From: Corallium rubrum
Lineage: Eukaryota > Cnidaria > Anthozoa > Scleralcyonacea > Coralliidae
Assembly (NCBI GenBank): GCA_964035015.1
Contig: CAXIUP010000130.1
Span: 62,001-126,000 of the forward strand
DNA: 64,000 bases
Direction: 5' to 3'
Shown here: positions 1 to 64,000 of the stretch, one piece after another
How positions within the stretch are numbered: the stretch's first letter is position 1
Layout of the letters: every line of letters begins with the position of its first letter
The notes under the pieces: model-generated
Told to the model about the DNA's origin: nothing
Database searches by the model: none
What the model saw: only the letters and a program-made list of their open reading frames with translations
Position numbers and translations under genes: made by a program

Positions 1-193
1 TTGTTTGTTTGTTTGTTTGTTTGTTTGTTTGTTTGTTTGTTTGTTTGTTTGTTTGTTTGTTTGTTTGTTTGTTTGTTTGTTTGTTTGTCTGTTTGTTTGT
101 TTGTTTGTTTGTTTGTTTGTTTGTTTGTTTGTTTGTTTGTTTGTTTGTTTGTTTGTTTGTTTGTTTGTTTGTTTGTTTGTTTGTTTGTTTGTT

Positions 194-262
<69 letters not shown>
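1..262. repeat. TTTG/CTGT tetranucleotide microsatellite
   Basis: An uninterrupted TTTG tract turns into a CTGT tract from about 200 onward. It runs off the left window edge. The tract is open in several frames, giving false Cys/Leu/Phe/Val ORFs. Confidence 0.99.
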
Positions 263-367
263 CACCAGGAATGGATATCTAAAAAGGTATTGAACGGATG
301 TTTGTGTCAGTTTGTGGACGGTTTCGTCATTGACCAAGGAGCAACCCATTTAATTTTTGTAAAAAAT

Positions 368-368
368 A

Positions 369-413
<45 letters not shown>
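368..413. repeat. AT dinucleotide microsatellite
   Basis: A pure AT run of about 46 bp. Nothing recognisable lies between it and the tRNA gene at 921. Confidence 0.98.
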
Positions 414-416
<3 letters not shown>

Positions 417-920
417 TTTAAAATGCAATTTCGATAATTTGATGGAAAAGATTTTTGATTGAACATAGGTAAATTGAATTTGTTTGTTTTGTTTTTCTGA
501 GGTACATCACTGTTGAAGAAAAAGGCGAAGAATATCAGAAAACTATTGAACAATTAAATAAAAATATCGAGGGTCTAATAAAGCATATTTGTCCAAAATG
601 AAAAAGGAGCACAATACATTGATTATAGTCTTTGGTCAAAAGTGCTTGGACTTTTAAAGAATATTATTTGCTAGACAGTTTGAAAAATTCGTTAATTCAT
701 TTTTTTTTGTTGGAAAATCAACAAGACAAACATGCAGGAATACAGTCATATGCTTTTTGGACGAACTTTACGCCACGTAAATTTTATTTGTTCCTTCTCA
801 CTAAGATTTATCGAAAAGCTTTGAAGCTCTTGTAATCTAAGCCCGCAAAATATACACGAAATCGAGAAAGGTTAAATAAAGTGACTAGAAATACATTTTT
901 AGTAAACGCTAGAAGGTAAA

Positions 921-992
921 AGGTCCCACCGAGATTCGAACTCGGATCCTTGGATTCAGAGTCCAAAGTGCTGACCATTACACCATGGAACC
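921..992 (-). tRNA. tRNA-Gln (CTG)
   Basis: The minus strand folds as a complete cloverleaf. The 7-bp acceptor stem closes with one G-T pair, the anticodon stem TTGGA/TCCAA encloses loop CTCTGAA (anticodon CTG), and the T arm carries the GTTCGAATC B box. The sequence is close to animal nuclear tRNA-Gln. The discriminator base is T. No intron is present. Confidence 0.95.
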
Positions 993-1240
993 TGGCAGGG
1001 ATACATAAATTTAGAATTAATGAAGAAAGTTTAATTTAAAGTCTTATAATTAATATATATTCAAGAATTTTTTTATAAAACTAACAGCGGAATTACTTAG
1101 CACTTGAAATTGACAAAAAGACAGAAGGCCGCTTATTGTGGCATCTCTTCACAACTGGCAGCAATAATTTCGTCTGTACGTGGATGGAGTTCTTATGCCG
1201 GAATGTTGACGTTCCCATGCAAGAACACGGGGTTGTCCTG

Positions 1241-1314
1241 GCCGCTGTGGCGCAATGGAATAGCGCGCTGGACTTCTAATTCAGAGGTTGTGGGTTCGAA
1301 TCCCATCAGGGGTG
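1241..1314 (+). tRNA. tRNA-Arg (TCT), slightly divergent
   Basis: The A box (TGGCGCAATGG), the anticodon stem CTGGA/TTCAG with loop CTTCTAA, and the B box (GGTTCGAATCCC) match animal tRNA-Arg-TCT. The D loop has one extra base and the acceptor stem has a G-G mismatch at pair 4. It could therefore be a functional divergent copy or a young pseudogene. It lies between two tRNA genes on the other strand. Confidence 0.8.
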
Positions 1315-1497
1315 GAAGTCAACGTGCAGGTTCTGTGATCATTCTTTTTGAAGTCGTAAGTTTTTGGAAGATTTTAAATTACAAATAAAAAAGGACATCC
1401 ATGGCACATAAGCGGAAATAGTACAATTTGTCAGTTTAATGTCAAATGGATCTCTATTGTTTAAAACTTTAAAAACAAAAAGTAATTTTCCTTAAAC

Positions 1498-1619
1498 TGT
1501 CAGGAGTGGGATTCGAACACACGCCCACAATGGTGGACCAGAACGCCCATGCACCACGACAAGGCGTGACAAGCCTAACATCTTGAGTCTGGCCCCTTAG
1601 ACCGCTCGGCCATCCTGAC
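1498..1619 (-). tRNA. tRNA-Leu (CAA) with intron
   Basis: The 5' half GTCAGGATGGCCGAGCGG and the 3' half with GTTCGAATCCCAC flank an anticodon arm ending in CAAG. A 38-nt intron (plus coordinates 1544-1581) sits one base 3' of the anticodon, the canonical place for nuclear tRNA introns and typical of tRNA-Leu-CAA. The variable arm is long, as expected for Leu. The discriminator is A. Confidence 0.95.
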
Positions 1620-1650
1620 ACGAACAAGAACAGCACACTGTTATTTCCAG

Positions 1651-1885
1651 GGAGTTATTTTAACTCCAATTTTGGAGTTAAAAAAAAAGGTTCAGGACCA
1701 TCCGCTTTTTTGGGGTTATTTTTACTCCAATAATTTGGGGTTATTACTACTCCCTTTTTGGGGTTAATTTTACTCCAAATATGGAGTATTTTTTACTCGA
1801 ATTTTTGGGATTATTTTTAACCCAATTTTTGGGATTCTATTTAACCCAATTTTTGGGGTTATTTTTAACCCAATTTTTGGGATTT
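1651..1885. repeat. Degenerate ACTCC/GGAGT minisatellite, block 1
   Basis: Imperfect units of the type GGGGTTATTTTTACTCCAA are repeated about ten times. Units are partly self-complementary (ACTCC...GGAGT). A related block lies at 3600-4045. Confidence 0.8.
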
Positions 1886-2291
1886 TGACCAATAAATATT
1901 GGTCAAGTAGATGCATCTGAGACAACCAATAAAAAACGGTTAGAAATGGTTTTTTAACCAATTTCAAATTGGTTAAAATCACGAACTTCTACGGAATTCT
2001 TCCCACCGATTAGGCGAAATCTATTTGCGTTGCTGGGCTTTGGAACTCCGAAGGAATCACGCGCATAAAGGATGATTACTATATTATATTCGAATACGGG
2101 ATCATAACTTCCACTTCTTGTGACAATTGTGTCAGTGGACTTGATAATGATGGAAGAGCAAGGCCGCGAGAACCTACGAATCACGAATGTCCAGTATATT
2201 ATTCCGGTTGGTGTTGTGAATTGACTTGCTAATTGTTAATGACTTTAATACTTTATCTAGTTCAAGTTAATTGTTAAATTTGCTTACTAAG

Positions 2292-2414
2292 CCCCATTTA
2301 CATTGAGCCAAATTAGCGGGATTGTGATATCGATGGAGAGCTATATTGCGTCTAAGGCAAGTGCGATGGCTCGCGATCGCTATATGCCTATAATTTGGCT
2401 CCGTGTAAATGGGG
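2292..2414. mobile_element. Short TIR MITE (CCCCATTTACA ends)
   Basis: The left end CCCCATTTACATTGAGCC and the right end GGCTCCGTGTAAATGGGG are inverted copies over about 24 bp with two mismatches. They enclose about 75 bp without coding capacity. Confidence 0.7.
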
Positions 2415-3595
2415 ATTTACTTCAGACTTATGTTCTTACATTATGCATATTGAGTAACATAGTGTAACTGTATAAGCAGTAACAGTATAGGTAGTCTTTG
2501 ACGATAGGAAGTAAGATTTTATTGACATAGTGTAGTGAAAATTAAATGTGTTCAACTGTTGTTTATCTTTGAGAAATTTGTTTACTGCATGACATTAATT
2601 ATGATTTTAACCAATTTGAATTTAGTTGCAACAACCAATGTTGGTAAAACAAGACATTCTCGCGATCTTCTGGAAAAGTGTTCCGTTTCTAGTCTGTCCG
2701 AGGTATTCAGCAAAGGAAGTCGAAGAACAGTCTTTCTTTGGTGAAATTTGTTGTTGATATATACCATTCTTTAACTCTCCTCGTGTCGACAACGCTTTCA
2801 AAGCTTGAATGCAAGCAGCGAGCGTAATTTGAATAAACTTGAATAATTAAGTGGATCAAAAAAATTCGAGGCTGCTAATTGGCTAATCACGCGGCGGACC
2901 TATGCGAAGACACCCCTGCTCAAACGAGCATTAATTAATAGTCTTGTGTGATTGCTTGAGTATTGAAGCAATTGATCCGCTTGATATTCAAGCTCGACGA
3001 ACGTTTGATATTTTGTTCCTTTGGTGCTACACTAACTTTATTTATTTCGTAACACTCTTCTTCGGTAGCAATCGAGTTTTGATTCAAGCAACCTGTCCCA
3101 TGAGTGTCGATTTGTATGATGCATTTTATTAACTTTATTCATGTAAACAGTAAATGCATAGCTTTAAGTCAGATGCCGGTGGAAAAAAACACAACCCAAT
3201 TTAATGAACATTTTCAGAGTTATGAGGTGACATCTACTGAACATGCAAAGAAGATTGTATATCATAAGGACTTCACTTGTTTCATTCCATTCAATATAAC
3301 TAAACCAGTTGGAATCCATGCAGGCACAGAAAAATTTATATGTATGCGCGTGGAAATGCCATGTTAGTTGTTTTTTTAAAGTTTAAAATTCAATTCCTTG
3401 ATAAAATATAAAGATGTTCTTAAGTACATATTGATGTTGTTAAACCCATACTCCCTCAGTCATGTTTATCCAATTGCAGTCTTTTATTTTAATTAATTAA
3501 TTTCATATAGTTCTCCACAACCATTCCGGTTTGATCAGCTTTGATGGATCGCTTTCATTATTTTATTTTGGCTAATGCCACAATATTTAACAGCA
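2415..3595. other. No gene recognised
   Basis: AT-rich sequence with only short ORFs of no recognisable similarity and no splice-bounded exon that I can support. Confidence 0.5.
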
Positions 3596-3599
3596 AATA

Positions 3600-4045
3600 T
3601 AGAGTTAAAACTACTCATGCAATGAAGTTTCTCCATCCTGGGTTAGTTAACATCCTGGGTTTGTTAACACATAGTTAATGCTCTTTTTTCTTGGGTTATT
3701 TTAACCCTGAACATGGAATTAAAAAAAGAACTCCAATGAAATAACTCTATCCCGACTGGTTAAAATTACTCCATTCTTGGATTTTTTTATTTAACTCCAA
3801 AAAAAGAGGCAAAGTAACTCCAATGAATTTATTCCGTTCTGGTAGTTAAAATTACTCCTTTCCAGGATTACTTTAACTCTGAAAGTGGAGTTAAAATAAC
3901 TGCAAAAAATTTATCCGTTCTTGAGAGTTAAAATTACTCCCTCTGGGGTTACTTTAACTCCGAATGTGGAGTTAAAACAACTCCAACGAAGTTACTCCAT
4001 CCTAAGTAGTCAAAATTACTCCCTCTCCGGGGTTATTTTAACTCC
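3600..4045. repeat. Degenerate ACTCC/GGAGT minisatellite, block 2
   Basis: Units such as GTTAAAATTACTCC and TTTAACTCC...GGAGTTAAA recur with variable spacing. This is the same word family as block 1, about 2 kb upstream. The units can pair with each other, so the tract may form cruciforms. Confidence 0.8.
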
Positions 4046-4458
4046 TTGAAACATGGCCAGAAATTTGGGACATTTCGACTGCGCATACTCGGAATTTAGT
4101 AAACAAAGATGGCGGAATTACTATATATAAAATAAGGATTGCGGCATATGATCAAAATTTGAGCAAGTTCAGTTGTAGCTATAGTATTTGCATACGTCCC
4201 TGTGATACGAGAAAAACTTCGGTAGTCAAACAAAATTAGTTTCATACCGTATTTTTATCTCCATGGCCTTCCATTTCTAGTGTGACTTCAGCATCGATCT
4301 GGCTAGTATTAACTATATACTTCAGCCCCATTTCTGCGAGAACGAACAGTTTAGTCCGGCCGTTATTGATCCGTTTTGTTTCTGGCCAAATATGCATACG
4401 TCCCTTCGTAAACAACACATTATCAAGTTTTCCTCCTGCGATTTTGAAGGCGATCAGT

Positions 4459-5601
4459 CAGGGGCGGATCTAGACTGTTGCAACTGTTGCAAATGCAACA
4501 GTCAAAATGTCCGGAAACACGAAAAACGACATTAAAAGATAATAGGAATAATTCAATTTGCAAATTACCTAATGGTTTATAACTCGAAAGCTCAGCCTCG
4601 GCCCTCCAGTCTTCGCTTCGATTGGGTGAGATTGTCATCACCCAGAAAACCCGCAATATACAATATTTCCGGCCGAACCCCCCCCCCCCCCCTCCCATTT
4701 CCTTGTGCAACATCCTTGTGCAACAGGCCTGGTCCGCTGTTGCACCAGATCAGTCTGAAGTCGTTTGTGCAACAGTTGAGCTAAATATAGTCCGTGAAAC
4801 AGGCTATATTTAGCATTTGTGCAACAGCTAGGGGTAGCTGTCCAATCAAAACACTAGACTGTGCAACAGTTGCAACAGATTGCGAAATCTGTTTCGCTTC
4901 TCAGATGATGTTATTGAGTACGCTTCATTCGACCTACTCGGCTTCTTTCAAGAATAAATGGCTTCTAACGATGTACGTGTTACAACCGCTGTTGAATATA
5001 TTGATGGAAGTTATTCTCGAGAGGAAACAGACTGTAAACTTATCGCTCTCAAGCGCGAGTGCGAGCGTAATATTTCAAAAGGATGCGGAAAGAATCTTGG
5101 TGAAGATCTACGCTGTACTTTGTGCAGGAATCGCGCGCCTCGAATCACTACCCGGTGAGGTAAGCTTATGAATAATATTCTATAAATTAATATTATATTA
5201 TACTGTATGCTAATGAGTCCTCACTCAGTGTATCATGGGAGTCAGCTCTCCGCTGTTCGGTTTCAATATTTACTGCAGTCAGTGAGTCAAGTCTGACAGT
5301 CACTTTTGAGTTTAGACTAGTCTCTTTCTCTCGTTTATGCTTTGTACAGTATAGTATCACTAAGCGCTTCTCGGTTGTATTTATGTTTAATTGTGTATCT
5401 AATTACAATACGTTATCTTAAATATATACAAAACAGTCTTCCAAGATGGCTTTAACTTGCTCTCAGAATGCGGGAAATGCGTTTTTAGAGGTCCTAATTT
5501 TCAAAAATTTCCGGGGGGGGGGGGCATGCCCCCTACCCCCCTAGATGGAGTGAACCACGCCATGCGTGCAACAGTCAAATATTTTCCTAGATCCGCCCCT
5601 G
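4459..5601. mobile_element. Non-autonomous hAT-like element
   Basis: The terminal inverted repeats are CAGGGGCGGATCTAG at the left and CTAGATCCGCCCCTG at the right, of the CAGGG...-type ends common in animal hAT elements. The flanks (CGATCAGT and GATCTGTT) are similar but not a clean 8-bp duplication. The interior repeatedly carries TGTTGCAAC/GCAACAG words. A 66-codon ORF at 4958-5158 starts in good context and ends at a GTGAGG/GTAAG donor-like site. It may be a relic exon, but I do not recognise it. Confidence 0.65.
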
Positions 5602-6018
5602 GATCTGTTTAGGTTAAGAACTTCCATTCTTAGCGAGAAAAACCATAAAAATCCTCTGATTCCAAATAACTATATTAATTATTACGCAATTAGTTTGGTG
5701 AGCACGGACGTTCATAAATATTGCCTAAACAGTTTTCTTTGAAAATATTTCGCCATGTTTGATATCAACAAGAAGCTTGGAAGCCAGGCTTTTCAATAGT
5801 GTAGGATAAATGAGAAAATAGTGTACCGAGAGGGTAGTTAGTACTAATATTCAAATATCACACTTAGTAACAGAAATCGTAGCAACGCATTCAAAGTAAT
5901 AAATCGCTTTGCCTTTAGTTATTATTTCGACATTTAAAATCGTTCTTTTCATGGCTTTTCGAAGTCTACAATTATTAGCCATATTAAGATAAAACACAAT
6001 ATTTATACAAGAAAATCA
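5602..6018. other. No gene recognised
   Basis: No ORF, repeat or RNA gene that I can support. It is downstream sequence of the minus-strand gene ending at 6104. Confidence 0.5.
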
Positions 6019-6024
6019 TTTATT
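6019..6024 (-). terminator. Poly(A) signal AATAAA of the NTPase/nuclease-like gene
   Basis: AATAAA on the minus strand lies about 80 nt beyond the stop codon at 6104-6106, a normal distance for a short 3' UTR. Confidence 0.55.
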
Positions 6025-6103
6025 ACTTTCTCGCTTTCAAGACCTTATACATTATTATGGTATGTCAAAATTACAATTTGACAGTACTCTTAGACAATGA
6101 TTA

Positions 6104-6619
6104 TTATATATCTTCTTTTTTTGCCATGAGCTTGTCAATGGTCGTCTCGTCCATAATACTACGGGCGTCTGCTAATGCAAATCTCTTTGCTTGGTATTCG
6201 ACAGCAAGATCGCTGCTTCCCTCTTCAAGTGACTTTTTTACTGGCTCTATTTTTGGTACAAGAAGAACCGGCTTCCACCCTGGTCGGGCAGTTTTCCAGA
6301 ATCCTTTTTTCACGGTGATTTCCTTTGCAACAGAACATTGAATAAAATAAGTCTGTCCATTGACATTTGCGATAATGTCTGCACCTTCCATGTTGGGGGT
6401 AAAATAACAACAATTGCTGCTTGGTGTAAATAAGTCAAGTTTTTTCTGTGAAATGACGTCCCGTTTGCCGACCTTGAACTCCACTGTTTCTTCCTTGCCT
6501 TGGTACTCTGTTATCTTTAACGGTGATGATGAACACAACCGATGAAAGACAAGTTGTTCAAAGAAACTGCCTCGCAAAGGACCCAAATTACCGACACCCA
6601 TTGCGTTGACTAGATCGCA
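6104..6619 (-). CDS. NTPase gene exon G (C-terminal nuclease-like domain)
   Basis: Acceptor TTTTCCTTCAG, phase 0, 171 codons to TAA. It contains GSFFEQLVFHRL near the start and GADIIANVNGQTYFIQCSV midway, the spacing and residue types of the restriction-fold domain found in RHS/Crinkler proteins. It ends in a Lys-rich tail. Confidence 0.82.
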   Translation of the reverse strand, partial: CDLVNAMGVGNLGPLRGSFFEQLVFHRLCSSSPLKITEYQGKEETVEFKVGKRDVISQKKLDLFTPSSNCCYFTPNMEGADIIANVNGQTYFIQCSVAKEITVKKGFWKTARPGWKPVLLVPKIEPVKKSLEEGSSDLAVEYQAKRFALADARSIMDETTIDKLMAKKEDI

Positions 6620-9600
6620 CTGAAGGAAAAGAAAAGAAACGACTGAAAAACAATCAAGGCATCCCTAATTCTAGAAGTCGGATAAAGACGGGTGTTAGTA
6701 AAATGTGGATAGGTCGCCAATACCTCCGATAAGAACGATGACTGAAACAATGAATGCATTCCTCAAATGGTTTTGGTTGAAAGGTGGGCGTGTGGGCGGT
6801 TAATTCCTCAAATTCCTTTCCTTGTTTTGATTGTTGTTTAGATTGTTGACATTAAATTTATTTTCATGCCTGCATGTCGAAATGATTTCTGATCTTTTAT
6901 TGAGTAAAGTGTTTGTTTCGCCCGAAACGTTAGACCACTTACGTTCTGTTTCGGCAGTGTTTTGGAAAGATTTAGTGTGATTTCTGTATCGCTCTTTGAA
7001 ATTGTTTGTCATGCCAATGTAGTGTTTGGTGTTATGTCGCTTGTGGAAACAGTTGCTTTGTATACTATGCTATTTGTCAGGCACTGTCCATGAAGTGGGC
7101 ACTTGCTTTTATCCCTGCAGTTGCAACTGGCTGTGTTTTCATTTTGTACCCCGGTTTTTTTAAGTATGTGTGCGTTCTTCATGATTGTGGACTTGACGAT
7201 GTTCATTTATGGAGTTTGTTTTCTGGTGGGAAATGTTTGTCGATTAGGTTCAGAAAGCTGCGTCTTATGTTTGATCTTACATTTTTGTTGTAGGGTGGAT
7301 TGAACCAAATGATATTGCCATGTCGGTTTTTGCGTGGTTGTTGTGGATTTTGCTGTGTGTAATTTAATTCCTGATTGAAATTACTGTGTCTTAATGCATT
7401 TTGGTAAATGGGGCAGATCCCTTAAATGTTGTGTTGTCCGATGAGAGAAAACAAATGCGTTTGCTGATTGATGTTGGTAGCTGTTTTAAAATGCTAGGTG
7501 GGTGGTTTGATTGCTTGTTTATTTGATTTATTAAGCGAGGTCTGTACGGGAAAGTATTTGCCTGAGGTTTTCGTGCGATAAAACCGAGGGCAAATACTTT
7601 CCCGTACAGACCGAGCAAACGAAGTTAATAAGGAATTTATTATATGGCTATTGGTTCATTTTATTTTTAAGTTTCGAGCGTTGTTTTCGCCTTCGGAGCA
7701 TGCTGTTTACCTTAATACTTGTTAACGTTTGTACGTGTCGCTTCTTGGCCTTCTTGTTTACACCAGTTCGGCTTATATTGTCGTATTTTTCGATAAACAG
7801 CTTTAAAGAAAATCAGCAGTAATGTTCCAACACATTTTATTGTTCAGAATATTTGAATAAAGATACCCAGTACTCTTTTATTTGTATTCAAATCAACTCA
7901 GAAATCTTCTCGCCAAAACTTACAGGGCCGAGAAAAAAGCGTATTGACCCCGAGGTCAATATCGTAAAATCCCGACCTCTCGGGAACCAATCAGCGTGCG
8001 TCGTTTTGCGTACGGACCGGAAATCAAACCCAGCCATATAATAAATATATATATATATATTGTAATGTATGTAAATTATGTAAGGTAAAGCCTATAAAGG
8101 CCTAACCATGTGGCACGTAAGGGGCTAGCCCGGTTAACCAGGCTCACGCGATTGATTAGGATCTTACTGTAGTTTTAAAACTCGCATAAACTAAATATGC
8201 AAAGAAGAATTGGTTTAGTTTAGATGTAAACAAATCCTAACGATGATTAAAATCTCCTTTTGCGGCCAAGGAAAGAATTTAGCCCGCCTCATGTAAACAG
8301 CCCTTTAGTGAGATGTTATTGCATCTAATAAAGAACTGGACATTCTACAGTATGAACAGTCAGAAATCAAGCTAATTGCAAGGCATACATAACATGGTAA
8401 TTAATTACCGATACCCGCGAAGAACATTTTTGGCTATATCTTGGTCGCTTTTTAATATTTTCGAAAAAAAATTACGGCAATCGAGAGATTTCCAGTTTCT
8501 TAGTGTAAATCGATAAAATATGATGAAATCAGTGTTTTATCATATAATGTAACCTTAATTAAATCAAAGAACCACTAGATACAGTAATTTTTTAATTCGA
8601 CAACCAGACACTAAAAGGAAAAACGAGAGATTTGGAATGCTCTACCTATAACTTTACGCAAAGCTAGGCAGCGCTAAAATTTAATGCGAAATAATACTTT
8701 TTATTGTTGACAATTTCTCTCTATTAATATTTAATTCAGTATTTAACTTATTTATACCATATTCTTATTAGCTTGTAACCTAGTTTTAATTGAGGGACAC
8801 AAGTTTATCAATTATTTGTAAGGTGTCAATCATGTTTCAAAATTTTTGACTCCGCTAAATCTGTTTTCACTTAAACTTAAAGAAGCCTTACGCATCAATA
8901 GGCCTGATCATCACGAACTAGTCACGCTCCTAATAATCTTTGAATATCTTGTCGTGGTTTGTTGTTTTGAAGACATCGTTTATCTCAACAACACAATGAA
9001 ATTCTGAGAGAAGTATATTACTGGTCTTTCTCGACCCGTGAGTCCGCGGGCGCTATGCCTTTGAAATCAAGGCACGAGGGAAAACAAAAGTAATTTTGCT
9101 CTAATCGGTAAATGAGAAGGTGCGTTAACCGAAAGGATTTCGCTGCGAAGTTGCGAACGAAAGACAAGCGCTGGCGGATAATGACATTGGTTCAGGAACA
9201 ACATCATCATCATCATCTTTATTTAAAAAACAACAACACGGGTATCGCTTCAATTTACATGTAACGAAAAGCTGCAAGAAGCAAGAAATCTGTAAAGAAG
9301 CGTTCCTATCAGGTTTCTCTCATCATTTGATCGGGGAGAAAACATTATAAGGTAGAGTTGTGTCTGATTGGTTTACGGTCCAAGGGGGAAATGACAGAAA
9401 AGGGCAAAACCCCGCCAAATCTTTTATCCTCTTTTACAGAGAAAGAAATTTTGCCAATTCCCTCTACAAAAATAGATATCGGCGGCTTGCGTTTTATCCA
9501 ATTCTTTCCAAACTTTGCCACAATGTTGAACAACAGTAAAGGAATAAAACCGTGTTCGCATTTTAGATTTAGTGCAATATTTTCCCAATAATATGCATAT

Positions 9601-12600
9601 CTTCTATCGTTTTTACCAAATCAAGATGAGTCAACTTGCCTGCTTAATATCAAAGCAAATACTACCACAGGGAGCCCATCTTGGCAGCGCGTGGGCACCT
9701 GTGGCAGACTCGAAAGACGCGCGGGGGACTGTGGCAGGGGATTTAGAAAAACGAAAAACGGTTACCGGAAGCGGGAATAAGGCGGAAAAAAGGAAAAAAA
9801 CGGGGGGAAAGGGGGGAGGGAGAGGAAAAAATATAAGGGATGAAACACCAAACGTTCAACGTGGAATGTGTTCCGCAAGTAGCCACCGTTGGAATACTGA
9901 AAGCGACTGAAACTCAGAGTCAGATCAATGTGCAATAAATCAATAATCCTGAGACTTTCCGCTTTATCCGAAAGCTTCAACGATGATGTAGTGTCCTAGC
10001 TACTTGCGGAACACATCTCTCGAAAATACGATATGTAATTTAGCTGCAAAATCACGGCTAAAAGGTGAGATTTTGCCTCATTTTGATTATATTTTGATAA
10101 ATGAATCATTATCACAACTACTTCGCTCAATTGTCTTACAATTTTAATACCTATAGGCGCTTAAAACGATGTTCAAAACAAGGAAGAATTCGTGTTTCAT
10201 CGCTTTATTATTTTCCTAAACACACCACGATCGAGTGTGCCACAGGGTGCCCACGCTCTGCCAAAATGGGCTCCCTGTGATACTACCTGTCAAAAAATGC
10301 GAACACGGTTTTGGTCTTTGATCATTTGAGATGAGAAATGTGATGTTTTGGAAGCTTCTGAGTGAAACCAGAACCGCCGCTATCTCTTGGCGTTTAAGTG
10401 TGTAGAATTTTTGTTAAATTATTAGCTTCTGCAGTGATTTATCATTGTGCTTGCCAAATGTGAGAGACAAAACTCAAAAATTGAGCGCGCGGTGAGTATT
10501 TTGGTGAAATAAGATTCTATCCCTCGTAGAATCCATATTTCACTACATACGGGAACCGAGTGGCGTTATTTCTCGTATGTAACGCTCGCGAGTGACATAT
10601 CGACAAGTCAAAATTTACGCCTTAAGTTTCGAATCTAGTAAATTTGAGCCAGTAACTTCTCTTCATTCCGTTTATTAACGTAAAATGACGTATTCGAAGA
10701 AGCTGTCGTATTTTTCATTTGTATTTTCTAAAAGCTTTAGGTCAAGCGGTTGTAGTTTTTGCATTAAACTCAGTTTATCAACATCACTTCCGCGCATAAT
10801 TTCATTGTCCATATAACAAATAGAACATTACACGGTCGCTCAAAGATATGGATTTTATGTTCTCGTGGCAAGAGCAATATCTCACTCGTTCGCTGTGCTC
10901 ACTCGTGAGATATTGTCCTTGCCACTCGAACATAAAATCCATATCTTCTACATGTTGGATATTTCAACGAATCTTCTCAAACTCTTTAATAATTCATTAA
11001 TAATCCACGAGCCGAAAACAAAGGAAATATACCGAGACGGTGGTTTGGACAAATAAAATTTAGAAATTACATAAATTAAGCCAACTTTCGCCTCGATTTT
11101 CTCTTAAAATACTATTTGTTTGAGAAGCTATATCATACACTCGGAAGAGTGTTTCATCAGGATTCCAAACACTTCAAAATTTGTTCAAAAAGCTCGGCTT
11201 CGCCTCGGTTTTCAACAAAAGTCTCGGTGTTTGGATATACTCTTCCTCGTGTATGATATATTACATCCTTAACGATTAAAATTGAAAGAACAAACAAGGA
11301 TGAACTTACCACCTCCGTCATTAGAGACACATCGTTTCTCGTGAACTCGTTTATAACAAACTTGGCTTGTGGTGACACTGCCTCTATGTTGTGATCAGAT
11401 GTCATCTTGAGAAGGGTCCAAGGCAGCCGCTCGAGTACCAGCCCATACATGGGAGACAGGTTTTGCCGCGAAACACCAGAACCAATACAAATGGTCACGC
11501 ATTTGGCAAAAATATCTTTCTTATGCTCAGGGAATGATCCTCGGTCGGCTGCAAGCGCATCTCTAAACGACTCTTCTCGTGCACTTTTGAATTCCTTTAA
11601 TCGGGCAATGAATTCCTCATCCAGGTTTGTGTACCGCATCCAAGATGCGAGTTCGACCACTTCTCCCAGACGAAATCCAGTGTACTGTAACCACTTGTCT
11701 ACAGCTGTCTGCAATACAATTAATATATAAACAATAAGCTAAAGTTCCTCGAACTCACATTATCCATCAGAAATTAGATTTTGTGCACTCGATGCGATTT
11801 GACCAATCACGCGAGGGTGAAAAATTGTAGGGGTATGTATAGTACGTATTCCGTATAAGGAAACGCATACTGAATTTCTTCGTAGTCAGATTGTTTATAA
11901 TCCAGTAATACAATCGTTTTTAACACTAAAATCTTGCGCGAGTAGCGGCATGCAGGTGTTTATTAACTCTAGTTTCGTACGAGTTTAAAAAACCGGTTTA
12001 ATCGGGTTTTTTATATAAGGTAGTGGGACCTCCACCGGCGTTAAATTGTGGATAGGTTTTCGAGCATATTATATACAAACACGCGAGATGTACTAATGTG
12101 TAAACTATGGTGTTATTTAGACTTTAGTGGTGGATGTATGTAAAATGGGTGTGGCTTGAAGTATGTTGGAATAAAGACGAAGAGGTGTAGAATATTGTGT
12201 AAGTTTGTGTACTTTCCATTCACGCTTAACCCTCGACGCGTTCCGACCATCCAGTCTTCTTCAGGAGGGATTTCTCAAGTCAATGTTTCAGTATGTTGGT
12301 ATAAGGATATGTTGAGAGTAAGAAGGATGTGGATGTGTGTTAAAATTGCAATGAGTTGGTTTAGAGTAAAGTGTATAATAAAGGAATACACTAAAAAAAT
12401 AATAAAAATAAAATAGAATTGTGATCTCACTAAAAGTTGAGTTCCGCGGCAGCCCGCATCTTCTTGAGGCCATTGTTGTACTGATCTCTGTGTGTGGTTT
12501 TTTGCTCATCTATCCTTGTCAGGTGTTAGAGTTGAAAGACTTAATTTTGTTGAGTTAGTTGTGTTAATAGTCCTCCTTGTGTTTTGTGACATCATACGTT

Positions 12601-15600
12601 GAGGCGCGTGTGATTGGATTAGTCTCGTTTTACTGTTAAGCCCTAATCAAACGAGAACGCAAGTTATCGCAAGTTATCTTACTATGACTTGCGATGCCAC
12701 CAGTCAAACGTCGGCACAAGTCGTCGCAAGTTCTGCACTTCCGCTAGTTCCCACGCCTTCTCGCTAGTTCTCATGGTAGTTTCTATGGCGACGGGGCACG
12801 AAAGACTTGCATCAACTTGTGTTTTGTGTTTAAACGTTTCGCAAGCTCTCGCAAGTTGAAGAAAACTTGCAATGAAATTTGAACAAAATGAAATTAGTCG
12901 CAAGCTAACGCAAGTCACCGCAAGTCATCGCAAGCTGGCGGTCAAAAGGGACACAAGCAAGCACCAGCTAAAACTTGCGATCACTTGCGTTCTCGTTTGA
13001 TTAGGGCTTTAAGTTGTAAGTACGAGGGTAGGTTGGTGATCGTATTGTATGTCTAGTATAAGTTAGAGCAGTTAGGAGTAAGGCATTATCACAGACTCGC
13101 ATTGTTCCCTGTGTTATATATTGGTTGTATTTACCCGAACCGCCTCACACGAAATACGCTTTCCACAGATCGTAAAAGCAAACCCCTTCCAATAGGTTTG
13201 GCACTTTGCTTCGCTCCGCTCTCGCCCATTTAATAATAAACCTGGTGAAAATCTTTGTTCAACAACAAACCGAGATTCACCTAGCCTGCGAACCCAGACG
13301 TATTTCCCCACCCTTGTAGCCTCTCGCGGAAAATAGCCTGCGAACCCGAGCCAAGATTCGATTTCCGTGACGTATTACCTTTTATTTCGTGTTATCCAAT
13401 CAAATTGGACAACGTATTTAGCTAAAATTGCCCAAGCGTGGACACACGCTGAACGAAGCCAAGGAAGGAGCGCAAAATATTTGCAAGTATATTGTAGTAT
13501 AGTACTAAGTCTTTATATAACGATGAACGACACTCCAGTCCAAAGAAATACATCACGCCGATACTTGTTTCCTTTTTAAGAAAACATTTCAAAAAGTTTT
13601 TGGAGGTTCGATTAGCACTAAACAGATGTTGACCTCGACGCCGCTCAAGAAAGCTGAAACTCACCTTCACTAGTTCGAGCAGAGTGATCAAACGAAAGAG
13701 ACTAAAGTTAATCTTACCGTAGAATATCCAAGTAAAACATGACGAAAAGAACTGGTATAAATGACTTTGCGGTCCTCGGAAAAGCAATTGTTCACGGCTC
13801 TCATTAGAGAATTAGCCATTTCCCAAAAGAGCAGAGTACTGGGTTCGAGTTGAGACCGCAAAGCATGTTGTCGTCGTTTGGAAGGATTGAAGAGCGAGCA
13901 TAAAATATAAAAGATGCCTCATCATTATAATTGTTGCGTTCCAGGCTGCACGAATAGTTTTAGAAATGCACCACAACTGCATTATTGTAGGATTCCAAAG
14001 AACCAGGAGCACAGAAAAACATATGAACATATTCTAAGGAACAAAACACTTAAGAAGTCAGACGTCATTCAAGTTTGTTCGGCTCACTTCGAAGGAGGAG
14101 AAAAATTGAGTCGTAATCATTTACCTACGATATTTCCTTGGATCAATAAGACACCTAAAAGAGAACTCACACAACGTTCAGTTGAAGATGCGATAGCTTC
14201 ACCGAAGAAAAAGGCAAGATACGACACGGCATGTCGGCATCTTCTTAACTGGACAACAGTGCATTCTTCTACTGATTCCCGTGGAATTTTAGCTCGTGGA
14301 ATGTCTTCCTCACTCAGTGAAATACTTTCTGTTGATATGGACATTATTCATTTAATAAATTAGAGGACACCGACACTCTGACAGCTCATTTGTATTGCAG
14401 CCATTGTTGTCCTTCCAAACGTTCCCAACATGCTTTGCGGTCTCAACTCTAACCCAGTAACCTGCTCTTTTGGGAAATAGCTAATTACTAAAAAGCGGTA
14501 TTGAAGAATGACACGTTGAAAAAATGCGTCCTGGAAAATGTTTTGAAGCTTCTGATTTTGTGTGGTGGATATCACGTTTGGTGGACAGGTCAAGGCTGGG
14601 GACCATTACATGGCCCTACGCCTGTATCCAAGTAACCGAACAATGGCTGGAAACTCTTAAACATGTCTGCGCCTACAGTAAGTTAAATGAGGTTACTCAT
14701 AACCAAGATTAACAACAAAGAAACGCGCAGGGCATGGGGCGATAGCAAGTCTATTAAAGAGACGAGAACTCTCAGATGTACGCTCTGGAGAGCCAGCTTG
14801 ATAGAGCCGTTATTCTGCGTAGTCGATAACTAAAGAAGACAGCAAGAGAGGAAAATCTGTGCCCTCCATCCCACCCATTAATCTAACTTCCACCGAAATA
14901 ATCGTTGTGATCAGGTCAAGGCGGATCATTACATGGCCCTAGACCTGTATCCAAGTAACCGAACAACGGCTGGAAACTCTTAAACATGCATGTCTGCGCC
15001 TACAGTAACCATCCATACGGGTAAGTATAGTGACAGTAGGTGTTAATTGCAATTACGTACCATTGTCACAGAATAGGAAATGAACAGGCACTCGCGTCGG
15101 AACCTTTGAAGTTTCGTCCTCGCGCAGGTCGCCTCGTGCATCCCGGAAATTCGATGGACGCGATTACTCTGGCCAGAACTAGGTTATTAATTTTCATGGA
15201 CGTTAAACAGTCTTTTTTAAAAACCTTTGTTAATAGAATTTCTTTGTGATCCTTTTTGTTTTGTTTTGTTTGTTTTTTTTGGGTTTTTTTGGGGGGGTTT
15301 TGGGGGTTGTCTTTTTTTTTGGTGGGGGGGGGGGGGGGGGGGGGGGGGGGGGTGTGTTTGTTATGTTAGTTTTGTTTTGCCTTTTTTAACGTGCATATTT
15401 ATATGTGTATGTGTACATGTATATGCATTTGTGTATCTATATATATATTTAACAAATAGATTCCATTTTGCCGTTGTCTGTTCAGTTATAGATGCACAGA
15501 TGACGTCACAACGTGGTAAGAACAAAAAAGTGGCCCACGAGACGCAGTCGAGTGTCACTGATGTTCTTACCACGTTGTGACGTCTTCTGTGCATCTATAA

Positions 15601-15725
15601 CTGAGCAGACAACAAAAAAATGGAATCTATTTGTTTTATACAATATAAAAATTACACAATGCTTCTTGCCGGATTTTGGGGCATGAAGAAAGAAAAAAGC
15701 AAGTCAGCTGACGTGATCTGACGTC

Positions 15726-15795
<70 letters not shown>

Positions 15796-18700
15796 GTTAA
15801 AGTAGTCGTTTACAATAGACGACAGAGTGCTCGATACTTTTGAAGGGGAGAGATATCTTGAAGAGCAAGATAGATTTTATTTAAAAAATGAACGTTGCTA
15901 CTCCGAGTTTCACCTTAAGCGATCATCAGGCAACTGAAAAAGTTTCACTATAACTTCTGTTTATATTGCGTGGCACGCGTGAGATCGCGACACGTGACAT
16001 AGCCGCACGCGCGAGATTGCGTGGGATAAGTTTGAGCGGTTGTTCCCCGGATGTGCATCACTGTTCCTAGGGCGGCGGACGTTCCTAGCGTAAAATTTAT
16101 TTTCATGCCGGCATTTTGAAATTAGCTCCGATCGTTTGTTGAGCAGGCAATCTCTCAAACTTATCCCACGCAATCTCGCGCGTGCGGCGATGTCACGTGT
16201 GCCGCGCGCGATCTCACCAAACTTTTTCAGTTGCCTGATGATCGCTTAACGCGTGAAACTCGGAGTAGCAACGTTCATTTTTTAAATAAAATAATATATA
16301 TATATATATACTAGGGATAAATTTTTATAATATGTGTAAACTTTATAATAATTAAAGAATTTTATTATTATTATCATCATCGTGGTAAACATCAAATTGG
16401 TAACTTACCTTGTTGTCCTTATACATGCGCGGCAACAACTAAAAACATCGGAACAAAGTATTATTAATGTATTCAGTAGTGGTAGTACTACATACCGGTT
16501 AGGTTACGACACTTATTAAGTTCATAGCAGACTTAGCTAGCTACCCACAACTTACATTTTCCACTTTTTGTATTGCAATATCTTTTTGTGGATTTACCAC
16601 TATAATACGAAAGTCGCCACTGTTTAACTTGATTGGCGCTTCCATCAAGAACACGAGTCCAGCTCTCGAAGATGCAGCGACTACACGCAAGTTGGTATAG
16701 TGATTCTTTTGACATTAAAAAAAAAACACATTAAAAATAGACTATAAAAATTACCACTGTTTAAGGTGGCTCCCATCGGTAATTTCTATAGGGGACTGGT
16801 GACTAGAAATAGTATCGCTACGCATGCGTAAATAGCGATCTTGTCGTTTCGAAATTCTATGACCGCGTCGACATGGATGTTAGACTTGTAGACGTTTTCT
16901 TCGGTGAATTTTGGTAAAATTTTGTAAATAAGTAGTTTATAAGAATTTCTAAAGTATATAGAATTTTTTAAAAATTTCATAAGACAGAACTTTTTTAAAT
17001 CGATAATCATGCGAAAAATCTGTCCCTACAACCTACCTTCATTTTTTGCATGGATATTCCCTGCAACAATATCTATCATCTCAGCAAATTTTAAGAAAAT
17101 TCACCGAAGCAAACGGAAGACATGCCGCTTCAATTATGCAATATTTGAAAATATACAAAAGTCCAACGTCATTATTACTATGGTAACAGCAAATAATTGA
17201 ACTTTTTGAGAAATATTTTAAATCTGCGATAGTTCTGCTATAGTAAGGTCTACCTACAATCATTGACAAAATTAGTTGAAACGACTCGAGTGAATCATGC
17301 CATGTTAATTGCTAGGTCTTTTTTTTTTGCATAAATTGCTATCCCCCCGTCCCCCCTTTTCAATGTTGATACTCTGAACATTTAAATGTAATGGCAGGTG
17401 ACTGAGTGCAAATTGCAAACGTTTTGAATTCCACAACATTAAAGTGGGGGGAAGGGGGGACATGAAACCATTTCATGTTAGCTTTGTTTCAAGAATTATG
17501 TCAATGATTGTAGTATTTATCTAACAAATGTTTTAAACTTATGAATAACATTAGATAACGAGCGTATGAAATTGCGCGCATTTATTTAAACTAATAGGGA
17601 GCCACCTTAAAGTGACAAGATTCTTCCATCAACTGTACCAACTGAATACAAATCATTCATCAATGCCAACCACACAAGAAGAAAGTCAAACTTCAAATTA
17701 CCGGTTGCTTCACATACGTGCGAATAATCCTCTCCGCATATTCGTGTCCTTTTGCCAACTGAACGTTATCAATAAATAACCATTGATAATCACCACTTTT
17801 GGTATCTGATTAAAATTGGGAAACAAACGTTTTGCAAAAAAGACTTGTTACAAACTTCTTCACTTGAGTAATTGAGCATTCAGATTTCAAGTTTTAAACG
17901 AAACAAAATATTTAAAGTAGTTACCTTCTCTGAACTTCGTAACCTTCTGCTCGAAGATAACCCAAGATACGTCACTGAAGTCCTAAAAAGCCAGCAACTT
18001 AATTTGTTAATATGTAACTCTAAAAAGCTTTGCTCTTCCCATGTTCAACACTTCGCCCAGATAGAAGTGAAAGTTATATAGTGTTTATATATAGTATAGG
18101 GACAAACTGCGACTCGGAATTGCAAGCTCATCTTTTTCTACTATAATTTTGTTACAAGTTTTTAACTAGATCCCAAGGATAGTGCAAAGTTTCTATAGTC
18201 AAAGATAATAACAATTTTTGCCACGTGTACAGACAGAGCTGCCAGCCCCAACCTCGTACCCAGGGCATTTTTGCTTCGTGGAGGCCGCCTGCCAGCCCAT
18301 TTTCTTAATCTGGATGGATTCTTAAAGAGTCATTTTCTCTTCAAAGAACGCAAAAAAAATTACAAACTCCGACAAACATGAATGCTGACGTCTTTTGTGC
18401 GCTTCACTATTGTTTTCCGGTCTGTTTAATAACATCAAAATCTTTTTAAACTCCTCGAAAAAAGCTTGGCGCATCACAAGAATTCCAATACTAATACGTA
18501 TCGTGTGACGTCCACTCGATCCAGATCAAAATTGACTAAAATTTGTCAAGTGGACAAAGGATCGCCTGATGATTATGTTGCTAGCTTCATAGCCTTGCGA
18601 ATCGTCTGCCCAATCACGCGTTAAGTTCACGCAGGTACAGATACATGTAGAACTTTCTTTTACTATATGGCCAGGGTTCTTCGTACAGTTGCTTATTGAA

Positions 18701-20810
18701 CGCCAAATCAAAATGCGAAGACAGTCTACAATCTCCAGTATACAGAATTTGTTACTGAGCTGACGTGCAAAACTGCTCGAGCGCCACTCGTATAAAATAT
18801 AACAGACACGAACAAGCAGACCATAAATCCTTTCGCCCAGACCATATTTAATTAGCCATGCACTTACGCCTAGAAATTCGTTGTTTCGAGAAGAAAATTG
18901 ATCACTCCTTTGCGTTTCTCCGTCATTGTTGTATTCGCCAGTCGCAAACAAAACCATGCGTGCGCAGTGGTATTCTAATATATTCGGGGGGAAACTTCTT
19001 TCATTCCTGGTATATTAAGATCTTTCAAGAACTTCGCTGTTTATATGGCTTATGAGCTTTAAGCGACATAAATATTTGTCGTCTACTAGTGTTTCACATT
19101 TTCACTGGTTTTAGCATTTCAACTACGACAAGTGTGTATGTCGTTAACCTGTAAACCTGGTAAGTTTACCCCCGGAAAGTTTACACTATCTGAGTGGCGA
19201 AAATTCACGATACATACATAACACAATACTGCAAAGTTTCTGTGAAACTTTGCACTATTAGACGTCAGGAGAATACACTGCAAAAATAAAGAAGCCTATA
19301 TCAAGTATGGCTACATTTGTCGTTGTTCTGCGTTTTTTGATATGTCGAGTTTTGACGATTTTATTGACGACCAAAGTTAAAAATGCTGTTTTTCGACCAA
19401 CATTCCCACAAAATAAGTCATAAATTCGAAACCAGGCAATAAATAAAAAAACGCTGACACCGTTTTGCTGGACATTATCTCGGAATCGAACTGCGAACAT
19501 TTGTTTTCGCCTCAAGTGAGTCCCTCTGGTTTTAATTAAAAAATTCACAACTATTAACGGTTTGTGTTTATCGCGAAACCAAAGACCATTGTATTCTACA
19601 AATTCATAGCTTTCTAACGATATCTATTTTATTTTTGTGGCATAAATTCCAATGTATTGAGAGCGCTTTACAGAAATTAACGAAGACCTTAAAGGGATAC
19701 TCCAGGCCTAAACAAATCTTGTTCAAATGAAAGACCTATGTGACTTCACCTCCAAATGGGGAGAAATTTGACTTTGTTTGCCGTATTTTTCCATATACTG
19801 TGAGCCGCCAATGTTGCTTGATTGCGGGCGAAAGCGGGCACAAGAAAAATATAACTTACATAATATAAACTTCCTTTCTTTTCCTTCTTATATGTCTCAT
19901 ACAGCTGATACAGAAGGGTGGTCTTTCCTACTCCCTTTGACCCTATCATAAAAGAAAGCAGATTAAAAAGCTGGGGGTGCGGGAGGCAGCAGGTCACTCC
20001 TAGACGTTTTCTGAGAATGTTGAGTTGTAAAGCCATGAACAAACCTCCAAAACAGCGCCCATATGATCTTGCAACAAGTTTATGTCCCCCTAACGTTCCC
20101 TCCCTGCATGAACCACCTACAGGTAGCTCATCTAACTCGTTCCTGCGTATACGCGCATCCATGAGGCTCTCTCCTCCGCATGCAGAGGTACTTTCGGAGA
20201 TCGGATATTTCGGGGATCGTCGGAGATGTGTCAAAATCGTCAGCTGGACATAAGGAGTGCGGGTATAGCGAAAGAGAAAGACAAAAAAGAACCTCTGCCA
20301 GATTTCTGTGTCAATATGGCGGCACCAGGGGGGTGTCAACTGTGGGTTTGTAGAAAACATGTCGAATATAGCAGAATGTTAATTGAATGTGTGGACAAAC
20401 TAGGAAAGTTCGTTATTTCAATGTGAGCTACACGTCGGTCGATATAAGTATGTTATCCTCGGGTTCGTCAGCCTTCGTCTGATATATTGGACGGAAAAAC
20501 TGAGTATATTTTGTCTTTTTTACAAAAAAGACATATTATAAAGATGTCATAATCACTGAGAGTCCTCAGGCTTTTCTACCGAGACAAGAGTCCTTTCCCC
20601 CCTGGGAAGGCACATACCTGCTTTCTTTGGAGAGCCACACCTCCCCCAGGGTAAAAACTCAATGCATGCCCATCATTTCATGTGTGAGCTTTTCTGTGAG
20701 CTTTTGAACTTACCAACCAAACAAATGGCCTTGTAATAAGATGGAACGTTCATGCGTGCCTTAATTTCCGCATAGATCTGAGGTTCCAGAAACTGTGCCC
20801 CTGCAGAAGG
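6104..20810 (-). CDS. Crinkler/RHS-like P-loop NTPase with C-terminal nuclease-like domain (7 exons, 5' end missing)
   Basis: Join on the minus strand: 20810-20714, 19942-19860, 17982-17925, 17805-17702, 16705-16556, 11708-11310, 6619-6104. Every boundary has AG/GT and all phases close, giving 468 codons plus stop without interruption. In order I see a pre-P-loop segment, Walker A (GSKGVGKTTLL, about residues 33-43), a hydrophobic Walker B-like strand WLFIDNVQ (about 86-93), a sensor-like LRVVAASS strand, an alpha-helical middle region with YTGFRLGEV, then a GSFFEQLVFHRL motif and a GADII...YFIQCSV core. In the CR/RHS class of eukaryotic effectors an AAA/STAND-like NTPase precedes a restriction-endonuclease-fold domain with this G..FE...H..L and D...Q.(T/S)V pattern; that assignment is from knowledge of the family. 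Upstream exons with the start codon are not found before the retrotransposon at 21.9 kb. Function is unknown. The family is the inference; the exon chain is seen directly. Confidence 0.72.
6800..7320 (-). pseudogene. Penelope-like element 3' relic (GIY-YIG endonuclease)
   Basis: Read on the minus strand in shifting frames, the fragment gives FNPPYNKNVRSNI, LIDKHFPPENKLHK, CNCRDKSKCPLHGQCL, then KHYIGMTNNFKERYRNHTKSF and LNKRSEIISTCRHENKF. These are the linker, Cys/His motif, GIY-YIG core and C-terminus of Penelope-like retroelements. The region between the core and the C-terminus is deleted and the frames are broken, so it is dead. It lies inside the 4.7-kb intron between exons F and G. Confidence 0.8.
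7539..7612. repeat. Short palindrome
   Basis: The arms GGTCTGTACGGGAAAGTATT (7539-7558) and its complement ending at 7612 match over 24 bp around a loop of about 26 bp. Probably a foldback relic. Confidence 0.8.
8041..9300. other. Intronic sequence, nothing recognised
   Basis: Apart from an 18-bp AT run at the left and a short CAT repeat near 9205, I see no coding, RNA or clear repeat structure. Confidence 0.5.
9665..10280. mobile_element. Foldback MITE with about 42-bp TIRs
   Basis: The left end (9665-9706, CCACAGGGAGCCCATCTTGG...) and the right end (10238-10280) are inverted copies with few mismatches. A second inner pair, CTACTTGCGGAACACAT and its complement, lies at about 9864 and 9995. 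Outside the element, AAAACCGTGTTCGCATTT (9546) is mirrored at 10303-10318, which suggests a third, outer palindrome. Confidence 0.8.
10844..10947. repeat. Long hairpin with about 42-bp arms
   Basis: AGATATGGATTTTATGTTCT... at the left is mirrored at the right with only small differences, separated by about 20 bp. Non-coding foldback in an intron. Confidence 0.88.
11126..11262. repeat. Foldback repeat (TATATCATACAC ends)
   Basis: GCTATATCATACACTCGGAAGAG is mirrored by CTCTTCCTCGTGTATGATATA. The interior pairs partly (CCAAACAC/GTGTTTGG). A related copy with the same flank (TAAATTAAGCCAACTTT...) lies at 40290-40500, so this is a dispersed family. Confidence 0.75.
11310..11708 (-). CDS. NTPase gene exon F (helical middle region)
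   Basis: Acceptor TGTATTGCAG, donor GAGGTG|GTAAGT. It holds 133 uninterrupted codons in phase 0. The start TAVDKWLQYTGFRLGEVVEL resembles the winged-helix/lid segment after the NTPase core in CR/RHS proteins. The end ...AKFVINEF...SLMTEV leads into the nuclease-like exon. Confidence 0.82.
12640..13008. mobile_element. TTAA-flanked MITE (GCCCTAATC ends)
   Basis: The ends GCCCTAATCAAACGAGAACG and CGTTCTCGTTTGATTAGGGC are perfect inverted copies over 25 bp, next to TTAA on the left and TTTAA on the right. The interior is full of CTTGCGA/TCGCAAG words. The TTAA flank suggests mobilisation by a piggyBac-type transposase; this is inference. Confidence 0.75.
13810..14486 (+). mobile_element. TIR element encoding a stand-alone THAP domain
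   Basis: About 80-bp terminal inverted repeats (13810-13890 and 14404-14486) share AATTAG(C/T)(C/T)ATTTCCC, AAAAGAGCAG, GAGTTGAGACCGCAAAGCAT and CGTTTGGAAGGA. They enclose only the THAP ORF. THAP is the DNA-binding domain of P-element transposases, which fits a P-like non-autonomous or accessory element. No clear target duplication is seen. It sits in the E-F intron of the NTPase gene, on the opposite strand. Confidence 0.75.
13914..14363 (+). CDS. THAP-domain zinc-finger protein, 149 aa
   Basis: A single-exon ORF starting about 25 bp inside the left TIR. The N-terminus MPHHYNCCVPGCTNS, followed by ...YCRIPKN, ...VCSAHFEGG and LPTIFPW, is the C2CH THAP pattern (C-x4-C ... C-x2-H, Cys10/Cys15 and Cys61/His64, with the downstream P-T-x-F box). 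The THAP fold covers residues 1 to about 81. The remaining 68 residues have a basic KKK patch and no RNase H-like or coiled-coil domain. AATAAA overlaps the stop codon. It probably binds the element's own TIRs or host sites. Confidence 0.85.
   Translation: MPHHYNCCVPGCTNSFRNAPQLHYCRIPKNQEHRKTYEHILRNKTLKKSDVIQVCSAHFEGGEKLSRNHLPTIFPWINKTPKRELTQRSVEDAIASPKKKARYDTACRHLLNWTTVHSSTDSRGILARGMSSSLSEILSVDMDIIHLIN
15249..15365. repeat. T-rich to poly-G low-complexity tract
   Basis: TTTTGTTTTG repeats pass into a run of more than 25 G. The length of the G run is probably unreliable in the assembly. Confidence 0.95.
15451..15635. mobile_element. Palindromic MITE with about 72-bp arms
   Basis: AACAAATAGATTCCATTTTG at the left is mirrored at 15616-15635, and pairing continues through GACGTCACAACGTGGTAAGAAC to a loop of about 40 bp. 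Immediately upstream is the poly-G tract. Confidence 0.88.
15725..15795. repeat. AT dinucleotide microsatellite
   Basis: A TA run of about 70 bp. Confidence 0.97.
15875..16291. mobile_element. Nested long palindrome (foldback element)
   Basis: The outer arms TTTTATTTAAAAAATGAACG... and their complement (16225-16291) pair over about 70 bp, including CGGAGTAGCAACGTTC and GATGATCGCTTAA. Inner arms carry CACGCGTGAGATCGCG, GCGAGATTGCGTGGGATAAG and their complements. Penelope-like C-terminal codons lie in the loop. Confidence 0.88.
16085..16155 (-). pseudogene. Penelope-like C-terminal fragment
   Basis: The minus strand reads CLLNKRSELISKCRHENKFY, the conserved C-terminal motif of Penelope-like proteins and nearly identical to the motif in the relic at 6.85 kb. 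Only this short piece survives, trapped in the loop of a palindrome. Confidence 0.65.
16556..16705 (-). CDS. NTPase gene exon E (sensor strand)
   Basis: Acceptor TGTCAAAAG (weak, after a T run), donor AAAAT|GTAAGT. Exactly 50 codons, phase 0 at both ends. It contains LRVVAASSRAGLVFLMEAP, consistent with the strand and Ser/Thr sensor after Walker B in AAA/STAND-like NTPases. Confidence 0.75.
16765..17606. mobile_element. TTAA-flanked MITE (GGTGGCTCCC ends) in the D-E intron
   Basis: TTAA|GGTGGCTCCC at 16761 is mirrored by GGGAGCCACC|TTAA ending at 17610. The 842-bp interior is non-coding. At 17341-17460 it holds a poly-C...CAATGTTGA / ACATT...poly-G hairpin like those at 34.2, 50.4 and 51.9 kb. 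Confidence 0.75.
17702..17805 (-). CDS. NTPase gene exon D (Walker B-like)
   Basis: Acceptor TTTTAATCAG, donor CAACCG|GTAATT. It encodes the hydrophobic strand and acidic residue WLFIDNVQ, followed by a helix (AKGHEYAERIIRTY). It ends in phase 0. The intron to exon C is only 119 bp. Confidence 0.8.
17925..17982 (-). CDS. NTPase gene exon C
   Basis: Acceptor GGCTTTTTAG, donor AGAAG|GTAACT. The 58-bp exon encodes DFSDVSWVIFEQKVTKFRE plus one base. That base joins the first two of exon D to make Asp. Confidence 0.75.
18246..18310. repeat. Fragment related to the 34.4-34.9 kb MITE end
   Basis: CCCAACCTCGTACCCAGGGCATTTTTGCTTCGTGGAGG closely resembles the CAACCTCGTCCCCAGGGC... terminus of the element at 34387-34906. 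Only one end is visible here. Confidence 0.5.
19860..19942 (-). CDS. NTPase gene exon B (Walker A)
   Basis: Acceptor TTTTATGATAG, donor TTAT|GTAAGT. The first two bases complete the split Gly codon from exon A. It encodes SKGVGKTTLLYQLYETYKK..., a textbook Walker A followed by an amphipathic helix. It ends in phase 0. Confidence 0.85.
20714..20810 (-). CDS. NTPase gene exon A (pre-P-loop)
   Basis: The acceptor is a T-rich tract then CAG, the donor G|GTAAGT. The exon starts in phase 0 and ends with one base over. It encodes 32 codons ending ...YYKAICLV plus the first base of the Gly that opens the P-loop. There is no start-like context, so earlier exons are expected. Confidence 0.8.
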
Positions 20811-21666
20811 CTGAAAAATATAAAAAGAAACAAAAAGATTTTTTGTAGTCTAACTGGTTATCAAAGGCACATGCTTTTCGCACAACGAAACCCATGAAAA
20901 AGGTGCCGCCCTGCATGAACAATTCCAAAAAAGAATAAAACTAAATCTTATGCATAACTAAACGTCTGACAATCAAAAACTGTTACCAAATAAATAAGCA
21001 ACAGTTGTTGCTGTGGCAACAATGACATTTCAAAATGGCCGCCAATTACCCTTCAAACTAATTTAATTCGAAAAAAACTTTGGTGACCCCAAATTTTTTT
21101 TTCATTAAAACTTTTCTTAAAGTATGAATAAATCAATAGTCGCAATACGAGTCTCTATTTCCTGATTTTTATTTTTCATTTGCAAAAAAATGGCTGGCTG
21201 TAAAACATGCACTTCGTTTTCTCATGGCCCAATAGGAAACAGAGCCTTTATTGATAAGCCAGGTAGTTTAGGTAACCACCCAAAAGAACGGTCTACCGAC
21301 CATTTAAAGTCAAAGCGTCATTTGACGTCGGTCAAAAATAAACACCAATGTCTGGCAACTTGCTACAGACGCCGCATTGTTTGACGCGTCAACTCGAATA
21401 AAAATAGATTTGTCATTAAATCATTTTTTCGCATAATACTCTTAATGATACGTAAAAACTGGGCGCATATACCCATAACTTCAAAGACGTTGTGGAAATA
21501 GTGGGCGAGTGTGGAGGGAAAGAAATACAAACGCATTTATTTAGTTGACGACCCCTAAAAATGCTACTTACCTTTCCCCGGAATATGTCTCAAAAATGAT
21601 TCAAGTAATGGCCGATTACATAAGACAGCCTATACTTTCCACATTTCAAACACAAAATTACACATT

Positions 21667-21890
21667 CTAAGCAAATCTAGCATTACGAAGAAGAATGTTT
21701 TTGTTCAAAAAGAAGTTTTCGAGTGCTGTCATTATGTTCTGTGCTGTCAGCGAAGCGCCAACTACTTTGCTGATGGGGATCAACCCGATGAAATGCTCGG
21801 AAATTATGTTGTTGATACAAAAAGTCGCGTACACAGCAAATTGTTCGACTGAAGTGACGTCCGTTGTTTCATCACTATGCATGCAGGACA
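21667..21890 (-). pseudogene. hAT transposase relic (DUF4371-like), split by BEL insertion
   Basis: The minus strand encodes ...CMHSDETTDVTSVEQFAVYA...ISEHFIGL..., the D-E-(S/T)-T-D motif and following strand of hAT transposases of the ZMYM/DUF4371 type. The upstream half continues in frame beyond the retrotransposon, on the far side at about 27978-28060. It is a truncated relic used as insertion target. Confidence 0.65.
21886..21890. other. Target site duplication GGACA (5' copy)
   Basis: GGACA directly precedes the 5' LTR and is repeated at 27973-27977 after the 3' LTR. Five bp is the usual BEL/Pao length. Confidence 0.9.
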
Positions 21891-22076
21891 TGTTGAAAAC
21901 GTGATCGGACACGTGACAGTGATTTTACTGTTTATTTACAAAACTGGTTTTTCCAGTTTTGATCACATGATTAGTATATAATTTTGTACATATTTTATAA
22001 ATAAATCAGTTGATATTGTAAATTTCGATCGAGTGTTTTATCTATTCGTAAGCTAGAAAATTTACTGTTTTCTAAA
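21891..22076 (+). repeat. 5' LTR (186 bp)
   Basis: Starts TGTTGAAAACGTG and ends TTTTCTAAA; by eye identical to 27787-27972. It contains TATATAA and AATAAA-like signals. Confidence 0.92.
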
Positions 22077-22094
22077 TGGCGCCCAACGTGGGGC
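22077..22094 (+). other. Primer-binding site
   Basis: TGGCGCCCAACGTGGGGC starts right after the 5' LTR, the expected place for a tRNA primer site. I did not assign the tRNA. Confidence 0.75.
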
Positions 22095-22167
22095 TGAGAT
22101 CGTAAACGACTAAACGAGAGACGAATAATACGAGAGGCGAATATACGAGATTATACGAGTAAACGAC

Positions 22168-23409
22168 ATGTCGACTTCGAAGATCGAAAGACTCAAGGCG
22201 ATCAGAGGAGCCCATCGAGGAGTATGCACAAAACTAGAAAGGGAGACGAGCGATTTAATATCACAAGAACCCACTGAGGAAATAACAAGCCGACTCGAGG
22301 TTATTAGCTGTTTACTGGAAGGGAAACAAAAGACCCTCAGTGATATCGACGAACAAATCACTTCATTGTGCGATTTAAACGACATCACAAAAGAAATCGA
22401 AGATTCCGAGTCAATCGTAGCCAGGATTATCGAATGCCGAAAGAAGATCAAAGATGCGAAACCAGTCGTTATTAGCAGTGGTCAACAACCTACCATTTAT
22501 GTTCAGTCGGATACAACTCAAAGTCATACAAGCAACGTCGTCAAACCACGTCTACCAAAATTATCTCTACCGAAGTTCAAAGGCGATGTAACGAAGTGGA
22601 CCTCATTTTGGGACTCGTTTAACAATGCAATTCATTTGAACAGTGATATATCCCCAATCGACAAGTTCAACTATTTAAACGCTCAACTCGAAGGCAACGC
22701 CGCGAGAGCTATTCAAGGTTTAACTCTCACAAGTGCAAATTACACCGACGCCATTAAAATGTTGCAAGAACGTTTTGGCAAACCACAAATCATCATATCA
22801 GCGCACATGGATGAAATCCTAAAAATTCAAGCCAGCACTGATGGTCGACTATCTTCACTACGATATGTGTACGACAGAATCAGCGTAAACGCGAGAGGTT
22901 TGGCATCACTTGGTGTGTCATCTGATCAATATGGAAGTCTTTTAGTACCTATTATCATGTCTAAACTTCCCAGTGATGTAAGACTGCAAATCGCTCGTAA
23001 GAACACCAACGAAATTTGGAAAATAGACGACCTTCTCGAAGCCATCAAATTCGAAATCGACGCCCGAGAATCTAACGAAGGGACAAAAACAAGTGGTATT
23101 GACAACCGCAAGCCTTCAGGTAACAACAAAGGTCATATGCCGCTCGGTGGCAGCGCTTTGTTTACAAAAACAACAGGGTCAGGGGAGTTTAAGATTCGTT
23201 GTGCCTTCTGTAGTGGTTTACATTATTCTGCATCCTGTGAAGTTGTGACTGCCTACCAAAGTCGAAAGGAAATCCTCGCAAAACACGGTCGGTGTTATAA
23301 TTGTCTTCGAAAGGGGCATCACTTGAAAGATTGCACAAGCGAAAGGAACTGTAGACATTGTAGGCTAACAAACGTCATCATCAATCAATCTGCGACAAGG
23401 TTCATGTAA
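22168..23409 (+). CDS. BEL/Pao Gag
   Basis: 413 codons from the first ATG after the leader. An N-terminal coiled-coil-rich region is followed by a capsid-like DUF1759 region (LPKLSLPKFKGDVTKWTSFW, about residues 130-150) and a zinc knuckle CYNCLRKGHHLKDC (about 376-389), with a second knuckle beginning CRHC. The frame leaves the expected second knuckle just after CRHC. A -1 frame continues with matching knuckle residues (ANKRHHQSIC) into pol. The stop at 23407 therefore looks secondary. Packages the element RNA in virus-like particles. Confidence 0.9.
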   Translation: MSTSKIERLKAIRGAHRGVCTKLERETSDLISQEPTEEITSRLEVISCLLEGKQKTLSDIDEQITSLCDLNDITKEIEDSESIVARIIECRKKIKDAKPVVISSGQQPTIYVQSDTTQSHTSNVVKPRLPKLSLPKFKGDVTKWTSFWDSFNNAIHLNSDISPIDKFNYLNAQLEGNAARAIQGLTLTSANYTDAIKMLQERFGKPQIIISAHMDEILKIQASTDGRLSSLRYVYDRISVNARGLASLGVSSDQYGSLLVPIIMSKLPSDVRLQIARKNTNEIWKIDDLLEAIKFEIDARESNEGTKTSGIDNRKPSGNNKGHMPLGGSALFTKTTGSGEFKIRCAFCSGLHYSASCEVVTAYQSRKEILAKHGRCYNCLRKGHHLKDCTSERNCRHCRLTNVIINQSATRFM

Positions 23410-23414
23410 AGAAG

Positions 23415-25124
23415 TTGGAAGAAACTCCGACACAAGTCTCAAGTGACACCACAACAAGTGAAACAGTTACTACAACTACTACGAGCAACACAGCTGGAAA
23501 GAAACGACATGGAGTGCTTTTGCAAACAGCCCGAGCTATTGCTCTTGATGAAACCGGAGACGTTTCTGTTTCTGTCCGAATTCTCCTTGATAACGGAAGT
23601 CAGCGCTCATATTTAACAGATAATTTGCGTTCCAAGTTAAAATTGAAGTCTGTTCAGCGCGAGAAACTCAATATCAATACATTTGGTGAGAATCGTTTCA
23701 AGACACAGAAGAGCGACCTGGTCCACCTACGACTCCAACGACCTGGAAACCCTGAAACAATTGATATTTCTGCATTAACTTTTCCAGTTATATGCTCAGC
23801 CTTGCCTTTGAGAGTGAATCTCGATGACCACCCTCACCTTCAAGATTTAGACTTGGCCGAGGACTTTGACAATGACAACCACGATACAATCGATGTACTC
23901 ATTGGTTCCGATTACTATTGGGACATTGTTTCGAGTGAATCTGTTCGAGGAGAGTCAGGTCCCACTGCCGTAAATAGTAAATTGGGTTGGCTTGTTTCTG
24001 GTCCAACAGATTCATCAACACCCTACAACAATGCCTCCACCACCAACTTGATTATTTCTGGTGCACCACCTCCCTGTCAATTCGAAACCGATGATGAAGT
24101 AGTGGCTGTGTTAAGAAGATTTGGGGAAACCGACAGTATCGGCATAAGAGATGATAAAGATCTTGAAGAGAAATTCAATGGTCAACCATCGTTATCAGTG
24201 AACCAAAGTAAACAACCTGTCTTCGAAGAAAGTGATGGTCGTTACGAAGTGGGTTTGCCCTGGATAGAAGATTATTCACCATCTTCGACCAACTACCGAA
24301 TGTGTGAAAACCGGTTGAAGTCCTTACACCACAAGCTGAAAAACGAGCCAAACCTGCTTCGCGATTATGATGAAATCGTCAAAGATCAACTACAAAAGGG
24401 GATAGTTGAAAGGGTCCTAGGACCGATCAGTGATGCAACTGAAGAGAAGTCGAAGGGAGTTCATTATTCACCTCACCATGCGGTAGTCCGAAAAAATCGT
24501 GAGACAACAAAGGTTCGAGTCGTGTATGATGGATCAGCCAAGTATTCAAAAGAAGAGCGATCTTTGAATGATTGCTTAGAAGTCGGTGAAAATTACATCC
24601 CTCATGTTTTTGATCAACTAACGAAGTTTCGATGGAACGCGATCGGTCTCACTGGTGACATAGAGAAAGCTTTTTTAATGGTGGGTATCAAGCCAGTCGA
24701 CAGAGACATGCTCCGTTTCTTGTGGTATGAAGACCCATTTTCCTCGAAGCCCGAAATAGCAGTATATCGTTTTAACCGACTTGTGTTTGGCCTACGACCA
24801 TCGCCTTCGATCTTAGGTGCAACGATAGAGCATCATTTACGTTTGTTTAAACAAAGCGAGCCTGAGATGGTAGAATTATTGGAGAAGTCTTTATACGTGG
24901 ATGATTTGATCACTGGAGAGGAGAATGAAGAGAAAGCCTTCAACGTGTACAAGAAATCAAAGGAAATAATGGCAAAGGGTGGATTCAACCTTCGCAAATG
25001 GAATTCGAACTCGCACAGGTTGTTGAAGTCTATCGAGAATTATGAAACCTTGCACGAGCACGCCAAATCAACATCGAATGTCACAACCGAAGATGACGAG
25101 TCATATGCAAAATCATCGAATTAA
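23415..25124 (+). CDS. BEL/Pao Pol, part 1: protease and reverse transcriptase
   Basis: The open frame extends upstream of the displayed ATG into the gag knuckle, so gag-pol was one frame. Aspartic protease with ILLDNGSQRSYL (about residues 56-67), then the reverse transcriptase with TKVRVVYDGSAKYS, LTGDIEKAFLMV and YVDDL (about 493-497). The frame ends at a premature TAA after ...ESYAK. The reading continues one frame back in the next ORF, with an A4 run at the break. Confidence 0.92.
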   Translation: MEETPTQVSSDTTTSETVTTTTTSNTAGKKRHGVLLQTARAIALDETGDVSVSVRILLDNGSQRSYLTDNLRSKLKLKSVQREKLNINTFGENRFKTQKSDLVHLRLQRPGNPETIDISALTFPVICSALPLRVNLDDHPHLQDLDLAEDFDNDNHDTIDVLIGSDYYWDIVSSESVRGESGPTAVNSKLGWLVSGPTDSSTPYNNASTTNLIISGAPPPCQFETDDEVVAVLRRFGETDSIGIRDDKDLEEKFNGQPSLSVNQSKQPVFEESDGRYEVGLPWIEDYSPSSTNYRMCENRLKSLHHKLKNEPNLLRDYDEIVKDQLQKGIVERVLGPISDATEEKSKGVHYSPHHAVVRKNRETTKVRVVYDGSAKYSKEERSLNDCLEVGENYIPHVFDQLTKFRWNAIGLTGDIEKAFLMVGIKPVDRDMLRFLWYEDPFSSKPEIAVYRFNRLVFGLRPSPSILGATIEHHLRLFKQSEPEMVELLEKSLYVDDLITGEENEEKAFNVYKKSKEIMAKGGFNLRKWNSNSHRLLKSIENYETLHEHAKSTSNVTTEDDESYAKSSN

Positions 25125-27730
25125 AGAACGATTCCACTGTCAAGGTTCTGGGACTGAACTGGGACACACATACTGATGAATTTTTCTTCGACTTCACTGA
25201 TTTGGCAAAGTATGGAAAGTCTCTTCCTGAGACAAAGCGTTCAGTTCTCAGTCTGACAGCCAAGATATTTGACCCGATTGGATTCTTGACGCCTTCTACC
25301 ATCCAAATGAAGATCTTATTTCAACAACTCTGTCTGAACAAAACCAACTGGGATGGCGACCTAGAAGGAAATCTCCTTCAAACATGGAGGTCACTTCTAG
25401 ACGAGTGGGAATGTCTCAACAAGGTACGTATTCCCCGTTGTTACTTTTCATCGAGCCCTGTGGAAATTCAGATTCATGGTTTCAGTGACGCTTCAGACCG
25501 TGCATATGCTGCAGTTATTTACCTGCGTTCGATCTATGAAGATGGCCGAATTCAAGTCCGTTTGGTAGCTTCAAAGTCTAGAGTAGCACCAATAAAGAAG
25601 CAAACAATTCCTCGCTTGGAATTGTTGGGAGCAGTTCTACTTGCAAGACTTGTCAACCAGTTTAATTCGACCGTTAAGCAATTGAGAACAATCAATTGGA
25701 CAGACTCCATGACCACCATGTGTTGGATAAAGAACGAACGAATATGGAAGCAATACGTACAGCATCGCGTAGAAGAAATACGAAGTTTAACCTCCAAGGA
25801 TTCGTGGAGACATTGTCCAGGCCAATTGAATCCCGCCGACATTCCCTCTCGTGGCCTAAACGCAAAGGACCTTTCTGTCAACACAACTTGGTGGAATGGC
25901 CCATCGTTTCTACTCCGACCAGAGTGTGAATGGCCTAAACCTCAATCGACACAAGAAGAAAACAAATTAGCCCTACAAGAAGCTACAAAGAACACGCCTA
26001 ATATTTCTTACTCGTTATTGAATTCGTCCGAATTCCCAGCTCCAAACATCGACGCAGTAATCGACATCGAGCGTTTTGGCAACCAAATAAAGTTACTTCG
26101 CGTTACAGCTTTGGTAATGAAATTTATTAAAGAGCTAAAGAATCGTGTATTATCGAAGGAAACTCGTACGTCAACTAACGAAATCCTGACGGCCTCGGAG
26201 TTGTACGATGCAGAAACGTTGTGGATCAAGTCTGTCCAAGCCAGTTCTTTCGACAAAGAAATTAGATTTCTTACACAAAAGAAGTCAAAGGACGAGAGTT
26301 CTTTGACATTAAAATATGTTACGCAATTTGGTCTATATCTGGATCAACGGGGAGTCGTCCGTTGTGGTGGAAGGATTGGTAATAGTACGTTGTCATCAAA
26401 CAGCAAGAATCCAATCTTACTACCTTCAAAGCACAAATTTGTCAGCTTGCTTATCGATCATACTCATAAAGCTGTACTTCACAGTGGAATCAGGGACACT
26501 CTGACCACATTAAGGGAACGTTTCTGGGTCATCCGTGGACGTGAAGCGGTTAAGAAAGTCATCCGACATTGCGTTGTTTGCCTCAAACATGAAGGAGCCT
26601 TCTACAAACCTCAGCAACCTACCGATTTGCCATACACTAGAGTTTCAGATGATCCACCTTTCACGCACGTTGGACTAGATTTTGCAGGTCCCATTTATTT
26701 CGATTCAAAGGCGCTAAAGATTGACGACAAGCAGTCTAATAAGGTGTACGTATGTTTGTTTACATGCGCTTCGACGAGAGCCGTACACTTGGAACTTTGC
26801 CGAAGTTTGAATGTTTCAGATTTCTTGCTGGCCTTCAGAAGATTCTCTAGTCGACGAGGACTACCCGCTACTTTAACCTCCGACAACGCTAAGACATTCA
26901 AGTCTTCAAACAAAGAAATGCGCAGAATAACCAGGTCGGACGAGGTGAAACGCTACCTTGTCGACAATCGAATCACCTGGAATTTCATCATCGAAAAAGC
27001 CCCTTGGTGGGGCGGGTTTTGGGAGAGACTGGTTCGGAGCATTAAAAGACCTCTCAAGAAAATATTGGGACGTTCGACGTTGAATTATGAAGAGATTCGT
27101 ACGATCTTGGTGGAAATAGAGACGGTGGTCAATTCCAGACCTATTACTTATGTTTACGACGATACAGAGTCAATTTCTTATCCGCTGACTCCTTCAAATC
27201 TTATCTATGGACGGCGTATTAGCTCAACACCAAACAGCGCTCATCATGAAATTATCAGCACCCACAAGTCTTTGACGAGAAGAGCTCGTCATCACAGAAA
27301 TCTGTTGCAACAAATGACTGAACAATGGAGGAGAGAATACTTAACCGAACTACGAGAACAATCGAATGTAACGAAAGGAGACAACGCCCAGGAAGTATCT
27401 GTTGGAGATATAGTGGTATTGAAGAAGGACTCGACTGCACGATGTAATTGGAAACTCGCAAAGGTAGAGGAACTTATTCCAGGAGCTGATGGAAAGGTAC
27501 GCGCTGTTATCGTCAAGGTGGCAAACAGTGATAAACGTCCAGTTTATTTGCGAAGGGTCGTGCAACATTTGATTCCCATTGAAGTGAAAGCCAGTGATGA
27601 CAACGAATTGCAACAACCGATGCGGCCGATTGCTAATCAATCTGATCCAGTTGTGCAAGACAATAGCTCAAGACCCCGACGTAACGCTGCGGTAATTGGA
27701 GAACTTGTTCGAAGAGAACAGAACTCTTAA
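25125..27730 (+). CDS. BEL/Pao Pol, part 2: RNase H and integrase
   Basis: The second pol frame is open from the break near 25112 (first ATG 25202). It holds the end of the RT domain (TKRSVLSLTAKIFDPIGFLT), RNase H (HGFSDASDRAYAA, PRLELLGAVL, NWTDS), the integrase HHCC zinc site (LIDHTHKAVLHSG...HCVVCLKH), the DDE core (VGLDFAGP, TLTSDNAKTF, WWGGFWERLVR) and the C-terminal DUF5641 region (VGDIVVL). All catalytic acidic residues are present, so only the frameshift argues against activity. Confidence 0.93.
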
Positions 27731-27775
27731 ATTGTGTTTGAATTTCTTGTTAAAGTTTATCACTAGAGTGAATAA

Positions 27776-27786
27776 ACTTTGGGGAG
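27776..27786 (+). other. Polypurine tract-like segment
   Basis: ACTTTGGGGAG ends immediately at the 3' LTR. Purine-rich only in its second half, but in the correct place for plus-strand priming. Confidence 0.55.
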
Positions 27787-27972
27787 TGTTGAAAACGTGA
27801 TCGGACACGTGACAGTGATTTTACTGTTTATTTACAAAACTGGTTTTTCCAGTTTTGATCACATGATTAGTATATAATTTTGTACATATTTTATAAATAA
27901 ATCAGTTGATATTGTAAATTTCGATCGAGTGTTTTATCTATTCGTAAGCTAGAAAATTTACTGTTTTCTAAA
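27787..27972 (+). repeat. 3' LTR (186 bp)
   Basis: Matches the 5' LTR base for base by eye and is followed by the GGACA duplication at 27973-27977. Confidence 0.92.
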
Positions 27973-28170
27973 GGACACGACCAACGTAAACTCGGGCGAG
28001 AGGGGAGGTTTGAAACGATACTTAGAGCGAGGTTCCTCTGTTACGTTGGATAGGTTGTAATAATCATAAGTTGGCGTTGTCAAACATCTTATACCACAGT
28101 TCCCCTGTATTTTCGATGTTGACGCATTTTTAGTAAATCTTTGGAAATACTTTAAATATCGCCCTTTGCA

Positions 28171-28392
28171 ATGAACTTTTTAGAGAATTCAGCAGATATA
28201 TACGGTGATGACGTAACACCAGTTTGCCCTAGTGTAACACGCTGGACAGCTCACGAAAGGGCTTGTCGGACATTTTTTAAAGGATACAGACACTTTCCTA
28301 ATGCCCTAACTTCTTGTTATAATGAAAGAAAAGAGCCCGAAGCATTAGGGCTGTTCATTCAAGCAACATCGATGGAGAATGTAGCATTGTAG
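28171..28392 (+). pseudogene. hAT transposase fragment (second, opposite strand)
   Basis: A 73-codon open segment containing CPSVTRWTAHERACRTFFKGY and CYNERKEPEALGLFIQATS. This matches the later part of DUF4371/ZMYM-type hAT transposases (the P-S/T-R-W-x-x-R/H motif). It is on the opposite strand to the relic at 21.7 kb, so it is another copy or a rearranged piece. Confidence 0.55.
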
Positions 28393-28681
28393 CAACGATA
28401 TTGATGTTGCTTGAGGTATTTACAAATGTTTTGATTTGTACTATGAAATGCATAGATCCCTCTCATTTATACCAGGAAATATTATACTATTTTGTCTCCG
28501 GGGGGGGGGGGGGGGCAGTAGGGAAGGTTAAATTCCACAAAAATATGAGAACTCAAAACGGCATAATCCCCGAGCCCAGGCGTAGGGCCAAAGGCCCGGA
28601 GCCCGGTGAGGGTGCTAATCTCGACATGCGTGGAGTCCATTTTACACGCGAGATGAAAAGCTGAAAGTAATTCTGAAACCT

Positions 28682-28685
<4 letters not shown>

Positions 28686-28732
<47 letters not shown>
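28686..28732. repeat. AT microsatellite
   Basis: Pure AT run. Its counterpart in the right arm is longer (62738-62802). Confidence 0.95.
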
Positions 28733-28734
<2 letters not shown>

Positions 28735-29019
28735 ATCAAATCCACAACTTGCGCACTTCGGATAGCTGGGTGCTGGTAACTGTTAAATTACTCAAGCTCT
28801 ACTTGAAATTTAAAAGAGAACAACGAAGAAAAGGATAGTGAAAGAGTCAACTGAGATGGGCTAAGAAACAAACAGCTGATTTAATATAATCTTGAAGCGA
28901 AACCAGAGAACCTGAAGAAACCAAACGCTGTATGGTAAACAAAAACTCAATGAATTGCAGTGTTTGTGGTCACTCAGTTGTCTTAAAGTTAACGGTAGGG
29001 GATTTGCATTTATTTAGTA

Positions 29020-30065
29020 CTAGAAATACATGAATGCAACAACCCCTCGCCGGCTTTTATTAAATGCTCTTTTGAAACACCCCCCACCCAATGACCCACC
29101 AACCCTGATTAAAATAAGCACTGATGTTACAGCCAATATAAAAACAAACAGATATATAAACAAATGATAATCCTCAACATAATTCTACATATCAAAGCAA
29201 AACTCAGATTTCATTATTAAATTCTGGTTGTACAAAATATGTTTTTAGGAGGTTTCAAAAGGGATTATTTTAACAAGCTTTAAATGGCTTCCCTATACAT
29301 ATACATGCATGTCTTGCAAAGGCAGAATTAAAAGTCAACAGCTCAAAAATTACATTTAAAATAGAGTCCGAGATAAAAACAATTCGCTAGAATCAGATTC
29401 TAGAAGGAAGTATTAAATAGACAACGTTTCAGTCGAAAATTTGGAAATACTGTACAGCCAAAAAAATCGCCAAAGCCCATGAGTATTTACATGTAATAAT
29501 ACATTTAAGCTTTATATAAAGGTAGTGTTTTACTTTTAAGTTAGCTTTAATTAAGCTGATTTATGGTTTGGACGAGCAAAGGGAAAGCATGAAAACGTGA
29601 AGCTGTATATTGTTTAGGTTAATAAGCGAAAACATGAAAACAACAAGAATCCTACCGTATTTTGACCACGGAGTTACTACAAACACTGCAATTCAGATCG
29701 AGTTCTTGTTTACCATACGGTGACACGGTGTTTGGTTTCTTCAAGTTCTCTGGTTTCTCTTCAAGATATATTAAACAAGTTGTTTGTATCCTTCTCTTCT
29801 TTGTGCTCCATTTCGTTTCGTTTAAATAAACAAAGGCAAAATACTATTTGCTTGAGAGTTTATAGTTTTCTTCATCGCTAGTCAATTCTTACCGCGTGAC
29901 ACCATACTAAACATATATATATAAATATATATATATATAAATAAACTATGTCCGAGATTTCCTCTCCCTCACTTTTTCTACACGCGTGTAAAATGGACTC
30001 CACGCGTGTCGAGATTAGCACCCTCACCAGGCTCCGGGCCTTCGGCCCTCCACCCAGCTCGGGGA
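29020..30065 (-). mobile_element. Nested Helitron, left arm
   Basis: Read on the minus strand it starts A|TCCCCGAGCTGGG and ends TGTATTTCTAG|TA. It shares the GGCCCGGAGCC..GGTGAGGGTGCTAATCTCGAC 5' block with the other family members. The same insertion is present in the right arm (61413-62461), so it predates the duplication. Confidence 0.78.
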
Positions 30066-30618
30066 TTATAAATAATTATATTTATTTAGTATTTATATAT
30101 TGTGTAAATGCCAAGAACGGTATACAGTTCAGTATACCTTGACGTTGTCCTTATGTTGTTTTCAAGTTTTCGCTTAACCTAAAACAATATACAGCTTCAT
30201 GTTTTCGTGCTTTCCCTTTGCTCGTTCAAACCATAAGTCAGCTTAACTAAAGCTAACTTAAAACACTATGTAGATGCGATGTTTTTCATTGACTTATTAT
30301 TAAAAATACTCATGGGCTTTGTCGATTTTCTTGGTTATATTTCCAAATTTTCGACTGAAACGTTGATCTGTTTATTAATACTTCTTTCAGGAATCCGATT
30401 ATACTGAATTGTTTTATCTCAGACTATTTAAATGTAATTTTTTATTTCTGCCTTTGCAAAACATGTATGTATGGGGAAGCCATTTGAAGGTTTGCTAAAT
30501 ATAATCCCTTTTGAAACCTCCTAAAAACAATATATTTTTTACAAGCAGAATTTAATAATGAAATTGGTATGTTCAACTTCATTAAATCAGTTTTATTGGT
30601 CATCTTATCCATAAATTA

Positions 30619-31912
30619 TCCCCGAGCCAGGCGTAGGGCCGAAGGCCCGGAGGCCGGTGAGGGTGCTAATCTCGACATGCGTGGAGTCCACTTTACACGC
30701 GTGTTCAAATGCGAATCAGTTTGAGCGATCTGAATATTTGTATATATATATATGTGTGTGGACGGACCACGCGCGGTGAAGATTGTAGGGCACTGGAAAC
30801 AATATAGTTCTTGACAAGAAAGATTTGAAGTAATATATTCTTGACAAAAAGACTTGAGAAAGGAGTTTTGGGGATACGTACATTCATTTCAAAAGAACAG
30901 AAACAAATCAACGTCTTGACTAAAGGAAACCCGTCAAACCGAACCTCGAAAGAGGGAAAAAGATATAGAAAACCAACGATGATAAAGGCCGAAAAGTTTA
31001 AGCTACGGTAAAAATATAGAGCAGTCGCTCTCAGTAATCACGAACACTTAATAGTAGCAAAACTGTTCGAGTTTCCCTGTTTACATCTATGACTGTTAAT
31101 TTTGTTTTATATTATGACATTTTGTGTGTCCTTGAAGTCCGTTTTAAATGTATCATATCCATAATTGCATGTTTTTTCTTGCCGATGTCCGTTGTATTTT
31201 TTACCTGTACATGTGGCTGCCGTCTTATCTTCTTTTAAATAGTTTTCTTTTTGTAAAACTACTTAATATGACTAAGTAGCGGTTGTTTATAATAAATTTA
31301 GCATAAAAAATGGAAAAGGAACATTTTTTTAAAACATACAAATGCTGTTGAAATATTTATTAAGGCCATTGGCATTAACATGTATGTGAAAACATTTTCA
31401 GCAATTCTGATTTCGAAATGAAAAACTGTTTTTGTTATATTTGTTTAAATAAATTTAAAATATCATAAATGAATACCAACCAGGCAGTTTGAGTAGTTTT
31501 CAAAATGCAAATATTTTTAGATACCAAGGGTCTTTGTGAACATGGAAAGAAAGAACTGTACAATATAACCCTAATATTTTGATAAAATTTTGACGCCTGC
31601 TTCAGTAGCGTGGTGGTAACATCGTCGGCTTGCATGCGAACGAGATCGAGTTCGAAACCTGGGAGGCGACATGCAAATTTTTTCATCTCAATATATTTTA
31701 CAAAATATCATCCTTAAATTTTTCTTTGTTTTTTTGTTGCATTTTTCTTTAAAAAAATAGAGTTTTTGTTTTTTATTTCAAATATTCTACCAGAATTAAA
31801 ACTATATTTTCATTCCGACAGGAGTAGCTATTTCCAGGCCTCCAATAAAAAAAGAGCGCAAGGGGGTTGCTGTAAAAGCAGGCGAGGGGTTATTGCATTT
31901 ATGTATTTCTAG
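30619..31912 (+). mobile_element. Nested Helitron, left-arm only
   Basis: A|TCCCCGAGCCAGGCG ... TGTATTTCTAG|T. The right arm has the uninterrupted site AAATTA|TTTAATTAAC at about 60877/60878. This shows an exact A|T insertion with no duplicated or lost bases. 1294 bp, non-coding; it carries a tRNA-like segment near 31.6 kb. Confidence 0.85.
31595..31667 (+). pseudogene. tRNA-derived segment (SINE head or relic)
   Basis: A-box-like TAGCGTGGTGGTAACATCG and B-box-like GAGTTCGAAACC are correctly spaced, with outer GCCT/AGGC pairing. The stems have mismatches, so it is a relic rather than a tRNA gene. Confidence 0.4.
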
Positions 31913-32235
31913 TTTAATTAACTTGACTGTATATCAGGAGTGCTTATTATAATCAGGGGGTGGGTGTTTGGGTGGGGGGTGTTTCAAAAAAGCATGCAAA
32001 AGTGGGCGAGGGGTTGTTGCATTTATGTATTCCTAGTTAGTCTTTTATGAAGCGTGAAAATGTCCTATAATTATCCTCTCTTTGAACACTAAATACAGTA
32101 ATAATCCAAATATATTACAGTGTTCAATCATACTGGTACAACTGCAATTTGGTGCAATATACTGTAAAATATAAAAGGACCTCGCACAATCTATTTGTCT
32201 AAGTATTACTGGTGATAAGAAAATCTTAGGCATAC

Positions 32236-32283
32236 CTCTTGAGTCTCATTAACTTCACTACTCTGACTGGTGCTGGCATCCAT
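32236..32283 (-). CDS. Candidate first coding exon (left-arm copy)
   Basis: ATG in good context, 16 codons (MDASTSQSSEVNETQE), then donor GAG|GTATGC. The counterpart in the right arm at 60508-60555 is conserved. The next exon would lie beyond the Helitron boundary and is not found, so the gene is truncated in both arms. Confidence 0.3.
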
Positions 32284-34216
32284 TTTCCCTCTTTTATGTC
32301 TCCTTGACGAGTAAAAGAAAAAAAAAGAACCACATTGATTACAAAAAGTTCTGGTATAAAAGGAGCATGGCCAGGCGGCCCTTCGATTTTTCATCAACCA
32401 TCAGTATTACTTCATTGCTTCTCCAAGGTTTTTCAAAACACAAGTATACACTGTAAATCTTTACACGGTTCTCATTATTTGCCATTAACGAAACAGTTCT
32501 TGGAAGAACTCTTCAGTTAAGTTAAGTTCAGTTCACAACAGTTCCAGTAAGAAACTAAAACTATTCAGTATCAAAGATATCACCATTTCACCATGGTTTA
32601 AAACGAATCGGTTTATAGTAAAACTCGAAATTAATACTGCACTTACGGTTCGTGATCGGCCATTTACAACGCCATAGAGTGGTTTGGTAAAATCTTGACT
32701 TGAGCAATTGTACGTGCAGACACACGACTTCAAGTGCCAGACCCATACATCTCAGAGCCCCTACCATATACGGTATATATGTACACGTGACTTCTAAATA
32801 TGGAGAGAATACAATTAATCGTCATTCATAATTTTTGCACAGGGTAGAGTGCTGTATAAGGCAGTGTTGAACACCTCTACATATTTGTCGAACTCTTTGT
32901 TTAGTTTATTATTTTACTCTGTCTATATAATTATTTCATATAACCTATACCACGAGTTTGTTTTTATACTGTATTGCGAAGAATATTATGTTGCATACTG
33001 TCAGCTGGTCCGCAGGATATAAATTTTAAAAATTAATATGGCGGATTTTCATAACAATTTGTTATATAAACAGGACTTTTTTTTTGTATGTGCAAGCAGG
33101 GTGGGATAAATTTTGTGTAAAGTTGGCTCAAAATAGAGTTCAAATGCTAGGCCAACTGGACACCAATATGACTTTGATTGTTTGTTCGATGATTTTGATG
33201 AGTCATATAATTGGTTTGACTTGGTAATAAATTGAAATGCCATGCAGTAAGGCTACTTAAAAAATAATAGTTGGTGATCATCCTCGCCTGCCCACAAAAA
33301 AGGGCCCATTTTATTTTTTTTTAAAACAACTTCTATCGACGTTAAAAATTTATGCATGTGCCTTTGCAATTGAAAGACAGCAGAAAACCAATAACGTTCG
33401 TGAGTTTTGACCCATGATACCTTTATATTCGTTCAGAGAAAACAAGCAGTGGGTGTTGCCTAAATTTTAAAGTTGTGGTTGTCAGAGTTGTGTTGTACCC
33501 AGGGTTGTGAGCTAGTTAAAATATAAAGCCGCAACTTTTTATTTTATTTTAATTTAAAAATTTGCCTAAGGCTGGTGCACAGCAAAAGGACACAAGGTCC
33601 CCTACAAGACTTGGTCACCAAAAAACCATTGACTGTTTATATCAGAGACATTTGGCATAAAAGCTGCAGCTTATTTTCTTCTGATTGCTTTTATTAAAGA
33701 TGAAGTACCTTGTCATGTGTTTATTTGGCTAATTGTGAATAGTTGAAGTTAAATGTTCAAGATAAATGATTAAATCTTCCAAATCTTACGGAACCCTTGC
33801 CACAAGAGTCATGTATACTCCAAGTAAAAAAACAACAAAAAAACCCAACCACCTTTTGGCAAAAGTAAAGGACAATCACCAACTATTTTTTTTTAAGTGT
33901 CCTAATTGCTAGTATCACTAGCACTGTTTACTACTGTAGTTGTTCTCTTGTTTCACTGTTACTATGCAGTACATATGTACAGTGTTTCAAAATATAATTT
34001 TTTGATTTGTACGGACTCAGACCACGTTGTATATTATAAAATGTATTTGGCAGTTCAAAAATCTAATATTATACAACAATTAACAACTACAGTACCGCTC
34101 AGAAGTAACCTAACAAAAACCGCGGTCCATCGGCGGTCGATCAGCGGTTGAACCGTAACCGAAAACCCCGTGAAGTTAGCTGCCAATTCGCCAGCTGCCA
34201 ATTCACTGCCAATTAA

Positions 34217-34368
34217 GCTACAATCTTGGACAATAATGTTGTAACACCCCCTCCCCCCGATTCAATGTTGACCGAAATGAAACAATGTTGGAATGGAGTT
34301 TCATATAACAACATTGAATCGGGGGGGAGGGGTTGACTGTTACAACTATTATTGTCCAAGATTGTAGC
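34217..34368. mobile_element. Foldback MITE (ACAATCTTGGACAATAAT ends), left-arm only
   Basis: ACAATCTTGGACAATAATG is mirrored at 34349-34367. The core is CCCCCTCCCCCCGATTCAATGTTG and its complement. It is absent from the right arm at the matching point near 56393, apart from a 4-bp difference. Flanked by AGCT on both sides. Confidence 0.78.
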
Positions 34369-34386
34369 TGCCAATTCGGCTCGGCG

Positions 34387-34906
34387 CAACCTCGTCCCCA
34401 GGGCATTTTGCCTCCACGTTGGGAGTCGGCGAAAATGGCCCTGGCATCGGCTGGTCACGTGACACCCAGAATTTTGGGGTGTTTTGGCAAGAAAATTTAT
34501 GCGGTCTTTGTGTTTCGTTTTTGTATAATACGTATACATGAATAATAAATAATAAATATTTGACGCTCTGCCGAATCACTCATGTGAACCTTTATCATAA
34601 ATGCAACTGGCTAGCATTATTCATCATGATACTCCCCACGATTATCCAGGATATACATTTAAATGTCGGGAAGAAACATATATCTAATGTTGTTCTTGAC
34701 TTAACCAAAGCTATCGTTTCAATTCTTTGGATGAACTTCTCAGAGTGGATTTATTGCAATTCATATTTTGATGAATAAATTACACTGTATCTGAATTAAT
34801 CAAGTTTTTAAACCGGCCAATCCGATTATAGAATCGACCAGCCGATGCCAGGGCCATTTTCGCCGACCTCCCAACGTGGAGGCAAAATGCCCTGGGGACG
34901 AGGTTG
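34387..34906. mobile_element. MITE with 70-bp TIRs and 9-bp target duplication, left-arm only
   Basis: CAACCTCGTCCCCAGGGCAT... (34387-34456) is mirrored at 34837-34906. The flanks GGCTCGGCG and GGCTCAGCG form a 9-bp duplication with one mismatch. The right arm reads ATTCGGCTCAGCGATG without the element. The 8-9-bp duplication suggests a hAT- or MULE-type mobiliser; this is inference. Confidence 0.82.
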
Positions 34907-35098
34907 GGCTCAGCGATGTTTCACAATGGCACTTTCAGGGGGTGCAGCCGAGCAGCAGTCTGGCTTCGAAGACTAATGTTTCGCAGGTCTTTTAACTCAT
35001 TCAATCTAACTTTAACACAAAATAATCATTCACCGTCGATAATTTAGGACATTTACGTTAGTACAAACTACGTTTCTTCAAGTAAAATTATGTTTTAA

Positions 35099-37858
35099 CC
35101 CTTTGTTGCATACTGGTTACAATTGTAACCTTTGTAAAACCCCCCGGTCCTACAACTGTTCTCACCTCAAGATCTTCGTAAAGTTATTGGATACATCCGT
35201 GCATTCACAAGCTTCAAAATTATAACAGCAGGGGGGTCTGGCATCAATCAAGTTTTTCAAAATGGCGGCGCACACGAGGAGAAGGTTAGTCGTCTATTTC
35301 TTCGCTTTTAAAGTTTAATAAAAGTATTTTGCTGCATTTGTGTGACGAAAATGAGAATGTATCAAAGTTATGAACATATTATAGATAATAGAAAAGCAAA
35401 GAACTTTGATGTAAAGCAAATAAATACGAAACTTTTTACGCTTATTTGTTTTGGTTACAATTGTGTTAGTCATGAATATTGGCATCCATGGGGCATCCTC
35501 ACAATTGTAACCCTTATGCACTAGAACTATCTCTCTGATGTATGTCATCAACCCTTCTTAGGCAAATATTATTCAATGTGTTTTCCTATAGTGACAGCTT
35601 ATAGATGTGAGTAAATTTTCTTGTGTTGCAGGTCAGCTGCCCAGTTTAGTGCCAGTGATGTCGTTGATTTACTTGGTGTTTATAATGACATTGATGACAC
35701 AATTCCCTCTGGGAGTGAGGATGAAAGATTAGATTCTGGAGACTCTGATTGTGAAAATGGGGCAATTGAGGATTCTCGTGATGATTCAGATCATAGTGCT
35801 GAAGAAGAAGGATCAGATAGTAACAGTGAGATTGACGATGAAGTTAGTAACCATGATAATGCAGCCAGTGAGTCGGAAGGGAATGACGTGTCTACCAGTG
35901 ATGAGAAGTCAGCTAGTGATGACGATCGTCCTCCAAAATCACCCCAGACAAAGAAAAGAAAAACGAAATCAAAGAAACAGAAGAGAAAAGTTTGGAAGTG
36001 GTCCAATAATGACCTTGATGATCCAGGTGAATTGCCTGAAAATCTTTTTGCTCCAAAAGGAGATGTAAAAGATGCTAAAACAGAAATTAACTTTTTTTTG
36101 GCATTGTTTAGTGAAGAAGCATTTGAACTCTTTACTTTAGAAAGCAATAGATACAAGCTTCAAATGAACAAAAATAAGATAGCTCCCATAACTCAAGAGG
36201 AAATGAGAAAGTTTATTGGGATAGTTTTATACATGTCTGTAGTTCATTTGCCTGGAAGAAGGGATTACTGGTCAGATGCAATGCGGCAAAAATTCATTGC
36301 TGATGCAATGCCAGTAAATCGCTTTGAGGAAATTTTGTCAATATTGCATGTGAATGATAATGAGATAGAGGCTAAGAGAGATCAGCCTGGATATGATCGT
36401 TTGCATAAAGTACATCCACTCTTGAAAATAGTTCAAAAAAACATCGGCAATTGTGCTGAAACCGAAATGCATATGTCAGTTGATGAGCAAATGGTACCTT
36501 TCAAGGGCCACCATAGTCTCAAAGTATACATGAAAAACAAGCCTAAAAAGTGGGGATACAAGGTTTGGGCCCTTGCTGGCCAATCTGGATATCTCCACAA
36601 ATTTTATGTGAGTGGAGATAACTTGGTGCCTTCAAGGGGGGAAAAACTTGACCCTGCTATTGGGAAAAGTGGTGAAGTTGTACTCAACTTGGTGAGTCAT
36701 CTGCCCAAAGGTACTCACATTTATTTTGATAATTATTTTGCTTCACCAGAGCTCTTGCTAGAGCTAAAAAACCGTGGTTACCATGCCACTTGCACAGTTC
36801 GAGCAAATAGGCGGGGAAAGTGTCCCTTGAAGAGCAAAGGTGTGCTTAAGAAAGAAGGGAGGGGGCATTTGATTATAAATCTTCTGAAGGTGTGGTAATG
36901 GCATCATGGTTTGACAACAAAGTTGTAACCGTGGCATCAAACAAATGCTCTGTTCTACCTGCCATTTCTGTACGCAGGTACAGCAAACAAAGGAAAGAAC
37001 ATATTGATGTTCAATGTCCCGCCCTTGTAAAGGCCTACAATAAAAGTATGGGGGGAGTAGATCACTGTGACATGTTGCTTTCCTTCTACCGAATCAAGAT
37101 GAAAAGTAGGAAGTGGTACAAACGTTTAATTTTTCATCTGATTGATCTCTGTTGTGTCAATGCCTGGACCAAGCTCTACAAATTTAAACTTGCAGTAGCT
37201 ACATCCCTTGTACAGGGCACTTCCAATCCCCAATCAGTGTTGAGAACCGAATTTGACATAGATGTGCGCAGTGCAAGATTTGTTCAAAATGATATCCGCT
37301 TAGATGGTGTTGGTCACTTACCCCGGCGCATGGCCGATATACCAAAGAGGTGCAAACAACCTAACTGTAGTCGGCGTACAAAATTCTTTTGTGTGAAATG
37401 TAAAGTGTACTTATGTATTGACAAACATAGTGATTGTTTCTATGATTTCCATCTTACTGAGTAAAAGAACTTTTAGACAAAACAGACTTTTAGGCATTAT
37501 GCCATTATGACAGTCCTTGTTGCAAATTTTAGTTCCACATATTTTCTGTGTTGAACATTTTTTAAATATTTAATCCTTGTAAAAGGCAAGAGAAAAAGGA
37601 AGACTGTTAATCTTTGTATTTATATGAGTTTTAAATAAAGTATTTTTGAAGTTTTTTAACACTGTTGTTTTTTATCAATTTTTCACCATATGAGTACTTG
37701 GCATACATAAAGGTCACAATTGTAACCAAATAAAAACTCACCATAGTTTACACGAATCAAGAAAATTTGACCATTTTTGTTAAATTGGCCCCAAAATAAG
37801 TAAAAATACCAAATTGCATCAAAATCCATGGAGGTTTAAGGGGTCATGCAACAAAGGG
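35099..37858 (+). mobile_element. piggyBac transposon, left-arm only
   Basis: TTAA|CCCTTTGTTGCAT at the left and ATGCAACAAAGGG|TTAA at the right: 13-bp TIRs with the TTAA duplication typical of piggyBac. GGTTACAATTGTAACC-like subterminal repeats lie near both ends. The right arm keeps the empty site with a single TTAA at 56187-56190. Encodes a near-complete transposase. Confidence 0.95.
35262..37464 (+). CDS. piggyBac transposase (2 exons, one frameshift)
   Basis: ATG at 35262 in AAAATGGCGG context; exon 1 is 35262-35284, donor AG|GTTAGT. Exon 2 starts at 35632 after TTGTGTTGCAG; the phases join. About 620 residues: an acidic Ser/Asp-rich N-terminus with a basic KKRKTKSKKQK stretch, then the DDE_Tnp_1_7 core with three catalytic Asp in SVDEQMVPF, YFDNYFAS and GGVDHCDML, and a C-terminal Cys-rich finger (CKQPNCSRRTKFFCVKC...). 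The frame breaks in the G5 run near 36862 and resumes one base back (GVVMASWFD). Apart from that the protein looks intact. Confidence 0.92.
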
Positions 37859-38049
37859 TTAAGAATCCTCTCAATCCATATTAATAATCTATTAAGATTT
37901 AATAACAAACAAGCCACGCTCTATCTAAAAAAGTTTCTGCTATGTAGAGCGAATCCAAATATACCGTTTGATTCCTTATGCAATTCTGCGTCTAGTGATA
38001 TTAAATATGTGATTTACATTATTTTTCTAAATTTTCTGAACATCTATTT

Positions 38050-38518
38050 TGTAACGCGCGCTTGCTGACTCACATCAAATGACATATTGATTTGCCAACA
38101 AAATATTTTGAACATTAGATTCCTTGTTAAATTCTGCATAGGACAGTCTACGAAACGAATGTTCAACTGTAAACAAAGTAATTTATTTATATTTTTTAAT
38201 GTGATCGTCACTTAGCGCTTGCTGACTCAGATCAAATGACCCATTGATTTGCAAACAAAATATTTTCTGCACGGTAGACGGAGATTCTGTAAAAGGCATT
38301 AAATTCCTTGTTAAATTCTGCATAGGACAGTCTACGAAACGAATGTACAACTGTAAACAAAGTAATTTATTTATATTTTTTTAATATGATCGTCACTTAG
38401 CGCGCGCTTGCTGACTCAGATCAAATGACACATTGATTTGCCAACAAAATATTTTCTGCAAGGTAGATGGAGATTCTGTAAACGACATTAGATTCCTTGT
38501 TAAATTCTGCATAGGACA
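38050..38518. repeat. 189-bp satellite, left-arm copies
   Basis: About 2.5 units with GCTGACTCAGATCAAATGA and GCATAGGACAGTCTACGAAACG. The same satellite is at 54807-56010 in opposite orientation. The left array ends abruptly against reverse transcriptase sequence at 38519. Confidence 0.88.
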
Positions 38519-39556
38519 TCATGGTTTACGGTATCAAATGCTTTGGCTAAGTCTAAAAATACTACCGAGTTAAGACGTCCTTGGTCCATATTTTTAAGCC
38601 ATTCAGTTGTCGCATCTAGGAGAGCCACACTCGTGGAATGAAGTGGCCTAAAGCCCGATTGACAACTGGAGAGTATGTTATTCTCGTTTAAGTATGTGTG
38701 CAGTTGGTCGTAAATAATGCGTTCAAAAATTTTTGATATGCAACTTAAAACAGAAATTGGTCTATAATTATTTACATTTTCTTTGGTTTCATTTTTATAA
38801 ATTGGTGTGACCCTTGCTAATTTCCAATCATCAGGAAACACACTAGTATGTATAGAATAATTAAATAAATTACAGAGTGATCCTGAAATGATATACGCAG
38901 CTTCTTTTAATAATTTGCCAGGAATTTTATCGAGACCAGCTCCTTTATTTACTGGTACTAAGGTTAATAGTTTAAAAATCGTACTCGGTGTCGTTGGACT
39001 TAGATTAAACGTTGAGGAAACTGGTTGTAAATAATCCTGGTAAGATTTTTCTGCTGGCGTTTGTGTTTCTGATAGTTTTTTACCAATTTCTGAAAAGTGC
39101 TTATTAAAAATTTCAGATATTTCCACTGGATTAGAAATAGTCTTAGTTTCATATTTTAGGCAGGAAATGGTGTCAGATTTTGATTTTCGAGACATCAATT
39201 CATTTATCGAGTTCCAAGTTTCTTTTGAGTTTCCCGAAATCGTTTTGAAAAGATGTTGATAATAATTGGTTTTAATTTTCTTTATCTTAGCATTACAATC
39301 ATTTCTTGCTTTTTTATAACTTCTCCAGTCTTCATTGTTATTTGTTTTAACAGCTAAATGTTTTAGCTTGTCCCGTTCTATTAAAAGTTTCTTAATGTCA
39401 GGAGTCATCCAAGGACTCTTTTTGTTTCTTATCCGTTTAGTTTTGTACGGGGCATGTTTATCAACTACTGATAAAAACATTCCTTTCCATAAATCCCATC
39501 GGTCGTTAATATCTTCTATTTCATCAATATTTTCCCATGGAATATTACGAATATTA
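38519..39556 (-). pseudogene. Non-LTR retrotransposon reverse transcriptase fragment
   Basis: An open minus-strand frame of more than 320 codons. It contains the end of the endonuclease-RT linker (HAPYKTKRIRNKKSPWMTPD), NKGAGLDKIPGKLLKEAA, VFPDDWKLARVTPIYK, NYRPISVLSCISKIFE, SGFRPLHSTS and the first palm motif FLDLAKAFDTVNH. The catalytic (Y/F)xDD half is missing; the frame is cut by the 189-bp satellite at 38518. The style suits the CR1/L2/Jockey group. An upstream part is interrupted by the MITE at 39561. Confidence 0.9.
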
Positions 39557-39560
39557 TTAA

Positions 39561-39893
39561 AGTGCCTATCTCATGGTTGGGGACTTTGAATATTTGTAAT
39601 CTTTAGATTGTTCTGAGAAAAATTGTAATATATCTTGTCAGACGAAAATTTCATCTTCATGGGCTTTTTCGCTGTTAAAGGTTCCGGAAGTGATGTCAAA
39701 GCTGGGATTTAGAAATAGGGTTTAATATACACATATTCCTGCTTTGACGTCAAAATGACATCACTTCCGGAACCTTTAACAGCGAAAGAGCCCATGAAGA
39801 TGAAATTTTCGTCTGACAAGATATATTACAATTTTTCTCAGAACAATCTAAAGATTACAAATATTCAAAGTCCCCAACCATGAGATAGGCACT
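39561..39893. mobile_element. TTAA-flanked palindromic MITE inserted in the RT fragment
   Basis: TTAA|AGTGCCTATCTCATGGTTGG at the left is mirrored by CCAACCATGAGATAGGCACT|TTAA. The arms pair almost perfectly over about 145 bp around a 35-bp loop. The RT-like frame appears to resume on the far side after removal of the element and one TTAA. Confidence 0.88.
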
Positions 39894-39966
39894 TTAAACC
39901 TCATTAATAATTCGTACGATAAAAGCAAAGGAAATCAGTACCAAGAGGGAGTTTGGATATGTATAG

Positions 39967-40061
39967 GTTATTTTGAGGCCACGAGGGGATATGTGATTTA
40001 TTCACCGAGGCGAAGCCCGAGGTAAATAAACACATATCCCCGAGGGGCCTCAAAATAACGT
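39967..40061. repeat. Foldback repeat
   Basis: GTTATTTTGAGGCCACGAGG and GATATGTGATTTATT at the left are mirrored to the right up to 40061 around a short GAGGCGAAGCC loop. Confidence 0.82.
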
Positions 40062-40740
40062 ACTTATTTTTCATAACATGGCGAGGTTGACAGGATTTCA
40101 TAAGATAAGGAGTGGTGCTGGGGATATTAGATGGGAAGATTAGAGGAGAATACTATAGCGAGGAATGGTAGAGGGGAATATTAGAGGGGAATATTAATCT
40201 ATTGTTTTGCCAGGGGCTATTGAATATATTCCCCTAAAAGAACAAAGGAAACCGAGGCATGTGAAAAATAAGTGATCAAATGTGCACTTGCATAAATTAA
40301 GCCAACTTTTACCTCCAGTTTCTCTTAAAATACTGATTCATTTGAGAAGCTACATGTATATCATACACTCAAAAGTTGTTTTTGATCTGATATCAAAACA
40401 CCTCAAAGTTGGTTCAAAGACTTTGCATTGTCTCGTTTTTCAACACAATTGTCGCTGTTTGATATCAGATCAAACACTCCTTGATCTCGTGTCTGATATA
40501 TAGGTGGCGTGCATCTTTCGTCTTTGCCGCCACGTTGGATGAAATTGACATACAGGAAGCATGCAAAGCCGATTGCTTGTATAACTTTGATAATTTTCAT
40601 TTTTTGTAGTCCAACCTCGTATGATAATAATTGAGTTCATGTCAAATGGATCCTTAGACCACTTTCTCACGCATTCCACGACCTTTGTGCATTAACATCT
40701 TCAAACGTAGTTGCAATCAACAATTGTAATTTTCTTCCAG

Positions 40741-47351
<6,611 letters not shown>

Positions 47352-48585
47352 AGTTCAAGTGATTCAAATATATGCAGTATATACCGAGTGTAGGGTTCAA
47401 ATACACCCAGTACTATAGACCACTTTCACTAAGGCCAGTGGCGTAAAGCCCCGGTCAAACGAGGATGAGAGTTGGCAAGCGAGAGTTTGTACATGTCTGA
47501 GAGTTTCCTCAACTCTCATGCCCCGGTCAAACGAGGATGAGAGTTGACCATGAGAGTTGACGAGAGTTGTAGGATTTACCGCGTGTAGGTAGTCTGGCTA
47601 AATAGTAAGAACATTAGGGCCTGCTATAGTACTCATGCCGAGATGTATCTTGAAAGTTGAAATTAAGGGCATAAGGCTGTTAGTTTACGGTATGCTTAAC
47701 GTTATCAGAAGGTAGTGGACCAGGGTCCTTTAACTTATCGTCTTATTTGTGTATTTGCTAATTTAAATATTGATATTAAATAGTATATGTTAGAATGTAG
47801 TATGTACTGTGCCTAATTTGAACATAATTTCTGATGCAAATGCAATCCTTTCACGAATAACACCCATTCTTAAGTATTAAAGAAACATTTATCACTGCAC
47901 AAAATTGCGCTTATCACTGCACAAATCTCATTTAGCATTGCACAAATTGCTTATCACCGGTTAAAATAATATCTGATGTCAGGAGCATTCACTGAAAATT
48001 TCGAGAGAATCTGATCAGTATAGTTCTCGAGCTATGAACTATCGAAGTTTGCCATGGCTAGTTCATTTTTGAAGGAATTTGGGTTTCTTGGTATGACGTA
48101 CGCAGATGTCATTGAATTATTGTCAATTGATGCTAAAATCTATTATACTAATGCATAGTTGCCGCTGTTTGCGCAGTTCGCAGGCCAACTTTTCACTTTG
48201 CTTTCCAAAACACTCAACGCAGCACTCTACTTTTTGTAGAGTAACATTTCTTTCCGACCGTATAATAATGAGGTCATCAAGTTGTAATGAAGCGCTAGGA
48301 TATTTAACTGATATGATACCCTAGAAAGCAGACGTGAAATGCATGTTTACAAACAGTTTGTAAAACATTGTATGAGTGGACATTCTCCACAGTTTTTTCA
48401 TAATTATTTTGAACTGAACAATTGTATATAATAATTATTTGTAATAGTTTGTAGCCAAATTTTTAGTATATTTTAAGCTGAATGAACTACCCTATCTTCC
48501 ACTTCGTCTGAAAGAGAGTCAAAAAATATAGTCCACTTCTTAATCCGAAACAGTGATTAAGGATATACAGTGAGCAGCTAAAGAG
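47352..48585. other. 3' flank of the kinase gene
   Basis: Contains a direct repeat of GCCCCGGTCAAACGAGGATG (47451 and 47520), a fragment of a dispersed repeat. Otherwise no gene recognised. Confidence 0.55.
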
Positions 48586-48775
48586 CTTAACTGTGCTGAA
48601 TAAAATCGTCTGGCGTTAGCCAGAATAAAATACTAAAGACTCGTCTTCAGGATTCAAAGTGTTAAAGAGATAGGTTTTAACACTTTGAGGCCTTGGTCCT
48701 CTCCCTGTGCTGAATAAAATCGTGTGCCGTTGGCCAGAATAAAATACTGAAGACTCGTCTTCAGTGTCTTCAGGC
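48586..48775. repeat. Two more copies of the about 115-bp Eph-intron repeat
   Basis: GTGCTGAATAAAATCGTCTG and the same GCCAGAATAAAATACT core as at 41249-41700. Confidence 0.88.
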
Positions 48776-49079
48776 TTCCTCTCAATGGACCCCGGGACCT
48801 TGTTGCTGTGGTTACGTGACGCTATCTTATTCTTGTCCGAGTTCCTTGCGAGAAATTCAGACTGGAAACGAGTCCAGAAATTCAAAATGGCGGCAAACGT
48901 AACCCAACTTTATCGTTTTTAACTCTGTCTGACATCAGAGACAGATGATTTTACTCGTCAAGGGGAGACGACTTGAAAGCCATGTATGAAAGATTTAGTT
49001 CTGGTTGTTATTAACCTTGAACTTTTTTGAACTTTTTCATATTAAATCTGACAGAATAAACTATATTACTTTTAAACAG

Positions 49080-49220
49080 AGTCAAGAATCTATGGAGTTT
49101 CAAGTTAGGATTACGTTGTACGATGCTGCTAATAAACACTTTTTTGGAAGTACTTGGCTTGGGGCTTATTTATCTTGGAGAAAAATGGATGATACTCATG
49201 CTAAAATAGTCTGTGATGAG
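49080..49220 (+). CDS. Candidate single exon, unrecognised
   Basis: Acceptor TACTTTTAAACAG and donor GATGAG|GTATAT bound exactly 47 codons: ...MEFQVRITLYDAANKHFFGS followed by TWLGAYLSWRKMDDTHAK. Residue use looks coding and compact, but I do not recognise the family and find no neighbouring exon. Confidence 0.35.
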
Positions 49221-49245
49221 GTATATATTTATACAGTACAGCCAC

Positions 49246-49660
49246 TGCCAAGTGTACAAAATTTTCAGATTTTTTGTATGCTCGGCACCTGACTGCCAAG
49301 CGTACAAAATTTCCAGATTTTTTGTACGCTCCGCACCTGACTGCCGAGCGTACAAAATTTCCAGATTTTTTGAACGCGCAGCGCCTGACTGCCGAGCGTA
49401 CAAAATTTCCAGATTTTTTGAACGCTCAGCACCTGACTGCCGAGCGTACAAAATTTCCAGATTTTTTGTACGCTCGGCACCTGACTGCCGAGTACAAAAT
49501 TTGCAGATTTTTTGTACGCTCGGCACCTGACTGCCGAGTGTACAAAATATCCAGATTTTTTGTAAGCTCGGCACCTGACTGCTGAGCGTACAAAATATCC
49601 AGATTTTTTGTACGCTCGGCACCTGACTGACTGCCAAGCGTACAAAATTTGCAGATTTTT
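49246..49660. repeat. Minisatellite with hairpin-forming units of about 57 bp
   Basis: Seven to eight units of TGCCGAGCGTACAAAATTTC, CAGATTTTTTGTACGC and TCGGCACCTGAC. Each unit is itself an inverted repeat (GAGCGTACAAAA/TTTTGTACGCTC). Both strands are open in several frames across the array, which produces false ORFs. Confidence 0.93.
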
Positions 49661-49663
49661 TGT

Positions 49664-50530
49664 ATATGAAATTTAGCCTTAAACAACAGTTATGATGACA
49701 AATATCACGGTGCTCACAACGGTTCCCAACGGTTCCCACTACAGTTCCCACTTAATACTTTTGAGTTTATTTCGTCAATTCAAGCTTCTTTTACAAAAAA
49801 TTGTCAGTGCAGCCGATTGCAAGTGCTACTTGTATTGTATACTTCTCGATTGAATCAATTAGACTAACAAAATGAAGGTATTTACAGGTAAAGCGCACGG
49901 TTCCCACTTCCGCAGTATAAAAGCCAATATAATGATCAAGTTACTTGTAGATGTCTAGCGGGAATCGTTGTGAAAAACGTATTTTAAAAGCGTCAATTGT
50001 AAAAATTCATCATTCCCATATTCAAAACGATCGGACAACAAAGCTGGTGTATAGAAAATGTCATTTTAGTCAACAATAGTCGTTCTATACCGTGTTTTTC
50101 TGGTGTAAAACATAGTGGGAACCGTTGTGGGAACCGTTGGGAAATCAGTCGCACCACAGGTGGCCATTTTGACTTAAAAATCGCATGTTGCCTTGCCGAT
50201 GTTACTCATAAGCAGCGTTGTAAGCCTACTGTAAGATTACTTTCCATTTTTCGCTTTAAAAGACGGAGTTTAGTTACTTGTAACAGCATTGTTCGACCAA
50301 TATAACATAGAATGCTTTTTAGACAATCATTGACAAAATACCTGGTTAACTTAATACATTTTACATTTTTTCTTGTGATAGAGTTTATCCCTCCCTCCCC
50401 CTCCCTTTACAATGTTGACTTGGAAATAAGGGACGCTGTGAACGTGAAAATGAGCGCTTAAATAGTCAACAACATTGAATAGGGGGGCCGGGGGAACATA
50501 TAAAACGGAAAATGTTGCTTTTTAAGTTGA
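49664..50530 (+). repeat. Direct repeat, copy 1 (about 860 bp)
   Basis: From ATGAAATTTAGCCTTAAACA to GTTGCTTTTTAAGTTGAAG, nearly identical to 51190-52061. Contains a poly-C...ACAATGTTGACTTGG / GTCAACAACATTGAAT...poly-G hairpin near its end. Confidence 0.9.
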
Positions 50531-51189
50531 AGGAGCCGTTTTAGTTTATAATAAAAGCCGTTACCTAGTAGAGTTTTATTTTTAAAATGGTAAAATTTGA
50601 CGGAAATGTGTACAAGTAATTGTTTAGAGAATTATTAAGAGAACTTTCAAGCCATTAAATGATCGCTTTTGGTTCTTGTATTTTTGCAAACATATTTTAA
50701 TTTAAGTAAGTGCGCGGTCACCATTGCAAATGAAAAAGCTCCATTTATCCAAACAAAGTTCACATATACTAACAACGAAACAATTGCGCGATTCTTTTAG
50801 TATGTGTAGAGTAAAACTTGTGGAATAATTTACTTCAATTAACGGCGTCGCGTCCAGCAGGAATTTAAACATGTTTATGTTAATCAGCTGCGAACAATTT
50901 CATGGCATTCTGCGCGTGTTAGCGATAAAGCTATTGTGGGTAGCAAGTATCTTATTCTTCTAACAAGTACGGTATAATATGCGCGATGCTTAATTTAATC
51001 ACAAGAAACCAATATTGAAGAAATTATCTTCGGTTAAATAGTCGGAAATTCTAAACGTTTATAGACGTTCATTGCAGACAAGTAATTGACAAAACTTATT
51101 AAAAATTGTTTCGGGTTTTATTACCAATCGTAATAAGTACGGTACTACCAATATACACTGCCATAAAACGCGAAAGATTTGCGGGAACT
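50531..51189. other. Segment between the direct repeats, nothing recognised
   Basis: About 660 bp AT-rich, no ORF or RNA gene that I can support. Confidence 0.5.
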
Positions 51190-52061
51190 TATATGAAATT
51201 TAGCCTTAAACAACAGTTATGATGACAAATGTCACGGTGCTCACAACGGTTCCCAACGGTTCCCACTTAATACTTTTGAGTTTATTTCGTCAATTCAAGC
51301 TTCTTTTACAAAAAATTGTCAGTGCAGCCGATTGCAAGTGCTACTTGTATTGTATACTTCTCGATTGAATCAATTAGACTAACAAAATGAAGGTATTTAC
51401 AGGTAAAGCGCACGGTTCCCACTTTCGCAGTATAAAAGCCAATATAATGATCAAGTTACTTGTAGATGTCTAGCGGGAATCGTTGTAAAAAACGTATTTT
51501 AAAAGCGTCAATTGTAAAAATTCATCATTCCCATATTCAAAACGATCGGACAACAAAGCTGGTGTATAGAAAATGTCATTTTAGTCAACAATAGTCGTTG
51601 TATACCGTGTTTTTCTGGTGTAAAACATAGTGGGAACCGTTGTGGAAACCGTTGGGAAATCAGTCGCACCACAGGTGGCCATTTTGACTTAAAAATCGCA
51701 TGTTGCCTTGCCAATGTTACTCATAAGCAGCGTTGTAAGCCTACTGTAAGATTACTTTCCATTTTCCGCTTTAAAAGACGGAGTTTAGTTAGTTGTAACA
51801 GCATTGTTCGACCAATATAACATACAATGCTTTTTAGACAATCATTGACAAAATACCTTGGGACACTTGATGTTTTTAGGTTAACTTAATACATTTTACA
51901 TTTTTTCTTGTGATAGAGTTTATCCCTCCCCCCCCTCCCTTTACAATGTTGACTTGGAAATAAGGGACGCTGTGAACGTGAAAATGAGCGCTTAAATAGT
52001 CAACAACATTGAATAGTGGGGGCCGGGGGAACATAAAACGGAAAATGTTGCTTTTTAAGTT
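51190..52061 (+). repeat. Direct repeat, copy 2
   Basis: Same sequence as copy 1 with a few substitutions, one duplicated-motif loss near the left end and a 24-25-bp insertion (TTGGGACACTTGATG...) near 51860. Followed by the TAGG array. Confidence 0.9.
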
Positions 52062-52091
52062 GAAGTGTCCCAACACTTTTGTCACTGATTG

Positions 52092-52232
52092 TAGGTAAGT
52101 AGGTATAGGTAGGTAGGTAGGTAGGTAGGTAGGTAGGTAGGTAGGTAGGTAGGTAGGTAGGTAGGTAGGTAGGTAGGTAGGTAGGTAGGTAGGTAGGTAG
52201 GTAGGTATAGGTAGGTAGGTAGGTAGGTAGGT
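52092..52232. repeat. TAGG tetranucleotide microsatellite
   Basis: About 30 tandem TAGG units with two TATAGG interruptions. The minus strand reads as a Tyr-Leu-Pro-Thr pseudo-ORF. Confidence 0.97.
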
Positions 52233-52862
52233 TACCATTTTTATTGTTGACTGTGTCAAATTATGCATTATATATATGCTTTTCATTTCATTTCTACGAT
52301 CAAATCTAGTTTGGAAAAAAGCTAAAGTTCAACCTTTTTGGCCAAGTTGTTGTCGTGTCAACTCAAGTAGAAGACAACGAGGAACCTTCAGCAAAGATTC
52401 CGAGATTTGAACACGGTGGAACGATTCATCGTCGTCTGGATTTTCTTCGACAAGAACCCCGACTTCTGCAACAGTTTTAGACATACATGTGCCCACTATA
52501 CAACGGCATCGAATGCCGCTAGATCTGACGACCATGAGCGCGGCCTGGTTGCTGTAAGTGGTGATTCCTACATAGAGCACCATTCCTCCGCTCCACTTCT
52601 TCAACCGAAGTCATCATCCTCGATGGTAACCAGCTTACGTCACCAGTGCCTATGGTGGAAAACAGCACACCAAAAGATGTAGTGTACGTGCATGTATCTA
52701 ACACCTCCGTCCGCTGCTGGATTTTTCCTGTGGTTATTTCGCTAAATAAAATAAGTCAAAGTGGGAACTTTCCGTGCACGATAATCTGCCTTGTTTTGGG
52801 GAAAGCTTTACTGTCCTTGTCCATACAACCTCCAGATGATGGTGTGATCTCTGACGTGTGGT

Positions 52863-53291
52863 ATGCATGGTTTAGTTGTCAACTGCATACGTCTTGGTAT
52901 CAAGGTGTACGATTCTTCTACTCAAGGTGCACGTAATCTGTTACCAAATGAAGCTTCGTCTACTTTAGAAAATGTCTCTCCAGTACAACTACAGCCACCC
53001 GTTTGTGTTCGACTGAGTGATTCAGATACCTCATCTCGACTTGGTTTTCAAATCCAAAAATTACGAAGACGAAATGCTACTGCATTATTTGTATATAACA
53101 GATGAACTGTATTGCTGTATGGTACCGAAGATAGTGATATCATGCTTATCGACAACCACCAACATGGCGATAATATGGGATCTGTCATTGTTAAAGGAAC
53201 ATTCAGTTGTTTGCCTGAATTTCTAAATAGCATGCGAAGCACCCTGAACATGATCGAAACTTCTTATGGAGAGCTAATAATATTCTGTTAA
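52863..53291 (+). pseudogene. Decayed coding relic with DxH-type motif
   Basis: One frame, interrupted by a single TGA at 53103, reads VVNCIRLGIKVYDSSTQ, LLPNEASSTLEN, then ATALFVYN | TVLLYGTEDSDIMLIDNHQHG. The string CI..G...YD....LLP.EA and a downstream hydrophobic strand ending D-(S/N)-H resembles a cysteine-peptidase-like domain found in large transposon-encoded proteins. This is from memory of the pattern and is not certain. Confidence 0.35.
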
Positions 53292-54360
53292 TGCTCTATT
53301 AATTAATTTTAAAGACTCGTTTCAATTCAAATTTTGTTATGATAATAATTATAGAGAATGGATTTTGCCAAAAGCATTATAGTGCGTTTTGGCATAAGAC
53401 GGCGGTGTTTTTAGTGTATGCTTGATACCTGAGTTTATATAACATTATTTAATAAAGTTGCAGACGATATACAACAATAGATGTGTGATATGGTACACGG
53501 GAAACCACCATCGGTTGCGCTCACCTTCATTTTGGTGTCTTTGTGCAGAAAGGGTATCAAGCGGTTGGTTTGTCTAAAGAGTAATAAGGCTGTTAATTGA
53601 GCCTTTGGCATAATTAAATATAGGATGCTCGGTTACCAAGGTAAATGTGATATGGACAGTTTTAGTTGTCAGTAATGATTTTTTTGGGGGTGGAATCCAA
53701 AAATAGACCTCTTACACTTATTCCCTTGGCCGGAAGACAAAAAATGCTTATAAACAATGAATTTAAAACGATTTGCATGCTCTGTTAGGCGGAACTTTTA
53801 AGATCAAACACGCGAGGAAGAGTGTTTTACGCAATATCCAAACCTTGGGAAGTGGGTTGAATCTAGAGTGGTCGTTTTAACGTCTTGTGCAAGGGGTCTA
53901 TACTAGCTGTTCGAGGCTACCACAGGAGTATAGATCCAAATCGACCCCACCAACGTTTCAAATCTGCTATTGTTGCTAGTGCGACCAATAAACCCCTGCA
54001 GTGGGCTTTTTTATATTCTACGTATACCCAACTATAAAATGATTCGCAAAATCTTGATAAGATCAGGAATAAATTTCCTGCAAAGGGTTTGATTCCCTTT
54101 TAATGCGTTGGTTATCATGAAGTATACGTGATCATAAGTTATGTTATTAAACACCGAGAAGAGCATCTGGCTCAATTAAAACCGACGTTCGAGGTATTCA
54201 ACTTTCTTTAGACTTTTTTTCCGAATTCCCAAAGGCATGCATGGGATTGAAAAAAAAGGAATATTATATAATGGTTTGCATTCGCATTCCGTCCTGTCCA
54301 AAAATGATTGAAAAAGAGGAAGCGACGACAATATGCACCATTTATCGCCAATAGAGAATG
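53292..54360. other. No gene recognised
   Basis: AT-rich sequence with only short ORFs; no repeat that I could match elsewhere in the window. Confidence 0.5.
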
Positions 54361-54415
54361 ACGCAAACTCAGTTCATGATGACCCTGCAAACATGTTATC
54401 TCGTTCCGCTCAATA

Positions 54416-54806
54416 ATGATGGTAAAAAAATCAGAACAAAATATGATGTTAGAGAACGTGAACTAAACTCTGTCATGTGCAGTGAATATGCTACCCCACA
54501 TAGGCAGTATGGCCAAAAATCGCCCCATTTTACAAATGAAAGAAATAGTTAACCAATTCAGCTGAAATTTGGATATCATACTTGTCTCAGGAATTTATGA
54601 TGATGCTAAAAAAATCAGAAGAGAAGATGATGTTGGAGAATGTTAACTAAACTCTGTCATGTGCAGTGAATATATGCTACCCCACATAGGCAGTATGGCC
54701 AAAAATCGCCCTGTTTTACAAGTGGAAGAAATATTTAACCAACTCAGCTGAAATTTGGACATCGTACTTGTCTCAGGGATTTCTGATGATGGTAAAAAAA
54801 TCAGAA
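54416..54806. repeat. Tandem repeat of about 185 bp, two copies and a partial
   Basis: GATGGTAAAAAAATCAGAA opens each unit; CTACCCCACATAGGCAGTAT and CTGAAATTTGGA(T/C)ATC follow. It runs straight into the 189-bp satellite. Confidence 0.88.
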
Positions 54807-56010
54807 GAAATCTAATGCCGTTTACAGAATCTCCATCTACCGTGCAGAAAATATTTTGTTGGCAAATCAATGTGTCATTTGATCTGAGTCATCATGCGCG
54901 CGTTAAGTGATATTCATATTAAAAAATATAAATAAATTACTTTGTTTACAGCTAAACATTCGTTTCGTAGACTGTCCTATGCAGAATTTTACAAGGCATC
55001 TGATGCCGTTTACAGAAATTTCGTCTACCGCGCAGAAAAGATTTTGTTGGGAAATGAATGTGTCATTTGATCTGAGTCACCATGCGTGCGTTAAGTGACG
55101 ATCATATTAAAAAAATATAAATAAATTACATTGTTTACAGTTGAACATTCGTTTCAAAGACTGTCCTATGCAGGATTTAACAAGGAATCTAATGCCGTTT
55201 ACAGAATCTCCGTCTACCTTGCAAAAAATGTTTGGTTGGCAAATCAATGGGTCATTTGATCTGAGTCGGAAAGCGCGCGCTAAGTGACGATGATATTAAA
55301 AAATCTAAATAAATTACTTCGTTTACAGTTGAACATTCGTTTCGTTGACTGTCCTATGCAGAATTTAACAAGGAATCTAGTGCCGTTTACAGAATCTCCG
55401 TCTACAGTGCAGAAAATATTTTGTTGGCAAATCAATGTGTCATTTGATATCAGTCAGCAAGTGACGATCATATTAAAAAATATAAAGAAATTACTTTGTT
55501 CACAGTTGTACATTCGTTTCATAGACTGTCCTATGCAGAATTTAACAAGGAATCTAATGTCGTTTACAGCATCTCCGTCTACCTTGCAGAAAATATTTTG
55601 TTGGCAAATCAATGTGTCATTTGTTCTGAGTCAGCAAGCGCGCACTAAGTGACGATCATATTAAAAAAATATAAATAAATTACTTTGTTTACAGTTGTAC
55701 ATTCGTTTCGTACACTGTCCTATGCAGAATTTTACAAGGAATCTAATGCCTTTTACAGAATCTCCGTCTACTGTGCAGAAAATATTTTGTTTGCAAATCA
55801 ATGGGTCATTTGATCTGAGTCAGCAAGCAAGCGCTAAGTGACGATCACATTAAAAAATATAAATAAATTACTTTGTTTACAGTTGAACATTCGTTTCGTA
55901 GACTGTCCTATGCAGAATTTAACAAGGAATCTAATGTTCAAAATATTTTGTTGGCAAATCAATATGTCATTTGATGTGAGTCAGCAAGCGCGCGTTACAA
56001 AATAGATGCT
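54807..56010. repeat. 189-bp satellite, right-arm array
   Basis: About seven units with spacing 188-191 bp (one or two shortened), each with AATCTAATGCCGTTTACAG, CAAATCAATGTGTCATTTGA and GAACATTCGTTTCGTAGACTG. Reverse-complement counterpart of 38050-38518. Confidence 0.92.
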
Positions 56011-57635
56011 CAGAAAATTTAGAAAAATAATGTAAATCACATATTTAATATCACTAGACGCAGAATTGCATAAGGAATCAAACGGTATATTTGGATTCGC
56101 TCTACCTAGCAGAAAATTTTTTAGATAGAGCGTGGCTTGTTTGTTATTAAATCTTAATAGATTATTAATATGGATTGAGAGGATTCTTAAAACATAATTT
56201 TACTTGAAGAAACGTAGTTTGTACTAACGTAAATGTCCTAAATTATCGACGGTGAATGATTATTTTGTGTTAAAGTTAGATTGAATGAGTTAAAAGACCT
56301 GCGAAACATTAGTCTTCGAAGCCAGACTGCTGCTCGGCTGCACCCCCTGGAAGTGCCATTGTGAAACATCGCTGAGCCGAATTGGCAGCCAGCTTAATTG
56401 GCAGTGAATTGGCAGCTGGCGAATTGGCAGCTAACTTCACGGGGTTTTCGGTTATGGTTCAACCGCTGATCGACCACTGATGGACCGCGGTTTTTGTTAG
56501 GTTACTTCTGAGCGGTACTGTAGTTGTTAATTGTTGTATAATATTAGATTTTTGAACTGCCAAATACATTTTATAATATACAACGTGGTCTGAGTCCGTA
56601 CAAATCAAAAAATTATATTTTGAAACACTGTACATATGTACTGCATAGTACAGTGAAACAAGAGAACAACTACAGTAGTAAACAGTGCTAGTGATACTAG
56701 CAATTAGGACACTTAAAAAAAAATAGTTGGTGATTGTCCTTTACTTTTGCCAAAAGGTGGTTGGGTTTTTTTGTTGTTTTTTTACTTGGAGTATACATGA
56801 CTCTTGTGGCAAGGGTTCCGTAAGATTTGGAAGATTTAATCATTTATCTTGAACATTTAACTTCAACTATTCACAATTAGCCAAATAAACACATGACAAG
56901 GTACTTCATCTTTAATAAAAGCAATCAGAAGAAAATAAGCTGCAGCTTTTATGCCAAATGTCTCTGATATAAACAGTCAATGGTTTTTTGGTGACCAAGT
57001 CTTGTAGGGGACCTTGTGTCCTTTTGCTGTGCACCAGCCTTAGGCAAATTTTTAAATTAAAATAAAATAAAAAGTTGCGGCTTTATATTTTAACTAGCTC
57101 ACAACCCTATGGGTACAACACAACTCTGACAACCACAACTTTAAAATTTAGGCAACACCCACTGCTTGTTTTCTCTGAACGAATATAAAGGTATCATGGG
57201 TCAAAACTCACGAACGTTATTGGTTTTCTGCTGTCTTTCAATTGCAAAGGCACATGCATAAATTTTTAACGTCGATAGAAGTTGTTTTAAAAAAAAAAAA
57301 ATGGGCCCTTTTTTGTGGGCAGGCGAGGATGATCACCAACTATTTTTTTTTAAGTAGCCTTACTGCATGGCATTTCAATTTATTACCAAGTCAAACCAAT
57401 TATATGACTCATCAAAATCATCGAACAAACAATCAAAGTCATATTGGTGTCCAGTTGGCCTAGCATTTGAACCCTATTTTGAGCCAACTTTACACAAAAT
57501 TTATCCCACCCTGCTTGCACATACAAAAAATAGGTACGCAATGCGTACATGTGACTACCGCTGTTAAGTACAGAACGAGATATAGACTTGAAATGCATGA
57601 AAATGTGTGAAAAGCACAGACACACACAAAAAAAT

Positions 57636-57790
57636 GGTGGATAAATCCTAGCTAGAGAACCACTCTAGTGGTGCTTTGAACAACCCAATTTAACTTTTAT
57701 CCACTGTGGATAAAATTTTATCAGTGGATAAAATTTTATATTAGGTTGTTCAAAGCATGATTAGTGCTGTTCTTTAGCTAGAACTTATCA
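57636..57790. mobile_element. Palindromic MITE
   Basis: CTAGCTAGAGAACCA...GCTTTGAACAACC is mirrored by GGTTGTTCAAAGC...CTAGAACTT around a core of TGGATAAAATTTTATC copies. Confidence 0.72.
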
Positions 57791-57837
57791 ACTAGATAAG
57801 CTATCTTGGCTTTGTACAACTCACCCCAGATCATATA

Positions 57838-57969
57838 CATATAGATTATTTTTGTGGAAACACCGTAAAATATTTGTTTGCTAAGCTTTCAGCCTGTTGA
57901 CTCAGGCCGAAACTGTTAGCAAATAAATAATTTTCATTGCGGTGTTTCCACAAAAATAATCTATATACA
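57838..57969. mobile_element. Foldback MITE
   Basis: ATATAGATTATTTTTGTGGA at the left is mirrored by TCCACAAAAATAATCTATAT at the right, arms about 28 bp, with further inner pairing. Confidence 0.82.
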
Positions 57970-58218
57970 TTATCGCCTTGAAAACTTTCAAAGAATTAAT
58001 CACTCGAGATAATCAACATTGTGTTCCAAAACAACATTTTACCTGCCATAAATATGCTGTCAGTGGCATTCACGTGTAATGCACATCACTGATATTTTGT
58101 GATTCTGCTAGTATTTTAAATAACACAGAACAACAATACTCAGTATTGTAGTTTCAACAGATATATTTCTTCATTTCAAGGCTTTCAACATATTCAAGGC
58201 TTTAAGTTTCCCAGCACT

Positions 58219-59410
58219 TCACAATAGCTTTACAACAATTTCAGTATCAAAATATACAATTGGTGGCATGTAGATTATAGAATGTTTCAGTACTTTCACA
58301 AGAGTTAGACTTCTGGTGTATCTACTATTCTGTGGACGGATCACTGTAGCAGCTCTGGTGTCCACAAACGTTGATTTCTTAATTTCATTATACAAGATAT
58401 TGAACAACACCTAAAACAAGTAAACAAAGCACCAAGTCAAGGTTTTGTAATGTCTATGTAACAGCCAACATATTTTGCTTAAACTAAATTAATCTAACCT
58501 TATTTATACTGGATAACTCTATCAGTTATATCTAAACAGTTATCCTCAGAGCTGCAGTAAGGGCCCACCCTCATTGGTCCAGTGTTACTACAGGAGGAAA
58601 CCTGAGTACCCGGAGGAAACCTGTGGTGTTTGGTAGAGTCAAACTGGAAGCACTGTTCTCACATGTGGCCAAGGTGAATTATTTTAATCAGATAACTGCA
58701 CCGTGCAGGTATTGAACCCAGCTCGCAGAGGTGAAAGGCACGTGCACTAACCACTATGCCACCAACACCACCTAGCATAAATTTCTTATATACAATGTAT
58801 ATAGTGTAAATACAGGGCACTGTGATATATACTTCTCGAACTCATTAATAATTCACAAACCAAACAGATAGGAAAATCATAAGCGAGACAAAGGTTTGGT
58901 ATGTGATCAAACAATTAATTTCCTGATTTGTTTGATCACGAAACAATGAAAGTTGTGTTTGCTCTAATATCAAAACATCTAGCTCGAAGTTGGTTAAAAC
59001 ACACTTCTCACTCTTAGTGTATGCACTGGTGTATGATATATACATGTGTACATGCAGTATAAACATGAGTCACTGACCAGTGAGCACAACACACAATTCA
59101 ACCAAAATTAAACTTATAAAGCGATTTTATCATTATAAATAATTTAGGTATATAGCAGTTTCTTCGATAAAAGAAGGTTGAAGGCCCAACTTCTAGCAAA
59201 AGCTGAATATTTCTAGTACTGCTATAAGTACAGTACCCTGTTTCCGACCAAGTACTTATAGATTTTGTATATAGTATATAAGATAAACAACGTCACAGTT
59301 TTGAAACTATTTCTTACCTTGTATAAACTGATCAATGTGGACAGAAACCGTTCCAAGAAGAAAAGATTTGCAAAGTAATAATTAACACTTTCAAAAATCA
59401 AAACTGTCAT
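58219..59410 (-). CDS. Candidate two-exon small protein, 94 aa, unrecognised
   Basis: Exon 1 is 59410-59318 (31 codons from ATG, donor CAAG|GTAAGA) and exon 2 is 58410-58219 (acceptor CTTGTTTTAG, 63 codons to TGA); both junctions are phase 0. Residues 1-45 are strongly hydrophobic (VNYYFANLFFLERFLSTLIS) and may form one or two membrane segments. Residues 50-94 are basic and mixed (DTRAATVIRPQNSRYTRSL). Two consistent splice sites make it better than a chance ORF. No family recognised and no poly(A) signal seen nearby. Confidence 0.4.
58555..58770 (-). mobile_element. tRNA-derived SINE
   Basis: On the minus strand the head has A-box-like TGGCATAGTGGTTAGTGC and B-box-like GGGTTCAATACC spaced as in a tRNA. 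A body with GTTTCCTCCGGGTACTCAGG follows, a word common in metazoan SINE or retroelement bodies. Confidence 0.65.
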
Positions 59411-59476
59411 CGAGAGAGCAACCAAAATGCAAAGACTTGATTCACTTTAGTTTATTCCCCGCGAGGCCACGAAAAC

Positions 59477-59585
59477 AACTCGAGTACTTCCCGAATACTT
59501 GGCGATCAATGGCGATCTTCTTGACTATATGACGAGTACTTCCCGAATACTTGGCGATCAATGGCGATCTTCTTGACTATATGGC
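59477..59585. repeat. 54-bp tandem duplication
   Basis: GAGTACTTCCCGAATACTTGG ... GATCTTCTTGACTATATG occurs twice head to tail with one substitution, just upstream of the two-exon candidate gene. Confidence 0.92.
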
Positions 59586-60507
59586 GATGGCTGCACGAGT
59601 ATGACGTAAGTGCGGTTCAAGACACTCGCGCAAGCAAGCAACACGCCGACATTATGGCTACCGCTGACAGGTCAGCGGTAGTCACAAAAAAAAAGTCCTG
59701 TTTATATAACAAATTGTTATGAAAATCCACCATATTAATTTTTAAAATTTATATCCTGCGGACCAGCTGACATGTTAAAACATAATATTCTTCGCAATAC
59801 AGTATAAAAACAAACTCCTGGTATAGGTTATATGAAATAATTATATAGACAGAGTAAAATAATAAACTAAACAAAGAGTTCGACAAATATGTAGAGGTGT
59901 TCAACACTGCCTTATACAGCACTCTACTTTTTTATAATTTCACATACCTGAATCTGTATCCTGTGCAAAAATTATGAATGACGATTAATTGTATTCTCTA
60001 CCAACAAAAGTATATACTTTAGAAGACGTCCATATTTAGAAGTCACGTGTACATATATACCGTATATGGTAGGGGCTCTGTATGTGTCTGGCTCACGATT
60101 TTACCAAACCACTCTATGGCGTTGTAAATGGCCGATCACGAACCGTAAGTGCAGTATTAATTTCGAGTTTTACTATAAACCGATTCGTTTTAAACCATGG
60201 TGAAATGGTGATATCTTTGATACTGAATAGTTTTAGTTTCTTACTGGAACTGTTGTGAACTGAACTTAACTTAACTGAAGAGTTCTTCCAAGAACTGTTT
60301 CGTTAATGGCAAATAATGAGAACCGTGTAAAGATTTACAGTGTATACTTGTGTTTTGAAAAACCTTGGAGAAGCAATGAAGTAATACTGATGGTTGATGA
60401 AAAATCGAAGGGCCGCCTGGCCATGCTCCTTTTATACCAGAACTTTTTGTAATCAATGTGGTTCTTTTTTTTTCTTTTACTCGTCAAGGAGACATAAAAG
60501 AGGGAAA

Positions 60508-60555
60508 ATGGATGCCAGCACCAGTCAGAGTAGTGAAGTTAATGAGACTCAAGAG
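60508..60555 (+). CDS. Candidate first coding exon (right-arm copy)
   Basis: AAAATGGATG start context, 16 codons (MDASTSQSSEVNETQE), donor GAG|GTATGC. The mirrored copy at 32236-32283 is the same. The downstream side is occupied by a Helitron starting at 60754, so the rest of the gene is lost or distant. Confidence 0.3.
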
Positions 60556-61412
60556 GTATGCCTAAGATTTTCTTATCACCAGTAATACTTAGACAAATAG
60601 ATTGTGCGAGGTCCTTTTATATTTTCAGTATATTGCACCAAATTGCAGTTGTACCAGTATGATTGAACACTGTAATATATTTGGATTATTACTGTATTTA
60701 GTGTTCAAAGAGAGGATAATTATAGGACATTTTCACGCTTCATAAAAGACTAACTAGGAATACATAAATGCAACAACCCCTCACCCACTTTTGCATGCTT
60801 TTTTGAAACACCCCCCACCCAAACACCCACCCCCTGATTATAATAAGCACTCCTGATATACAGTCAAGTTAATTAAATAATTTATGGATAAGATGACCAA
60901 TAAAACTGATTTAATGAAGTTGAACATACCAATTTCATTATTAAATTCTGCTTGTAAAAAATATATTGTTTTTAGGAGGCTTCAAAAGGGATTATATTTA
61001 GCAAACCTTCAAATGGCTTCCCTATACATACATGTTTTGCAAAGGCAGAAATAAAAAATTACATTTAAATAGTCTGAGATAAAACAATTCAGTATAATCG
61101 GATTCCTGAAAGAAGTATTAATAAACAAATCAACGTTTCAGTCGAAAATTTGGAAATATAACCAAGAAAATCGACAAAGCCCATGAGTATTTTTAATAAT
61201 AAGTCAATGAAAAACATCGCGTCTACATAGTGTTTTAAGTTAGCTTTAGTTAAGCTGACTTATGGTTTGAACGAGCAAAGGGAAAGCACATTGTTTTAGG
61301 TTAAGCGAAAACTTGAAAACAACATAAGGACAACGTCAAGGTATACTGAACTGTATACCGTTCTTGGCATTTACACAATATATAAATACTAAATAAATAT
61401 AATTATTTATAA

Positions 61413-61538
61413 TCCCCGAGCCGGGTGGAGGGCCGAAGGCCCGGAGCCTGGTGAGGGTGCTAATCTCGACACGCGTGGAGTCCATTTTACACGCGTGTAG
61501 AAAAAGTGAGGGAGAGGAAATCTCAGACATAGTTTATT

Positions 61539-61569
<31 letters not shown>

Positions 61570-62461
61570 GTTTAGTACGGTGTCACGCGGTAGGAATTGA
61601 CTAGCGATGAAGAAAACTATAAACTCTCAAGCAAATAGTATTTTGCCTTTGTTTATTTAAACGAAACGAAATGGAGCACAAAGAAAAGAAGGATACAAAC
61701 AACTTGTTTAATATATCTTGAAGAGAAACCAGAGAACTTGAAGAAACCAAACACCGTGTCGCCGTATGGTAAACAAGAACTCGATCTGAATTGCAGTGTT
61801 TGTAGTAACTCCGTGGTCAAAATACGGTAGGATTCTTGTTGTTTTCATGTTTTCGCTTATTAACCTAAACAATATACAGCTTCACGTTTTCATGCTTTCC
61901 CTTTGCTCGTCCAAACCATAAATCAGCTTAATTAAAGCTAACTTAAAAGTAAAACACTACCTTTATATAAAGCTTAAATGTATTATTACATGTAAATACT
62001 CATGGGCTTTGGCGATTTTTTTGGCTGTACAGTATTTCCAAATTTTCGACTGAAACGTTGTCTGTTTAATACTTCCTTCTAGAATCTGATTCTAGCGAAT
62101 TGTTTTTATCTCGGACTCTATTTTAAATGTAATTTTTGAGCTGTTGACTTTTAATTCTGCCTTTGCAAAACATGCATGTATATGTATAGGGAAGCCATTT
62201 AAAGCTTGTTAAAATAATCCCTTTTGAAACCTCCTAAAAACATATTTTGTACAACCAGAATTTAATAATGAAATCTAAGTTTTGCTTTGATATGTAGAAT
62301 TATGTTGAGGATTATCATTTGTTTATATATCTGTTTGTTTTTATATTGACTGTACATCAGTGCTTATTTTAATCAGGGTTGGTGGGTCATTGGGTGGGGG
62401 GTGTTTCAAAAGAGCATTTAATAAAAGCCGGCGAGGGGTTGTTGCATTCATGTATTTCTAG
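61413..62461 (+). mobile_element. Nested Helitron, right arm
   Basis: A|TCCCCGAGCCGGG ... TGTATTTCTAG|TA, 1049 bp, matching 29020-30065 in the left arm in the mirrored orientation. Confidence 0.78.
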
Positions 62462-62734
62462 TACTAAATAAATGCAAATCCCCTACCGTTAACTTTAAGA
62501 CAACTGAGTGACCACAAACACTGCAATTCATCGAGTTTTTGTTTACCATACAGCGTTTGGTTTCTTCAGGTTCTCTGGTTTCGCTTCAAGATTATATTAA
62601 ATCAGCTCTTTGTTTCTTAGTTGACTCTTTCACTATGCTTTTCTTCGTTGTTCTCTTTTAAATTTCAAGTAGAGCTTGAGTAATTTAACAGTTACCAGCA
62701 CCCAGCTATCCGAAGTGCGCAAGTTGTGGATTTG

Positions 62735-62737
<3 letters not shown>

Positions 62738-62802
<65 letters not shown>
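62738..62802. repeat. AT microsatellite
   Basis: Pure AT run of about 65 bp, versus 47 bp in the left-arm counterpart. Confidence 0.95.
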
Positions 62803-62805
<3 letters not shown>

Positions 62806-63131
62806 AACAGGTTTCAGAATTACTTTCAGCTTTTCATCTCGCGTGTAAAGTGGACTCCACGCATGTCGAGATTAGCACCCTCACCGGGCTCCGGGCCTTT
62901 GGCCCTACGCCTGGGCTCGGGGATTATGCCGTTTTTGAGTTCTCATATTTTTGTGGAATTTAACCTTCCCTACTGCCCCCCCCCCCCCGGAGACAAAATA
63001 GTATAATATTTCCTGGTATAAATGAGAGGGATCTATGCATTTCATAGTACAAATCAAAACATACATGCTCAGTAGAATTAGGAGATATTATACACATACA
63101 AATACACAGAAACAAACAGTAGGATAGCTAT

Positions 63132-63623
63132 TTATTTAGATTCGCCATTAAAATCACTAACCGCTAATAATAATATATGTAATATATGTAACATATAGAT
63201 GTAATAGATGTGTTGAACTGTCCAAGATTGCTCATCTTCTCCTGCCATTTCTGTGCTGCCTTCTGCTTCGCTTTCACTAACTTCAGCACTATCACTTTCT
63301 TGAGAAACATCTATATCAATATCTAAGTCTTCGTCTTCATTTTCTAACCCAGAAGATCCAAACATTTCATCACATTTCTCACGCAAAATTACGTTTGTAG
63401 AAGAGGACGCCATTATGGTGTTGTTGGAAATTTAGCATGTGTTCCGCAACATTTATTAGCATAACAAAGCAGGAAATTTCTGCGCAGTAAACGCCATTTG
63501 ATTGGCCAATAACTGGTAATTTATTTTACAACAATATTAAAGACAGCCTGTGTAGGAAAAAGGAAAATGAAAATGGTGGTGTTTTTTCTGCAGGTGGTAC
63601 AGGGTGGTGTAGTAAGGAAAGGG
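63132..63623 (-). pseudogene. 5' end of a second piggyBac-like element
   Basis: TTAA at 63624-63627 adjoins GGAAAGGG, i.e. CCCTTTCC reading into the minus strand, like the CCCTTTG end of the piggyBac at 35.1 kb. Inside is an ATG ORF (63413 down) with an acidic Ser/Glu/Asp-rich N-terminus (ENEDEDLDIDIDVSQESDSA) like piggyBac N-termini. The transposase core and the other end are missing; the piece stops at the inverted-duplication boundary. Confidence 0.4.
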
Positions 63624-63627
63624 TTAA

Positions 63628-64000
63628 GCTGGCTATGTAGGATTTGTAGGATTTTTCAGTGTGGTTAATATTTGGAAGTTAAAATTCTATATAAAAGGAT
63701 TACGTTTATCCATTCTGTTCAACCAGCGATAATGATGACCAGCACACGTAGACAATGCACATCTATAAAATAATGTGGTAAATTACAGTAGTTGCACATT
63801 CAATTTCTAAGATTCTTCAAATTGAAATTGGCCGGTCTTCATGTGTCATTTACATTCCATACTCCAAATACATTCATTATTTGAAATGGATTTTTAAATA
63901 TAATTTTCCGTGCCCCAGGATTGGTCCATTCCCCCTTGGAAAACATGGACATTAGATTGCTCTAAAAACGAAATTAAAGAAATGCCCTATTTGCAATATT
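63628..64000. other. No gene recognised
   Basis: AT-rich window end without supported features. Confidence 0.5.

Follow-up and report, generated by a model that had tools for sequence, protein, structure and literature searches.

The window analysed here (64,000 nucleotides, C145:62001-126000) contains on its minus strand a coral gene predicted to encode a P-loop NTPase followed by a putative nuclease-like domain. The gene belongs to a recently amplified family of more than 12 copies. Their coding parts have diverged at many times the rate of the intervening DNA, as is typical of an evolutionary arms race, and this divergence pattern needs selection for amino-acid change.

Exon layout and copies of the gene

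The gene consists of nine coding exons, eight of them (E1-E8) within 20810-6104 and a start exon (E0) at 32283-32236; with E0 it spans 26.2 kb and comprises 494 codons. A sequence-only reading of this DNA had joined seven minus-strand exons in phase over the 20810-6104 span. The exons and their joining held, with canonical AG/GT borders, the phase kept and a frame open throughout the 1437 nt of E1-E8 up to the TAA stop at 6104; the count had to be raised to eight in this span plus the ninth upstream, and the 30-bp exon at 16438-16409 may be the one absent from it. The features of the gene and of its surroundings were the following:

E0, 32236..32283, minus strand: start exon, from ATG to GAG followed by gtatgc, 16 codons (MDASTSQSSEVNETQE), ending in phase 0
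E1, 20714..20810, minus strand: beginning of the NTPase domain, preceded by ttcag and followed by gtaagt, phase 0 in and 1 out
E2, 19860..19942, minus strand: Walker A, GSKGVGKTTLL
E3, 17925..17982, minus strand: the exon with the highest pN of all
E4, 17702..17805, minus strand: Walker B-like QWLFIDNVQLAKGH, with an invariant core
E5, 16556..16705, minus strand: sensor-1-like strand LRVVAASSRAG, with a counterpart exon in the old C1 paralog
E6, 16409..16438, minus strand: 30 bp, preceded by gtttttag and followed by gtaagt, in phase, readable in 12 copies including the window
E7, 11310..11708, minus strand: 133 aa, mostly helical, with a possible winged-helix end
E8, 6104..6619, minus strand: C-terminal nuclease-like domain with conserved E, D and QC[ST], ending in TAA
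BEL/Pao retroelement, 21890..27972: in the intron between E0 and E1, with ORFs at 22129-27730 on the plus strand
Second gene copy, E0 region, 60371..60640, plus strand: divergent and pointing out of the window; match at C145:122371-122640

The sequence-only reading had advised looking for the start exon upstream of 21 kb and beyond 28 kb; it lies 5' of the BEL/Pao element. It was spotted as a hypervariable patch in the divergence profile between the window and the C38b copy, because the exons of this NTPase-nuclease-like family show as divergence patches between copies. E0 could be aligned in 14 copies, 13 of them in frame and the C37B copy with a 4-bp deletion, and it lies upstream of most other copies in the matching orientation; phase, order and orientation together suggest that it is spliced to E1. 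Met20 of E1 was also considered as an internal start and dropped, because the residues ahead of it vary by in-frame indels and substitutions next to an intron that is almost constant: among copies, E1 has 3-bp indels and changes inside, and its 50-bp flanks are unchanged or carry one change.

The genome searched was a 474-Mb assembly of 312 contigs, and the copy counts obtained from it are lower bounds. The search with E8 gave 21 matches from 22 candidates: 16 places were complete (stop-free, with the AG acceptor at the same place and TAA), and the remaining five matches corresponded to four broken or distant copies. The search with E1-E7 gave 79 matches. E1-E8 were read fully in 11 copies (the window, C37A, B, D, E, F, H and I, C96, C38b and C12), all of which had kept their splice sites and were free of stops, with indel lengths always divisible by three. 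Left out of this set were C37G (no E5 match), C38a (E6 not found in the stretch read), C38c (no E8 match), C38d (part copy) and C37C, its C96 counterpart and C37J (no E7 match nearby). For E0, nine of the 11 copies were in frame; C37B carried the 4-bp deletion, and C37A gave a 59-bp part match beside the exon. The earlier statement that the gene has no indels thus applies to the window copy and not to the family, in which exons carry in-frame indels of 3-9 bp and E0 of C37B its deletion.

The array copies lie in both orientations. C145, C96 and C38 could represent other haplotypes of the C37 arrays, in which case some copies may be alleles and a single locus would be highly polymorphic. Broken copies were found at C12:1043 kb, C12:1075 kb, C38:50 kb and C1:79.17 Mb, besides C37B in its start exon. 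An old paralog (L048, C1:79167900-79171900) has exons matching E4, E5, E7 and E8, with the frame of the last exon broken. Three near-identical fragments of an older paralog (L045, L046 and L047) lie on C12, C37 and C38; all have E7, E8 is broken in L045 and L047, and L046 has a masked stretch. The other exons of the second gene copy in the window were not found on C145; its E0 is carried by an imperfect inverted repeat (window 56391-63062 against 28426-34219). Proximity to telomeres found no support, as neither TTAGGG nor CCCTAA occurs in the initial 1500 bp of C37 or in the terminal 800 bp at the two ends of C145.

Exon-confined divergence and selection

When the window copy was compared with C37I, 100 of 912 bases differed in E1-E7 against 117 of 13406 outside (Fisher p about 8e-62), and outside the exons 60-bp windows with at least six differences were found only in the low-complexity stretch 15270-15389. 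The 771-bp intron between E1 and E2 showed 72 mismatches in 27720 positions (0.26%; 36 pairs of nine copies). Around E7, in 13 copies, there were no mismatches in 8445 comparisons from -150 to -20 upstream, 35/1320 in the last 20 bp before the exon, 6.5-13% inside it, 0/3366 in the first 51 bp after it and 74/6534 thereafter; C37H was dropped from the upstream and C38a from the downstream part of this profile, where an indel adjoins the exon. A similar step occurred at the E8 border, from 0-1.3% in the preceding 500 bp to 5-16% inside. The value of 4% at 1000-500 bp upstream of E8 was traced to a single copy (L019) without homology there. As a control, a 375-bp kinase/SAM exon of the same arrays was read in six copies: it differed in 35 of 5625 comparisons (0.6%), and its immediate flanks at 0.5-0.8%, like the exon. 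Values of 10-36% further away from it reflect homology lost in copies, mainly C12, and upstream in C96 and C37_422; where the kinase-region copies align, 9-21 bases differ from the window in 2.5-3.7 kb. Great age of the whole duplication was rejected on the 0.6% of this co-duplicated exon and the low silent divergence of E7 (see below). These results indicated that the block is young and that, of the two genes read, only the exons of the NTPase-nuclease-like gene ran ahead.

Over the 55 pairs of the 11 fully read copies, pN in the coding sequence was 0.096 and pS 0.032 (pN/pS 3.04), with pN exceeding pS in 55/55 pairs, at Fisher p<0.05 in 50 and p<0.001 in 34; these pairs are not independent, and both the pairwise and the column counts are tree-free. 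By exon, pN/pS was 4.1 in E7, 3.5 in E8, 3.5 in E4, 2.6 in E3 and about 1 in E2 and E5, and infinite in E1 and E6, which had zero silent change. Among 208 polymorphic codon columns, 198 were amino-acid-changing and 10 silent (binomial p<1e-12 for 10 or fewer silent). A codon model gave an omega of 6.2 (lnL -4435.0 free against -4492.5 at omega 1, 2dlnL about 115), with 10.8 for E7, 5.9 for E8 and 3.0 for E1-E6, each beating omega 1; these tree-based values are only approximate because exon types reassort or recombine between copies. In the E8 comparison (13 copies, three of the 16 being left out as duplicates), L017 and L022 differed by 71.5 non-synonymous and 1.5 synonymous changes, with three differences in the 600 bp upstream. 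The selection suggested by the sequence-only reading is thus far stronger than one copy could show.

Silent sites in amino-acid-identical codons differed by 0.9% in E7 and 7.5% in E5, with an average of 2.1%. The E7 value is near the intron level, and most of the signal is accordingly what positive selection acting on young duplicates would give. The E5 value and the average suggest that certain exon lineages predate the introns, through conversion homogenising the introns or exchange of exons. Exon pS (3.2%) exceeds the intron divergence (0.26%), which may reflect older exon lineages or another process adding change. Exon types were found to be mosaic among 14 copies: for example, the E3 type of C37F is that of C96, and the E1 type of C37E is that of C12.

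Variation spares the motifs. Of the 482 aligned residues, 204 are variable in the set of 11 copies, but the Walker A motif, the block resembling Walker B and the sensor-like strand are invariant, TPNMEGADIIAN and YFIQCSVAKEITVKKGFWKTA are unchanged, and TPNMEGAD and YFIQCS in E8 show no variation; in two further E8 copies, L016 and L017, a few residues are changed after QCS. The putative catalytic core is kept as other positions change.

Protein domains and closest known systems

The P-loop NTPase proposed earlier was supported: the joined E1-E8 protein matched Pfam AAA_14 (PF13173) over residues 27-132 (E=1.6e-11, 44.7 bits, cut-off 27), a match of about 106 residues covering the P-loop part only, and the C12 copy matched it with 40.9 bits (E=2.4e-10). 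PADLOC gave PDC-S01 at 4.9e-7 in the P-loop region only, a PDB profile search with the whole protein gave weak P-loop matches (DnaA, E=0.007; LRRK2, E about 0.9), and NCBIfam yielded nothing beyond weak P-loop matches that fell far short of the cut-off. For the C-terminal half, E7 had no match among the profiles searched, E8 had none in the PDB profile search, and the one profile to match E8, phage Ndd, stayed far below threshold (14.3 bits against a cut-off of 25). The NTPase and the C-terminal region were not placed in unrelated families by the profile searches. The viral and prokaryote contigs scanned contained no relative.

The main group of E8 sequences carries a glutamate in GSxFE, an aspartate in EGAD and QCS, and the E, D and QC[ST] residues are also kept in paralogs about 35-38% identical. 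We take this E...D...QC[ST] set to resemble the site of PD-(D/E)xK restriction-type nucleases and, considering also the known architecture, we propose that E8 may be a nuclease domain of restriction fold. Structure prediction, which the sequence-only reading had recommended, gave single-sequence AlphaFold2 models of low confidence for E8 (pLDDT 32.1) and E7 (41.6), the latter with a helix-hairpin-helix at its end; E7 would be a helical linker, possibly of winged-helix/HTH type.

The assignment of the protein to the Crinkler/RHS proteins found no support. PF07999 (RHSP) had no genome match at E<=10, in a search where introns cut the model, and it was absent among the best 25 of 26 Pfam matches for the joined protein. 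The N-terminal Crinkler/Ubl header with LxLFLAK, PF20147, had no genome match at E<=1. As the control genomes gave no match to either profile, the absence of both is unproven. The N-terminus is a 16-residue hydrophilic tail, and not a header, with the NTPase directly after it.

Crinkler-RHS-type (CR) proteins reportedly were surveyed across eukaryotes by Zhang et al. in 2016. They include a group with NTPase, HTH and REase C-termini, according to the part of the source available (PMC5289972). The coral gene is like this CR-type group in the order of its parts (P-loop NTPase, helical linker, nuclease-like end), and both form an expanded conflict-type gene family. Unlike CR-type proteins, it gave no PF20147 header or PF07999 match, and it is a nine-exon animal gene whose copies are under extreme diversifying selection. 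Its NTPase domain matches the AAA_14 ATPases of Pfam, and its C-terminal half is unlike any profile searched. In those parts of the Crinkler/CR-protein literature that were available, no such animal family was described, and the 2016 survey may mention animal members.

The SpTransformer (185/333) immune genes of the sea urchin are also clustered, expanded and of mosaic types, and they differ, as far as the available part of the source goes, in having two exons, with variable exon 2 and distinct intron types (PMC8634487); the coral family has introns with almost no divergence, and its changes are distributed across the exons. The small serum protein genes of the habu likewise show accelerated amino-acid change: in the part of the source available, KA/KS is 1.7 and 1.5, and intron KN 0.065 and 0.049, for the two closest pairs (PMC6609765). 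They encode vertebrate serum proteins, and their intron contrast is far weaker. There are thus precedents for clustered mosaic immune genes and for coding change exceeding that of introns, and the coral contrast is much larger.

Possible roles of the family and its neighbourhood

We tentatively propose, giving it slightly less than an even chance, that the family acts in intracellular defence against viruses or mobile DNA, through a protein of about 494 residues made of a tail, an AAA_14-type P-loop NTPase, a helical linker and a nuclease-like domain. ATP binding or hydrolysis would gate nucleic-acid cleavage by the C-terminal domain, and the fast-changing surfaces around the frozen catalytic core would serve to recognise a co-evolving partner or to escape it. 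This partner would most likely be a virus, a mobile element or one of their inhibitors. Diversifying selection alone cannot separate defence from a selfish element or from allorecognition. We rank defence first and a toxin-antidote driver second. In the latter, a selfish family of gamete or embryo killers, each copy would encode a nuclease-like poison, with immunity through matching variants, and copies would amplify and diversify by mutation and conversion. Such a driver would fit the amplified arrays in both orientations, the mosaic exon types and the extreme amino-acid diversification with frozen motifs; however, neither an antidote isoform nor a partner gene was identified, the co-duplicated receptor-kinase-like gene is not diversified in the exon read, the spliced genes are long (26 kb) and older diverged paralogs are present, and we consider it unlikely. 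A special process confining change to exons, for instance gene conversion with spliced cDNA of diverged copies as the template, the amino-acid changes then being retained by selection, seems improbable to us. Divergence does stop no more than about 20 bp away from the exon borders (0/8445 and 0/3366), exon types are common to copies in differing combinations, and among 4754 amino-acid-differing codon comparisons 1013 were two-position and 186 three-position changes. Against this, silent divergence in E7 is close to that of the introns, so that ordinary positive selection acting on young copies accounts for most of the pattern; exons of 30-58 bp are poor templates, and change also occurs beside the exons, in the last 20 bp before E7.

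We give little credence to a recognition system, either of self/non-self (allorecognition-like) or polymorphic in a general sense, that uses the same protein. C96 resembles an alternative haplotype of C37 177-249 kb (copy spacing 75.4 against 72.3 kb), and its copy differs from that of C37 by about 35 non-synonymous and 4 synonymous changes (Fisher p=0.053, for this pair alone), but the allelism of C96 and C37 is deduced from spacing and similarity only, and the architecture is NTPase/nuclease-like with a hydrophilic N-terminus. This N-terminus, MDASTSQSSEVNETQE and then at once the NTPase, together with the Crinkler header not having been found, also makes unlikely, indeed a poor prospect, a secreted or injected effector or venom-type protein, as thought for oomycete Crinklers; accelerated coding-region change is seen in snake venom toxins, according to the part of the source available (PMC2711939). 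Decay of duplicates or relaxed constraint is very improbable: a few copies are broken, those listed above, but an omega far above 1, intact E1-E8 frames in 11/11 copies and frozen motifs contradict relaxed constraint for the main group.

Somewhat less firmly than the defence reading itself, we hold that this animal has a polymorphic, mosaic repertoire of ATP-dependent nuclease-like proteins with exon-confined diversification, which would be either an innate equivalent of the NTPase-nuclease defence of prokaryotes or a set of selfish killers. Should these proteins prove to be ATP-gated nucleases, a restriction-like enzyme family would be at work in an animal, in an arms race still under way; this role is known from prokaryotes and oomycete effectors. 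The family also constitutes a natural experiment: in the same blocks the exons have changed by about 10%, and the introns and the neighbouring kinase exon by well under 1%, so that the strength, target and source of the diversifying selection are directly testable.

The BEL/Pao element has long open frames, the last of which matched Pao peptidase, integrase zinc-finger and DUF5641. Its flanks, 21890 and 27972, adjoin directly in C37I and C12; since these copies are empty at the same place, the element was inserted after the duplication. C38b is missing both the element and about 1 kb of flank. A receptor-kinase-like gene is represented at 40730-47351 on the plus strand by tyrosine-kinase-like and SAM exons; at six places the SAM exon has been duplicated together with the NTPase gene, with 99-100% identity, and a gag-like ORF (DUF1759) lies on the minus strand between the kinase-like and SAM exons. 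This gene and a GFP-like exon elsewhere in the assembly, whose closest PDB entries are red and green fluorescent proteins including DRFP583, agree with the animal origin proposed from the sequence and fit an anthozoan-like animal, DRFP583 and similar fluorescent proteins presumably coming from anthozoans. At 35615-37464 on the plus strand, a DDE_Tnp_1_7 transposase, which we take to be of piggyBac type, is split over two overlapping frames. An ORF antisense in the intron between E6 and E7 (13911-14363, plus strand) presumably resembles a THAP zinc-finger protein. Finally, 7535-8044 (positions 1432-1941 of a 2001-bp probe) is a dispersed repeat, found at more than 20 places among the matches listed, with 90-96% identity.
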